From positions 1 to 49,619 of the IMG/VR virus record IMGVR_UViG_3300025308_000005: DNA of 49,619 nt. The stretch is one strand, 5' to 3'. Below are positions 1 through 49,619 of the stretch, one piece after another (within the stretch, counting starts at the first letter, position 1; the number at the start of each line of letters is the position of its first letter). This DNA comes from a virus. Both the position numbers and the translations under genes were made by a program. Under the pieces are notes generated by a model. That model was not told where the DNA came from. It did no database searches and saw only the letters and a program-made list of their open reading frames with translations.

Positions 1-115
1 CTTTCACTTGATTCTCCTAACTTTTGATCAAGTCAGTAGAGTCAGGCTGACCGTAGCGCTCGGTCAAACCTTGTGAGTCCCCCGGCTAAGCCGGGGGATT
101 ACCTTATTTATTCAA
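1..115. mobile_element. Partial mobile-element end, IS200/IS605-like
   Basis: No gene is visible here. A perfect hairpin at 78-98 (9-bp stem, TAA loop, core CCCCCGGC/GCCGGGGG) is followed by TCAA at 112-115. Right ends of IS200/IS605-family elements typically carry a subterminal hairpin and in some members end at TCAA. Immediately after it the reading frame of a headless DUF3800 gene begins, which fits an insertion boundary at about 115. If a tnpB gene lies to the left, this stretch would include its omega-RNA scaffold, but that is inference. A similar hairpin lies at 49515-49533. Confidence 0.4.
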
Positions 116-554
116 CAAGTGCTCTGTCCAGGTGAAAGATGGATTCTTCGAGGCGATCGCATCCTGCAAATTCACAGTGCGCGCCCTCGTCGTGGACAAG
201 TCCAAGATATACAGCGACAACCTGCGCGAGAACAAAGACCGGTTCTATAACTTCTTCGTCAAATCACTGCTGCAGCATGACGGCAATGCGCTGGCCGGTG
301 CACGGGTCAAGATCGACGGCAGCGGGGACCGCGAATTCAAGCGGGAACTGTCCGCCTACCTCAAGCGGGAATCCGCCGATGGGAAGATCGCCAGCGTAAA
401 GTTTGCCGAGTCGCACCGGGACAACCTGATCCAGCTGGCCGACATGGTTGCCGGCGCCATTGCGAGATCGTATCGGGAAGGCGACAGAAACGAACACGAC
501 CGCTGGCGCAAGATGCTCGGCGGCAAGATTCGTAACGTTTGGGATTTTCGCTAG
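116..554 (+). pseudogene. DUF3800 protein, C-terminal fragment
   Basis: The frame is open from the element boundary to a stop at 552-554; an internal GTG at 132 gives 140 residues. The conserved C-terminal part of the DUF3800 family is recognisable: a VVDKSKIY strand, then an IQLADMVAGAIARSY helix near residues 100-115, where the D and the QLAD motif are typical family positions. DUF3800 proteins are usually about 200-280 residues with an N-terminal acidic (RNase H-like) strand; that half is missing, so the gene looks truncated by the element on its left. The function of the family is unknown. An inverted repeat GCTAGCA/TGCTAGC (550-569) overlaps the stop codon. Confidence 0.6.
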
Positions 555-762
555 CAGCGAGTTGCTAGCAGAAGGAATAAGACCGTCGCCGCGCCCTAGA
601 CTGGAGATTACCAGCCAAGCTCACCATACGGTGACGATTCGGAACGCGGAGACTAGGTGGGCGCATTATGATGCAATAGCCGACAAAAAGTAAACCATTT
701 CGGTGCTTTCTGCGACTTTCCCCCTCTTTGCCCAAGCGGTTACACCACCTCAAATTCTTGTA

Positions 763-781
763 GACCTGCGGATTAACAGTC
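763..781. other. attL core (left prophage attachment site)
   Basis: The 19-mer GACCTGCGGATTAACAGTC is repeated exactly at 39423-39441. It corresponds to the anticodon arm of tRNA-Asn (anticodon GTT on the minus strand). The flanking sequence on the left is not tRNA-like. The surrounding gene-free stretch 555-913 holds only this core and the inverted arm-type repeat at 835-908. Confidence 0.85.
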
Positions 782-834
782 TGTCGGTCGTTCTGGCTTG
801 AAAGCCGCACCAGCTCTACGTTTCAGCATCGAAC

Positions 835-908
835 CTGTCTAAGATAAATCGCTGTTTTGTGCTGAATGCCACCCCGTTTTTACTGGGTTTCCGGTCGATC
901 TTAGACAG
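835..908. repeat. Inverted repeat, candidate integrase arm sites
   Basis: CTGTCTAAGAT (835-845) and its exact reverse complement ATCTTAGACAG (898-908) flank 52 nt between attL and the end of the integrase gene. The 9-mer ATCTTAGAC recurs at 39329-39337, 86 nt before attR. This placement, outside the core on the phage side at both ends, is what is expected for arm-type integrase binding sites. The assignment is inferred from position. Confidence 0.5.
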
Positions 909-913
909 ATATC

Positions 914-2008
914 TCAGGCCATCATCACCAGGTTCGGCTGCGCCGTTTCTCTCCAGCGCTGCTTGATGTAGGCCTCAGTGGTGCTCTTGTCATCGTGGCC
1001 GCACAGGAGCTGGATCTCTTCGATTGGGACGCCGGAGAGCCACATGTCGGTTGCACCTTTCCCCTTCAGGTCTCGGAATCCGAAAGGCTGGATCTTCTCC
1101 TGGCCTTTCTTGATGCGCTCGGCGTTGGCCGTGACAATCGAGCGCTTGAGCATGGAGCTGATGCCGTCGTAGGTGTAGCGCCGTCCAGCATACTTACCGC
1201 GGATCCCGCAGATAAGCGGTCTGCCGATGCGCGGGATGTCGCCGATCAGGCGTTGCAGCAGGGCGCTCAGATCGTCGGACAGGGCGATATCCACGGTCTT
1301 TCCGGTCTTGCTCTGGACGACGCGCAGGATGCGCTTTCCGTCCTTCATAGTCAGGTTGGCGACGGTCCAGTCCAGCATGTCACTCTCAGGGCGCTGCAGG
1401 GTGCGATAGGTCAGCTCCATCATGGCTTGCACCTGTGGCGCCGCGGCGGCGTAGACATCGCGGTATTCGTCGTGGGTGACGTAGCGCTCGCGCTTGCTCT
1501 CCGGGTTGCGCTTGATGCCGCTGGCGCGCATGCACGGGTTGACGATCAGGCCGTCCACCTTGCCGGTGCGGATTAGCCAACTGATGCAGGACGACAGGCA
1601 GGCTTTCTCGCGGTTGGCGCGCACCGGGCGGCCGGTTGCTGCGCCGATCTCCAGATAGCCTTGGACGTGGTTCGGCTCGATGTCGGTCGGCAGCATCGGG
1701 GAGGCGAAGTAGATCTTGAGCGGTTCGATGTCGGCCCTGTAGTCGTCCAGTGTGCGCTGGGCGAGTCCGCCTGACTTGACGCGCGCCTCGCAGTCGACGA
1801 TGAACATATCGAGCCAGTAGACCATGGTGCCGTACTCTCCCTGCGAGTCGTTGTAGAGTCTGGCGCGCTTGTTGACCTGCTCGATGTCGGTACCGAGTCG
1901 CTCCCAGCGGTTGTCGCGGTGGACGTAGTAAAACGCGCCGCGCTTGGCGTAGACGCGGGGCTCAAGTCCGAGCGGATTGTTTTTTCGGCGACCAACCATG
2001 CGGGCCAT
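914..2008 (-). CDS. int: Tyrosine integrase of the prophage
   Basis: A 364-residue site-specific recombinase that would integrate and excise the prophage at the adjacent 19-bp core. It has an N-terminal arm/core-binding region (about 1-170) and a C-terminal catalytic domain. Visible catalytic residues are the first Arg in LQRPESD, His in LLCGHDDKSTT and the nucleophile Tyr in TEAYIK. The usual HxxR box reads FRDLKGKGATD, so the His is Arg and the second Arg is apparently Lys. I believe this variant occurs in other phage integrases, so the enzyme need not be dead. The gene ends 6 nt from a candidate arm-type site and starts 1 nt after the DUF4224 gene, suggesting one transcript. Confidence 0.9.
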   Translation of the reverse strand: MARMVGRRKNNPLGLEPRVYAKRGAFYYVHRDNRWERLGTDIEQVNKRARLYNDSQGEYGTMVYWLDMFIVDCEARVKSGGLAQRTLDDYRADIEPLKIYFASPMLPTDIEPNHVQGYLEIGAATGRPVRANREKACLSSCISWLIRTGKVDGLIVNPCMRASGIKRNPESKRERYVTHDEYRDVYAAAAPQVQAMMELTYRTLQRPESDMLDWTVANLTMKDGKRILRVVQSKTGKTVDIALSDDLSALLQRLIGDIPRIGRPLICGIRGKYAGRRYTYDGISSMLKRSIVTANAERIKKGQEKIQPFGFRDLKGKGATDMWLSGVPIEEIQLLCGHDDKSTTEAYIKQRWRETAQPNLVMMA

Positions 2009-2009
2009 A

Positions 2010-2246
2010 CTAACCTTTCGAGAAGGCCAAGCGCAAACCTGCGCTGTTTGGCTGGCGCTTGGCCGGCTTCGATTTATTCTCCGGCGTCATGACATCATCG
2101 AAGTGGTTACGCATCAGCAGCGGCGCGCCGCTAGGCTTGGTGCCAACGGTCAGTCCTAGACCCCGCATGTAGCGCAGCTGGGCAGCATGCTGCGTCAGCG
2201 GATCGCACAGATCGTCTATTTCGGCTTGGGATAGCCACGGTGTCAT
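2010..2246 (-). CDS. DUF4224 protein next to integrase
   Basis: A 78-residue protein whose N-terminal half matches the DUF4224 pattern (LSQAEIDDLC, an alternating helix with AAQLRYMRGLG, then a short strand ending in LLMR). The family is small, winged-helix-like and typically encoded directly upstream of tyrosine integrases in phages; a DNA-binding or excisionase-like role is plausible but not shown. It abuts int with a 1-nt gap. The second element in this window has the same pairing (44394-45577). Confidence 0.7.
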   Translation of the reverse strand: MTPWLSQAEIDDLCDPLTQHAAQLRYMRGLGLTVGTKPSGAPLLMRNHFDDVMTPENKSKPAKRQPNSAGLRLAFSKG

Positions 2247-2249
2247 TTT

Positions 2250-2639
2250 TCAGATCACCACCGCATACCGCACGCCGGACGGGTGCACCAGGCGCAGCAC
2301 TTTGTCTTCACCCCTGACCATCGGCGAGATGTAATCCATCTCGCAATCGATGGCATTGATGCCGAGGTATTCGATCTGCTGCAGCATATCGTTCCAGGCG
2401 TGACCGGCGAAAGGATCTACCTGATGGCTGGATTTGTACTCCAGCACGGCATACACCTCTTCGTGCGGTACCGGGCATCCTTCCAGCACGGCTCCGCCCG
2501 GCTCGCCGACGACCAGGTTGTCCGGCACCAGCAGCAGCGTACCCATGCGCGCCGCGATCAGGTGACCGAATGCGCGGTACACCTGACGGTCGGCAGCAAA
2601 CAGTGACAGCAGGCCGAATGGGATAGATGCGCCGTTCAT
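2250..2639 (-). CDS. Phage protein of unknown function
   Basis: A 129-residue soluble protein that I do not recognise. It is mostly mixed alpha/beta with a hydrophobic N-terminus (PFGLLSLFAADRQ) and acidic patches (DAIDCEMDYIS-like region near residues 95-105). It has no signal peptide and no clear motif. Its ATG overlaps the stop of the upstream gene by ATGA, so it is translationally coupled in the leftward early operon and would be expressed with the integrase-proximal genes. Confidence 0.6.
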   Translation of the reverse strand: MNGASIPFGLLSLFAADRQVYRAFGHLIAARMGTLLLVPDNLVVGEPGGAVLEGCPVPHEEVYAVLEYKSSHQVDPFAGHAWNDMLQQIEYLGINAIDCEMDYISPMVRGEDKVLRLVHPSGVRYAVVI

Positions 2640-2833
2640 GGCTTTTCCTCCATCTGCGTCAGATTGTCTACGAGGCGCTGCAGGCGGATACGCTGCGCAA
2701 CGGCGATCTCAAGCTCTGCCATCGCCACATCAGATAGGATCAAGTTGTCGGTGACGGCCAGTGCGCGCAGGTCAGAGCACAGCAGCTCGGCGCACTGCGC
2801 GGCCTTGGTGGCGTTTTCAAGTTCTGGACTCAA
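2636..2833 (-). CDS. Small helical phage protein
   Basis: I chose a TTG start at 2833: GGAGG stands 6 nt upstream and the TTG overlaps the TGA of the upstream gene (TTGA). This gives 65 residues. Longer starts run far into the upstream gene and are improbable. The protein is almost entirely alpha-helical with heptad-like leucines (ALAVTDNLILSD, ELEIAVAQRIRLQRLVDNL), so it may dimerise. Function is unknown. It is coupled on both sides to neighbours in the early operon. Confidence 0.55.
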   Translation of the reverse strand: MSPELENATKAAQCAELLCSDLRALAVTDNLILSDVAMAELEIAVAQRIRLQRLVDNLTQMEEKP

Positions 2834-3162
2834 GCTACACCTCCGCGCTCGAACATATCCACTGTGTGCGGACAGCGATCTGGAGGAACCGGCTGGCCTT
2901 TCGGCACGAACGCCGTGCAGCACGGCTGCCCGTCATTGCCGTATTGCCACTCGGACGGGTATTCCGGCTCGTCAATGTCGTGCACGAACGTCATGCCGAT
3001 GATCTCGCAGCGCTCATCTTCTTCTGGGTTGTCCCTGGCACACTTCCAGCACCAGCGCGAGAAGAAGCAATCTCCCTCGGTGCCGTTGCTCGGGCGGTAC
3101 TTCTGGCCTGCTCTGTGGATATTCATTTCCGCCAGTCCAGCCGGGTGGAATCCTTTGTTCAT
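2830..3162 (-). CDS. Cysteine-rich phage protein
   Basis: A 110-residue protein starting MNKGFHPAGLAEMNIH; the ATG overlaps the previous stop as ATGA, which decides the start. It contains several cysteines (DCFFSRWCWKCARD near residues 32-45, then CEII, a CC pair in GQPCCTAF, and DRCPH), suggesting a metal-binding fold. No known family is recognised. Its place in a chain of ATGA overlaps shows that it is part of the early leftward operon. Confidence 0.6.
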   Translation of the reverse strand: MNKGFHPAGLAEMNIHRAGQKYRPSNGTEGDCFFSRWCWKCARDNPEEDERCEIIGMTFVHDIDEPEYPSEWQYGNDGQPCCTAFVPKGQPVPPDRCPHTVDMFERGGVA

Positions 3163-4007
3163 GCTGTCGCTCCTTCGATAATGACTCTGCGAATCTCCAT
3201 CGCGCGCGTCTGCCCACATTTCAGGAACCCGCGAATGCCGGCGACCGTTGGCTCGCACCTGCCTGCCTTGATTGCATCCGTTACTTTGGTAACGGGATCG
3301 GTAGCGTCCTCGGTAATGCTCTGCGTTAATGGGCCTTCATCGGCTACGGCCGGAGATTGCGAGGCCATACGCGGCCGCAAGGCCTCGAACCACAGCAGCG
3401 CGCCAATCAGCTCCAGCAGAATCGAGAATGACAGTCCGATGACTACCGACACTGCGCTTTCAGTCCAGCCCGTTACCGCCGAGAGTCGAGTCGTTACAGG
3501 GTCGGACGCGCCATCCACCTGCACGACCTTGGACTCTTCCTCGAAGCGCGCCAGATCGTCGCGCAAGCGCGCCGCGCGCTGTCCCTCGGCAATCTCTGCG
3601 CGCAGCGCTGCACGGACGCGCCTGTCGCTTTCCTGCGCCAGCTCAGCCGCCACCGTTGCCATGGGACGCGCCTTGATCTCATCCAGCGCGGCATGCGCCG
3701 TGGCGATCTGTCGATCGATGTGCCTGGACAGCGCCGACTGCTGCGCATGAGTATCTGCAGCGCGCAGGCTGGCGTGGGTGAGGAAGGTCAGATGCCCGTA
3801 AATCGCGCACAGCAGGCAGACGCTCCACACCAGCCAGGCCACGGGACGGCGGGACAATGCCGGCAGCAGATGCACGGCCAGCACGATCACCACCGACAGG
3901 GCAACCAGCAGCGCCTTGTCGATGCCAGTGCCGCCACGATCCCATGCTGCGACGGCAGTCATCGCGGCGGCGGTTATGGTTACGAAAACGGCGAGCAGCT
4001 TGATCAT
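3159..4007 (-). CDS. Membrane protein with coiled coil
   Basis: The start at 4007 (MIKLLAVFVTIT) is chosen because it overlaps the upstream stop (ATGA); the longer frame upstream is a shadow of the neighbouring gene. This gives 282 residues. Three N-terminal hydrophobic helices (about 1-20, 33-55, 62-82) are followed by a charged coiled coil (about 95-180, rich in Arg/Glu/Ala), a fourth membrane helix (SAVSVVIGLSFSILLELIGALLWF, about 195-218) and a soluble tail ending in a small helical DNA-binding-like segment. Function is unknown; similar multi-helix plus coiled-coil proteins are common in phage early regions. Confidence 0.6.
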   Translation of the reverse strand: MIKLLAVFVTITAAAMTAVAAWDRGGTGIDKALLVALSVVIVLAVHLLPALSRRPVAWLVWSVCLLCAIYGHLTFLTHASLRAADTHAQQSALSRHIDRQIATAHAALDEIKARPMATVAAELAQESDRRVRAALRAEIAEGQRAARLRDDLARFEEESKVVQVDGASDPVTTRLSAVTGWTESAVSVVIGLSFSILLELIGALLWFEALRPRMASQSPAVADEGPLTQSITEDATDPVTKVTDAIKAGRCEPTVAGIRGFLKCGQTRAMEIRRVIIEGATA

Positions 4008-4285
4008 GCTGCCCTCGCATGGAATTGATGGTTGACGTTGCCGCGGCCGTTTGGGAAGCGGTTCTCTAGGTAGCAAGCCTTGCATGTCTCGCTCAGGCCG
4101 TCGCCGTTCTTTCCGGCCGAGAAGAAGAACTCGGCGTCTGCTGGCCAGTAGTCTTTGCAGATCGAGCAACGTTTTTCCAGCTCGCCGTCTTCGCTCACTC
4201 GGTACACCTGTTTTTGCAGGCGAGATGCCAGCAGGCTTTCGGATGGTTTGGCCTTCTTGAATTTGGCCGATTTCATGTCGCTCAT
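4004..4285 (-). CDS. Small zinc-ribbon phage protein
   Basis: A 93-residue protein starting MSDMKSAKFKKAKPSE; the ATG overlaps the upstream stop (ATGA). It has two CxxC knuckles, KRCSICKDYWP near residues 38-48 and ETCKACYLENR near 67-77, spaced like an HNH or treble-clef zinc finger but without the HNH histidines, so a nucleic-acid-binding role is more likely than nuclease activity. Function is not known. It is coupled to the membrane protein downstream. Confidence 0.6.
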   Translation of the reverse strand: MSDMKSAKFKKAKPSESLLASRLQKQVYRVSEDGELEKRCSICKDYWPADAEFFFSAGKNGDGLSETCKACYLENRFPNGRGNVNHQFHARAA

Positions 4286-4674
4286 GATTGGTCTCCATTT
4301 CGTGAATATCCGGCGCTCTCGGCACCGAGGTAGATGGCGTGCTCGTCGTGGACGACGGCGGCGCGGCGGTAGCTGACCATCATGCCGACGTAGAGGGCGT
4401 TGGCCGCCACTACGAACAGGCCGCCGTAGAAGCTCAGCGGCTGGTTCAGCGCGGGGTAGTAGTAGAGGTTCCACAGCCCCCACAGGGTGAAGAAGCAGAC
4501 GCTGGCCAGCGACACGCCGCGCGTTTCCTTGTGGAGGCGCAGCACGCGGCAGTGGTTGAGCACGAAGAACCCGGCAGATAGCTCGAACAGGCCGTTGACG
4601 AAGTCCATGTTGATCGCGGCGAGCAGGCCGGCCAGCAGCGCGTGGACGGAGGTGATGGTATCGAGCGGGATCAT
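4282..4674 (-). CDS. Multi-helix inner membrane protein
   Basis: A 130-residue protein starting [16 protein letters not shown], coupled to the upstream gene by ATGA. Four hydrophobic segments are visible (about 8-25, 30-48, 58-78 and 84-102), followed by a short hydrophilic tail. Its compact size and early position make superinfection exclusion or host-takeover functions conceivable, but there is no sequence support for any of them. Confidence 0.6.
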   Translation of the reverse strand: MIPLDTITSVHALLAGLLAAINMDFVNGLFELSAGFFVLNHCRVLRLHKETRGVSLASVCFFTLWGLWNLYYYPALNQPLSFYGGLFVVAANALYVGMMVSYRRAAVVHDEHAIYLGAESAGYSRNGDQS

Positions 4675-5180
4675 GCTGCAGCCTCCACTTCGGCGATAAC
4701 TTCCCGAGCGTATGGAAACTCGGAAAGGTCGCACGCCTTCAACACGCCGAGCAGCTTGTCGCGCTGCATCACTGCACTGACATGATCCTTCAGGCTGGCT
4801 TCCTCCATTGCAGAATCTATTCCGCCGCCTGCGTTGTAGTGCCGCTCAAGAACGTCTGTGTCGATTCCTTTGCATGCTGATTTGCAGGCACGCAGGCGAG
4901 GGTGAAGCTCCAGATGACTTAGCTCCTGGTCAACGATCTCGTTCTGCGAGTCCAGCAGCACAGTCATGCCGAAGCACACGCGGAACAGCGAGGCTCGCTT
5001 TTGGACGCCGATCATGAACTCGACGACAGCCGCGGCGTGCTTGCTCTCGTTGTACCAGACAGGCTCGTCTTGACCCTCTGTCATTTCGTCAGGCAGATAT
5101 CCGCCCTCCAGTGATTCCAGCGCGCGGCACATCGCCAGCGCGGCCTCCATGTCTCTCTCGGTTGCTTTTGCCATTTTCAC
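4671..5180 (-). CDS. Phage protein of unknown function
   Basis: I chose a GTG start at 5180, which overlaps the upstream TGA and has GGAGG 6 nt upstream; the alternative is ATG at 5174. The product has 169 residues. It is soluble and largely helical, with scattered Cys/His residues ([17 protein letters not shown]) and an acidic N-terminal third. No family is recognised. It forms a coupled chain with the HD-domain gene upstream and the membrane protein downstream. Confidence 0.55.
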
Positions 5181-5767
5181 AGCGCACCTCCCAACTCTTC
5201 CCAGCGTTTCAGAAACTCGCGGCGGGCCTTCTCTGGCCCCCACGGATTGATCACCTCGCGCAACGGCTCGATGTCCTTGATCAGCGCCCATTCGTCGTCG
5301 TGCGGCGGCATCAGGTCGCGCTGCTCGGTGGCGAGCAGTGCCAGGTCTATTTGCTTCACCGCGGTCGGCATCGGCAGCGGAAGTCCGAAAGCAGCGAACA
5401 GAGCTGCTTCGACACGCTGCTCGATGATCTTGTACTCCGGCAGCAGTTGCTTGAGCGGGCGGGTGATGTCGCCCAGGTAGGCCTCGGCGGCGTCGTGCAG
5501 CAGCGCAGCCATTGCCATTTTTTGCGGATGCAGCGCGGGCTCTCCACTCACAGCCCATACGTTGGTGCAGGCTTCCATCTCGCGGCTGGCCAGCACCGAG
5601 TGCTGCGCCACGCTGTAGAACTCGCGGGTGTGGCCGGCGAAGCGGCAGACGTGCGACAGCGCGTGGGCGATGTCCTCGATGCGGAACTGGTTGCGCTCAG
5701 GGTTGAGGAAGTCGAAGTAGTGGCCGCTGTAGGTCAGGATGTCGGGGCGGATGGCGGGGGCGTTCAT
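5177..5767 (-). CDS. HD-domain phosphohydrolase (YfbR-like)
   Basis: A 196-residue protein with the HD-superfamily metal ligands: VAQHS near residue 54, [12 protein letters not shown] near 90-100 and a later Asp in [11 protein letters not shown]. The [11 protein letters not shown] box is typical of YfbR/5'-deoxynucleotidase-like HD hydrolases found in phages, which hydrolyse (deoxy)nucleoside monophosphates. It would adjust nucleotide pools during phage replication. It sits in the coupled early operon, with its stop overlapping the next start. Confidence 0.8.
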
Positions 5768-6015
5768 GCTTCACCGCCCTGTTTCTTGCCGCAGAATGGG
5801 CAGAATGTGTGCATCAGCGGGCTATGCTCCTTTTTCTTCTGTCCATCCAGCTCGACCTCTACATCAGAGTAGGTTCTGGTGATCAGATGATTGTCCGTAA
5901 GCTGCATGGTGATCCCTTTAATCTCGATACCATTCACAGCCTTTTTGAAGCGTCCCGGCTGCTTCATATGTTCGAGCAGCTTTCCCTTGATCTCTGTTAG
6001 GCAGTTGCAATTCAT
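5764..6015 (-). CDS. Small zinc-ribbon phage protein
   Basis: An 83-residue protein with CNC near the N-terminus ([10 protein letters not shown]) and a C-terminal CPFCGKK knuckle. This pattern is common in short phage proteins, where the CPFCG box and an N-terminal Cys pair together bind zinc. The middle holds beta-strand-rich sequence with alternating polar residues. Function is unknown. The start overlaps the upstream gene by ATGA. Confidence 0.6.
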
Positions 6016-6575
6016 GCTGGTGTCCTTTCAATGTGGATAACTTTTCCGATCTTTCCGTCGACCACCTCTGCGACGACGACGCGGTCGACGCTTCCCGGAT
6101 CGATGCCGAGGAACGTATGTCGCGCCTCCCTCATTGGGATCTGCGGCATGGCCTTGAGGCGCTGCATGGAGTCGTACAGGGTGAGCACGTCCATCTTCGG
6201 CAGGTGTTCTTCGGCCTTCTTGATTCCGGCGAGCAGGGTGGCTTGTTCAAGGCCGCGCAGCTCCCATAGGTCGGAGGCGTCGCCGCGCCGTCCTGCGTCG
6301 TTCATCGCCCGCATTGCACCCTCGATGACGGTGAGCACGGCTGCGTCCTTGGGTGGACGCAGCACCATCGCGCCGTAGATGCAGTTGATCGCCTGTCCGA
6401 TGCGGTCGTACTGTTCCTTGCTGAAATAGCCGAGCGTCGCGGCGTTGTAGGCGGCGTGCAGCACCAGGCCGAAATCGTCGAGCAGCCCGGTGACCGGGAT
6501 GTTGACGTGCTTGCGACGATAGACCTTGTTGCGTCGGCTGCGCGCGGCGCGCTTCTGCTGGGCGCGGGCGTTCAT
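6012..6575 (-). CDS. Phage protein of unknown function
   Basis: A 187-residue protein with a very basic N-terminus (QQKRAARSRRNKVYRRK) followed by helices (about 25-155). The last 40 residues, beginning FLGIDPGSVDR and ending in the short strand GKIGKVIHIE, resemble the first strand of an RNase H/RuvC fold, but the remaining acidic residues are absent, so no nuclease call is made. The basic leader suggests nucleic-acid contact. It is coupled to both neighbours by ATGA overlaps. Confidence 0.55.
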   Translation of the reverse strand: MNARAQQKRAARSRRNKVYRRKHVNIPVTGLLDDFGLVLHAAYNAATLGYFSKEQYDRIGQAINCIYGAMVLRPPKDAAVLTVIEGAMRAMNDAGRRGDASDLWELRGLEQATLLAGIKKAEEHLPKMDVLTLYDSMQRLKAMPQIPMREARHTFLGIDPGSVDRVVVAEVVDGKIGKVIHIERTPA

Positions 6576-6940
6576 GCTGCCACTCCTTCAGCAGCACCGA
6601 TCTTTTCGCCCAGCGATTCGCAGGCGTTGTAGACGCTCTCGACTGTCGCGCCGTAGCGCTCGGCCTCTTCCTTCACGGCATCATCGTTCGGATATGCCGC
6701 TGCCCAGGCTGCTTTCAGACCATCCAGCTCGGTGGCCGAATCCAGCGCGGCCTTGATCAGTACCGCGACCTTATGCTCGCGGCAGTCGCAGGCATAGTGG
6801 CAGGTGCCGCAGGCTCGCGTTGGCGCTGCCGGAGGCGCGTAGTCGTGGATGGCGCGATGGCAACCGGCGCAACCCAGCGTGATCTCGCAACCCGCGCCGC
6901 CATCCGGACGCATGCAGCCGATGACTTTGCTGGAGCTCAT
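6572..6940 (-). CDS. Cysteine-rich phage protein
   Basis: A 122-residue protein. The N-terminal 55 residues contain many Cys/His residues (GCMRPDGGAGCE, LGCAGCHRAIH, ACGTCHYACDC), a pattern that would bind at least two zinc ions. The C-terminal half is helical and acidic. No family is recognised. It is part of the chain of overlapping early genes. Confidence 0.55.
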   Translation of the reverse strand: MSSSKVIGCMRPDGGAGCEITLGCAGCHRAIHDYAPPAAPTRACGTCHYACDCREHKVAVLIKAALDSATELDGLKAAWAAAYPNDDAVKEEAERYGATVESVYNACESLGEKIGAAEGVAA

Positions 6941-7386
6941 AGCACCACCTCCGCGACCTTGGCCTTGATGTCTTCCTGCCCGGCGCGGAAGCCTTTGGCG
7001 TACTGATCACCAGGATTGAAGATCAACAGCATGCGCTGCATGTCGTCCAGCCACTCGTCGAAGGCGTTGATGCACTGGCACATTGCATCCAGATGGGTAT
7101 CGAGAATGCCGCTCGCATCCATTTTCAGGCATCGCGGCCGGTCGTTTTCAGGCACACGATCTTTGAATCCTGCAGCCCATCTCCAGCGCCCGCCGCTGCT
7201 ATAGTTTTCTGGTTTGATCGGGTACTGGTAGATGTATAAATCAATCTGATCACGAACGGTGCCGTATTCAATACCATCGTTTCTCACGGACTTTCTCCAG
7301 ATCCTCCCGCCGTATTCGATGGCGTCAGGCCATGCGACATATTCCTTTGCTGGTGTTGCTGTTGGTGTTGCTGGCGCTTGTTCCAT
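6937..7386 (-). CDS. Phage protein of unknown function
   Basis: A 149-residue protein with a Pro/Thr/Ala-rich N-terminus, an aromatic middle region (EYGGRIWRKS, DLYIYQYPIK, GRWRWAAGF) and a helical C-terminal segment ending in a valine-rich tail. It has no membrane helix or catalytic motif that I can identify. It starts downstream of a good GGAG box and is coupled to the next gene. Confidence 0.55.
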   Translation of the reverse strand: MEQAPATPTATPAKEYVAWPDAIEYGGRIWRKSVRNDGIEYGTVRDQIDLYIYQYPIKPENYSSGGRWRWAAGFKDRVPENDRPRCLKMDASGILDTHLDAMCQCINAFDEWLDDMQRMLLIFNPGDQYAKGFRAGQEDIKAKVAEVVL

Positions 7387-7423
7387 GGTGGTCTCCTAGT
7401 AAGCGTTGGTGGTGGGTGCTGCG

Positions 7424-7573
7424 TTATCGATAAACGGTGTCTCGTGCGAGCTGGATGGACTCGCGGAAGGTGTGTCCCTGCTTCTGGTAGTAGTCCTGGT
7501 CGAGCAGGAATCGCCAGGCGCGCACGATGCTTTTGCGGATGCGCTGGATGCGCAGTCTGATCAGGCCTTGCAT
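7424..7573 (-). CDS. 49-residue basic microprotein
   Basis: A 49-residue frame beginning MQGLIRLRIQRIRKS. The ATG is preceded by GGAGGTGAG at ideal spacing (6 nt after GGAGG) and overlaps the end of the upstream gene by 13 nt in another frame, which supports real translation. The product is strongly basic, with alternating Arg/Ile in a predicted amphipathic helix, then a Tyr-rich turn and a second helix. Function is unknown. Confidence 0.5.
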   Translation of the reverse strand: MQGLIRLRIQRIRKSIVRAWRFLLDQDYYQKQGHTFRESIQLARDTVYR

Positions 7574-7776
7574 GGCTCACCTCCGGCGACGACGAAGGCC
7601 TCTACCGCTTGGCGCGATGCGACGGTGTGGTGCAGGGCCACTTCGAAGCGCCCCTGATCGACGGCGCGCATGGCGCTGTTCAGGTGCGACTGCGCGCGGA
7701 CCATGCAGGTGCGGCGACTCTTCGCGCGATCGACGGCCACGGCTCCAGATTCAACGGATGCGTCTTGGTTATGCAT
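7561..7776 (-). CDS. Small helical phage protein
   Basis: I chose ATG at 7776 (MHNQDASVES), 8 nt after GGAGG; a GTG six bases earlier is too close to the ribosome binding site. This gives 71 residues. The protein is alanine-rich and helical (RAQSHLNSAMRAVDQG, VALHHTVASRQAVEAFV). Function is unknown. It overlaps the 3' end of the primase gene and the start of the next microprotein. Confidence 0.5.
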   Translation of the reverse strand: MHNQDASVESGAVAVDRAKSRRTCMVRAQSHLNSAMRAVDQGRFEVALHHTVASRQAVEAFVVAGGEPCKA

Positions 7777-10519
7777 GCTCACTCCCTCCTTTTGGATACT
7801 CGAACACCCAGCACTTCACGGTCGCCGTCCTCTCGTCGCCGCCTTTCTTCGCGCGGCGCAGGTTCCATGCGGCATTGATGGCGCTGTTCACCGACTTCTG
7901 GCCGATGTACTTGCGCACGCGGCTGGTCTTGAGCAGCTTCTTCAGCTCTGCCAGATCCGGCACCTGCTGGCGGAAGTCGCTGGCGACTGCGACGAAGTGG
8001 TTGAGGCTGATGGCGATCTGCTGGTCATCCTTGCGGGCGTGATTCAGGCGCGGGGTGTTGTCGTTGCCGTTGAGGAACTCGTAGGTCTCCCAGAAGCTCT
8101 GCACGGCCGGATGGTCGGCGTTGATCGCTTCCTGGCGTTCTGCGGCCATGTCCTCGATGAACGAGTGGGTGAGGTCGCGCTCGGCGTTGCCAATGTGGAC
8201 GACGTGCGAGAGGGCGTCCACCAGCGCGGCCAGCATGGCGTGGTTCTTGACGATGCGCAGGTTGCGCACGCCCTGCACCTTGAGCAGGCGCTTCTCGTGG
8301 AAGGGCAGGCGCTCTTCGAAGCTGGCGAGGATGGCCTTTTCTGCCATCGTGGCTTTGATCATGAATCCGGACAGCGCGTCCACGCCGATCTGGCCCAGCT
8401 CGTCCGCTGCGTGCTTCGATTCCTGCGTGTGCGATGCCAGGTCGAAGCCGATGTGGCAGATACGCTGCATGATGGCGTCTGACGCCTGCACGTTGGCGTT
8501 CTGGCTGATGACCAGCGCGCCGCGGAAGGGCGGCTCGTAGGTCTCGTTGCCGCTGTTCTTGACGCCCCGGCTGTAGACGCTGCGCCCGTTGTAGAGCGGC
8601 TTGAGTTCGTCCCAGTCGAATCCCTTCTGCTTCACGCGGTCTTCCTCGCCGCGGTCGCCCTCGATCAGCACCACCGGCATGTTCGACACCTGCGAGAAGT
8701 TGCGCGCCCGCGCCGCCATGGTGGATTTGCTCGGGTCGAAGCCCTCGTAGTCCGAGCGGCCCAGCAGCCGCCACAGGAACTCGATCAGGGTGGACTTACC
8801 CGCGCCCGGCTCGCCGACCAGCTCGATGAAGGGGAAGGACTTGTGCTTGTTGCGGATCTGCTCGGCGAACAGGCTGCCCAGCCAGAAGGCTAGCGCCACC
8901 ACACCCTTGTACTGGTAGCACTTCCACATCAGGTCCAGCCACTCGCGCGAGAATTCGTTGAGGTCGGTGTTGATCGCCAGATCTACCGAGCGGTTCAGGC
9001 TCTTGATAGAGAGCTTGCCGAGGTCGAAGAAGTCCTCGTCGTTGAGCGGCACCAGCCTGCCGTTCTGGATCGCCATGTCGTTGAACACCCACGCGCCGTG
9101 ATCTTTGCTGTAGCCGATGAAGTCCACGGTCTGCACCGTCTTGATGTGAAAAAGCTGGCGCTGCATGATGCGGTCGAGCTGCTGGCCGTTGCCGGTGTAC
9201 ACCGCGCCGGGCGCGATCGAGAGCAGGCGCTTCTTGAATTCTCCCGCGCTGGTCAGCATCGACCCGGTGAATGTGTTCTTGACCGACTCGCCGCTGTGCG
9301 GGAAATCTACGCGCACGTAGTACCAGCTCTCGTCGGTGATCAGGTTGGCCTGGTAATAGAGCGCGGTGAAGAAGCAGTTCGCGATCTCGCGCAGGGTGTG
9401 CGACTCCATCATCGCGCGTTCGCGGATGTCTTTTTCGCTCAGGTCGTCGTAGGCCTTGGCGATCTCTTCCTTGGCCTTGGCGAACTTTTCGAGGTTGATC
9501 TCGAACCAGTACATGCGGTTGTCGAAACCGAAGTAGAAGGAGTTGATCTCCTTGCCGTGATTGAACATCAGCAGCGCCTTCTCGTGCGCGCTCTTGGCCA
9601 TCAGCAGCGCGCCGCGATAGAGCGAATCCTCCAGCATCTTCGGCGTCAGCTTGTCGCGCTGGTGCAGCTCGTTCCAGTCCAGCTTCAGCTTGCCCTCGTC
9701 AGGCGGCTGTGCGGCCACGGCTTCCCAGCCATCGGCGATGCTGCGCTCTACGTGCTTCTTGGTGAAGCGTTCTCCGGCCTTGCCGGTGTCCATCGCCCAC
9801 ACCAGGCGCGGGCGCTTGCGGCCGAGCGCGGCGCACTGCTCGGCCAGCGCCTTGAGCGCCTTGTCCGGATAGTTGTTGCAGGAGAGCGGCGTCGCGCTGG
9901 CGATGTCGTGGTGCAGCAGGGCGGCGCTGTCGAAGATGCCCTCGACGATCCAGATGTCCTTCACCGACTCGGCGGTGAGGTCGAGGCCGGGTGCTGTCCA
10001 CCAGTGGCCCTTGTAGTCACCCTTGAATGTTGCCTTGCGCTTGCCGAATCGCTCCGGCTTGTCGATGATGCGCTCCCAGTAGCCGATGCCTGGCAGGGGG
10101 AAGCGCACCGTCGCCGAGCCTTGTTTCAGCATCGGGTCGAAGTAGCTCTCCTGCTCGTACCAGCCCTTGACCTTGGCCAGCTCGAAGCCGCGACCGTCGC
10201 GCATGTAGGCGTCGGCGGCGGCGTTCGGGTCCTGCGGCGTCACCGGATGGCGCTCGCTCCAGTTGGTGAACAGATCCGGATACAGCTCCTTGACGTGATA
10301 TTCCACGCCGCACTTATTCAGGCGTCCGCAGCGCAGCACCCAAGGCGCTTCCGCATTGGTGTACAGTTCCTTCTTTCCGCACGAAGGGCAGCGCCCGCCG
10401 CGCAGGTAGCCGCCATGCAGCTTGAACTCGTAGTCCCTGTCGAGCTGGCGCGTGATGTCGGAATGTAGTCTCGGGTTCATCGTCATGTTCAGTAAATTTC
10501 GGGTGTAAAAATCCCGCAC
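7769..10519 (-). CDS. P4-alpha-like DNA primase/helicase
   Basis: A protein of up to 916 residues that would prime and unwind prophage DNA. In order: an N-terminal zinc finger (CPSCGKK and CGRLNKC, about 44-70), a Toprim-like primase domain (VEGIFDSAAL about 192-201, WAMDTGKAG about 241-249, LDWNEL), a long linker, and a helicase domain with Walker A GEPGAGKST (about 568-576) and a Walker B-like VVLIEGDRGEED. The order Zn finger, Toprim, SF3/DnaB-like ATPase matches satellite P4 alpha and related prophage proteins. The start is uncertain: GTG at 10519 or ATG at 10486 (MTMNPRL) have equally weak upstream signals. P2 itself uses the HUH protein gpA, so replication here differs from P2. Confidence 0.85.
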   Translation of the reverse strand: MRDFYTRNLLNMTMNPRLHSDITRQLDRDYEFKLHGGYLRGGRCPSCGKKELYTNAEAPWVLRCGRLNKCGVEYHVKELYPDLFTNWSERHPVTPQDPNAAADAYMRDGRGFELAKVKGWYEQESYFDPMLKQGSATVRFPLPGIGYWERIIDKPERFGKRKATFKGDYKGHWWTAPGLDLTAESVKDIWIVEGIFDSAALLHHDIASATPLSCNNYPDKALKALAEQCAALGRKRPRLVWAMDTGKAGERFTKKHVERSIADGWEAVAAQPPDEGKLKLDWNELHQRDKLTPKMLEDSLYRGALLMAKSAHEKALLMFNHGKEINSFYFGFDNRMYWFEINLEKFAKAKEEIAKAYDDLSEKDIRERAMMESHTLREIANCFFTALYYQANLITDESWYYVRVDFPHSGESVKNTFTGSMLTSAGEFKKRLLSIAPGAVYTGNGQQLDRIMQRQLFHIKTVQTVDFIGYSKDHGAWVFNDMAIQNGRLVPLNDEDFFDLGKLSIKSLNRSVDLAINTDLNEFSREWLDLMWKCYQYKGVVALAFWLGSLFAEQIRNKHKSFPFIELVGEPGAGKSTLIEFLWRLLGRSDYEGFDPSKSTMAARARNFSQVSNMPVVLIEGDRGEEDRVKQKGFDWDELKPLYNGRSVYSRGVKNSGNETYEPPFRGALVISQNANVQASDAIMQRICHIGFDLASHTQESKHAADELGQIGVDALSGFMIKATMAEKAILASFEERLPFHEKRLLKVQGVRNLRIVKNHAMLAALVDALSHVVHIGNAERDLTHSFIEDMAAERQEAINADHPAVQSFWETYEFLNGNDNTPRLNHARKDDQQIAISLNHFVAVASDFRQQVPDLAELKKLLKTSRVRKYIGQKSVNSAINAAWNLRRAKKGGDERTATVKCWVFEYPKGGSEHA

Positions 10520-10575
10520 GCCATTTCTCAGGGCATGTGCTATCGGGTGCGAGTCGGGTTGTTACGAGTTCAGGA

Positions 10576-10851
10576 TCAACCTGTCAGAGGGGGGGGCATT
10601 GCCGTCGTGCCGATCTTGTCTGAAAGCGGGATGAAGACCTTCGGATTCGGCATCCTCGACGCCACGATGGTGCGGATCGCGGAGAGCAGCGATGCCCAGG
10701 TGTGGCCGCATTCCGGGTTGGTGCACTGGAAGTAGATCTCGCGCGATATTTCGGAGATGGCCTTGCTGGTGCGAATCTCCGCCTTGCTCTCGCAGTGTGG
10801 GCAGATCACCCGCATCCTGGTCGCGTGATAAACCTTCTTTTTCTCAGACAT
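10576..10851 (-). CDS. ogr: Ogr/Delta-type late transcription activator
   Basis: A 91-residue zinc-finger protein; ATG at 10851 is chosen because GGGAGG stands 8 nt upstream. Cysteines 17, 20, 43 and 48 give CxxC-x22-CxxxxC, the exact spacing of P2 Ogr and P4 Delta, with the conserved RTSKAIS and CTNPECGHTW boxes. In P2 this protein binds an inverted repeat centred about 55 nt upstream of late promoters and recruits RNA polymerase through the alpha subunit. Three copies of a matching inverted repeat are found at 20419, 27904 and 34679. Unlike P2 ogr, which follows gene D, it sits in the early operon next to the primase. Confidence 0.85.
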   Translation of the reverse strand: MSEKKKVYHATRMRVICPHCESKAEIRTSKAISEISREIYFQCTNPECGHTWASLLSAIRTIVASRMPNPKVFIPLSDKIGTTAMPPPLTG

Positions 10852-10935
10852 TGCCAATCCCTCCCTTGAACTACAGTGATTTCCCGGCGAAAGGCATGGT
10901 TATCCTGTAGCCCGGCAGACAAAAAAAGAGAGCGC

Positions 10936-11511
10936 CTAGCACTTCGCCCCCATCATGGTCTCCACCATGTTCTGCGCATTGCGCAGCACCTCTTGAGCCT
11001 CGGCGATCTGGTGCTGCGCGTTTTCCAGCTCGCCGGGGTCTTCGCCATCCAGCAGCGCGGCAACTGCCTGCTGCGCCTCGGACGATTCGATCATCATTGC
11101 GCGCAACATGCCGATGGGGGAGTCGTGCGACTCGCTCGCCACCATCCGGCAGGCCATGCCATGGCCGCGCAGCATGTCGTCCAGTAAGTGCATGCGCAGA
11201 TCGGAGGGCAGGGCGGCGAGGATGGAAGGCACGAAGTTCGCGCACAGCAGGTTGTTGTCTTTGGTCACATCGTCCAGCCAGCGGAAGATGCGGTCGGCGT
11301 TGACCTTCATGCGGCTGTAGGTGTCCCGCGTTTGCGGGTCGAATACGATGCCGCTGACCTGCTGCAAGCCCTCGCGTTCGTGCGCCTCAACGATCATCTG
11401 CGCCGCAGTCTCGCGGCTCCAGTCGTTCTGCTTACGCCACACCTCGACGGCGTCGCGGATGGTCGCGATCCAGGTGTGCGAATTGCGTTGCAAGAGTTGG
11501 CGTTTGGACAT
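10936..11511 (-). CDS. YdaT/CII-like regulator
   Basis: A 191-residue protein resembling the YdaT family of E. coli cryptic prophage Rac: an N-terminal helical region (DAVEVWRKQNDWSRETAAQMI), the NADRIFRWLDD segment (about 70-80) and the VPSILAALPSDLRMHLL helix. YdaT proteins are CII-like transcription activators that are toxic when overproduced. A C-terminal coiled-coil tail (about 145-190) may tetramerise. The position, second gene of the leftward operon after a Cro-like gene, fits a CII-type switch role. The assignment rests on by-eye similarity. Confidence 0.5.
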   Translation of the reverse strand: MSKRQLLQRNSHTWIATIRDAVEVWRKQNDWSRETAAQMIVEAHEREGLQQVSGIVFDPQTRDTYSRMKVNADRIFRWLDDVTKDNNLLCANFVPSILAALPSDLRMHLLDDMLRGHGMACRMVASESHDSPIGMLRAMMIESSEAQQAVAALLDGEDPGELENAQHQIAEAQEVLRNAQNMVETMMGAKC

Positions 11512-11514
11512 GGC

Positions 11515-11712
11515 TTATGCTGGTTTCACAGTAGGTTGCGCTTTGAGCAAAGGCAGGCCGAGCAGGTAGGCTTCGCGGGCCATGGCGGACTTGGACTGAT
11601 GGCGCTCTTTTGCGACAGTAGAGGCCTCTTCCGCTTCTTCAGGGAGCAGGCGCAGCGCAATCGGCTTACCCTTCGACACTCCCTTTGGATTCCACGTTGT
11701 CGGGTTTTTCAT
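11515..11712 (-). CDS. Small ribbon-helix-helix-like regulator
   Basis: A 65-residue protein with a short basic strand (KGKPIALRLL) followed by two helices (PEEAEEASTVAKERHQ and SKSAMAREAYLLGL), the layout of Arc/MetJ-type ribbon-helix-helix repressors. It is the first gene of the leftward early operon and is divergent from the repressor gene at 11771, so it is the natural candidate for a Cro- or Cox-like partner in the lysis-lysogeny switch. The family call is from pattern only. Confidence 0.55.
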   Translation of the reverse strand: MKNPTTWNPKGVSKGKPIALRLLPEEAEEASTVAKERHQSKSAMAREAYLLGLPLLKAQPTVKPA

Positions 11713-11770
11713 AATCTGCTATACGGTAGTTTGCTAAGTGTTACACCCACAATAGGGAAATTATTTGCGT
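11713..11770. promoter_or_regulatory. Divergent switch promoter region
   Basis: A 58-bp intergenic gap separates the divergent Cro/Arc-like and repressor genes. It must hold both promoters. Two short palindromes are visible and could be operator half-sites: CTATACGGTAG (11719-11729, CTA/TAG ends) and GTGTTACAC (11738-11746). No clear consensus -35/-10 pair stands out on either strand. Confidence 0.5.
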
Positions 11771-12148
11771 ATGTCAAGCCGAGAGAGCGAAAAAAATTGC
11801 GCATCAGGCAAAAGATTGAAGGAGGAGCGGGAAAGAATTGGCCTTTCCCAGGAGGAGTTCGGCCTAAAACTTGACACCACAAAGCGGACGGTTGTGAACT
11901 GGGAGGCCGGAAAATCCGCCCCTAACGTGTTTGATTTGATCCTGATGGGATTCAGCTTGGGGATTGATACGAACTACGTCGTCCGGGGAGAGAGGACGCC
12001 GCTAGGTGTTGCAGATGGCGGTACAGCATACTCGCCAGCCGAGCAAGCTTCCGCAGCAATCCGCACCATGAAACTTGCCGAGAAAGACGCGGAGATGATC
12101 ACCGCGATCGCTCGTAGATTATCTGACTTGAATAAAAACGGGAGCTAA
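11771..12148 (+). CDS. XRE-family prophage repressor
   Basis: A 125-residue protein with an N-terminal helix-turn-helix: GKRLKEERERIGLSQEEFGLKLDTTKRTVVNWEAGKSAPNVF (about 14-55, recognition helix around TKRTVVNWE). It lacks a LexA/CI-type peptidase domain, so it resembles P2 C or short CI proteins and not self-cleaving lambda CI. It is divergent from the early operon and would keep it silent. ATG at 11771 is preferred over the in-frame TTG two codons earlier. It is followed within 2 nt by the secreted-protein gene, suggesting expression of both in the lysogen. Confidence 0.8.
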   Translation: MSSRESEKNCASGKRLKEERERIGLSQEEFGLKLDTTKRTVVNWEAGKSAPNVFDLILMGFSLGIDTNYVVRGERTPLGVADGGTAYSPAEQASAAIRTMKLAEKDAEMITAIARRLSDLNKNGS

Positions 12149-12150
12149 AA

Positions 12151-12540
12151 ATGTGGAAATTTATTGGGATTATTCTGGTGGCATTTTCCGCCCCAGCATT
12201 GGCCGCAGACAAAGGGCTTGAATTAGCCAAGGAGAGTTACGAGTTTTTGCAGGACTATGAGGGAAGATTGAATATTGCAATCAGGAGCGGAGATCCTATT
12301 AAGTACAACAAATATATATTCACTCCAACACTTGAACAGTTCAGAAGGTGGCCGAAGTTAGGCGATGAAAGGTACGACAAATATTTCATGTGCAGAATGG
12401 CGTTAGATGCGTTTCGCATTTGGTCGGATGAGCAATTCCACGCCGGTGGGGCGCTACCAAAATCAGCCTCATCAGCGCTCGATTACGTTGATAAGAAACA
12501 GCAGTGCAGATCAGCATTGGGTAAAAAGTTGACGCAATAG
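12151..12540 (+). CDS. Secreted protein, possible lysogenic cargo
   Basis: A 129-residue protein with a clear Sec signal peptide (MWKFIGIILVAFSAPALA, cleavage after ALA) and a mature domain of about 110 residues with two cysteines (MCRMAL and QQCRSAL) that could form a disulfide in the periplasm. A GGGAG ribosome binding site lies between the repressor stop and this ATG. The AT-richer codon use differs from the late genes. No family is recognised. Co-transcription with the repressor implies expression during lysogeny. Confidence 0.65.
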   Translation: MWKFIGIILVAFSAPALAADKGLELAKESYEFLQDYEGRLNIAIRSGDPIKYNKYIFTPTLEQFRRWPKLGDERYDKYFMCRMALDAFRIWSDEQFHAGGALPKSASSALDYVDKKQQCRSALGKKLTQ

Positions 12541-12590
12541 ATGGCTGAAAAAACGGTTGGCGGTTGATTAACTTCTGAAAGGGGAAAAGC

Positions 12591-13250
12591 ATGTATCGAG
12601 TAACCGGACTATTCTTGCTGTTCATCGTTTCAGGCGCTGCGCTTGCGGAGCAACTCGCTGGAAAAATTGTCGGCGTCACTGATGGCGACACGGTCGTATT
12701 GCTGACCGAGCAGAAAGAGCAGGTGAAAGTCAGGCTGGGGGCAATTGATGCCCCAGAAAAATCTCAGGCTTTTGGAACCGCATCAAAACAAGAGCTTTCC
12801 GACCTGTGCTTCGGCAAGCCAGCCGCAGTTGAAGTTCAGGGCAAGGATAGGTATGGCCGCACGATTGGCGACCTGACGTGCGACGGACTTAATGCCGGAG
12901 AGGAGCAGATCGCCGCTGGAATGGCATGGGTCTACCGGCAATATAGCAAGGACGAGCACTTGATCGAGCTGGAGGGAAAAGCGAAGGCAAACTCAAGAGG
13001 CCTGTGGAGCGATGCCTCGCCCGTCCCGCCATGGGAATTCCGGCGCGGCGCCAAGTCTTCGGCGAGCAGCGAAGGAAATAGCGCTCATGCCGACAAAAGC
13101 AGTTCATCAGGATTTTCGTGCGGCGGTAAATCAACGTGCGGCCAGATGAACAGTTGTGAGGAGGCTCAGTTTTATCTGAAAAAATGCGGGCGATCACGCC
13201 TCGATAGAGACCACGATGGCATTCCATGCGAATCGATTTGCGGTAACTGA
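12591..13250 (+). CDS. Secreted thermonuclease with Excalibur domain
   Basis: A 219-residue SNase-family (micrococcal-like) nuclease. A signal peptide (MYRVTGLFLLFIVSGAALA) is followed by the SNase fold: VTDGDTV with the metal-binding Asp, VRLGAIDAPE with catalytic Arg and Glu, and DRYGRTIGDL with the second catalytic Arg. After a Ser-rich linker (about 150-175) a C-terminal Excalibur calcium-binding motif is present (CEEAQFYLKKCG, then DRDHDGIPCE). It probably degrades extracellular or periplasmic DNA. It is expressed beside the repressor, so it is likely lysogenic conversion cargo. A strong terminator follows. Confidence 0.9.
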   Translation: MYRVTGLFLLFIVSGAALAEQLAGKIVGVTDGDTVVLLTEQKEQVKVRLGAIDAPEKSQAFGTASKQELSDLCFGKPAAVEVQGKDRYGRTIGDLTCDGLNAGEEQIAAGMAWVYRQYSKDEHLIELEGKAKANSRGLWSDASPVPPWEFRRGAKSSASSEGNSAHADKSSSSGFSCGGKSTCGQMNSCEEAQFYLKKCGRSRLDRDHDGIPCESICGN

Positions 13251-13267
13251 CCGCCCAAAAAAACAAC

Positions 13268-13300
13268 AGCCCGGCATCGTATTGATGGCCGGGCTTTTTT
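13268..13300. terminator. Bidirectional intrinsic terminator
   Basis: AGCCCGGC and GCCGGGCT form an 8-bp stem with T6 on the plus side and a T-rich run on the minus side (complement of 13258-13266). It lies between the convergent nuclease gene and the leftward late operon ending at 13343, so it could stop transcription from both directions. Confidence 0.8.
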
Positions 13301-13342
13301 ACGAGTTATCCACAGGATTATCCAGAGCGATTGTGGATTGCG

Positions 13343-14671
13343 TCAGCTCGGTATCTCCGTCGCCTTGATCTCCAGCGCGAGCGCGGTGGTGAGGCCGCTG
13401 TCGTTGAGGTTGTGGGTGACCTTGACGATCATCCAGTCGGTGCTATCGATGGCGGGCTTAAAGCCTTGCACGGTTGCGGGCTGCTCGGGGATCAGGTCCG
13501 GGCGGCCATGGGCGAGGGTGATGCTGAATTCGGCCATGCCGCGCTGTAGCCTGCGCCATTCGGTGCGTGCGGCGCGCCGGGCGGCTTCCATGCTGGCGTA
13601 GCCGTGGCGCAGGGTCTTGATGTTGTCCGCGCCGCTCTCGATCGCCACCACCGGCGCGCCGGTCTTGGCGGCATCCTTCTCGGCCAGCGTTGCGGCGGAC
13701 TGGCGCTTGCGCAGCTCGTCCGCCTCGCCGTAGGTCGCATTTCCGCTCACGTTGAGGTTGCGGTCGTTGTAGGCCGCCTTCACACCGATGAATCCGGCGC
13801 GCTGCTTCTTGCTCATGACTTGCCAGGTCTTGCGCGCCAGCGTCAGTGCGGCTGAGCGGTTCTTGCTCACCTTGGCGACGTCCTTGTAGTTGCCGCTCTG
13901 GGCCTCGGCGACCTTGGCGGTGCGGTTGTTCTCGGCGTCGTCCTCGGCCTTTCCCCAGATCACCTCGCCCTTGACCCCGGCGTTCTTGTCGTCATAGGTG
14001 GCCTTGACGTGGGTGTAGGTGTCGCGGTCGGCGATGATGAATTGATGCGAATCGCCGGACTGCCGGGTGAGGGTAACGGCGGGCAGCCGCTTGCCGCTGG
14101 CGCTGACGCCGCCGCCCGCCGGGACGAACATCAGCAGCCCGTTCTTGACTGCGGCGATGGCGTCGAACTGGTCGGCCAGCCGGGCGAGCAGGTTGACGGC
14201 GGATTCGTTGGTCTGGTCGATGTGCTCGATGATCTGCCCGGCCAGCACGCCGGCAACGGATGGCACGAGGCCATTCTCGCCCGCGATGGTCTGGATGATG
14301 TCGCCCAGGCTGATGTTGTGCCAGGAGCGCTCGCGCTGGGTGGTGAGGCCGCTGCGCAGATCCGCGCTGCGGGCGCGGATGGTCATCGTGTCCGGCGCGC
14401 CGCTGTGGCTGACTTCGTCCACGGTGTAGCTGCCCTTGTCCACCAGGCCGCTATCCTGCCAGCCGATCTGCACGCGCACTTCCGCGCCGCGCGGCGGCAG
14501 ATCGAGCTTGCCGTCGCTGTCGTTCAGCACCAGGTCGAGCTGGTCGGCGTCGAAGCCGCGGTTGTCGGCGAGCGTGAGGCTGATCAGCCTGCCGCGCACC
14601 GTGCCGGTGACATCCTTGCCGTCCACCTCGACGCGGAATACCGGGCGCTTGTAGGACTCGCCGAAGTTCAT
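13343..14671 (-). CDS. D: Tail protein gpD (late control D family)
   Basis: A 442-residue homologue of P2 gpD, the gp27-like baseplate hub protein through which the tail tube passes. Recognisable are the N-terminal RPVFRVEVDGKDVTG strand, the DNRGFDADQLDLVLND box and the C-terminal MIVKVTHNLNDSGLTTALALE box. P2 gpD is about 387 residues; the extra length lies in the middle, where a segment around residues 225-330 has a repeated YNDRN/GEVIWGKAEDD-AYGEADELRK pattern suggesting an internal duplication. It is the last gene of the leftward late operon and is coupled to gpU. Confidence 0.92.
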   Translation of the reverse strand: MNFGESYKRPVFRVEVDGKDVTGTVRGRLISLTLADNRGFDADQLDLVLNDSDGKLDLPPRGAEVRVQIGWQDSGLVDKGSYTVDEVSHSGAPDTMTIRARSADLRSGLTTQRERSWHNISLGDIIQTIAGENGLVPSVAGVLAGQIIEHIDQTNESAVNLLARLADQFDAIAAVKNGLLMFVPAGGGVSASGKRLPAVTLTRQSGDSHQFIIADRDTYTHVKATYDDKNAGVKGEVIWGKAEDDAENNRTAKVAEAQSGNYKDVAKVSKNRSAALTLARKTWQVMSKKQRAGFIGVKAAYNDRNLNVSGNATYGEADELRKRQSAATLAEKDAAKTGAPVVAIESGADNIKTLRHGYASMEAARRAARTEWRRLQRGMAEFSITLAHGRPDLIPEQPATVQGFKPAIDSTDWMIVKVTHNLNDSGLTTALALEIKATEIPS

Positions 14672-15111
14672 AGCAGGGACATCAGTTCGCTGGTGACGAT
14701 GCCGACGATGTCCGGCACGTCGTCATCCACGCGGGTGAGCTTGACGCTGAAGTCGATCTTGCGCGCCGCGCCGTCGGCGAAGAATACGCTGCCGGTCTCG
14801 GACAGATCCTCGATCACATACAGGCCGTAGAAGAAGCCCGTCCCCTCGATCAGCGGCCATGCTTTGCCGGTCTCGGCCATGTAGCGCAGCATGGAGAGCG
14901 TGACCTTGCCGCCGGTGATCTCCGGATACAGCGTGCCGCTCAGGGTGATGGCGTCGTCTCCCGGGCCGACGTACTGCCGAGCCGGGCGCAGGCCGACCCG
15001 AGAGCTGGAAGGATGGCGCCAGCTGGTTTGCCGCTGCAGCTGCTGATAGGGCGCGGTATCCAGCCCGAATACAAACAGGCCCAGCGCCATCATGACGGAT
15101 TGCTGAATCAT
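14668..15111 (-). CDS. U: Tail protein gpU
   Basis: A 147-residue P2 gpU homologue, a tail-terminator/tail completion protein. The segment LQRQTSWRHPSSSRVGLRPARQYVGPGDDAITLSGTL (about 24-60) carries the conserved family pattern; the C-terminal KIDFSVKLTRVDDD strand is also typical. It is located between T and D as in P2, with ATGA overlap to D. Confidence 0.92.
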   Translation of the reverse strand: MIQQSVMMALGLFVFGLDTAPYQQLQRQTSWRHPSSSRVGLRPARQYVGPGDDAITLSGTLYPEITGGKVTLSMLRYMAETGKAWPLIEGTGFFYGLYVIEDLSETGSVFFADGAARKIDFSVKLTRVDDDVPDIVGIVTSELMSLL

Positions 15112-15114
15112 GCC

Positions 15115-18087
15115 CTACTCCTTATCCCTGAGACTGCTGCGGTCGTTGGCGGCCTGCTGACGGCTGATCTTGTCGAATTCGCGCGCGACTAGCTGGGCGA
15201 GCTGTTGCTCGTTCATGCCTGGCGCGGCATGGATAGTGAAGTAGTTCGTCGTTGTCGGCGCTGCCGACGCTGCGGCCGGGCTTTGACTGATCGGCGGGCG
15301 AGTATCCCACTTGATCGGCTGTTCCCCGGCAAACGCACCGCCGCCGATAGCCATCCCCGCCCCGATGGCCGCGAGTTGCTTGGCGGTGGCGCGCACGGCG
15401 TCCAGCGGGCCGCGCTGGCCGTCCTGCAGGCCGTTGGAAAGCCCCTGCATGGTGAAGCCGCCCAGCTCGGCGAACACACGCGACGGGGAATGGATGCCGA
15501 GCTTTTCCTTGAACCATCCGACCATGGCCGTACCCGCGCTGGATAGCGCATTCTTGACGTAACCGACAGCGCTCAAGATGCCGTTGCCGAGGCCGCGCAT
15601 GATGTCCGTGCCGAGCTCGAAGAACTTGGTCGGGATACTCAGGCAGGCGGCAATGATGTTGCCGACAGCCAGGCCGACCGCTTCACCCATATTCCGTGCG
15701 CCATTGCCCGTGCTCTCGATGGGCGCGATCAGCTTGAACAGCCAGCCGAAGAGCGTGGAGACGCCGTCGATCAGGAACCCGAACGCCGGGCTCAGGACGG
15801 TTGCGAACCCCTTGATCGCGCCCAGCATGGCCTGCAATGCAGGACCGGCTGCAATGGATATTCCAGACCATAGCCCGGAAAAAAATTCCTTGATCGGCCC
15901 CCAGTATTTGTAAATCAGCAGCGCGCCCAGCGCGATGGCCGCAATGCCTATGCCTAGCGGATTCATCAGCAGCGCGCGACCGAAGACCATGACGGCATTC
16001 CTTGCCATGAAAAATGCATTTTTGGTCGTGGTGATTGGGCTCATCAAGCTTCGCAATAGTGAAGACCCGAACGAGAATGCGTGGCTTCCGGCCAGCACCA
16101 GCGCGCCGCGCAGCATCTTCACGGATGCAATCAGGCCGCCCCACATCGAACCGCTTATCGAGAGTGCGAGTTGCTTGATTCCGTGCAGCGCGCCTTTTGC
16201 GGTTCCGATTGGAGAGAGTAGGCCGCCACCCAGTGATCTCGCCAGGGCGAGCGCACCATCCTTGGCGAACATGAAGGCGCTGCCAGCGGCTTTTGTTACG
16301 GCAAACTGGCTGCCCATTTTTATTCCCAGCGTGGCGATGCTGAGCTTCAGCAAGGCAATCGGCCCCAGCACCGCGGCAGCGGCCAGCGTGAGCGCGCCCA
16401 GACCGGTGACGATGGCGGCGATGATCGCCGCGCCCTTGACCAGGTTGGCGGTCAGCTCCGGGTGCTCCTTGGTCCAGGCGCGCACGCTGCCCAGCACGTC
16501 GGCGATGCTCTGCATGATGTCCACCAGCGCGGGCTTGAGCGATTCGCCCAGCGCGGACGACAGGTTGAATACCTTGCTTTTCAGCATTTCGTAGCGCGCG
16601 GACAGCGCCTGGTTGCGCGCCTCGGCTTCGCGTTGCATCGAACCCTTGGCCTGGGCGGCATTGGTCAGCTCGAGCTGCGTGCGGTACTTCTCCAGATTTC
16701 CGGCCAGCTTGGCGGCATCGTCGCCGAACTCCTTGCCGAACAGCCGCGTGGTGGCTTCGAGTTGCTTTTCCTGCGGCAGCTTCTTGATCGCATCCATCAC
16801 CTTGAGGATGGTGCCGGTGGCGTCCTTGCTCATTCCCTGCTGCACTTCCTTGCCGTCGCCGCTTCTGTTCATGCCGATCATGTCCAGGCCTTCCTGAAAG
16901 CGCTTCGGCTGCATGGTGGCGATAGACAGGTTGGTCATGATGGCGTTCGAGGCAGAGGCGGCCACCTCGGAATTCGCGCCCAGGCTGAGGAAGGTGCCGG
17001 CCAGTGCGGCGGCTTCCTTGTACTTCATGCCCACGGTGTCGGCGGTACCGGCGATGCGCTTCATCACGTCGATGATGTCGCCGCCCTTTGCCAGCGTGGC
17101 GTCGTCCAGGTAGTTGATGACGTCGCCCAGATCTCCGATGCTCTTGATCGGCACCTTGTACAGCTCGGCGATCTTGGCGACATCCTCGCCGACCTGGTCA
17201 ACCGGAAGGTCGAAGGCGCTCGCCATGACGGCGGTGGTCTCGGCGTAGGCGAGCAGGTTCTCCTTGCCCTTGATGCCCATGCGCGCACCGGCCTCGACGA
17301 TGGCCGCGATCTCGGTAGTGGCGAGCGGGATGCGCTCGGACATGGCCTTGATGGATTCGCCAATGTCGTAGTAGGTCTGGGTGAGCCTGCCGTTGGCGTC
17401 GCGCGCGCCATCCACCTGACGCGCCACGCCCAGCATCGCATCCTCGAAGCTGGCGTAGTCCTTGACGGCCTTGATGATGGGCATGCTCATGGCAGCGCCC
17501 GTCGCCACCGCTGCCGCACCGCCGCCGGCCAGCTTGTTGCGCAGGTTGATGGTCTTGTCGTAATTGGCACGCGCGGCATGCAGCGCCTGCTGGCGCTTGC
17601 CAAGATCGTCCATGGCCTTGCGCTGCTTGTCCACTTCGAGCGTGGCTTCGGCCATGCGGCCCTTCAACTCGCGCTGGTATCCGGCCAGCTTGTGAGTATC
17701 CGCGCCGGAGGCGGTGAGCTCACGGCGCAGGTTCTCCTGCTTCTCGGTCAGGCGGGTGATATTGCCCTTGAGATTTTTGGCCTCGTCAGTGGCTTCCTTG
17801 AAGGCCTTCTGCATCTCCCGCGTCGGGAATTCTGCGGCCTCCATCGCCTGCTTGATGGTGCGCACGCGCTCTTCGGCCTTGGCGAGTTCCTGTCGGTGGA
17901 TGGCGATGCCGCGCGCGGCGTTGCGGAAGCCGTCCACGCGCTTCTGTTCGTCGTTGAGTGCCTTGAGCTGGTCCTTGGCTGCCCTGAGCGCCTTGGCGGT
18001 CTCGCTGCTGCCGCCCTGGATCGCCTTGAGCGGCTTGGTGATCTTGTCGATCGCGGACAACAGAACTTTGAGTTCGAGCTTGTTCAT
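15115..18087 (-). CDS. T: Tape measure protein gpT
   Basis: A 990-residue tail-length tape measure protein. Order: N-terminal coiled coil (about 1-180), the conserved TP901-type core (YASFEDAMLGVARQVDG onward, about 210-480), several hydrophobic helices (about 540-620 and 735-800) that may insert into the host membrane, and a C-terminal segment with KLGIHSPSRVFAELGG (about 885-900), a motif typical of P2-like tape measures. Its length is similar to other long P2-like homologues. Its start overlaps the stop of E' by ATGA. Confidence 0.93.
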   Translation of the reverse strand: MNKLELKVLLSAIDKITKPLKAIQGGSSETAKALRAAKDQLKALNDEQKRVDGFRNAARGIAIHRQELAKAEERVRTIKQAMEAAEFPTREMQKAFKEATDEAKNLKGNITRLTEKQENLRRELTASGADTHKLAGYQRELKGRMAEATLEVDKQRKAMDDLGKRQQALHAARANYDKTINLRNKLAGGGAAAVATGAAMSMPIIKAVKDYASFEDAMLGVARQVDGARDANGRLTQTYYDIGESIKAMSERIPLATTEIAAIVEAGARMGIKGKENLLAYAETTAVMASAFDLPVDQVGEDVAKIAELYKVPIKSIGDLGDVINYLDDATLAKGGDIIDVMKRIAGTADTVGMKYKEAAALAGTFLSLGANSEVAASASNAIMTNLSIATMQPKRFQEGLDMIGMNRSGDGKEVQQGMSKDATGTILKVMDAIKKLPQEKQLEATTRLFGKEFGDDAAKLAGNLEKYRTQLELTNAAQAKGSMQREAEARNQALSARYEMLKSKVFNLSSALGESLKPALVDIMQSIADVLGSVRAWTKEHPELTANLVKGAAIIAAIVTGLGALTLAAAAVLGPIALLKLSIATLGIKMGSQFAVTKAAGSAFMFAKDGALALARSLGGGLLSPIGTAKGALHGIKQLALSISGSMWGGLIASVKMLRGALVLAGSHAFSFGSSLLRSLMSPITTTKNAFFMARNAVMVFGRALLMNPLGIGIAAIALGALLIYKYWGPIKEFFSGLWSGISIAAGPALQAMLGAIKGFATVLSPAFGFLIDGVSTLFGWLFKLIAPIESTGNGARNMGEAVGLAVGNIIAACLSIPTKFFELGTDIMRGLGNGILSAVGYVKNALSSAGTAMVGWFKEKLGIHSPSRVFAELGGFTMQGLSNGLQDGQRGPLDAVRATAKQLAAIGAGMAIGGGAFAGEQPIKWDTRPPISQSPAAASAAPTTTNYFTIHAAPGMNEQQLAQLVAREFDKISRQQAANDRSSLRDKE

Positions 18088-18250
18088 TCATCGCCTCCAC
18101 TGCGTTTGCGCGCCCGCTCGCGCCAGTCCATCAGCTCGGGCAGGTGCATCGGGTACATCGCTTCCGGCGTCCAGCCGAAGATCACGGCGATGTCCGCCAT
18201 AGCATCTTCTACTCTGGCCGGGATACCGCCGGCATCGCGTCCTTCGGTAA
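18084..18250 (-). CDS. E': Tail chaperone E' (frameshifted extension)
   Basis: In the -1 frame relative to E the sequence stays open from the slippery site to a stop at 18084-18086. It encodes the GpE family signature: MADIAVIFGWTPEAMY, then LPELMDWRERARKRS. In P2 the E+E' fusion is made by -1 frameshifting on T TTT TTG. The same heptamer is present here at 18257-18251. An internal ATG at 18200 could also start a stand-alone E'. The E+E' product would be a chaperone loading the tape measure, which follows directly. Confidence 0.85.
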
Positions 18251-18496
18251 CAAAAAAACGGCCACCATCGTGCCGAATTGCAGCAGGTCTGCCGGATCGA
18301 GCTGGGCGACTTCGTGTTCGGTGAGCGGCGGCACGGTGATGCGCGGCAGCACCTTGTGCAGGGCGGTCACGTCCATTTGCACCAGGTCGGTGAGGTTGAC
18401 GCCGCGCAGCTCGCCGGATGTCGGTTTGCGCAGCTCTACGGTATCGATGGTGGATTCGCCGCGGTTGATGGGCTGTTCGAGGGTGATGGTTTTCAT
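18209..18496 (-). CDS. E: Tail assembly chaperone gpE
   Basis: A 95-residue P2 gpE homologue: MKTITLEQPINRGE, ELRKPTSGELRGVNLTDL and a C-terminal FLLPKDAMPAVSRPE. In phages of this type it coats the tape measure during tail assembly together with the longer frameshift product E+E'. The reading frame ends 42 nt after the slippery heptamer. Confidence 0.88.
   Translation of the reverse strand: MKTITLEQPINRGESTIDTVELRKPTSGELRGVNLTDLVQMDVTALHKVLPRITVPPLTEHEVAQLDPADLLQFGTMVAVFLLPKDAMPAVSRPE
18251..18257 (-). other. Programmed -1 frameshift site
   Basis: The minus-strand heptamer T TTT TTG is placed in the E frame as GTT TTT TTG. It matches the X XXY YYZ rule and the P2 E/E' slippery site. A -1 slip gives a 137-residue E+E' product without stop codons in between. 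Confidence 0.85.
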
Positions 18497-18526
18497 TTTC
18501 AGTTTCAGTCTCCAGAATGATTAAAG

Positions 18527-18550
18527 GCGCCCGGTGTGCGGCGGGCGCCT
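18527..18550 (-). terminator. Intercistronic hairpin between FII and E
   Basis: GGCGCCCG/CGGGCGCC form an 8-bp perfect stem with an 8-nt loop followed on the minus strand by only TTTAAT. It may be a weak terminator, attenuator or mRNA processing site that lowers expression of E, T, U and D relative to the abundant sheath and tube proteins. Confidence 0.5.
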
Positions 18551-18609
18551 TGGCTTTCTACCTCCCGGTTACGCCGCTTCGCCGGGCTGTTGCTCGGGGT
18601 GTATCCGGG

Positions 18610-19122
18610 TTATGCCAGGCCGATGGCCTTGCGCTGGTCGGCGAGGATGTCCTTGCCGTCGATGATCTCGATCATGTTCAGCAGGTCGATCTCGATCAGC
18701 ACCTTGTTGTCCACGCTGAGCTTGTAGTAGGTCAGGCCGGCCTTGACGTTGAGCGAGCCTTTATCGCCCGCCTTGGCGTCGCCCATGTCGATTTCCTGAT
18801 AGCGGCCACGCATGACGACTTCGACGGCTTGCACCGCAGCAGTGTCGTCGCGCTGGTAGGCTCCGGCAAAGCGCAGCAGTACGCCGTCCGCCTTGGTGGT
18901 GCCGTACTGCTGGAACACTTGCGACATGAAGCCGGCGCAGGAGAATTCTGCCTCCAGCTTTTCCTGTCCGAGGTCGATGCCGACCGGACCGTTCATGCCG
19001 CCTGCGCGCAGGTCTTCCAGCTTGCGGGCCAGCTTGGGCAGTTTGACGCTCTCCGCGACACCCATGTAGCTGTTGCCTTCGTTGAAGAGGTTGAAGTTTT
19101 TGAGGACGCTTGCCAGTGCCAT
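18610..19122 (-). CDS. FII: Tail tube protein gpFII
   Basis: A 170-residue P2 gpFII homologue forming the inner tail tube. The family pattern is clear: LKNFNLFNEGNSYMGVAESVKLPKLARKLEDLRAGGMNGPV at the N-terminus and VLIEIDLLNMIEIIDGKDILADQRKAIGL at the C-terminus. It is placed directly after the sheath gene as in P2. Confidence 0.95.
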   Translation of the reverse strand: MALASVLKNFNLFNEGNSYMGVAESVKLPKLARKLEDLRAGGMNGPVGIDLGQEKLEAEFSCAGFMSQVFQQYGTTKADGVLLRFAGAYQRDDTAAVQAVEVVMRGRYQEIDMGDAKAGDKGSLNVKAGLTYYKLSVDNKVLIEIDLLNMIEIIDGKDILADQRKAIGLA

Positions 19123-19173
19123 GATGTTTCCTTTCGTCAGTTATGGGTGCGGCACGCCGCACCCGTTCATTGG

Positions 19174-20346
19174 TTAAGCGCTGATGGCGGACGCGAAGTC
19201 GACCAGGTAGCGGTCGGTGATGCGCTGGCGGAACATCAGGTTTTCCAGCGGCGGCACCGGCGTGTAGTCGTAGTCGATGTACAGCTTGCCGTCCTTGAGC
19301 GTCACCGCGCTGTTGGCGTCCGGGTCATACCAGGCGCTGCCGTCGATGATGTAGCCCAGCGACTTCAGCTCGCGGAACTTGGCGTTGATGCCCTCGATGA
19401 TGTCGCGTGCCAGCGAGGGGTTCAGCGGCTTGTCCACAGCCCAGAAGTGCGCCTCGGCCATGGTGTCCATCAGAACTTGTGCGGTGCGGGTGTAGTTCTC
19501 GAAGGCGAACAGCGGATCCGCAGAACAGGTGCGGGATCCCCAGAAGCGGAAGCCGTTGTGGCGGATCAGCGTGGTGACTTCGTTGCTGTTCAGGTAGCCG
19601 GCGTCGGTGGCAGGGTCTTGCAGGTCAAAGAAGATGTCCTTGTTCAGGCCAGTGACGCCGTTGACCGGGATGTTGGACAGGGTCTTGTGCCAGCCGATCT
19701 CTTCGTCAAGCTTGGCGCGCAGGCCCACAGCGCGAGCCGTGGCGTAGGCGGTTGCCGATGCGTTTGCGACCACGTCCCAGGTGAGGAAGTCCGGCCAGAT
19801 GACCATGACTTCGCGCTGGCCGAAGTTGTCGCGATAGAGCGAGGCCGCTTCCTTGGTGTCAGCGCCCCAGGCGGAGACGTAGGCGAAGGCGCGCAGCTTC
19901 TGGGCGATTCCAGCCAGCTCGGTGGCAACGGCCAGCGTGTCGAGGCCTGGGCAGGCAAGGATGCGCGGCTTGACGCCGAGCTGCACCTGCGCTGCCAGCA
20001 AAGCCTTCATGCCGGTGTATTGTCCGCCTGCCGTGACTGTGCCGATCACTGCGCTGTTGGTGGCAGCCTCGTCCACGCCGGGTGCGACGCGCACCACGAC
20101 GACCAGTGCATTGGTCTGGTCCGCAATGGCGTCCAGCGCCTTTGCCAGCGTGCCCTGGGTACCGGCCTTGGCGATGCCTGCCAGCACAGAGGTCAGCAGG
20201 ACTGGTGTATCGAGCGGGAATGCGACCGCATCTGCGTCTGGCGCGGTACAAACCAGGCCGATGATGGCGGTGGAAATGGTGCGGATTGGGCGTGCGCCGG
20301 TGTTGATTTCAACGACCCGGACGCCGTGGTGGTAATCGACTGGCAT
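19174..20346 (-). CDS. FI: Tail sheath protein gpFI
   Basis: A 390-residue contractile sheath protein of the P2 gpFI family. It begins [27 protein letters not shown] and ends with the [23 protein letters not shown] region that forms the sheath-tube linkage. The GSRTCS box near residue 265 and the domain order match P2 FI (396 residues). An AGGAG ribosome binding site precedes the ATG. The gene should be driven by an Ogr-dependent promoter whose binding site lies at 20419-20441. Confidence 0.95.
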
Positions 20347-20378
20347 CTGTATCTCCTAGAGAGTGGTTTCAGCAGCGC

Positions 20379-21488
20379 CTAGCATGCCTCGCGCTGATTG
20401 ATATGGCTGGCGGTGCGTGTTGTGTTCGGCGATTCCACAACCTGCGCACGGCCCTGCCCTCTGGTGAAAACGAATTTCTCCAGCAGGCTTTTCTGCAGGC
20501 CGCGAGTTTCGGCGTGCTGTGCATGGCCGAGCCACGAGATGAGAGACTGGCGAATCCTGCCAAGCGTCACCCGACCTTCGGCATAACCCTTCTGCAGCTT
20601 CTTCATCGTCCTGGTGATGCGCTGGATAGAGCTTTTGCGCAGCTTGCGGTGGGTCGTCCAGATCCGGTAGCCGAGGAAGTCCATCGCGCGCCCTCTGAAC
20701 CCGCACACCGGGAAGATCTGCGTCTTGGCATTGGTCTTGAGCCGCAGTCGATCCATCAGGAATTGCTCGACCCGCTCGCGCACTCTGCCCAGATGCGCCT
20801 TGTCGTGGTGGACGATGCAGAAGTCGTCCATGTAGCGCATGTAATAACGCTCGCGCAGGCCGTGCTTCACGAATTCGTCCAGTTCGTGCAGGTAGATGTT
20901 CGCGAGCAGTTGGCTGGTGAGGTTCCCGATTGGGATGCCGACTTCCTTGCCGGTGGAGTCGATGATGTTGTCGATCAGCTCCAGCGTCTTTTTGCAGGCG
21001 ATTCGGCGGCGCACCAGCGACTTCATGGCGGCATGGTCGATGCTGTGGAAGAACTTGGATATGTCAGCCTTGAGCACGTAGACCTTACCGTGATCGCGCT
21101 TCACGCGGCGCAGCATGGACTGGGCGCGGTCGGCACCCTTGTGCGTTCCGCGTCCGACCCGGCAGGCGTAGCTGTCAGAGATGAAGCGCCGCTCCCATAT
21201 CCACTCGATCGCGCCCACCAGCGCATGCTGCACGACGCGGTCACGGAATGGCAGCGCGGCCACGATGCGCTCTTTCGGCTCCTGCACGATGAACTGCCGA
21301 TATTTGCCGGTCTTATAGACTCCCCATATCAGCTCGTTCTGCAGCTGGATCAGGTTGCCTTCCAGGTCGAGCTCGAAGCGCTGCACCTCGGCGCGCGTGC
21401 GCTTGCCGCGACGGGCGCGCAGATAGGCCGCATGCAGATTCTCGAAACTGTAAATCTCGGGGAAAAGGTTGTTGTAAGTTTTTGCCAT
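20379..21488 (-). CDS. DGR reverse transcriptase
   Basis: A 369-residue group-II-intron-like reverse transcriptase of the DGR clade. Visible motifs: LKADISKFF with the first catalytic Asp (about 142), GIPIGNLTSQLLANIYL (184-200), whose [LIV]GNxxSQ box is characteristic of DGR enzymes, and YMDD (219-222). No maturase X, endonuclease or integrase domain follows. With Avd it would copy TR RNA, misincorporating opposite adenines, and the cDNA replaces VR in the variable protein gene. The last 20 or so codons run through the late promoter of gene FI, and the stop lies 32 nt before the sheath ATG. Confidence 0.95.
   Translation of the reverse strand: MAKTYNNLFPEIYSFENLHAAYLRARRGKRTRAEVQRFELDLEGNLIQLQNELIWGVYKTGKYRQFIVQEPKERIVAALPFRDRVVQHALVGAIEWIWERRFISDSYACRVGRGTHKGADRAQSMLRRVKRDHGKVYVLKADISKFFHSIDHAAMKSLVRRRIACKKTLELIDNIIDSTGKEVGIPIGNLTSQLLANIYLHELDEFVKHGLRERYYMRYMDDFCIVHHDKAHLGRVRERVEQFLMDRLRLKTNAKTQIFPVCGFRGRAMDFLGYRIWTTHRKLRKSSIQRITRTMKKLQKGYAEGRVTLGRIRQSLISWLGHAQHAETRGLQKSLLEKFVFTRGQGRAQVVESPNTTRTASHINQREAC
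20419..20441 (-). promoter_or_regulatory. Ogr site and late promoter for FI
   Basis: GTTGTG-N11-CACAAC inverted repeat identical to the copy at 34679. Its centre lies about 56 nt upstream of the predicted +1, and a -10-like CATGCT follows 33-38 nt after the repeat on the minus strand. P2 Ogr sites are centred near -55. The leader to the FI ATG would be about 28 nt with an AGGAG box. The promoter is embedded in the RT coding end. Confidence 0.75.
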
Positions 21489-21652
21489 AGCACCCAGAGG
21501 GCGGCGGCTGCGAACGGTCGCCGGATGGCTACTGGAACGGGCCGCCTGTTTAATGTTTCGGCTTCAGGTTTCCCGTGGCCGAGGATTGCGCGTCCTTTTG
21601 AGGGTGTGCTGTCGTCAAGCCCGTGAGCCTGACGCTTCTGACTTTCCCCAAG

Positions 21653-21764
21653 AGCGGGGCGAGACCCGATGTTCGTGTTGGCGTTCGAGCGCGCGTTGTT
21701 CAAGTTCAGCGCGAACACCCCGTCGAGCGCGGCGTTGTTCCAGTTGCCGCCCCGGATCGGGAGC
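21653..21764 (-). repeat. DGR template repeat (TR)
   Basis: A 112-nt non-coding repeat 18 nt after the avd stop and 165 nt before the RT start. It aligns without gaps to VR at 22242-22353. The ten mismatches all fall at TR coding-strand adenines (12 other adenines are unchanged, no other base differs). Its sense strand is rich in AAC codons (nine), which can be diversified to 15 residues without making stop codons. After the shared GC-rich 3' end the two sequences diverge at once, as expected for the IMH/IMH* difference. Confidence 0.95.
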
Positions 21765-21781
21765 CTGTCAACGCACAACCC

Positions 21782-22165
21782 TTACTGCTCTCCCGCTGAA
21801 ATCGATTTGACCCAGCCGCCTAACATGCGGCCGATCTCGTCGTTCAGCTTGGACCAGTTCTCGTACTTTTTGAAATCCAGATGGCCGAGATTCTTTGCCA
21901 TGCGCACTTGCGAGCGCAGCAAGTCGATCTCGGCATCCAGCTCCTGCAGCGTGGTCTTCTTGTAGTAGCGCTTGTTGCACACCACGATCAGCCTGAGTAT
22001 CTGCCACATCGTGGTGCGGATCTCCGCACCCAGCACATGGCGCTCCATCTTGGGAAATTGACGGATTGCCACATTCCCATACTCGATCATCGCCTCGCAC
22101 TTCTGCCGAATCAGCAGGTCGCCAACTCTCGGATCTTCCTCATTCCGCATTGTTGCGCGAGACAT
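21782..22165 (-). CDS. avd: DGR accessory protein Avd
   Basis: A 127-residue four-helix-bundle protein of the Avd/bAvd type: helices around KCEAMIEYGNVAIRQFPK, TMWQILRLIVVCNKRYYKKTTLQELDAEIDLLRSQVRMAKNLG and KYENWSKLNDEIGRMLGGW. Avd forms a basic pentamer that binds RT and the TR RNA and is needed for mutagenic reverse transcription. AGGAG stands 7 nt before the ATG. Its place between the variable protein and TR is the commonest DGR order. Confidence 0.9.
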   Translation of the reverse strand: MSRATMRNEEDPRVGDLLIRQKCEAMIEYGNVAIRQFPKMERHVLGAEIRTTMWQILRLIVVCNKRYYKKTTLQELDAEIDLLRSQVRMAKNLGHLDFKKYENWSKLNDEIGRMLGGWVKSISAGEQ

Positions 22166-22185
22166 TCAATACTCCTAAAAACAAT

Positions 22186-22207
22186 CGGATGGGCTATCGC
22201 CCACCCG
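22186..22207 (-). repeat. Hairpin downstream of VR (DGR cruciform or terminator)
   Basis: A 9-bp stem (one G.T wobble) with a GATA tetraloop lies 35 nt after VR and just past the stop of the variable protein. DGRs often carry a short inverted repeat of this size after VR that raises homing. On the minus strand it is followed by a T-rich run (TTGTTTTT), so it may also be an intrinsic terminator before avd. Confidence 0.65.
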
Positions 22208-22229
22208 ACCAGATTACACGCTACAGATT

Positions 22230-23342
22230 TCAGAGTACAAAAGCGGGGCGAGACCCGAGGCTCGTGTTGGCGTCCGAGCGCGCGTAGTTCAAGGTCAGCG
22301 CGAACACCCCGCCGAGCGCGGCGTTGCCCCAGCTGCCGCCCCGGAACGGGAGCATTTCGCCCGTGAGAGTGTGCCAAATACCGTCGCCGCCCAGGGTGCC
22401 AGCGCCGGACACAGGGAATACACTCTGCGCCTTGAGCACTTGCAGTGCGGTTGCGCCGACCGGTGTGCCGTGGTTGTTCACCATCGTCTCGATGGATGCG
22501 CCGGATGCAACGCCCAGCGTGTATGCGGCTGCGCTGGTCGCGCCCAGCTTGACCGAGTTGACGGTGGTGGCGGCATAGTTTCCGCCGGCCAGCGTGCCGG
22601 TGAAGGTTGGAGCGATCAGCGCGCCGGTCGCGCCATCGATGGCCTTCCAGTCTGCCGAGGTTGCGCCGTGATCGGCAGCGTTCAGGGCTGCGTCGTTGTT
22701 GGCGATGATCTGGATCTCGGCCAGTCCGGCACCGGCTGGCACCAGGCGCAGGCCAGGCGTCCATTCCCAGATGTTTCCGTTCAGGTCGGCAATGCCGTTC
22801 GGCGTGTTGTCATGCCGCCACGATGCCGGGCCGGATCCGGTGAGTGTGCGCGCAGTGCCGGAGGCATTGCCTGCGGCCAGCCCGTCCTGACGACGACCGG
22901 TCTCGTGCGTTTGTGCGTTGTCTCGGCCATAGTAGGTATTGCCGCGCGGCATGAAGCCGTTCTTCTTGCACCACAGCGCGAGTGCGGCCCATTCGGCGTT
23001 GGTGATGCAGTGGAAGCCAGCACCGCAGGCACGGGCATAGCCCACGAACTGGTCGAAGTTGGCGGACGCAGTCGGGTCAACTCCTGGCAGGCTCAGCAGC
23101 TCGCCGTTCTTGACGACGCCCTGATAGGTGCCGATGAAGATCTCGGATTTCGCCACGCCGTTCACGATGAAGGCAGGATGGACGCCAGCGCCGACACCTG
23201 CGTCCACGTCTTCCAGGTTGAATTGCGGGATGACGTTCATGTACGTCGGCTGTCCAAGCGCTGTATATAGCACGGTCTGACGGCCGCCGGAAGCGGCCTC
23301 AACGCTGGCGCGCAGGGAGTCTTTGATGAAGATGGTAGGCAT
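22230..23342 (-). CDS. DGR variable protein (FGE/CLec fold), tail tip
   Basis: A 370-residue protein whose C-terminal domain has the formylglycine-generating-enzyme/C-type lectin pattern: FHCITNAEWAALALWCKKNG, NTPNGIADLNGNIWEW and, in the variable segment, LPFRGGSWGN through GSRPAFVL at the very C-terminus. The last 38 residues are encoded by VR, so binding-site residues are rewritten from TR. The N-terminal part would attach to the tail. Its position between fibre genes and FI, where P2 has its fibre chaperone gene, implies a receptor-binding role. AGGAG precedes the ATG. Confidence 0.92.
   Translation of the reverse strand: MPTIFIKDSLRASVEAASGGRQTVLYTALGQPTYMNVIPQFNLEDVDAGVGAGVHPAFIVNGVAKSEIFIGTYQGVVKNGELLSLPGVDPTASANFDQFVGYARACGAGFHCITNAEWAALALWCKKNGFMPRGNTYYGRDNAQTHETGRRQDGLAAGNASGTARTLTGSGPASWRHDNTPNGIADLNGNIWEWTPGLRLVPAGAGLAEIQIIANNDAALNAADHGATSADWKAIDGATGALIAPTFTGTLAGGNYAATTVNSVKLGATSAAAYTLGVASGASIETMVNNHGTPVGATALQVLKAQSVFPVSGAGTLGGDGIWHTLTGEMLPFRGGSWGNAALGGVFALTLNYARSDANTSLGSRPAFVL
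22242..22353 (-). repeat. DGR variable repeat (VR)
   Basis: A 112-nt segment at the 3' end of the variable protein gene, colinear with TR. Coding changes from TR to VR: two Ile codons became Phe and Leu, six Asn codons became Ser, Gly, Thr, Tyr, Asp and Ser, and one Asp became Gly. Nine of the 13 adenine-containing codons are altered. All non-adenine positions are identical, showing past mutagenic homing and little drift since. Confidence 0.95.
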
Positions 23343-23372
23343 GTTGGTGTTCTCCTGTTGGTTTTGTGATGT

Positions 23373-23705
23373 TTAAGCGACGGGCCAGAGTTCGACCGAG
23401 ATCGCGTTCGGGTCGAGTGGCACCTCGGTGCGGACGATGGTCGGCTCGCCGGTTTGCGGATCCGGATCGCCTTCGACTCCCTGGTATTGCTTGGCCGGGA
23501 TACGAATGATCGCCAGGCAAGCTCCGCCGCTCTTCGGGTTGATCCTGACTGCGCCGGCCTTGTCTTTCACGACGTTGAGCAGCACCTGGCTGTCGGCCTG
23601 CAGTGCAGCGCAGTCGATGGCTGTGCCAGCGATCGAGATAGTGGCGCCGGACACGCCGAAGTCGGCGACCGGCTGTCCTGGGGATTGAATGGTGATATGT
23701 GCCAT
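23373..23705 (-). CDS. Small tail/baseplate-associated protein
   Basis: A 110-residue beta-rich protein with an N-terminal repeat of short strands (ITIQSPGQPVADFGVSGATISIAG) and a C-terminal region ending in ISVELWPVA. I do not recognise the family. Its position between the fibre gene and the variable protein gene suggests that it is part of the fibre or links the variable protein to it. Confidence 0.6.
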   Translation of the reverse strand: MAHITIQSPGQPVADFGVSGATISIAGTAIDCAALQADSQVLLNVVKDKAGAVRINPKSGGACLAIIRIPAKQYQGVEGDPDPQTGEPTIVRTEVPLDPNAISVELWPVA

Positions 23706-23715
23706 GTTCAGCTCC

Positions 23716-24669
23716 TTAGTAGGCTAGGTTGGTTGGGTAATTCACGTTTGCCAGGGTGACTGCAAAGCGGCTGCGCCAGTCATTGGTCGGCTGAGCATCT
23801 ACGCTGTTCAGTCTCGACAGCTTCCAGCGCACCACGACATCGTCCGCCGCCGAGAACAGCGTGACGATGAAGTTGTTGGTGTTGCGCGTGGTCACCTTCA
23901 GGCTGCGCTCGTCGCACGGGCTGCCGACAGCGCTCAGCACCTCGAACTCGACGGTGTAGTTGGTATCGGGCAGAACATTGACCAGCGGTACGGTGTAGGT
24001 CACCGGCGTGCCGACCGAGTTCGGGTAGTCCAATTCGGTCGCGCACAGTCTCGACGACAGGGTGCATGCGGCCAGATCGGCTCCCGCATCGTTTGCCGGG
24101 ATGGTGATGCTCAGCAGCGTCACTGTGCTGGTTGGCGGCGTCGGGCTTGCGATGGTGGTGATCTTGAGCTTGGGCACGCCAGCGACAAGTTGCAGGTAGG
24201 CATAGACCGTTGCGCTGGCCGCTTCGCCGACCGGCACACTCATATCGGAGTCGTGTGCTGGAACGAAGAACTTTCGCCCTTCTAGGTAGCAGACGCCGGC
24301 TGCAATCGAGAGCAGGCGGTTCGCGCCTTTTTTGCTCACCACGCCACCGGACACCATGCCGTAGTTGTACATGGTGAACTCGCCCTGCTGCTGGTTGATC
24401 TTGTGCAGCGCATGAACTCCGGAATTAGCAAGGGCAGCCTGCTCCATCGAGAACTTGATCGCGCCGCTGACCATGTTGTGCATGTCCGGATCGAGCCCTT
24501 CGAGATTCGCCTCGGCAGCAACGAGGCGCTCCTTCAGGTGCTGCGTGCGGTTTGCCAGCTGCTTTGCCTGGACGTTTGCCGTCCCATTTTCTCCGCCGAG
24601 AATCGCATCAGTTGTTTCGATGCGATAGATGCCATTTTCCCAGGCGGTGCCTTCGGTTAGATTTGCCAT
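23716..24669 (-). CDS. Tail fibre protein
   Basis: A 317-residue protein with the common N-terminal phage-fibre attachment motif (ENGIYRIETTDAILGGENGTANVQAKQLANRTQHLKERL, about 11-50), a coiled-coil segment (about 50-100) and a beta-rich body. It lies after I and is probably the base of the fibre, equivalent in place to P2 gpH but much shorter. The distal receptor-binding role would be taken by the DGR variable protein downstream. Confidence 0.75.
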   Translation of the reverse strand: MANLTEGTAWENGIYRIETTDAILGGENGTANVQAKQLANRTQHLKERLVAAEANLEGLDPDMHNMVSGAIKFSMEQAALANSGVHALHKINQQQGEFTMYNYGMVSGGVVSKKGANRLLSIAAGVCYLEGRKFFVPAHDSDMSVPVGEAASATVYAYLQLVAGVPKLKITTIASPTPPTSTVTLLSITIPANDAGADLAACTLSSRLCATELDYPNSVGTPVTYTVPLVNVLPDTNYTVEFEVLSAVGSPCDERSLKVTTRNTNNFIVTLFSAADDVVVRWKLSRLNSVDAQPTNDWRSRFAVTLANVNYPTNLAY

Positions 24670-24678
24670 GATTCCTCC

Positions 24679-25116
24679 TTAAAAAATAATCGTCCAGGTG
24701 CCGGACAGTGACAGGTCTGCGTCCTTCTGAATGGCGGCGCGCGCCTTTCTGGCGAACAGGGTGTTGTCGGCGCAGCGCAGGCCGAACTCGGTAATCGCCA
24801 GACCGTTTGCCTCGTTCGTCGATAGCGTCCAGGCAAAAGCAGCCTTTCCGACATCCGGATAGCTCACGCTGGTGACGGGCTTGAAGAATGCGCCGGTCAG
24901 TCCGGTATTGTTCGGGCTGGCGGCGGCAGTCCCGATGCCGAAGCCGATGTGGGTAATGTGCCGATTCGCGACGTCACCTGCGATCAGGTGAGCAAGCTGG
25001 GTGCGTGCCAGGCTGACGATCAGGTTGGGTTCGTCGATGGTTTCGACCAGCTTCCCGCCTCGGAATAATTCAAGATGAAAGTCTCCGCGCAGGGGGATGT
25101 TGTCGTTCAGATTCAT
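24679..25116 (-). CDS. Tail-associated beta-rich protein
   Basis: A 145-residue protein, beta-strand-rich, starting MNLNDNIPLRGDFHLELFRGGK and containing HITHIGFGIGTAAASPNNTGLTGAFFKPV, a pattern found in small phage tail/fibre proteins encoded next to gpI. It is coupled by ATGA to gpI upstream. It is likely a baseplate or fibre-connector component; the exact role is unknown. Confidence 0.6.
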   Translation of the reverse strand: MNLNDNIPLRGDFHLELFRGGKLVETIDEPNLIVSLARTQLAHLIAGDVANRHITHIGFGIGTAAASPNNTGLTGAFFKPVTSVSYPDVGKAAFAWTLSTNEANGLAITEFGLRCADNTLFARKARAAIQKDADLSLSGTWTIIF

Positions 25117-26081
25117 GCTGCCTCCAGTGAAAATTGGATCCCGCTATTTGCAGATAGCACGCCGTTGTAGCGGTACTGCCCGTTGTATTTAAGCCTGCGC
25201 ACCGCCGCGATCGGCATCACGGCGTCTTCTGCGCACGGTGCCGATGCGCCGTAATCGATCAGGCCGTCTGCCTGCGACGAACCGTCATACATCGCGAATC
25301 GGCGCACGTAGTCTTCCTGGGCAAGGCTCGCCGAGAAGTCGAGCGCTGTCTCTTCATCACCGGCGCGCCAGTGGCTGTCGTTGACGGCATAGCCACCCGC
25401 ATACAGGTAGGTGCCATTGGCGGAAAGATGGCCGCCATAGGTCAGCGGTATGCCTTGGTCGTACTGCAGGCTGCCGTCGTAGCGGCGACGCCATGGCGTG
25501 ATGTCGCTCAATCCGTCCAGGTGCAGCTCAATGCCGACCAGCTCTGTGGGTGGTGCGCTGTCGCTGATGTTGGCGGTGAATGTCACGTTGCCCAGATGAC
25601 GGCTGACTGGCGCGTACTCCGCGCAGGTGGCGCGGATGCGGTCAACTACCGCAGCGGATAGGCCGGAGGTTTCGCCCAGGTCTGCCTCGATTGCGTATTC
25701 CGCCCATGATGCCGAGCTGTAGGTCAGCGATCCGTCCGCAAAATGGGTGCCGTCGTAGGTTCTCGGCACGCCGCCCTCGATCAGCCGCGATTGATCGCCG
25801 AATCCGATCGAGGCCAGCGCGCGCTTAATCGAGTGCACCGTGCCTTTTTGACGATGCAGCTCGAACGAGCGGGTCAGAAGATCCCGCTGGCCTTGTACCG
25901 TGTCTGCATTCGTCCATCCCTCTCCGTCGGTTACATGCAGCGCCCATGCCAACCATGGCAGCGCGGCTTCCGGGCAGGTCTGCGGGTTCCATAGGCTGTC
26001 GAGCGTGACCGCAAGGTCGCGAGATATCGCGGCCTCAGTGGCGCGCATCAGCGGCGTCGAATTTGGCGGGAGCAGGGTCAT
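25113..26081 (-). CDS. I: Baseplate protein gpI, extended
   Basis: A 322-residue protein. Residues 1-110 match the P2 gpI family (SLWNPQTCPEAALPWLAWALHVTDGEGW, RDLLTRSFELHRQKGT, IKRALASIG). P2 gpI is only 176 residues; here a C-terminal extension of about 150 residues contains repeated YDG/YGG-type strands (RRRYDGSLQYDQGIPLTYGG, LKYNGQYRYNGVL) that may form a fibre-binding platform. It is coupled to J upstream. Confidence 0.88.
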   Translation of the reverse strand: MTLLPPNSTPLMRATEAAISRDLAVTLDSLWNPQTCPEAALPWLAWALHVTDGEGWTNADTVQGQRDLLTRSFELHRQKGTVHSIKRALASIGFGDQSRLIEGGVPRTYDGTHFADGSLTYSSASWAEYAIEADLGETSGLSAAVVDRIRATCAEYAPVSRHLGNVTFTANISDSAPPTELVGIELHLDGLSDITPWRRRYDGSLQYDQGIPLTYGGHLSANGTYLYAGGYAVNDSHWRAGDEETALDFSASLAQEDYVRRFAMYDGSSQADGLIDYGASAPCAEDAVMPIAAVRRLKYNGQYRYNGVLSANSGIQFSLEAA

Positions 26082-26920
26082 TGCCCGGTGCCTCCGAGTG
26101 TGATAGCAATGCCGGTGCAGTTGGCTACCTGGTCAGACGCAACAGTAAGGTGTGCCGACGGGCTGCTCAGCTCTACGCGCATCACGCCTGGCTGGTGCAG
26201 GGCGGCGAGCAGGCCTGATTGGGCAATGTCGCGACCGAGATAGAACTGTTCGTCAACGTATCGCTGGCAGGCCTGCTGTGCGGCAGCGAGGATGGTTCCG
26301 GTGTCCGGGCCTGGCAGGCAGATCAGGCTGGCCTGCACGGCATAGTTGATCACGGCTGGCGCTACAGCCTCTACGGTGTCGCATAGGGGGCGCACGGTGT
26401 CTGCTGATGCCGCTGCCAGCACAGTTGACAGCAGTGCAGCGTCCGGCACGCCGTCTTGAGCCAGCACGACTAGGCGAACTACGCCAGGCGCCGGGCTCAG
26501 CACGGTGACGTCGCGCACCGCAGGCGATGCCGAGAGTGAATGGAAGCGGTAGGCCTGTATCGGGCCGGCAACAGAGAATCCTTCCAGAGACAGCTGCGCA
26601 CGGGCGCGCAGTGCGGCGTCACTCTCGGCATCAAGGCGCGCGATTCCATATAGTGCAACCAGGTGATCGAGGTCTGTCCCAATGGCATAAGCCAGCATCA
26701 CGGACTTGGCGGCGTCGTTGATGCGAGCGCGGAGCGTCAGCTCGCGATAGGCGGCTACTTCGCACAGCTTTGTCAGCGGCTCGGATTCAAGATCCAGCAC
26801 GGCTGCGGAATCTGGATGGCGCAAGATCAGATCGGACTTGATGGCGGCCAAGATGGCCTCGTAGTCCAGCGTCTCGATGGAATCTGGTGCTGGCAGTTGG
26901 GAGAGGTCGACAGAGCTCAT
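26078..26920 (-). CDS. J: Baseplate wedge protein gpJ
   Basis: A 280-residue member of the gpJ/gp6-like baseplate wedge family. Features: LESEPLTKLCEVAAYRELTLRARINDAAKSVMLAYAIGTDLDHLVALYG (about 50-100) and LSLEGFSVAGPIQAYRFHSLSASPAVRDVTV (about 115-145). It would bridge the hub and the peripheral baseplate. It directly follows W, as in P2. Confidence 0.93.
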   Translation of the reverse strand: MSSVDLSQLPAPDSIETLDYEAILAAIKSDLILRHPDSAAVLDLESEPLTKLCEVAAYRELTLRARINDAAKSVMLAYAIGTDLDHLVALYGIARLDAESDAALRARAQLSLEGFSVAGPIQAYRFHSLSASPAVRDVTVLSPAPGVVRLVVLAQDGVPDAALLSTVLAAASADTVRPLCDTVEAVAPAVINYAVQASLICLPGPDTGTILAAAQQACQRYVDEQFYLGRDIAQSGLLAALHQPGVMRVELSSPSAHLTVASDQVANCTGIAITLGGTGQ

Positions 26921-27271
26921 TTACGCCACCCTTACCTTGAGGCTCAGCTTGCTGCCGGATCGCTGGCCTCCGCGGCGAACGCCATCGATGTCCAAAATGC
27001 CGTTTCCGGCCTGGTCGATGAAGAATTGAGCCTTGCTGATCAGCAAGCGAGGCTCCCAGCGGTGCACGGCCATGACGGTAGCAGCCATCAGTCGCAGCTG
27101 CGTGGCGCGATGGGTGGGCTGATCAATCAGCTCAGGGACGATAGAGCCATAGTCTCGGCGCATGCAGCGTGTGCCGATGCGCGTGGTCAGGATGTCGTGC
27201 ACAGATTGGCGAATATGCTCGACTTCATCCATACGCTCTCCGCTGGTCGCATTCATGCCGATGGCGCTCAT
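26921..27271 (-). CDS. W: Baseplate protein gpW (gp25-like)
   Basis: A 116-residue GPW/gp25-family protein: HIRQSVHDILTTRIGTRCMRRDYGSIVPELIDQP (about 15-50) is the conserved block, with the RDYGS motif typical of sheath-initiating gp25 homologues. It nucleates sheath polymerisation at the baseplate. Its start overlaps V by ATGA. Confidence 0.93.
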   Translation of the reverse strand: MSAIGMNATSGERMDEVEHIRQSVHDILTTRIGTRCMRRDYGSIVPELIDQPTHRATQLRLMAATVMAVHRWEPRLLISKAQFFIDQAGNGILDIDGVRRGGQRSGSKLSLKVRVA

Positions 27272-27858
27272 TGCGGCGCTCCCACATCGCCGCCTTGCGG
27301 GTCAGGATGTCCGTGATTGAGGAAGCTGATGCCGCCGATCACGACGTCGCCGTCGATGACAGCTGCTGCTGCGCCACCGCCGGAGCCTGACATGCCGCCT
27401 TTGTATGTGAGCAGGCCATCCACGGTGAGCGTGCCAGTGACGTGTGTTGCTGGGCATTCGATGGTGACTTGCTCGGATGCCTGCACCAGTGCCGTCTTGA
27501 TGCCGCTGGCGATTAGTGCGCCGGAGTCGTGGTTGTAGCTGACGCGCGCGCCGTCCGGGTAGGCGGTGACGTGTTCGGCGGCAGAGCCGCTCGGCGAGTC
27601 GTGTGCGTCGCTGTAGATCGATGGGATGACGATGCCGTTTGCCAGCTCGCCGCTTGGTGAGAGGATCATGACTTGCTCACCGACGGTCGGCGGATTCCAG
27701 TCACGCGTCGATCCGGCCCGTTCGCATTTCCACTTGAGCCATTCGGTGTGGAGGTTGCCGCTCTTCACGCGTACTCGGCGCGCGACATGATCTACATCGT
27801 GAATGGTTCCGATGCGGATCATGTTTTCGATTTTGCGGGAGAGTTCGGCGAGCGTCAT
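27268..27858 (-). CDS. V: Baseplate spike protein gpV
   Basis: A 196-residue P2 gpV homologue forming the membrane-piercing spike. An OB-fold N-terminus (IRIGTIHDVDHVARRVRVKSGNLHTEWLKW) is followed by GEQVMILSPSGELANGIVIPSIYS and a beta-helical stem; the C-terminal NHGHPDPQGGD carries the histidines usual in iron-binding spike tips. It would be the first gene of the Ogr-driven V transcript. Confidence 0.93.
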   Translation of the reverse strand: MTLAELSRKIENMIRIGTIHDVDHVARRVRVKSGNLHTEWLKWKCERAGSTRDWNPPTVGEQVMILSPSGELANGIVIPSIYSDAHDSPSGSAAEHVTAYPDGARVSYNHDSGALIASGIKTALVQASEQVTIECPATHVTGTLTVDGLLTYKGGMSGSGGGAAAAVIDGDVVIGGISFLNHGHPDPQGGDVGAPQ

Positions 27859-27903
27859 GCCGACGAATATGCCTCGCGATGATTGTTATGGCTTCCGGCG
27901 CAT

Positions 27904-27926
27904 GTTGTGTTCGCCGATTCCACAAC
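27904..27926 (-). promoter_or_regulatory. Ogr site and late promoter for V
   Basis: GTTGTG-N11-CACAAC inverted repeat, one base different from the other two copies. Downstream sequence is conserved with the FI promoter (AGCCATA-x-CAATCA-x-CGCGAGGCAT), with a -10-like CATATT 33-38 nt after the repeat. The predicted +1 falls on or next to the V start codon, so the transcript may be leaderless. Confidence 0.75.
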
Positions 27927-28382
27927 TCAGCGCGCTAGATGCGAGAGCGTCAGTTCTTCTACCAGGTCGATATCTGCATCGGTGAAACCGATCAGTTCGC
28001 GCCGGGCATATTGCACTTCGAGATTGCTGCGGCGACGGTTGACCTTGTCTCTCAGTCCACGCTGATGGACGTTGGCGATGCGCTGCACTTCGTCGGCAAA
28101 GGTGACGGTGGCGCTGTCCGCGCTAGATTCTGCCTTGAGGAAGCGGTTGGTGCGAATCTTGGCAAACATGGTGCGGCGGATACGACCTTTCTTGCTGCGC
28201 AGCTTCTGCTCCTTGCGCGGCTCGAAGGCGCTCCCGTCCGGGTTGAGCTGTGCGGCGATGCGCTTGGCCTGGCTGGGGCGCAGTCTCGCGGCGATCTGAC
28301 GAGCCAGCTGTCGGCGGGAGGATGGCTCCAGGTTGCCCAGCAGCGCGTCGCAGTAAGCGTTTATCGGTTCAAGTTCGTTCAT
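27927..28382 (-). CDS. S: Tail completion protein gpS
   Basis: A 151-residue member of the phage virion morphogenesis/gpS family: LRPSQAKRIAAQLNPDGSAFEPRK near residues 35-60 and ANVHQRGLRDKVN near 100-112. Start ATG at 28382 (MNELEPINAYCDALL) overlaps the R stop by ATGA; the longer frame upstream is improbable. It helps finish the tail together with R. The Ogr site for V lies just after its stop. Confidence 0.88.
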   Translation of the reverse strand: MNELEPINAYCDALLGNLEPSSRRQLARQIAARLRPSQAKRIAAQLNPDGSAFEPRKEQKLRSKKGRIRRTMFAKIRTNRFLKAESSADSATVTFADEVQRIANVHQRGLRDKVNRRRSNLEVQYARRELIGFTDADIDLVEELTLSHLAR

Positions 28383-28846
28383 TGTGTGTTTATTAGTGCA
28401 CCCTTGACGTAGAGCTCCCACCCAATCTGTCCACCAAGGTCTGGCAGGGCTGGTTCGTCCGGGTGGGTAGCGGTGTAGCTGCCGTCTACATTGGCGGAGA
28501 CGATGACGCGCTCGGTCAGGTCGATCTTGATCTCGAGGTCGACAGTGTCGTGATCGATAATCTCAGCCTCCATGCGGATGGCCTGCTGCTGCTTTTCAGG
28601 ATTCTGCAGGATCTCTGGCTGGTTGATAGCGATCCAGGCAAGCAGCGGGATCATCAGGGTGTCAGCATGGTCGGTGAAGTTGGTGATGACGATGCTGACG
28701 GTGTAGCGGTACTCGAACGACAACCCACCGCCGATGCGGCTGACGACATTGCCCTGCTCGATGAAGACGTGCAGGTTAGTCGGCGTCTTTTTAAGGCATG
28801 GAACGCAGTCTTCTAGGTGCTTTCTAAGTTCGGTCGGCTTTTTCAT
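28379..28846 (-). CDS. R: Tail completion protein gpR
   Basis: A 155-residue P2 gpR homologue: MKKPTELRKHLEDCVPCLKKTPTNLHVFIEQGNVV at the N-terminus and GLSFEYRYTVSIVITNFTDHADTLMIPLLAWIAINQPEIL in the middle are typical. It is required for tail completion with S, which follows directly. Its start overlaps the zinc-ribbon microprotein gene. Confidence 0.9.
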   Translation of the reverse strand: MKKPTELRKHLEDCVPCLKKTPTNLHVFIEQGNVVSRIGGGLSFEYRYTVSIVITNFTDHADTLMIPLLAWIAINQPEILQNPEKQQQAIRMEAEIIDHDTVDLEIKIDLTERVIVSANVDGSYTATHPDEPALPDLGGQIGWELYVKGALINTQ

Positions 28847-28938
28847 TCTTTCGTCCTTGCTTCGCGCGAGCCGCAGCTATGGCATGGGCCGCCGGGTAGT
28901 CGCCACACTCTGCATTGATGGCACTGGTAGTAGGCCAT
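28843..28938 (-). CDS. 31-residue zinc-ribbon microprotein
   Basis: MAYYQCHQCRVWRLPGGP followed by CHSCGS and a basic tail: two CxxC knuckles ten residues apart within 31 residues, enough for a rubredoxin-like zinc knuckle. Its stop overlaps the gpR start (ATGA), so it is translationally coupled, and its start follows the preceding stop by a few bases. It resembles in size and motif the small Com-type RNA-binding knuckles of Mu-like phages, but relatedness is unproven. Confidence 0.55.
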   Translation of the reverse strand: MAYYQCHQCRVWRLPGGPCHSCGSREARTKE

Positions 28939-28939
28939 G

Positions 28940-29506
28940 TCACCACCTGTACTCGGCTCCGATGCCGACGAAGTAGTCCATGGAGACGGGGTCGCCCAGG
29001 GTCTGGTCCAGGCTGGCGACGATGCCGACATGGACTGCCTTGATGCGGAAGAGTCCCTGATGCGCTTGCAGGCGTGCAGCCGCTGCGCCGTTCTTGAATC
29101 CAGCATAGAGTCCGATGCCGCCGCGGTCGTCCCATGCCAGCCAGGGCAGCGGGTCTGCGCGAACGAAGGTGCGGCTCTCGCCGGTGTCGGTGTCGATGAT
29201 GGTGGTGACGGTGTGCGGCTGCTCGCCTTCGATCTTGCTGCTGGCGATCACTTGCTGGCGGTCGTCCTGCACCACTTCTGGCGGCAGTTCGATCTTGCGC
29301 TTGAGCTGCGCACCGCCTGTGTAGACCTTGATCGGCGACTTGACTGCGACGCCGACCTTGGGCGCGTTCTTCACCTCGTCGGCCGGCGTGGCTTCGACGG
29401 TCTTGCCGACTTCAGCTGGCTGGCGATCATGAGCCAGCCAGGCGATGACAATGCAGGCCAGCAGTAGAGTCAGCAGGAACGGCCAATTCGAGCGGATCCA
29501 GTTCAT
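28940..29506 (-). CDS. Membrane-anchored protein in lysis cassette
   Basis: A 188-residue protein starting MNWIRSNWPFLLTLLLACIVIAWLAHD, a single N-terminal membrane anchor, followed by a charged periplasmic region (about 30-110). The C-terminal 60 residues show alternating hydrophobic/polar strands ending in aromatic residues (GIGAEYRW), like small outer-membrane strand segments. It follows the endolysin with ATGA overlap. An anchored protein here suggests a spanin-type role, but no spanin family is recognised. Confidence 0.55.
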   Translation of the reverse strand: MNWIRSNWPFLLTLLLACIVIAWLAHDRQPAEVGKTVEATPADEVKNAPKVGVAVKSPIKVYTGGAQLKRKIELPPEVVQDDRQQVIASSKIEGEQPHTVTTIIDTDTGESRTFVRADPLPWLAWDDRGGIGLYAGFKNGAAAARLQAHQGLFRIKAVHVGIVASLDQTLGDPVSMDYFVGIGAEYRW

Positions 29507-30273
29507 GCTGCAACCCCGTGCCGTTCGTATGCGCGCGCCAGCTTGACGTCGTAGAGGTTTTCCTTGTACGCCGGGCCGTTGTAGATTCTGGCGAACTCGG
29601 CCCACTTGCGGGACTTGAGCGCCTTGTGAAGTGCTGGGTCGGCCTTGACGAAGCGCACGAAGGCGTCGAGCTGCTCGCCTTCGCTTTGCTGCATGCAGGC
29701 CATGAAGTCTTGCGCGCTGGTGTAGCCGAGCGTCTGCCAGTGGAAGCCCATGATCTGGAACAGACCCCAGCTCGCGGACTCGATCGCGCATGTCTGGTCG
29801 ATGGTGCAGGCATTGCGGAAGCGGGCGTGCTCAGATGCGCCGCCTGCGTAGCCGCCGCGCTGCTTGCTGACCAGGTTCGGGTATTGAGCGGCGAGGGAAT
29901 CCGCATCGTAATCGTCGCCCTTGAGCTGCCTGTACATGACGTGGCGCTCGAACAGGATGGTGGGCCTGCCGTCCGGCAGAAACCCTTCCCCGGCACTCTC
30001 GACTTCGGTGATGGTGAGGATGCTGGCCTCGTCCACGTCGAGCGCTTCAGCTGCTGCCATCACTGCGGTATGGATTAGGTGGCGGCTGAATGCGCCGCCA
30101 TTCTGCAGCGCGGAGAGGGTCTGGGTTCCGGCTACGCCATCTGCAGCCAGGCCTGAGCGGCGCTGGAAATCTCTCACGGCGGCTTCGGTTGCATCGCCGT
30201 ACCAGCCATCAGGCTCGATGCCGAGGCGTTTCTGCAGCTCGCGCACTTCTGCGCCGGTGTCTCCATTACGCAT
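29503..30273 (-). CDS. Endolysin: PG-binding plus N-acetylmuramidase
   Basis: A 256-residue cell-wall hydrolase starting MRNGDTGAEVRELQKRLG. An N-terminal peptidoglycan-binding domain (about 1-65: LQKRLGIEPDGWYGDATEAAVRDFQRRSGL) is followed by an N-acetylmuramidase domain (DUF3380 type) with ESAGEGFLPDGRPTILFERHVMY, where the catalytic Glu lies, and ASWGLFQIMGFHW. It degrades murein for lysis. No signal peptide is present, so release depends on the holin-like genes upstream. Confidence 0.9.
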   Translation of the reverse strand: MRNGDTGAEVRELQKRLGIEPDGWYGDATEAAVRDFQRRSGLAADGVAGTQTLSALQNGGAFSRHLIHTAVMAAAEALDVDEASILTITEVESAGEGFLPDGRPTILFERHVMYRQLKGDDYDADSLAAQYPNLVSKQRGGYAGGASEHARFRNACTIDQTCAIESASWGLFQIMGFHWQTLGYTSAQDFMACMQQSEGEQLDAFVRFVKADPALHKALKSRKWAEFARIYNGPAYKENLYDVKLARAYERHGVAA

Positions 30274-30547
30274 TCCAGTTCTCCCAGTTGTCGATGAATT
30301 GTTCGATGGCGCTTTCAAGGCGATTCAGCATCTTGGGCCAGACGAACAGGGCGAGTGCGGCAGCCATGACGATGTGCCAAATATCGGCCTTGTCTGGTTC
30401 GGCGATCATCCAGATGCCGATCACGCCGGTGATCAGGTATTTGACGACGCGGCACAGCCTGTCTCCGCCTTGCATCAATGCGGCGGCCGCGATGGCTTCG
30501 CCAAGCAGGTAGAGCCCGAGTAGAAAGACGATTATTTGTTGAGCCAT
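30266..30547 (-). CDS. Holin-like membrane protein
   Basis: A 93-residue protein with three hydrophobic helices (about 4-23, 36-52, 58-72) and a charged C-terminus (ESAIEQFIDNWENW). The size, three helices and position immediately before the endolysin fit a class I holin or antiholin. It overlaps both neighbours. Confidence 0.7.
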   Translation of the reverse strand: MAQQIIVFLLGLYLLGEAIAAAALMQGGDRLCRVVKYLITGVIGIWMIAEPDKADIWHIVMAAALALFVWPKMLNRLESAIEQFIDNWENWNA

Positions 30548-30864
30548 GATTTCACCTTATCGATCAGCCAGTCTCGGCTGGCCTTGTGGATCGCCATAAA
30601 TCCAAGGATGGCAGCGGCCGGGCGCTGCGGCATTTCGCCCAGGAAGTACAGCGCCGCAGGAGTCAGGTATCCGGATGCGACGGTCCCGGCCATGATTGCC
30701 AGTGAAGACCTGACGAAGGTGGTTCGCTCTCCGATTGCGACAGCCATCCACGATCCGGCGAAAGCGGCGATCAGCACGGCAACGGGAACGCCGAACAGAA
30801 ACGAGATCGCGCCGGTGATGGCGGGCAGGATTGTGGCTTTGATAACGCCAAGCTGGTCATTCAT
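30532..30864 (-). CDS. Putative holin
   Basis: A 110-residue protein with hydrophobic helices at about 8-45 (two segments) and 55-75, glycine/alanine rich, and a basic C-terminal tail (HKASRDWLIDKVKSWLNK), typical of phage holins. It stands with the next gene as a holin/antiholin pair. Which of the two is the holin cannot be told from sequence. Confidence 0.7.
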   Translation of the reverse strand: MNDQLGVIKATILPAITGAISFLFGVPVAVLIAAFAGSWMAVAIGERTTFVRSSLAIMAGTVASGYLTPAALYFLGEMPQRPAAAILGFMAIHKASRDWLIDKVKSWLNK

Positions 30865-31278
30865 TCAGGCCCCCATGATTTCGTTGAGCGCCTGTTCCGG
30901 CGTGATGTCCAGCTTGTATCCAAGCGCAAGGCGCTCTGCGGAGACAGTTATCGGGCAGCCGTGACGGACCTGGACGGCATAGGCATTCGCCTCTGACCAT
31001 AGCCGGTAGCTGCGCAGCAGGCCATAGGCGATCGAGTGCAGTGAGAATCCAAGCAGGGAGAGTGCGATAGGTGCTCCCGTCTTGTGAGCGATAAAGCCGA
31101 TCAGCATCACGCCGATCAGACTGAGCGTCCACCATTGTTCGACGTGCTCGTATTCGTGGGCGTGAATCCCGGCGTCGCTGCGGTATTTAGTCCGAATGCG
31201 AACGACGGGGCCGTTGGCGCATCCGCCCACGTTGGGCGGCAGATTGTCGGTGTAGATGGTTATGCTCGGTAGCGTCAT
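30865..31278 (-). CDS. Membrane protein with HExxH zinc-protease motif
   Basis: A 137-residue protein. AHEYEHVEQWW (about 40-50) gives HExxH, the zinc-metallopeptidase signature, and a later SEANAYAVQ (about 96-104) supplies a plausible third ligand Glu as in gluzincins. Two hydrophobic helices (about 52-70 and 73-90) lie between. Similar small proteins occur between gpX and the holins in P2-like phages. A membrane-bound peptidase involved in lysis is possible; activity is inferred. Confidence 0.55.
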   Translation of the reverse strand: MTLPSITIYTDNLPPNVGGCANGPVVRIRTKYRSDAGIHAHEYEHVEQWWTLSLIGVMLIGFIAHKTGAPIALSLLGFSLHSIAYGLLRSYRLWSEANAYAVQVRHGCPITVSAERLALGYKLDITPEQALNEIMGA

Positions 31279-31279
31279 G

Positions 31280-31486
31280 TCAGTCCCATAGCTGGATCAG
31301 CGTGTCGTTGTTCTTGGCTGGCGCCTGGTCTGGCAGCTCGACCTGCGCTCCCATTGGGAGTGTCGGTCCGAGCGAGGCGAGTCCAGGATTGAGCTCCAGC
31401 ACCTGTTCGGTGACAACCGCGGTGCTGCCAAGGTGTCTCTGGCAGAGTGCATCCACTGTGTCGCCTTGATGTGCGGTGACGATCAT
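31280..31486 (-). CDS. X: Tail protein gpX (LysM-like)
   Basis: A 68-residue P2 gpX-family protein with a LysM-like fold: VTAHQGDTVDALCQRHLGSTAVVTEQVLELNPGLASLGP and LPMGAQVELP. It is small tail component X, probably binding the baseplate hub or peptidoglycan. It sits between L and the lysis genes as in P2. Confidence 0.9.
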   Translation of the reverse strand: MIVTAHQGDTVDALCQRHLGSTAVVTEQVLELNPGLASLGPTLPMGAQVELPDQAPAKNNDTLIQLWD

Positions 31487-31488
31487 CG

Positions 31489-31959
31489 TCAGATCAGCTC
31501 CACGGTGGTGCGACCGATGCCGAGGATGTCGCTGATGGCCCAGCGCGCGTCGCGGCGCAGGTCGTCTATCGGAGTTTCGAGCTGGTCGGTCTGTTTATTA
31601 CCTGCGGCGGTTGTGTCGTAGTCGCGCGTGCGTTCAATCAGCGAGGCCTTGGCCATGCAGCCGACGGCGCGCAAGTAGCGGTGGATATTGATCGAGGTGT
31701 TGTCTACCTCTTCCGCGGGAACGTCAGACAGGATGGCATGCCCTGAGGCGATCTGTGCGATGCGCCATGCTGACAGTTCGGTATTGACCGATGCGATAGC
31801 GTCAATCAGCGCTTCGCGCAGGCGTTCAATGGTGATGGTTGTATCGATGCGCTGCGCTGCGCGTATCTTGTCTGGTTCCACGTCCGGCCAGAATGCGGAG
31901 CTGGTGATGGCTGCTTCTGCTTGAGCTGCTGCGGGTACGGTGACGACGAAGCTGTTCAT
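31489..31959 (-). CDS. L: Head completion protein gpL
   Basis: A 156-residue P2 gpL homologue: FWPDVEPDKIRAAQRIDTTITIERLREALIDAIASVNTEL, then CMAKASLIERTRDYDTTAAGNKQ and RRDARWAISDILGI. It joins after DNA packaging to stabilise the head. The 105-nt gap to M (31960-32064) shows no gene. Confidence 0.92.
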   Translation of the reverse strand: MNSFVVTVPAAAQAEAAITSSAFWPDVEPDKIRAAQRIDTTITIERLREALIDAIASVNTELSAWRIAQIASGHAILSDVPAEEVDNTSINIHRYLRAVGCMAKASLIERTRDYDTTAAGNKQTDQLETPIDDLRRDARWAISDILGIGRTTVELI

Positions 31960-32064
31960 GTGGATGGTGGCCTTCGATTAGTTGGCGGTGGGGGGAGCTT
32001 CTGGAGTGTGGAGACCAGTCCATTCCTTCCGCTCCCCGCCGCCAGGTGCGGGGTCCGCCCGGTG

Positions 32065-32739
32065 TCAGCCGGCGCTATCTGCGCCGGTAGAGTTCTTCAG
32101 CTCGCGCTCGAGCTTTTCGATGTCCTTTTTGACGCCGACCTTGTCGTGCAGACCAAGTGCGCGGCGCATGAAGTCAAGTGCCGTGCCGATCATGGATTTG
32201 TTGCCAGACATGGCGTATCCGATGGCCTTGAAGAGCTTGGCGCGAACCTCGTCCGGCATATCCTCTCCGGCTGTGATCTCTGCCGTCTCCTGTAGCGGCT
32301 CAACCACAAGAACGGCGCCTGCGTCGTGCGCCTTGAGGGCCGCATCGGCCATCTCTTCAGCGATCAGGCAGGCGGTTGTGCGCTTGTACTGGTCAGGCAT
32401 GGACAGCTTGTGTTCGATGGCATAGCGGGCGATCTCCAGCGCTCCGGAGTAGTCTCCGGCATCGATGCGCCAGACCATGACGGTCATCAGAACATCATCC
32501 TGGACGCCGAGTCGGCCTTGCAGAACGCCTTCTACCCATGGCTGATACTCCGGCAGGATCTCGCGCTTGACCTCAGCCTTGCGCTCCATGGACTGGACGT
32601 CCTTGAGGCGGCGGCGATCCTCGGCCAGCGTGAGCAGCATCAGCTCGTAGGCAGTGGCGTCGCGCGTGCCTTTTTCCTCGGCTGCCATCGAGACGGCAGC
32701 CGAGGCGCGCTGGTAGTGTTTACGTGCAGGGCTGCTCAT
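32065..32739 (-). CDS. M: Terminase small subunit gpM
   Basis: A 224-residue P2 gpM homologue that would bind cos and direct packaging with gpP. It starts SSPARKHYQRASAAV and contains YQPWVEGVLQGRLGVQDDVLMTVMVWRIDAGDYSGALEIARYAI (about 65-110), the conserved family block. It lies 2 nt after the capsid gene. Confidence 0.92.
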   Translation of the reverse strand: MSSPARKHYQRASAAVSMAAEEKGTRDATAYELMLLTLAEDRRRLKDVQSMERKAEVKREILPEYQPWVEGVLQGRLGVQDDVLMTVMVWRIDAGDYSGALEIARYAIEHKLSMPDQYKRTTACLIAEEMADAALKAHDAGAVLVVEPLQETAEITAGEDMPDEVRAKLFKAIGYAMSGNKSMIGTALDFMRRALGLHDKVGVKKDIEKLERELKNSTGADSAG

Positions 32740-32741
32740 GA

Positions 32742-33758
32742 TTACCAGGTCGTGACGATGTTCTCGACGACGCAGCCGGCGCGGAAGTCTTCCACGACGT
32801 AGGCTTCGTTGCTGGACTCGTAGTTCTCAATCTGGTCGCGCTTGGCGTTGTCCAGGATGGTGCGGCGGCGCGCACCTTCCTGCCAGTAGATGGACAGGTT
32901 CTTCAGCGGGGTGATCATCAGCGTGTCGGCCGGGATGTACGGGACCTGGATGCCTGGCAGGCCGCCGATGCGCTTCTGGCTGACCAGCATGTCCATCACC
33001 AGCAGGTCTTCCGGGCGCTGGTTCTGGTTGATGATCGGGAAGTATTTGTCGGCCATCAGCGCGGTGCCGCAGATCACGACCAGGCTGGGGTCTTGCTGGA
33101 AGGTCGGGTCGATCAGGTTGTTGCGGGCGTCGAACACCAGGGCGTCCAGGTTCTCGTAGTCATGGCCTGCGGCAGCGCCGACCTTGATGACGCCGGATGC
33201 GGCAACCACTTCGGACATGACGCGAGCAACAGCATTTTCGCGGTAGTGCTGGATCCAGCCCTTGTTGACGTCCTGCAGCAGCGGGTTGGCGACGCGGTCG
33301 GTGGTGGCGGCGACGGATGTGCCGTTGAAGCCGATCATGATGCGATCCAGGGCTTGGCGCTTGACGATCACATCGCGCAGCCTTGCCTGGAAGTCCTGGA
33401 ACTTGGCCCAAGCGTCGATGGTGGCGTACTTGATTGCGGTGTCGAAATCGGTCTTCTCGCAGCGGTATGTGTTGCTGTCCAGTGCGTGCAGTTCGCGCGG
33501 CACGCGGTCTGCGTTGGCGGTGTTGGTGCGTCCGGCGATGGTGCCTGCGGCATCCATGCCGATCTTTTCGCCTTCCTGCTCCATCACGCCGATGACGTTG
33601 ATGGATTTCAGGAATTCACTGGAGAGCTGGATGCGCTCTTCCAGCTTTTGCTGGACGGTCGGTGTGACGACGAATTTCTCGTTTACGGACGGGACGCCGT
33701 TCAGTTCGGCCAGGGTGGCGAAGTAGGAATTGATCTGCTTACGGGTTTCGAGGCGCAT
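32742..33758 (-). CDS. N: Major capsid protein gpN
   Basis: A 338-residue P2 gpN homologue: LETRKQINSYFATLAELNGV at the start, LSSEFLKSINVIGVMEQEGEKIGM and IDAWAKFQDFQARLRDVIVKRQALDRIMIGFNG in the body. P2 N is 357 residues and is cleaved at the N-terminus by gpO. The N-arm and E-loop regions are recognisable by order only. Confidence 0.95.
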   Translation of the reverse strand: MRLETRKQINSYFATLAELNGVPSVNEKFVVTPTVQQKLEERIQLSSEFLKSINVIGVMEQEGEKIGMDAAGTIAGRTNTANADRVPRELHALDSNTYRCEKTDFDTAIKYATIDAWAKFQDFQARLRDVIVKRQALDRIMIGFNGTSVAATTDRVANPLLQDVNKGWIQHYRENAVARVMSEVVAASGVIKVGAAAGHDYENLDALVFDARNNLIDPTFQQDPSLVVICGTALMADKYFPIINQNQRPEDLLVMDMLVSQKRIGGLPGIQVPYIPADTLMITPLKNLSIYWQEGARRRTILDNAKRDQIENYESSNEAYVVEDFRAGCVVENIVTTW

Positions 33759-33797
33759 CTTGTTCTCCAGTAGTTTTGTTGGGTTGGGTTTGTTCGA

Positions 33798-34598
33798 TCA
33801 GCAATCTGTCTTGATTGCGCCGGTTGTGCCGGTTGCAGCTGGGCGCTTCTCGGTGCCGTCAGGCATGGCGTCTACCTGCGCTTTGAAGGCCGTGAATTCA
33901 GCCCGATCCTTCTCGGATGCGGCGGTGAGTTCGGCAATCTTCTGGTTTGCCGCGGTCAGATCATTGCTGGTGGCGGTGAATTTTTCGAGCAGCTCTTTCT
34001 GGCTGACAGCGACGGCTTCGACGGCGAGTCCAATGTCGGTGAATCTGGATTCGTCGGTCTTGGCCTTGAAGTTGAGCAGCTCCTTGACCTTGGTCAGCAG
34101 GCTGAAACCGGCGGTTTTTTCTTCGCCGGTCTCGAACTCAACGGTCACTTCGTCGCTGAATGAAAATACGCCATCCTTGCCGGCCGAGAACTTCATGGTC
34201 TCGGTGCCGAGGCTGGCTGGTGTGTCGGTGAAAGCTAGGCCGGTCAGGTAGGCGAAGCCCTTGCCGACGAAGTTGGCGACGACCTCGATGGAGGCGAACA
34301 GTTTCTTTCCGGCTGACTGCATGGCGACAACCGCGTCGCTGGCATCCACGACGGCCATCAGTTGCAGCTTCTTCTCGCCGAATATTTCGGATTCCTGTGT
34401 GCTTAGGGAAACAACCTGTCCCTGCGCGCTGAATGTGCCCTCTGGCGAGAAGGACAGCAGGTGTTCCAGGTTTGCCTGTGCGGTGTAGACCTTCGGGTCG
34501 TACTTTGCTGCCATCTGCAGGATCCAGTCGCGGCTGATGTTGCGACCGTCGATGGTTTGTCCTTCGGTGGCGATGACGAATGGCTTGGAGCGTGGCAT
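33798..34598 (-). CDS. O: Scaffold/protease gpO
   Basis: A 266-residue P2 gpO homologue combining an N-terminal serine protease (MPRSKPFVIATEGQTIDGRNISRDW, with Asp, His in QANLEHLLS and a later Ser) and a C-terminal coiled-coil scaffold (about 175-250). It guides assembly of gpN shells and cleaves itself and N. It is the first gene of the leftward capsid transcript and is divergent from P across the Ogr site at 34679. Confidence 0.92.
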   Translation of the reverse strand: MPRSKPFVIATEGQTIDGRNISRDWILQMAAKYDPKVYTAQANLEHLLSFSPEGTFSAQGQVVSLSTQESEIFGEKKLQLMAVVDASDAVVAMQSAGKKLFASIEVVANFVGKGFAYLTGLAFTDTPASLGTETMKFSAGKDGVFSFSDEVTVEFETGEEKTAGFSLLTKVKELLNFKAKTDESRFTDIGLAVEAVAVSQKELLEKFTATSNDLTAANQKIAELTAASEKDRAEFTAFKAQVDAMPDGTEKRPAATGTTGAIKTDC

Positions 34599-34678
34599 GT
34601 TCGTTTCCTCGTTAGTGAGCAGGTGAAATTAGTGCGCCAATAGTCCGGGGGTTGCGGCATGCCGCGCAACTCGTGCAT

Positions 34679-34701
34679 GTTGTGTTCGGCGATTCCACAA
34701 C
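34679..34701. promoter_or_regulatory. Shared Ogr site for divergent O and P promoters
   Basis: GTTGTG-N11-CACAAC inverted repeat identical to the FI copy, in the 147-nt gap between the divergent O and P genes. P2 has divergent late promoters PO and PP in the same place. Leftward, an ACTATT -10-like hexamer lies 35-40 nt on; rightward, TAGCCT lies 33-38 nt on. One symmetric site could serve both directions. The rightward +1 would coincide with the P start codon. Confidence 0.75.
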
Positions 34702-34745
34702 TCGCCACTGGCGGCGCGTGTTTTGCTGGCTGATAGCCTCCGCGC

Positions 34746-36500
34746 ATGAATTCGAACGCAGACATGGATCCACGCTGGCAGGCCAGATCGCTCTTTTGGC
34801 AGGGGTGGCGAATCGCGCGCATCGCCGAAGAGCTGCACGTAAAGCCGGGGACGATCCACTCGTGGAAGCGGCGCGATAAGTGGGACGACACTGCGCCGCT
34901 CGATCGCGTTGAGTTATCCATCGAGGCACGCCTGATCGCGCTACTGGCCAAGGCCGAAAAAGAGGGCAAGGACTACAAGGAGATCGATCTGCTCGGGCGC
35001 CAGATGGAGAGGATGTCCAGGGTGCGCAAACACGATAAAACCGGGAACGAGGCAGACCTGAATCCGAAGGTGGAGAACCGCAACAAGGGCCAGAAGAAGC
35101 CGCCGACGCGCAATGCGATCAGCGAAGAGCAGCAGGAGCGTCTTGTCGAAGCCTTCATGGAAGAGCTGTTTCCGTATCAGAAGAACTGGTACAGGGAGGG
35201 GTTGGTCCAGCGCGTGCGCAACTTGCTCAAGAGTCGGCAGATCGGCGCGACCTGGTATTTCGCCCGTGAGGGGCTGGTCGATGCGCTGGAGACAGGGCGC
35301 AATCAGATTTTCCTGTCGGCGTCGAAGGCGCAGGCCCATGTGTTCAAGGGCTACATCAAGCAGTTCGCCGCCGAGAAAGCTGATGTCGAACTGCAAGGAG
35401 ATCCGATCGTGCTGCCAAACGGGGCGACGCTGTACTTCCTTGGAACGAATAGCCGCACCGCACAGAGTTATCACGGCAACCTGTATATGGACGAGTATTT
35501 CTGGATCCCGAAGTTTCAGGAGTTTCGCAAGGTCGCCTCCGGCATGGCGATGCACAAGCACTGGAGGCTGACATATTTCTCCACCCCATCTGCGCAGTCT
35601 CACGAGGCCTTTCCGTTCTGGGCTGGCGAGCTATTCAATCGCGGCCGGGCCAAGGATCAGCGCATAGCGCTGGATGTGACGCATGCCGCGCTGAAGGATG
35701 GCCGCTTGTGCGAGGACGGGCAGTGGCGGCAGATCGTGACGGTGTTGGATGCGGTAGATGGCGGATGCGACCTGTTCGATATCGATCAGCTTCGCCTGGA
35801 CTACAGCCCGGAAGAATTCGCCAACCTGCTGATGTGCGAATTCATCGACGACGGACAGAGCGTTTTTCCGTTGGCAGATATGCAGCGCTGCATGGTGGAT
35901 TCGTGGGTGGTATGGGCCGACGATTTTAAGCCGCTTGCTCCGCGCCCATTCGGTTCTCGTGAGGTGTGGATCGGATACGACCCATCGCATACCGGCGACA
36001 GCGCCGCGATGGTGGTGATTGCACCTCCGCTGGTGCAGGGCGGGAAGTTCCGCATGCTGGATCGCGTGCAGTTCAAGGGCATGGATTTCGAGGAACAGGC
36101 AAACCGTATCCGCAAGGTGACCGAGTGCTACAACGTGACCTACATCGGAATCGACACCACGGGAATCGGTCAGGGTGTCTACCAGCATGTGATCCAGTTT
36201 TTCCCTGGCGCGCGGTCGTTCAACTACTCGGTGGATGTCAAGGTGCGCCTGGTACTGAAGGCTAAGGACGTGATCACCAAGGGTCGCCTCGAGTTCGATG
36301 CCGGGTGGACCGATGTGGCAGCTTCCTTCATGGCAATCAAGAAAACCATGACGGCCAGCGGTCGGCAGGTCACTTTCGAGGCGGGGCGCTCGGAGGAAAC
36401 CAGTCATGCGGATCTGGCCTGGGCAACGATGCACGCATTATCGAATGAGCCGCTGGAAGGCGGCACCTCTACCAACTCTTCCATCATGGAGATCTGCTAA
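34746..36500 (+). CDS. P: Terminase ATPase subunit gpP
   Basis: A 584-residue large terminase of the P2 type. In order: an N-terminal helix-turn-helix (IARIAEELHVKPGTIHSWKRRDKW, about 22-45), an ATPase domain with the variant Walker A LLKSRQIGATWYFA (about 157-170) and Walker B LYMDEYFW (about 246-253), and a C-terminal RNase H-like nuclease (GYDPSHTGDSAAMVVI, YIGIDTTGIGQGVYQ). It packages DNA into procapsids with M. It is the first gene of the rightward P-Q-dam unit. Confidence 0.95.
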   Translation: MNSNADMDPRWQARSLFWQGWRIARIAEELHVKPGTIHSWKRRDKWDDTAPLDRVELSIEARLIALLAKAEKEGKDYKEIDLLGRQMERMSRVRKHDKTGNEADLNPKVENRNKGQKKPPTRNAISEEQQERLVEAFMEELFPYQKNWYREGLVQRVRNLLKSRQIGATWYFAREGLVDALETGRNQIFLSASKAQAHVFKGYIKQFAAEKADVELQGDPIVLPNGATLYFLGTNSRTAQSYHGNLYMDEYFWIPKFQEFRKVASGMAMHKHWRLTYFSTPSAQSHEAFPFWAGELFNRGRAKDQRIALDVTHAALKDGRLCEDGQWRQIVTVLDAVDGGCDLFDIDQLRLDYSPEEFANLLMCEFIDDGQSVFPLADMQRCMVDSWVVWADDFKPLAPRPFGSREVWIGYDPSHTGDSAAMVVIAPPLVQGGKFRMLDRVQFKGMDFEEQANRIRKVTECYNVTYIGIDTTGIGQGVYQHVIQFFPGARSFNYSVDVKVRLVLKAKDVITKGRLEFDAGWTDVAASFMAIKKTMTASGRQVTFEAGRSEETSHADLAWATMHALSNEPLEGGTSTNSSIMEIC

Positions 36501-37550
36501 ATGAAACAATCGAAACGCAATAAATTCAATGTCGGCGTGCAGCCTGACACCGCGCAGAATCAACCGGCGACAGCCAGGGCGGAGACCTTTACGTTCGGCG
36601 ATCCGGAGGCGGTGCTCGATAAGCGCGAGCTGCTGGATTATCTGGAGTGCGGTCAGGCCGGAAAGTGGTGGGAGCCGCCGATCTCAATGGACGGTCTGGC
36701 GAAGAGTGCGCGCGCGGCGGTTCATCATTCAAGCCCGATGTATGTGAAGCGCAACATCCTGACGTCCTGCTATATCCCGCACCGACTGCTGTCGCGCACT
36801 GATTTCTCGAGGTACGCGCTGGAATACCTGACTTTCGGCAACAGCTATCTGGAGCGCCGCGACTCGCTCACCGGTAGGCCGCTGAAGCTACAGCCCGCGC
36901 TGGCCAAGTTCATGCGCCGTGGCGTGGATGATCTCGACCAGTATTACTTCATCAACAACTGGTATCAGGAGCACGAGTTCAAGCGCGGGTCGATCTTCCA
37001 CCTGATGGAGCCGGACATCAATCAGGAGATCTACGGCGTCCCGGAATATATCCCGGCGCTGCACTCTGCCTGGCTAAATGAGGCGGCGACCCTGTTCCGT
37101 CGCCGATACTACAAGAACGGCAGTCACGCCGGATTCATTCTCTATATGACCGATGCGGCTCAGAAACAGGACGATGTCGACAACCTGCGCACCGCGCTCA
37201 AGAACTCGAAGGGGCCAGGCAATTTCCGCAACCTGTTCATGTATGCGCCGAACGGAAAGAAGGACGGCATCCAGTTGATCCCGGTCGCCGAGGTGGCGGC
37301 GAAGGACGAGTTCCTGAATATCAAGAACGTGACCCGCGACGATATGCTCGCCATGCACCGGGTGCCGCCCCAGCTGATGGGTGTGATTCCAAACAATACA
37401 GGCGGTTTCGGTGATTCCGAGAAGGCCGCGGCGGTGCTGTCCGCTATCGAGATCGCTCCGCTGCAGGAGCGCATGAAGGAGCTGAATGACTGGATAGGCG
37501 AGGAAGTAATCCGGTTCAAGCCGTTCGAACTCGCCAAGAGTGCGGCTTAA
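36501..37550 (+). CDS. Q: Portal protein gpQ
   Basis: A 349-residue P2 gpQ homologue: CGQAGKWWEPPISMDGLAKSARAAVHHSSPMYVKRNIL (about 50-90), LEYLTFGNSYLERRDS and RRRYYKNGSHAGFILYMTD. It forms the dodecameric channel at the head vertex for DNA passage. It starts directly after the P stop, so the two are translationally coupled. Confidence 0.95.
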   Translation: MKQSKRNKFNVGVQPDTAQNQPATARAETFTFGDPEAVLDKRELLDYLECGQAGKWWEPPISMDGLAKSARAAVHHSSPMYVKRNILTSCYIPHRLLSRTDFSRYALEYLTFGNSYLERRDSLTGRPLKLQPALAKFMRRGVDDLDQYYFINNWYQEHEFKRGSIFHLMEPDINQEIYGVPEYIPALHSAWLNEAATLFRRRYYKNGSHAGFILYMTDAAQKQDDVDNLRTALKNSKGPGNFRNLFMYAPNGKKDGIQLIPVAEVAAKDEFLNIKNVTRDDMLAMHRVPPQLMGVIPNNTGGFGDSEKAAAVLSAIEIAPLQERMKELNDWIGEEVIRFKPFELAKSAA

Positions 37551-37632
37551 AAGACGGTGCGACCTGGTCGGTGCGTCAACACCGAACAGGCCACCTCCGG
37601 CAGAGCGATCCTGCGTTTGGCTAAAGCACCAT

Positions 37633-37648
37633 CACCGTGCGCACGGTG
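37633..37648. repeat. Perfect 16-bp palindrome before the methylase gene
   Basis: CACCGTGC-GCACGGTG, extended by imperfect pairing of the flanking GCACCAT and GTGCC. It sits 37 nt before the methylase ATG and after Q. With no T-run it is not a terminator. It could be a protein-binding site or an RNA hairpin regulating methylase translation. Confidence 0.6.
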
Positions 37649-37684
37649 GTGCCGAGGCTACCACAAATAGCAGGAGTGATCACA

Positions 37685-38491
37685 ATGCAGGCGAATCCAA
37701 TCATCCCATGGCTTGGCGGTAAGCGCCGTCTGGCAAGCAAGCTAATCCCTCTGTTTCCTCCGCATGAGTGCTACGTCGAAGTATTTGCCGGCGGCGCAGC
37801 GCTGTATTTCCTCCGACCGGTTCCGGCCGACGTAGAGGTGCTCAATGACGTCAACGGAGAGCTGACCAATCTGTACCGAGTGGTGCAGCATCACCTCGAA
37901 GAATTCGTTCGGCAGTTCAAGTGGGCGTTGTCCAGTCGACAGATATTCAAGTGGCACCAGATGACCAACCCGGAGACTCTGACAGATATCCAGCGTGCCG
38001 CCCGGTTCTTCTACCTGCAGCACCATGCCTTCGGCGGCAAGGTGGATGGCCAGAACTACGGCACGGCCACCACAGCGCCGACGATCAATCTGCTACGCAT
38101 CGAAGAGAATCTGTCCGCCGCCCACCTTCGGATGGCATCCGGTACCAACATCGAGAACATGAACTGGTTGGAATGTATGAAGCGCTACGACCGCGCCCAC
38201 ACATTCTTCTACTGCGACCCGCCCTACTGGCAGACCGAAGGCTATGGCGTCCCGTTTGAATTCGACCAATACGAGCAGATGGCCGAGTTCATGAAGACGT
38301 GCAAGGGCAAGGTGATGGTCAGCATCAACGATCATCCGGACATCCGGCGTGCCTATGCAGGCCTGACGATCTTCGATGGCAAGGCGCTGGACATCAAGTA
38401 CAGCGTCGGCAATGCCCAGCGCGAGCCGTCCACCAGCAGCGAGCTGATCATCACCAACTACGACCCGAACAACATGGGCGGCCTGTTCTAG
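37685..38491 (+). CDS. dam: Adenine-specific DNA methyltransferase (D12/Dam class)
   Basis: A 268-residue N6-adenine methylase, start ATG at 37685 with AGGAG upstream (the longer in-frame start crosses the palindrome). N-terminal motif X PWLGGKRRLA, SAM-binding motif I VEVFAGGAALYF (about 32-43) and catalytic motif IV FYCDPPYWQ (about 178-186) define the D12 class. Phage Dam-like enzymes usually methylate GATC to evade host restriction or to time packaging; the target here is not known. It is co-transcribed with P and Q and followed by a strong terminator. Confidence 0.9.
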   Translation: MQANPIIPWLGGKRRLASKLIPLFPPHECYVEVFAGGAALYFLRPVPADVEVLNDVNGELTNLYRVVQHHLEEFVRQFKWALSSRQIFKWHQMTNPETLTDIQRAARFFYLQHHAFGGKVDGQNYGTATTAPTINLLRIEENLSAAHLRMASGTNIENMNWLECMKRYDRAHTFFYCDPPYWQTEGYGVPFEFDQYEQMAEFMKTCKGKVMVSINDHPDIRRAYAGLTIFDGKALDIKYSVGNAQREPSTSSELIITNYDPNNMGGLF

Positions 38492-38555
38492 GCTCTCACC
38501 GCCCAGGGCGCTCGTCGCCCGGTCTAGCCCATCCCGCAACCCGCACCACCCTCCG

Positions 38556-38590
38556 CCGCCAGCCCGCAATCCGGGCCTGGCGGCTTTTTT
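38556..38590 (+). terminator. Terminator of the P-Q-dam unit
   Basis: CCGCCAG-CCCG and CGGGCCTGGCGG form a long GC-rich stem (10-11 bp, one bulge) around AATC, followed by CTTTTTT. It stops the rightward late transcript before the presumed cos/att region. Confidence 0.85.
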
Positions 38591-38676
38591 CGTCCACCTC
38601 CACCCGCCGCGCGCACTCGTGACCCCGCCACGCCCGCCCGCTTTATGGGTGGGTATTCGTGCAGGCGCATGAGCCG

Positions 38677-38717
38677 GCGTGCTGCGCCTCACGTGGGCGG
38701 CCGGGGGCGCAGCACGC
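38677..38717. other. Candidate cos region
   Basis: GCGTGCTGCGCC (38677-38688) and its perfect complement GGCGCAGCACGC (38706-38717) flank 17 nt; the right half lies in GGCGGCCGGGGGCGCAGCAC (38696-38715), which loosely resembles the P2 cohesive end as I remember it (GGCGAGGCGGGGAAAGCAC). P2 cos lies beyond Q, as here. Two imperfect direct repeats starting TTTATGGG (38642 and 38720) flank it. The cos call is inference from position and resemblance. Confidence 0.4.
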
Positions 38718-38805
38718 TGTTTATGGGCTCGTGCACTTTGGTGCGCATAGCTTGCGCACCTGCATGCCAACTACGCTCTCTGATTCTTGGTGTGGAATTT
38801 AATGA

Positions 38806-39110
38806 AGGCCATCGGAAAAAGGTAATTTTGGTAATGACTCCAAAAAACAAACAGCAACTACATGATAATTAAAGAGGTTATGAATTACCTTTGCCTGGTC
38901 ACAAATGGTAATTAAAAAGGTAATTATTCTATAAGTACATGATATATAGAGGAAAATTATTTTTATTAAATTACACTTATAAACAGTAATCTGATTACCT
39001 ATTTATTACTAAAAAATTACCTTTTCCATTATTGCTAGAAAGCCCTACAGACAAGGCTTACAGCGGTTTTTCTGGAAAAAATTACCAAAATTACCTTTTT
39101 CCGATGGCCT
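38806..39110. repeat. AT-rich inverted-repeat region with nine GGTAAT motifs
   Basis: A perfect 30-bp inverted repeat (38806-38835 and 39081-39110) encloses 245 bp of very AT-rich DNA. GGTAAT occurs at 38821, 38830, 38907 and 38919 on the plus strand and 38884, 38994, 39016, 39081 and 39090 on the minus strand. Such iterons in AT-rich DNA, in a phage with a P4-alpha-like initiator that binds repeated ori motifs, suggest a replication origin. No gene lies from 38492 to 39394. Imperfect matching sequence (GTGCGCA...GCGCAC, GCATGCC) continues outside both arms. Confidence 0.55.
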
Positions 39111-39328
39111 CATAAATTCTGCGGAAATCCTCGCGCATGACGTGCAGGCATGCGTGCGCGTATATGTTGCGCACGATCATTCACATGCGGGTGATGGGTG
39201 ATGGATGGGATGGTGATCCTGCGGATGAGGCTGCCTTGGTGCTATCCTGCAATCGATCGAGAAAAGATAATTTCGGGAGGGATCAGTTGCTACCACGCCA
39301 GTCCAGAGGAAGGTTGTTTTTACAGCTC

Positions 39329-39345
39329 ATCTTAGACGCGTCTAA
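39329..39345. repeat. Candidate integrase arm site near attR
   Basis: ATCTTAGAC (39329-39337), the same 9-mer as at 898-906 near attL, overlaps the perfect 14-bp palindrome TTAGACGCGTCTAA (39332-39345). It is 78 nt left of the attR core on the phage side. Confidence 0.5.
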
Positions 39346-39353
39346 TAACGGCA

Positions 39354-39387
39354 ATAAAAAAGGAGCTAGGCTTGCGCCTAACTCCTT
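39354..39387 (-). terminator. Terminator behind the tRNA-Asn fragment
   Basis: A 12-bp stem (one mismatch) with loop GCAA on the minus strand, ending in TTTTTT. It lies directly downstream of the tRNA 3' end, so the phage carries the tRNA 3' half together with a terminator, as expected for a phage that restores the tRNA gene it enters. Confidence 0.8.
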
Positions 39388-39394
39388 GTTTATT

Positions 39395-39449
39395 TGGCTC
39401 CCCGACCTGGACTCGAACCAGGGACCTGCGGATTAACAGTCCGGCGCTC
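39395..39449 (-). pseudogene. tRNA-Asn 3' fragment
   Basis: The minus strand reads GAGCGCCGG, anticodon arm with GTT, variable loop, TPsiC arm (GGTTCGAGTCC) and acceptor 3' strand GGGGAG ending with CCA. The 5' acceptor strand and most of the D arm are missing: after 39449 the sequence no longer matches a tRNA. It includes the attR core. It is therefore a partial copy, not a working tRNA. Confidence 0.85.
39423..39441. other. attR core (right prophage attachment site)
   Basis: An exact copy of the 19-mer at 763-781, lying in the anticodon arm of the tRNA-Asn fragment. Identity with tRNA-Asn continues 8 nt further right (39442-39449), that is, on the chromosomal side. Confidence 0.85.
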
Positions 39450-39734
39450 CCCGATCTTCGTGGCACATCCCACCGCCCTTTACGGGGCTTCGCGGTCGAC
39501 CCGCGAAGTTGGGAGAGGTTCGGAGCGGGGAGCGATTGGGCTGAGGAGAGTTTTTAGGGATCACCCCAACGCCTCCCTGTGCAACAGCGTAAATCCCCCC
39601 TCTGCAAGTCGGTTTTGGGTTTGGTTGTTGACCCTTTCGCCGGAACCGGCACCGTCACGCCACTGGCGCGCTGCCCTGCATTCCTGCAATAATGCGCCAC
39701 CGCAATCAAGTGCTAAACACGTAACGACAAGGCT

Positions 39735-39763
39735 TTGACAGCGTGTCATCACATTGATAAACA
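39735..39763 (+). promoter_or_regulatory. Promoter of the element's first regulator
   Basis: TTGACA (39735-39740) and TAAACA (39758-39763), 17 nt apart, 25 nt before the ATG at 39789. The -10 is weak. The preceding stretch 39450-39734 has no gene; it contains an inverted repeat CTTCGCGG/CCGCGAAG (39488-39508) and nothing else that I recognise. Confidence 0.5.
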
Positions 39764-39788
39764 CCCTGCTCGACAGTGATATGCACCC

Positions 39789-40478
39789 ATGACAGACAAC
39801 ACAAAACAAGCCCGCGTTGATAACGTGCTACAAGATGATTCAGCTTCCAATATGGATGCGCTGGGTGCTTCTACTGCCCCAGAGGATACTTTCCCTGAAA
39901 CTCTGACCGCGCTTAGAGAGGGAAAGAGTTTAAGACATGATTCTCTGAGTGAATTAACTAAGCATGTTGATCCGCAGAAAAGAGGAATCGCTAGAACCAC
40001 TCTTCGAGGTTATGAACTCGGCGTTACCAAGCCCGGCATTCGTGAATTACGCATACTAAGCCAAGCTCTTGGGGTAACTACCAATAAACTTATTTTCGGG
40101 ACTGACATACCTGATTCCGTCTTTATTGAAGGAAGTTCAACCACAGAACACAGAAAGTTTTTGGGTAAAGACCAAGATACATTTATTGAAATGGCCTGTT
40201 TTTTAGTTTCCATGTATCGGCTAGGCGAGAAAGAACGTGATGCTATTTACAGCATGACCTCAACCCTTGCGGCAACAAAGCTTGGTGAAGTTGAATACAG
40301 AAAATTGATGGATGCCACGCGTGAGATTGTCGCAACATTTATTGACGCGCACTCCGACACACAAAGTGAGGGTATGCCGACATCTCAAGAACAAATGATA
40401 GAAACGGTCATGCCTCTATTAAATGCCACATTAGCAAAGTTTGGTTTTCCAGCTATGGCACCTGCCTCCAAACAATAA
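39789..40478 (+). CDS. XRE-family HTH regulator
   Basis: A 229-residue protein with an N-terminal low-complexity leader (about 1-35) and a helix-turn-helix core (about 38-105: LREGKSLRHDSLSELTKHVDPQKRGIARTTLRGYELGVTKPGIRELRILSQALGVTTNKLIFG). The C-terminal half is helical, without a peptidase motif. It is likely the maintenance regulator of the element. Its lower GC content than its downstream neighbours suggests a separate origin. An intrinsic terminator follows. Confidence 0.7.
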   Translation: MTDNTKQARVDNVLQDDSASNMDALGASTAPEDTFPETLTALREGKSLRHDSLSELTKHVDPQKRGIARTTLRGYELGVTKPGIRELRILSQALGVTTNKLIFGTDIPDSVFIEGSSTTEHRKFLGKDQDTFIEMACFLVSMYRLGEKERDAIYSMTSTLAATKLGEVEYRKLMDATREIVATFIDAHSDTQSEGMPTSQEQMIETVMPLLNATLAKFGFPAMAPASKQ

Positions 40479-40498
40479 TTACTAGCGGCATCCACACA

Positions 40499-40527
40499 AA
40501 CCGGCCATATCTGAGCCGGTTTTTTTA
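40499..40527 (+). terminator. Intrinsic terminator after the first regulator
   Basis: AACCGGC/GCCGGTT, 7-bp stem with a 9-nt loop, followed by T7. It separates the first regulator from the replication operon. Confidence 0.85.
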
Positions 40528-40557
40528 CACCCTTAAAGTCGCGATCATGACATTTGC

Positions 40558-40622
40558 TGTCAATTGCTTGACAATTTCCAACAGGTAACCATAATGACGG
40601 CAACTCGACAACTTCTGTCGAG
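40558..40622 (+). promoter_or_regulatory. Replication-operon promoter with two operators
   Basis: TTGACA (40568-40573) and CATAAT (40590-40595) with a 16-nt spacer make a near-consensus promoter. TGTCAA-TTGC-TTGACA (40558-40573) is a perfect inverted repeat over the -35, and CTCGACA-N5-TGTCGAG (40604-40622) is a perfect inverted repeat near +1. Both look like repressor sites, likely for one or both of the adjacent HTH proteins. Confidence 0.7.
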
Positions 40623-40642
40623 ATTCTGAATCGGAGTCCATC

Positions 40643-41335
40643 ATGGCAGTTAAACAGCAACCCGTCCTCACCAAAAAGGATTTTGAAGCAGCACTAGTAA
40701 CCCTGCGCCTCAGCGTGTCCGAAGTGGCCCGCGAAACCGGCATCCCCCGGCATGTCGTCAGCCACTTCCGCAATTACGGCGACGGCATGAAGCCCGAACA
40801 GCTCGCCAAGCTGCGGGACTATCTGGAAGTCCTCGGCGTCGAGTTCTCCGACGAAGAGCAACCCGAGGCAACCACAGCACAGCCAGCATCCAATGCAGCG
40901 CTACAACTCCCGGCAATCCTATCCGACGACGGTTTGACCCAGCGCACCGCACTGGTCTGCCGTCACTTTTTCATCGACGAACGCATCCGCGACGAACAGA
41001 TCGAAGAGGCCGGCGAGCGCATCCAAGAGAGCTTCCATCTGGCGAAAAAACTGCTGGACGTAAAGCTGGAGACTCGATTCCTGTCCGAAGCCTACGACGA
41101 GGAAACCGAATCCAAGATGCGCGAACTGTGGGGGCACCTAGCCAGCATCGGCTTAGTCTGCCTGCACATGCAGGGCCGCGTGCTGGTGGATCAGGCGCGC
41201 TTCGCCAACCCGTTGCAGGACGGCAAGCCGGACACGCTGGGCGACCTGCTGTTCATCACCTACCGCGATGCGCTCGCCAGCCTTCACCAAGAGCAGGCCG
41301 AGCAATCTGAAGAAACTGATGAGGCCACAGCATGA
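40643..41335 (+). CDS. HTH protein, first gene of replication operon
   Basis: A 230-residue protein. The N-terminal 65 residues hold a helix-turn-helix (LRLSVSEVARETGIPRHVVSHFRNYGDGMKPEQLAKLRDYLE); a Pro/Ala-rich linker (about 75-100) leads to a helical domain with HFFIDERIRDEQIEEAGERIQESFHLAKKLLDV. The C-terminal domain family is not recognised. It is transcribed from the promoter at 40568 and could autoregulate through the adjacent palindromes. Its stop overlaps the next start (ATGA). Confidence 0.65.
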   Translation: MAVKQQPVLTKKDFEAALVTLRLSVSEVARETGIPRHVVSHFRNYGDGMKPEQLAKLRDYLEVLGVEFSDEEQPEATTAQPASNAALQLPAILSDDGLTQRTALVCRHFFIDERIRDEQIEEAGERIQESFHLAKKLLDVKLETRFLSEAYDEETESKMRELWGHLASIGLVCLHMQGRVLVDQARFANPLQDGKPDTLGDLLFITYRDALASLHQEQAEQSEETDEATA

Positions 41336-41460
41336 TGCCGGTCAGCGTACTGCCCGCAGGCAGCAAAGCCGCACCGGTGGTGATTCTCTTCGTGTTGGGG
41401 GTGCTGGCCTTTTCCGCACTGGCCAACAGCCAGCCGAAACCGGCCCAGCCGCAACGCTAA
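41332..41460 (+). CDS. 42-residue single-pass membrane microprotein
   Basis: The frame begins MMPVSVLPAGSKAAPVV and contains one hydrophobic helix (VVILFVLGVLAFSALA, about 16-31), then a short Pro/Gln tail. The ATG overlaps the upstream stop by ATGA. The size and layout recall minor coat or secretion proteins of filamentous phages, but no other virion genes are visible, so this is only a suggestion. Confidence 0.5.
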   Translation: MMPVSVLPAGSKAAPVVILFVLGVLAFSALANSQPKPAQPQR

Positions 41461-41484
41461 CCCAGCAAGCCGGAAGCAACCGCC

Positions 41485-41706
41485 ATGAACGCAACGAATC
41501 TAGTGCTGCAAGCCATCACCGAGACGCTGGAGGAATACGCAGCAACGCCCGGCGATGGTTATCTGCAAGGTCGCGTTTCCGGCCTGCTTTCCGCCGCCTT
41601 GCTGGGCGACCTCATTTCCTCCGAAGAGCATGGCGCGTTCAGTGTGCGGAGTCGAGAAATTGGCCTCGCATATTCGCGCCAACTTGAAGCTGCAGCAGCC
41701 CGATAA
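41485..41706 (+). CDS. Small protein of unknown function
   Basis: A 73-residue, mostly helical, acidic protein (NLVLQAITETLEEYAATPGDGYLQGRVSGLLSAALLGDLIS). It lies 24 nt after the microprotein and 27 nt before the replication initiator, in the same operon. No family is recognised. Confidence 0.55.
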   Translation: MNATNLVLQAITETLEEYAATPGDGYLQGRVSGLLSAALLGDLISSEEHGAFSVRSREIGLAYSRQLEAAAAR

Positions 41707-41733
41707 AGCCAAGCAAGAAAGAGAAACCGCCAA

Positions 41734-43479
41734 ATGCTCAACACTACCCCGCATGCTCAATTCGAGCGCCAATTCTTTGCGCGCCTGGACAACGTTGCCG
41801 AATGGGACGACCGGCGTTTTCTGGTGACTCAATTCGCCCCCGTGCCAGACCGATTCAAGCCCAAGTTACTCAGCGAATATGCGGCCATCAAACAAGCGAA
41901 GAGCCGCGGAGACGCGAATGTCTGGGCGCGAAAGCTGCGAGAACTGTTCGGAGGCCGAGGCCTCGACTACGCCGCCGACGATAGCGAGATCGTAGAAGCC
42001 GCAGAAAAGGCGGCACGCGATGTGCGCAGCAAGCTCCCCCACTGCATCACCGAAGCCATCACTCTGGAGCAACTCGGCAGAGTTGCGGAACGCTACGAAA
42101 TCCCCATGCCCAAGATCGAGAAAATCGAGCAAATTGTTGCGCGCATGCGAACGGAAGGATGGTGGCGCAGACAGTTGCGCAAACGTTTCAGCAAGCTCGA
42201 AGCGGCTGCAATCAGCACGGGCTTTGTGCATAAGCGTGCCGGGTTGTATGCCTCCGACGAGACCGTCAACCGCCGCATTAAACAAAAGCGCAAGAGCGCG
42301 CGGCTGCTGGAAACCATCGAAGCGATCCACACACAAACCGGGCAGGTTTGCACACTGGCCGAACTGGCCGCGACCAACGTTAGCAACCCGGTCAACCGAC
42401 ACGCCGAACTGATGACACGCATTCGCGGCATCGAAGAGTTCGCCGCCCTGACCGGCTTTGTCGGCTTGTTCCTCACCCTCACCACACCCAGCCGGATGCA
42501 TGCGCGAATGGCCGCGACCGGCGAGGTTAACCCCAACTACACCGAGACGCGCCCGGACAGCGCGCAGAAATATTTGCTGAAAAAGGTTTGGTCAGTTGCA
42601 CAAGCAAAACTTCAACGCAACGGCGTGGATTATTTCGGCGTGCGCATCGTCGAGCCGCACCACGACGGCACACCACACTGGCACATGCTGGTATTCGTCC
42701 GCCCCGACCACAAGGCACTGTTTACCACGATCATGCGCGAATACGCATTGCGCGATAGCCCAGACGAACCGGGCGCGCAAGAGCGCCGCTTTACCGTCAA
42801 GGAAATCGACCTCACGAAGGGCAGCGCGGCAGGCTACGTCGTCAAATATATCGCCAAGAACATCGACGGCGATGGCGTGGGCGACGATTACGAGGCGAGC
42901 GAGGCCGCAGACACCCGCGACACCTCCGTGCGCGTAGAGGCATGGGCGAGCGTTTGGCGCATCCGCCAGTTCCAGTTCTTCGGTGTGCCCACCGTTACCC
43001 CTTACCGAGAATTGCGCCGCCTTGATTCGATTCCTGACGCGCTAAAAGACCAGCTCGCAGCAGCATGGGAAGCCGCCGACGAAGGCGACTGGCGCACCTA
43101 CATGCAACTGCACCGCGACGGCCTGAGCCTCAAACCGCTCTGGGAAGAAAGAGCGAGCAACACGTACCAAGGCGAGTTCAACAAGCGCGTGCGCGGTGTG
43201 ATCGTAAACGGCGGGATGCACCTCACCACTCGGGAAGGCGAATGGATTGTGCAAGAAAAATCCAGCGCGCGACGTGAGCGCCTTTCCTCCCCTTGGACTT
43301 GTGTAAATAACTCCACGCGCAAGCCTGCTCAAGGCTTTCGACGTGAGGATGCACTAACTTCTGAACGAAATGGATATGGGGGAAATGGTCGCTACGGGAG
43401 AGAGTCGCCGTGCGCCGGGAACCGCCAAGAACCCGACGCACAACTAGCCCAGAAAGGAGGGGCATGCGATGAAGAATAG
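41734..43479 (+). CDS. HUH replication initiator (P2 gpA family)
   Basis: A 581-residue rolling-circle initiator of the Phage_GPA type. The HUH motif is HHDGTPHWHMLVF (H315-W-H317) and the catalytic tyrosine pair is Y368 and Y372 in AAGYVVKYIAKN. The preceding LFLTLTTPSRMHARM (about 245-259) is the conserved motif 1 region. It would nick the element's origin and start single-strand displacement. The last 60 residues look low-complexity and overlap the next gene by 11 nt. Confidence 0.9.
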   Translation: MLNTTPHAQFERQFFARLDNVAEWDDRRFLVTQFAPVPDRFKPKLLSEYAAIKQAKSRGDANVWARKLRELFGGRGLDYAADDSEIVEAAEKAARDVRSKLPHCITEAITLEQLGRVAERYEIPMPKIEKIEQIVARMRTEGWWRRQLRKRFSKLEAAAISTGFVHKRAGLYASDETVNRRIKQKRKSARLLETIEAIHTQTGQVCTLAELAATNVSNPVNRHAELMTRIRGIEEFAALTGFVGLFLTLTTPSRMHARMAATGEVNPNYTETRPDSAQKYLLKKVWSVAQAKLQRNGVDYFGVRIVEPHHDGTPHWHMLVFVRPDHKALFTTIMREYALRDSPDEPGAQERRFTVKEIDLTKGSAAGYVVKYIAKNIDGDGVGDDYEASEAADTRDTSVRVEAWASVWRIRQFQFFGVPTVTPYRELRRLDSIPDALKDQLAAAWEAADEGDWRTYMQLHRDGLSLKPLWEERASNTYQGEFNKRVRGVIVNGGMHLTTREGEWIVQEKSSARRERLSSPWTCVNNSTRKPAQGFRREDALTSERNGYGGNGRYGRESPCAGNRQEPDAQLAQKGGACDEE

Positions 43480-44161
43480 CAGCCCGAAGAAATCATGCAA
43501 GAACAATTTGCACGGTTACCCCAGCAAGGCAACACGCCAAGCGTATTGGATGCAGGCCCTTGAGCCGACCTCGCAAGAAATCAACGACGCATTCCTAGGC
43601 TATCACCCGCAATGGGTGCTGCAATCGCAAATAGAAATCACGGGAGAGCGATTCCGTGGCTTGCGAGAGGATGTCTTGAAGATCGATAAGCAGCAATGCG
43701 CCGCTTACCTGAGAGTAAGCGCCAGAACAATATCGAACTGGGAAAACGGATCAGTCGAAGTTCCATTCATGGCGTATCAATTGCTGCGAATGGTTTATCG
43801 CAGTGTGCAATTCAAACTGTCGCATCCCAAATGGGATGGCTGGTTCATCAGCGACAAGGGAGTTTTGGTGTCTACAAACTGGGGCAAATGTGAATTCACG
43901 CCCGACCGACTAGAGTGGATTTCTTGGCAAGGCACAGAAGCATCGCAACTGAAACGAGAGGTCAACACGCTGCAAGCCAAGCTAGACGCGGCGGTCGAAG
44001 AAAACACGAAGCTGCGACAGATGTTCGTCGCACAGGGTGTAGTCGATGAACTGGCCGCGATGCAAGACACGATAGCGGAACTGATGACCCGCATCGCTAC
44101 GGCCCGAGTAATTCCATTCGTCGCACCAGCAACCGAACAACTTAAGGAGAAAGCAGCATGA
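43469..44161 (+). CDS. VC1465/XafT-like protein (DUF3653)
   Basis: A 230-residue protein. A helix-turn-helix (DKQQCAAYLRVSARTISNWENGSVEVPFMAYQLLRMVY, about 72-110) is followed by the DUF3653 block (HPKWDGWFISDKGVLVSTNWGKCEFTPDRLEWISW, about 118-152) and a C-terminal coiled coil (about 158-210). In Vibrio cholerae the VC1465 protein of the TLC satellite phage activates XerC/D recombination at dif; relatives occur in filamentous phages. Here the element also has its own integrase, so a regulatory role is as likely. Confidence 0.65.
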   Translation: MKNSSPKKSCKNNLHGYPSKATRQAYWMQALEPTSQEINDAFLGYHPQWVLQSQIEITGERFRGLREDVLKIDKQQCAAYLRVSARTISNWENGSVEVPFMAYQLLRMVYRSVQFKLSHPKWDGWFISDKGVLVSTNWGKCEFTPDRLEWISWQGTEASQLKREVNTLQAKLDAAVEENTKLRQMFVAQGVVDELAAMQDTIAELMTRIATARVIPFVAPATEQLKEKAA

Positions 44162-44391
44162 AACCGATTCGCGACTTGAAGCCCTACATGGGCAGCACCG
44201 ACGACAGCATCAACGCATCGCTGAGCATCCTGAAACTGTTTAAGCGTGTGCGCCTGTTCGATCCTGCATACAAGCCGTCCAGCCGATATCAGGCGCGGAT
44301 CAAAAACCGATTGGCCGCACGCAAGGCCGCACGCCGTGCGGCGCTTGGCACAAGGGCCAGCCTCATCAACATTGAAAGCCGCACCGTCTAA
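44158..44391 (+). CDS. Small basic protein of unknown function
   Basis: A 77-residue protein with a very basic C-terminal helix (YQARIKNRLAARKAARRAALGTR), coupled by ATGA to the XafT-like gene. The Arg/Ala-rich tail suggests nucleic-acid binding. No family is recognised. Confidence 0.55.
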   Translation: MKPIRDLKPYMGSTDDSINASLSILKLFKRVRLFDPAYKPSSRYQARIKNRLAARKAARRAALGTRASLINIESRTV

Positions 44392-44393
44392 AA

Positions 44394-44597
44394 ATGCTGC
44401 TCACCATCAACGAACTGCGCGAACTGACCGGGCGCATCCAGAGCGATGCCCAGGCACGCAAACTGGATGCCATCGGCATTCCGTACCGGCGACGACTCGA
44501 CAAGTCGCTGGTAGTCAGTCGCGCAGCCGTTGACACTGTTTTGGGAGTACCACATGCAAGAACCGAAACCAACGAACCCCGCCTGCGTTTAGCATGA
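44394..44597 (+). CDS. DUF4224 protein next to second integrase
   Basis: A 67-residue protein matching DUF4224: MLLTINELRELTGRIQSDAQARKLDAIGIPYRRRLDKSLVVSR. It overlaps the integrase start by 4 nt. The same partner arrangement is seen in the large prophage (2010-2246), suggesting a conserved accessory role in recombination. Confidence 0.8.
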   Translation: MLLTINELRELTGRIQSDAQARKLDAIGIPYRRRLDKSLVVSRAAVDTVLGVPHARTETNEPRLRLA

Positions 44598-45577
44598 GCC
44601 GCCACCGCAAAACCGACAAACATCTGCCTCCCTGCGTCTATTTCAAACATGGCGCATTCTGGCTGGTTAAACGAGGCAAATGGGAGAGGCTAGCCGACAC
44701 CCTGCCGGAAGCCTTGGCGGAGTACGCCAGACGCACGCAAACGCACTCCAGAGGCTCCATGCCGGAGTTGATTGATCGTGTGCTGGCGCACATCTCGCCA
44801 AGGCTCGCAAAGAACACACAATCGCAATACCGCATCGCAGGCGAAAAACTCAAAACATACTTGGCCGAATTCAGCCCCGAGCAGGTGAAATCGAAGCACG
44901 TCGCAGCGATCAAGATGCATATGGTCGAAACGCCGAACATGGCAAACCGCGTGCTGTCCGTACTGCGCATCGTGTTTCAGTACGCCGTCGAATGGCAGCT
45001 ATCAGAATCGAATCCATGCATCGGCATCAAGCGACTAGAAGAGGCCAAGCGCACCCGATACATAACCGATGCGGAGTACTCGGCCATCTATACCGCCGCC
45101 CCGCCCAGATTGCAGATCATCATGGATTTGCTCTACCTCACCGGGCAACGCATAACCGACGTGCTGAACATCCGGAACGCCGACATCAGACCGGACGGCA
45201 TCGCATTCACTCAACAGAAAACCGGGGCAAACCTGCTGGTTCTCTGGTCGCCTGATCTGCGAGCCACAGTAGAACGAGCGCGCACCCTGAATGGCAACCT
45301 GCGCGCCCTCACCTTGTTGCATAATCGCAAGGGTAAAGCGCCGGATTACTCCAGCACAAAGATTCAGTGGGGCCGCGCTTGCGAGAAGGCTGTGGTGAGC
45401 GATGCGCATATTCACGACCTGCGCGCCAAGTCGCTCACCGACGCGAAGCAACAGGGATTCAACCCCCAGACGCTTGCAGGACATACCAGCGAAGCCATGA
45501 CGGACAGATACATCCGCTTGCGCGAAACTCCGCAGGCGGAAGGCCCGAAACTGGCTAAAATATTAGACAAGCGTTAG
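44594..45577 (+). CDS. int: Tyrosine integrase of the second element
   Basis: A 327-residue recombinase. The SAM-like core-binding domain spans about 55-145; catalytic residues are Arg in [11 protein letters not shown], His/Arg in [12 protein letters not shown], His in [11 protein letters not shown] and Tyr in DRYIRLRE. Unlike the prophage integrase it keeps the standard HDLR box. The gene ends 13 nt before the mutS start, so its att site must lie at or very near the mutS 5' end if integration occurs next to int, as is usual. Confidence 0.92.
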
Positions 45578-45589
45578 ACGATTAGACAA
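45562..45589. repeat. TTAGAC repeats at the int/mutS junction
   Basis: TTAGAC occurs at 45563, 45574 and 45582; ATTAGACAA is repeated exactly at 45562-45570 and 45581-45589. They overlap the int stop codon and end at the mutS start. They may be integrase-binding sites. The same hexamer occurs in the candidate arm sites of the large prophage. Confidence 0.5.
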
Positions 45590-45590
45590 A

Positions 45591-48260
45591 GTGACAAACG
45601 AAAACAACGAGTTAAAGCATACTCCAATGATGCAGCAGTATTTGCGCATCAAGGCCGAACACGCCGACAAGCTGCTGTTCTACCGCATGGGCGATTTCTA
45701 CGAGTTGTTCCACGACGACGCGGTGCGCGTCGCCAAGCTGCTCGACATCACGCTGACCCAGCGCGGCGCGTCCAACGGCAACCCGATCAAGATGGCGGGC
45801 GTGCCCTATCACGCCGCCGAGCAATATCTCGCGCGGCTGGTGAAAATGGGCGAATCGGTCGCGATCTGCGAACAGATCGGCGACCCGGCGACCAGCAAGG
45901 GGCCGGTCGAACGCAAGGTCGTACGCATCGTCACGCCCGGCACGGTGACCGACTCCGCGCTGCTGGAAGAGAAGCGCGACAACCTGCTGCTGGCGCTGCA
46001 CCAGCGTCGCGGCAAGCTCGGGCTGGCCTGGCTGAACCTCGCGTCGGGACAGTTCTTCGTGTGCGAGACCGCGCCGGAGAACCTCGCCGCCGAACTTGAG
46101 CGCCTGCAACCTTCCGAAATCCTGCACGCCGAAGACAGCGCGCCGCAGATCGCGGGCCGCGTCGCGCTGAAGTCGCTGCCGGAGTGGCACTTCGAACTGG
46201 AGACCGCGCGCCGCGCGCTGTGCCAGCAGTTCGCCACGCTGGACCTCGCCGGCTTCGGCTGCGACGATTTCACCGCCGGGCTCGAAGCCGCCGGCGCGCT
46301 GCTGGGCTACGCCAGACTCACGCAAGGCCAGAGCATCGCGCATATCCGCAGCATGCAGGTCTACAGCGCCGAGCGCTACGTGCGCATGGACGCCAGCACC
46401 CGCCGCAACCTGGAAATCACCCAGACCCTGCGCGGCGAACCCGCGCCGACGCTGCTGTCGCTGCTGGATACCTGTGCGACCAACATGGGCAGCCGCCAAC
46501 TGGCGAACTGGCTGCATCATCCGCTGCGCGACAGGAACGTGCTGCGCGCGCGGCTGGACGCGGTGGAGCAATTACTCCCCTCCCCCACGCGTGGGGAGAG
46601 CGTAGCGAGGGGGGCGAAGCCGGCTGGGGGAGAGGGTTACCGCAAAGTTCACGACCACCTCAAGCCCAGCGTGGATGTCGAGCGCATCACCGCGCGCATC
46701 GCGCTGAAGTCCGCGCGCCCGCGCGACCTCTCTGGCCTGCGCGACACGCTGCTGACCTTGCCGCAACTGCACGCCGAACTCGTAGGTCGGGTTTCAACCC
46801 GACAGCACAATGATGATGTCGGGTTAAAACCCGACCTACCAAACCGCTCGCTCATCCACCTGCTGGCCGATGCGCTGCAAGCCGATGCCCCCCTGGTCGA
46901 GCTGCTGCAGAAAACCTTGAAACCCGAGCCCTCTTCCGTGCTGCGCGAAGGCGGAGTGATCGCCGACGGCTACGATGCCGAGCTGGACGAGCTGCGCGGC
47001 ATCCAAAACAACTGCGGCGAATTCCTGCTGGCGCTGGAGGCGCGCGAGCGCGCGCGCAGCGGCATCAACACGTTGAAGGTGGAATACAACCGCGTACACG
47101 GCTTCTACATCGAGGTATCAATCGCGCAATCCGCCAACGTGCCGGACGACTACCGCCGCCGCCAGACGCTGAAGAACGCCGAGCGCTACATCACGCCGGA
47201 ACTCAAGGCCTTCGAGGACAAGGCGCTGTCCGCGAACGACCGCGCGCTGGCGCGCGAGAAATGGCTGTACGACCAGTTGCTGGACAGCCTCGCGCCATCC
47301 ATCCCCCAACTGCAGCGCATCGCCGCCGCCATCGCCGAACTCGACGTGCTCGCGACCTTTGCAGAAAGAGCCGCGACACTGAATTTCTGCGCACCGCAAT
47401 TCAGCGACGACACGCAGATCAACATCACCAAGGGCCGCCATCCGGTGGTCGAGGCGCAGATCAGGGACCAGTCCGGCCAGTTCACGCCGAACGACACCCA
47501 GCTTGCAGACAGCCGCCGCATGCTGCTGATCACCGGCCCGAACATGGGCGGTAAATCCACCTACATGCGCCAGGTCGCGATCATCGCGCTGCTCGCGCAT
47601 GTTGGCTGCTTCGTCCCCGCGCAGGAAGCGGTGCTCGGCGAGATCGACCAGATATTCACCCGCATCGGCGCATCGGACGACCTCGCCAGCGGACGTTCCA
47701 CCTTCATGGTCGAGATGACCGAAGCCGCCAACATCCTGCACAACGCCACCGAAAAAAGCCTGGTGCTGGTCGACGAGATCGGCCGCGGCACCAGCACCTT
47801 CGATGGCCTGGCGCTCGCCTACGCCATCGCGCGCCACCTGCTGGAGAACAACCGCAGCTACACGCTGTTCGCCACCCACTACTTCGAGCTGACCAGACTC
47901 GCCGAAGAATTCGCCCAACTCGCCAACGTGCATCTGGCCGCCGTCGAACACCAGCACAGCATCGTGTTCCTGCACAGCGTGAACGAAGGTGCTGCCAGCC
48001 AGAGCTACGGCCTGCAAGTCGCCGCCCTCGCCGGCGTGCCAAACAGCGTCATCCGCAGCGCGAAGAAACAACTGGTGAGACTTGAACAACAGAGCGCCGC
48101 GCAAAACCCGCAAGGCGACCTATTCGCCGCCCCGCCGCCGTATGCAGCGCCGGAGCCGGAAGAGCACCCGCTGGTCGCCGCGCTGCGCGACTTGCAGCCA
48201 GATGACCTCAGCCCCAGGGATGCGCTGGAGAGGATTTATCAGTTGAAGAAGCTGGTGTAG
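45591..48260 (+). CDS. mutS: DNA mismatch repair protein MutS
   Basis: An 889-residue mismatch-recognition ATPase. The mismatch-binding F36-Y-E38 motif lies in [11 protein letters not shown]; core and clamp domains follow; the ATPase domain has Walker [16 protein letters not shown] (about 645-659), the STFMVEMTE signature, Walker [13 protein letters not shown] and the [10 protein letters not shown] motif; the C-terminus ends YQLKKLV. It is about 35 residues longer than E. coli MutS owing to two in-frame repeat insertions. The start is a GTG without a visible Shine-Dalgarno sequence 13 nt after the integrase stop; no native promoter is visible upstream, so expression probably depends on the element. 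Confidence 0.97.
46576..46638 (+). repeat. In-frame palindromic repeat inside mutS (first)
   Basis: This stretch encodes about 20 extra residues ([20 protein letters not shown]) between the lever helices of MutS, absent from E. coli MutS. The DNA contains the 14-nt palindrome CCCCACGCGTGGGG (46583-46596) and outer CCTCCCCCA/TGGGGGAGAGG arms, the structure of dispersed intergenic repeats common in proteobacteria. It seems inserted without breaking the frame. Confidence 0.7.
46782..46839 (+). repeat. In-frame palindromic repeat inside mutS (second)
   Basis: Two 22-nt arms (46782-46803 and 46818-46839), complementary with one mismatch, each itself palindromic around TCGGGTT/AACCCGA, flank a 14-nt loop. 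It encodes about 19 extra residues ([19 protein letters not shown]). It is a REP/BIME-like unit lying in the MutS core region. Confidence 0.8.
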
Positions 48261-48276
48261 CCAGTCTCTCAGAATG

Positions 48277-48306
48277 TTGACATGGCACGAACAAACACCT
48301 TCTAAT
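48277..48306 (+). promoter_or_regulatory. Promoter of the toxin-antitoxin operon
   Basis: TTGACA (48277-48282) and TCTAAT (48301-48306) with an 18-nt spacer, 28 nt before the antitoxin ATG, which has an AAGGAG box. Confidence 0.75.
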
Positions 48307-48334
48307 CACTGCCAGTAAAGCAAGGAGAAATATC

Positions 48335-48598
48335 ATGCCAACGAGTGTCGCCCTCAATCCCCACTTTGAGCAATTCATCCGCGCCCAGATCGATTCCGGC
48401 CATTACAACGACGAGAGCGAAGTCGTGCGCGCCGCGCTTCGTTTACTGGAAGATCAACAATCGAAACAGGCTCTCCAACTGGAAGGATTGCGCTCTGCCA
48501 TTGCTGCGGGCCTGCAAGGCCCCGGCATTCCCGCCGACGAAGCATTTGATCGGCTGGAAGCCAAATACCAATCCATGGCAGAACATCAAAGCGTTTGA
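48335..48598 (+). CDS. parD: ParD-like antitoxin
   Basis: An 87-residue type II antitoxin of the ParD/CC2985 family: NPHFEQFIRAQIDSGHYNDESEVVRAALRLLEDQQSK is the ribbon-helix-helix DNA-binding domain (about 7-45) and the acidic C-terminus wraps the toxin. It would repress its own promoter. It overlaps the toxin start by 1 nt. Confidence 0.9.
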   Translation: MPTSVALNPHFEQFIRAQIDSGHYNDESEVVRAALRLLEDQQSKQALQLEGLRSAIAAGLQGPGIPADEAFDRLEAKYQSMAEHQSV

Positions 48599-48903
48599 TG
48601 CGCGTCGAACTCAGTCACAGCGCGTTACACGACCTCGAATCAATAGGCGACTTCATCGCCCAGGATAGCCCTCAGCGCGCAAAAAACTTTGTGAAAAAAT
48701 TGCGCGACCAATGCAACCAGATCGCCGAAACACCCCTCGCATTCAGACTCAGAACCGAATTAGGCAAGAGCATTCGATCCTGCGCTTACGGGAATTACGT
48801 GATCTTTTTCTCTGCCGATGGAAACGTGCTCCGCATCCTGCGCATACTGCACGGATCAATGGACATAGAAGCCCAATTTGCGGCGGGCAACAATGATGGT
48901 TAA
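48598..48903 (+). CDS. parE: ParE/RelE-type toxin
   Basis: A 101-residue toxin of the ParE/RelE superfamily: VELSHSALHDLESIGDFIAQDSPQRAKNFVKKLRDQC, then FRLRTELGKSIRSCAYGNYVIFFSADGNVLRILRILHGSMDIE. ATG at 48598 overlaps the antitoxin stop (TGATG). ParE proteins poison DNA gyrase and RelE proteins cleave mRNA; the ParD partner favours the former. Confidence 0.9.
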   Translation: MRVELSHSALHDLESIGDFIAQDSPQRAKNFVKKLRDQCNQIAETPLAFRLRTELGKSIRSCAYGNYVIFFSADGNVLRILRILHGSMDIEAQFAAGNNDG

Positions 48904-48933
48904 TTCCATCGGATCGTAAATACCACGAAGAGC

Positions 48934-49167
48934 ATGAACAAAATGAAATGCACGATCTGTAAAACCGGAGAGACCCATCCCGGCACCACGACCGTCACGT
49001 TGCAACGCAACAATAGCTTGGTCGTCATCCGCGACGTGCCCGCCGAAATCTGCGAGAACTGCGGCGAGTATTACCTGAGCGAAGCAACCGCCAGCCGTGT
49101 GTATGAAGACGCCGATGCAACCGCGCGGCGACATGTGGAAGTTGAGATTCAGCGATACGCAGCTTAA
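48934..49167 (+). CDS. YgiT-type zinc-finger protein
   Basis: A 77-residue protein with two CxxC knuckles (CTICKTGE near 6-13 and CENCGEYYL near 40-48), the layout of YgiT/MqsA N-terminal zinc domains found in antitoxins that usually pair with a DUF4258 toxin encoded just upstream. No such toxin is present; the preceding genes are ParDE. It may be an orphan antitoxin. Confidence 0.8.
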   Translation: MNKMKCTICKTGETHPGTTTVTLQRNNSLVVIRDVPAEICENCGEYYLSEATASRVYEDADATARRHVEVEIQRYAA

Positions 49168-49199
49168 GAAAATATCGTGGTCTGTCCCTGAGTATCTCA

Positions 49200-49547
49200 A
49201 TGAAAATGAATAAGTTGCTAATAAAGATACTGATAGTTTATTCGGGCTTTGCATTGCCTGTAACGTCGTTTGCAACCTGTTACACCGTGTATGACAAAAC
49301 TGATAAAGCAGTTTACAAATCGTCTTCTCCTCCTTTTGATTTATCACTCCCAATCAGTGAAGGCATTAGATCAAAATTTCCGGGTGGTCATTTGGTTTCA
49401 AGTAATAGTCGCGAGTGTTTTTTGCCCAGAGATGAGAATGCGGTGTTGGTAAGTACCAATAGTGCATTAAAGAAACGAGACAGAACGCCGGGCTTAAAAG
49501 CTATAATTAAGTTACCCCCGGCAAAGCCGGGGGTTTATCTCTATTGA
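49200..49547 (+). CDS. Secreted protein, C-terminus altered by repeat
   Basis: A 115-residue frame with a signal peptide (KLLIKILIVYSGFALPVTSFA) and a short mature region with two cysteines (ATCYTVYDK and SRECFLPRD) that may form a disulfide. The last ten residues (PPAKPGVYLY) are encoded by the hairpin at 49515-49533, so the native C-terminus was probably replaced by the inserted repeat. No family is recognised. Confidence 0.55.
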   Translation: MKMNKLLIKILIVYSGFALPVTSFATCYTVYDKTDKAVYKSSSPPFDLSLPISEGIRSKFPGGHLVSSNSRECFLPRDENAVLVSTNSALKKRDRTPGLKAIIKLPPAKPGVYLY

Positions 49548-49591
49548 GCCCCTCAAAGGGGCAAAAACGTGATGCGCCTAAAGGCGCTGGC
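49515..49591. repeat. Cluster of three hairpins at the right edge
   Basis: CCCCCGGC-AAA-GCCGGGGG (49515-49533), GCCCCT-CAA-AGGGGC (49548-49562) and GCGCC-TAAA-GGCGC (49574-49587, enclosed by GTGA/TCAC) follow each other. The first matches the hairpin at 78-98 apart from its loop. This may be the end of an IS200/IS605-type element in the opposite orientation; no transposase lies within the window. Confidence 0.45.
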
Positions 49592-49619
49592 TCACATGCC
49601 TAATTTGAGCTGATCATAA

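Follow-up and report, generated by a model that had tools for sequence, protein, structure and literature searches.

Results

The window analysed here, a 49,619-nucleotide stretch that makes up the whole of one viral record, carries on its minus strand three intact open reading frames, encoding a reverse transcriptase (RT), Avd and a target protein, together with a template repeat (TR) and a variable repeat (VR) (Table 1). A preliminary description had called this locus a complete DGR, with an RT bearing GNLTSQ and YMDD motifs, an Avd, and a VR that forms the C-terminus of an FGE/CLec-type protein. RT, Avd, the TR/VR pair and the C-lectin target are all present as stated, and the three proteins match the corresponding families. 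The extent given for the element, 20379–23342, is also correct; within it, the target site reaches beyond VR as far as an inverted repeat that the description had passed over.

Table 1. Features of the cassette and its immediate neighbours, in window coordinates.
Feature	Position	Strand	Matches and remarks
P2-type tail sheath (FI)	19174–20346	minus	immediately downstream of the cassette
DGR reverse transcriptase (RT), 369 aa, IGNLTSQ and YMDD	20379–21488	minus	RVT_1, phrog_1423, 8UB7 bRT
TR–RT spacer, 164 nt	21489–21652	minus	position of BPP-1 Sp RNA; without array or hairpin
Template repeat (TR), 112 nt, 22 adenines	21653–21764	minus	begins 17 nt past the avd stop codon
avd, accessory variability determinant, 127 aa	21782–22165	minus	PF22296 bAvd (6.7e-31), phrog_3206
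Inverted repeat: 10-bp stem (one G-T pair), GATA loop	22185–22208	minus	33 nt past VR; GRNA-type DGR hairpin/cruciform
Five NTG triplets (TTG, CTG, CTG, GTG, CTG), exact 7-nt period	22210–22240	minus	between VR and hairpin
Target gene, 370-aa C-lectin/FGE-type variable protein	22230–23342	minus	FGE-sulfatase, phrog_2889, 5VF4
Variable repeat (VR), 112 nt	22242–22353	minus	final part of the target gene; 10 differences, all at TR adenines
Two genes directly upstream of the target; the N-terminus of one is tail-fibre-like	23373–24669	minus	phrog_3100/4209 tail fibre matches

The cassette is a canonical, complete DGR, combining a BPP-1-type RT and Avd with a C-lectin target of the TaqVP type. The RT belongs to the DGR clade and carries both [IVL]GxxxSQ (as IGNLTSQ) and YxDD (as YMDD); it matches the solved bRT (PDB 8UB7) with E = 2.4e-68 and is 40% identical to BPP-1 Brt. 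The accessory protein, Avd or HRDC in DGRs, is here Avd (PF22296). A non-coding TR is paired with a near-identical coding VR, the mismatches fall at TR adenines, and the VR lies in a ligand-binding scaffold of the usual C-lectin kind: the target protein matches Pfam FGE-sulfatase (1.7e-5), phrog_2889 (6e-131) and, over residues 5–370, TaqVP (5VF4, E = 4e-89). The IMH at VR is unlike the IMH* at TR, and the difference lies outside the 112 nt. By homology, the spacer between TR and RT may be the counterpart of the Sp RNA that primes cDNA synthesis (PMC12875486). A search for a DGR RNA family gave no Rfam match, and the RNA fold of TR plus spacer is as stable as that of shuffled sequences (z = -0.18).

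The gene order is that of Bordetella phage BPP-1 (target–VR, avd, TR and RT on one strand), and the two systems share adenine-only differences between VR and TR and a GRNA hairpin past the VR. They differ in the target, which is Mtd in BPP-1 and TaqVP-type here; in the distance from VR to hairpin, 4 nt in BPP-1 and 33 nt in the window; and in the repeat, which in the window stays identical right to its 3′ end (112 nt), leaving the donor/recipient difference to the flank. The target is a full-length homologue of TaqVP, which comes from another host and another phage (the Thermus aquaticus prophage DGR), and in both proteins a C-terminal VR ends in the invariant RPAFVL strand. In the TaqVP crystal structure the variable residues make an exposed binding face on the C-lectin fold (PMC6328139). 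By alignment, six of the nine residues altered in the window are at TaqVP variable positions; the same alignment reading puts five window adenine codons at positions that are constant in TaqVP, and leaves one TaqVP variable position without an adenine in the window.

The cassette belongs to a P2-type tail operon, in which it is flanked by tail-fibre-like genes and the sheath gene and occupies the site of the P2 fibre genes; the two genes directly upstream of the target are the probable attachment context of the variable protein. The record has capsid, terminase, portal, sheath, tube, gpI, gpJ, gpD, gpR, gpA and integrase genes in the order of a P2-like (Peduoviridae-type) phage; those for capsid, terminase and portal show ∼68% DNA identity to Burkholderia P2-like phages. 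The P2-like phages VHML, ACA1 and Vibrio 58.5 also have a DGR in the tail module, with avd, TR and RT following. In VHML a SUMF1-type target lies between tail-fibre genes and sheath, just as in the window, and ACA1 is similar. However, the RTs of these phages are ∼50% identical to that of the window and their NTG arrays (described below) are shorter.

The integrase gene (44594–45577) is followed, 13 nt on, by a full-length mutS. The record therefore probably runs into bacterial chromosome at its right end, which would make the element an integrated prophage with an inferred boundary; a search for prophage attachment repeats found no exact direct repeat of 13 or more across the expected ends. 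The flanking MutS reaches at most 65% identity in the genomes searched, a level that suggests a host no more closely than as a betaproteobacterium, which it probably is.

Read on the minus strand (TR from 21764 to 21653, VR from 22353 to 22242), the two repeats align without gaps over 112 nt and differ at ten positions. Each is an A in TR; the VR bases are, in order, T, G, G, G, G, C, T, G, G and C (six G, two T, two C). The other 12 adenines and all 90 C, G and T are unchanged (10/22 adenines against 0/90 other sites), and ten random mismatches would all hit the 22 adenines with p = 1.1e-8. Direct reading of the window thus reproduces the earlier account of the pair exactly, including its unchanged sites. 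The whole 49,619-base record holds one TR and one VR, with no further copy of either. Adenines occur in 13 TR codons; nine residues are altered, none of the ten changes being synonymous. Adenine mutagenesis cannot turn any of the 13 codons into a stop codon, and the library at the protein level comes to about 1e13 variants. The record is presumably a metagenome assembly, and the VR may therefore be a consensus of several variants.

The preliminary description also held that the retroelement has been active, and proposed a comparison with related strains, which we ran. Five metagenomic contigs (L003, L004, L008, L009 and L036) carry the same cassette as the window at 84–87% DNA identity, with independent VRs and, in L003, an altered TR. 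The TRs of the other four are identical and their VRs differ pairwise at 4–14 positions, at most one per pair off the TR adenines. On the RT side, for example, L004 and L009 show no difference across 840 nt, while their VRs differ at four adenine sites. Comparable pairs with the same TR and different VRs occur across the family, including in Burkholderia, Pigmentiphaga and Pseudothauera genomes. Moreover, the window and its relatives differ at 7 to 11 non-A sites of TR, and every one of these differences (7/7 to 11/11) is mirrored in the VR of the same cassette, which implies that VR was rewritten from TR after the lineages split. Between the window and L003, 11 of 11 such differences are mirrored and 32% of RT four-fold sites differ; the four-fold figure is taken from this pair only, because those for L004, L005, L008 and L009, with reading frames out of alignment, are unreliable. 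The claim of activity thus gains from the differing VRs beside identical TRs, from the co-divergence of TR and VR and from the intact frames, and these sequence comparisons support the reading that the DGR has diversified its target.

That the element is a fossil, formerly working and now inactive with a frozen VR, is very improbable: the changed-adenine fraction of 0.45 is slightly under the clade mean of 0.49, as that reading would have it, but all three frames are intact, no non-A difference has accumulated over 90 sites, close relatives with identical TRs have diversified VRs, and VR and TR went on changing together once the lineage had parted from relatives that differ at 32% of RT four-fold sites.

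The further suggestion that activity was recent stands only in weakened form, and the co-divergence of TR and VR is stronger evidence than the purity of the mismatches. The absence of non-A mismatches at 90 sites is an upper bound only, placing divergence below about 3.3%. It does not date the activity: 28 of 32 relatives likewise have no non-adenine TR/VR mismatch, and such purity is the norm of the clade because each retrohoming event resets VR to TR.

Three related cassettes show departures of their own. The L003 TR (L003:4888–5000) differs from the identical TRs of L004, L008, L009 and L036 at five sites clustered in 11 nt, has lost an adenine at four of these, and looks like a VR-to-TR conversion or self-homing in which the template loses adenines. 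In L007 (5188–5252) the VR has a 47-nt internal deletion with a frameshift, six adenine changes and no other change; it represents retrohoming gone wrong, with the C-terminus of the target destroyed. In Idiomarina loihiensis (L171), compared with L147, another copy of the target lies a long way from the RT; it departs from TR at 19 sites, four of them not adenines, and looks like a decaying or separate target.

The inverted repeat 3′ of VR is the already known DGR cruciform. Phage DGR recipients have a hairpin with a GRNA loop 4–34 bp past VR (PMC3240598), and at 33 nt the window hairpin falls within that range. Among 77 cassettes with related targets, 61 have, within the 75 nt past VR, a GRNA loop on a stem of 7 bp or more, against 0.26% of shuffled flanks. 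Stem sequences differ among related cassettes yet stay paired.

Between VR and hairpin is a more regular feature. The 33 nt there, TTTGTACTCTGAAATCTGTAGCGTGTAATCTGG, contain the NTG triplets of Table 1, with the target stop codon at the start of the array. The four right-hand units have one match in the window, against 0.05 expected. Both array and hairpin are present at VR only and missing from the TR flank. Across 37 non-redundant VR–hairpin spacers, CTG occurs 118 times against 59.8 (s.d. 5.0) in dinucleotide shuffles, AATCTG occurs 48 times against 3.0, and 72 of 82 CTG–CTG distances are 7 or 8.

The pattern was first noticed in those 37 spacers themselves, and independent tests were therefore required. 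In 601 kb of DGR loci, 43 of the 55 three-unit arrays fall in spacers. A scan of viral contigs for the array pattern alone returned at least 80 readable loci; among the matches listed, 28 have a VR/TR pair, and among the 80 loci listed, 30 have a pair or an RT and 12 more have a GRNA hairpin. The reversed control pattern returned 21 loci, none of them with a pair or RT (0/21). Some of the remaining array matches listed are chance hits in coding repeats, and others are VR-like ends with no paired TR. One locus found through its array, L226, is a VR whose TR sits in another stretch of the same 90.5-kb record; over 110 nt, all 11 mismatches between the two are at A.

The array is unevenly distributed. 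Grouped by RT identity, cassettes with at least three YTG at 7–8 nt number 13 of 15 (≥60%), 6 of 12 (40–59%) and 4 of 30 (<40%), against an expected 0.2–0.27; some related cassettes (L022, L024 and L032) have degenerate arrays. Of 75 cassettes with an array, 64 have an Avd-like frame between VR and TR; of 52 without, 9 do, a comparison confounded by phylogeny. We found no description of such an array in the accessible parts of the literature on the IMH or on DGR hairpins, and it may be undescribed.

Six records (L184, L197, L218, L221, L224 and L253) hold VR-like gene ends with an array and a GRNA-like hairpin, and no RT was found in those records. These ends are possible orphan or trans targets, or fragments.

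Discussion

By homology with known DGRs, the RT–Avd complex would reverse-transcribe TR RNA, placing random bases opposite adenines, and the resulting cDNA would replace VR at the 3′ end of the C-lectin tail protein gene. Up to about 1e13 variants of the target's ligand-binding face could result. Judging from the position and homology of the target, an altered face would probably shift which cells the phage attaches to. Taken as a whole, and with these steps included, the locus is almost certainly a complete, functional-looking BPP-1-type DGR in a P2-like prophage. As such it is one more well-formed example of an ordinary element, because more than 30,000 DGRs are already catalogued, with mismatches overwhelmingly (≥75%) opposite TR adenines in all clades (Roux et al., PMC8144416). 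The less ordinary part is the 3′ flank.

TR and VR are identical up to GCT and first diverge one base past the repeat (GCTT versus GCTC). Because the repeats are identical to their 3′ ends, only the 3′ flank can hold what sets the recipient apart from the donor: the one base, the array or the hairpin. We propose that the array is the initiation/recipient signal of this clade, and array and hairpin may jointly act as its IMH. Perhaps Avd reads the array. Avd is a pentamer, and the 7–8 nt spacing and usual 4–5 units suggest one triplet per subunit of the Avd ring, which is speculation. In its general form the proposal is tentative, possible rather than probable: in Avd-bearing DGRs the recipient would be set by a hitherto undescribed series of 4–6 NTG triplets, one every 7–8 nt between VR and hairpin, that distinguishes VR from TR and is read triplet by triplet by the Avd ring subunits. 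Any gene with array, hairpin and VR could then be a target, in cis or in trans.

The short BPP-1 IMH (GTG-8-CTG-7-TTG, with the middle CTG missing from IMH*) would, on the same proposal, be a short form of the five-unit array of the window. The 4-bp spacer between VR and hairpin of BPP-1 can be altered without loss (PMC3240598), so a sequence-specific spacer is not needed in every DGR. This result is compatible with the array as IMH only if the BPP-1 IMH is within the repeat, as described. Against the array as a signal are its absence from most cassettes in the RT group below 40% identity and its degenerate state in some related ones.

We consider it unlikely that the array is instead an ordinary feature of the region, such as a set of three-frame stops, an avd leader or part of a terminator. 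In favour of that reading, 12 of the 37 spacers have stops in all three frames against 2.9 in shuffles, the VR stop codon is at the array start, and avd is next in the window. But as stop insurance the array must be rejected: one frame is stop-free through the window array, and the frameshifted VR of L007 reads through. A leader for avd is also unlikely. In L016 and L142–L144 the TR is ∼1.2 kb from VR, with space for another gene after the array, and the second Lagaffe VR is followed by a CTG series at 7–9 nt although its gene runs on for 354 nt, which puts that array inside the gene. A terminator, for its part, could do without NTG triplets held to a 7-nt register.

It is improbable that the array simply reflects common descent of a single cassette family, with no constraint on it. 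Most examples do come from a single RT clade and a single target family. Within that family, though, the triplets and their 7–8 nt steps stay while the intervening bases vary; the two VRs of Dulem virus 37 both hold ACTG in register with different neighbouring bases; and the scan for the pattern alone recovers VRs in many additional contigs. Two further ideas were set aside. Pairing of the array with a conserved GTCAGA of the TR flank, checked by eye, fails in L108, L109 and L114, which have arrays and no GTCAGA. The resemblance to the TAACTGA heptamer repeats of Beggiatoaceae is superficial, and PMC4679880 speaks of neither a reverse transcriptase nor a retroelement.

Should the array prove a genuine signal, it would help to answer how DGRs choose a recipient and protect the template. 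It would also offer a sequence-only route to remote targets, by which L226 was found, and a recipient rule that can be tested in the existing BPP-1 E. coli assay.

The surroundings of the P2-like module have features of their own. On the right (44594–48260) the prophage may sit at the 5′ side of mutS, where it could affect mismatch repair; after mutS (48335–49167) come genes for a ParD-type antitoxin and a YgiT/MqsA-type zinc-finger protein. The stretch to the left (914–11511) encodes another integrase, a Toprim primase of 916 aa and a CII-like regulator, and may be a distinct prophage or satellite beside the P2-like module. A DUF3800-IX RNA motif (51 bits) lies on the minus strand at 581–653, beside the left integrase.
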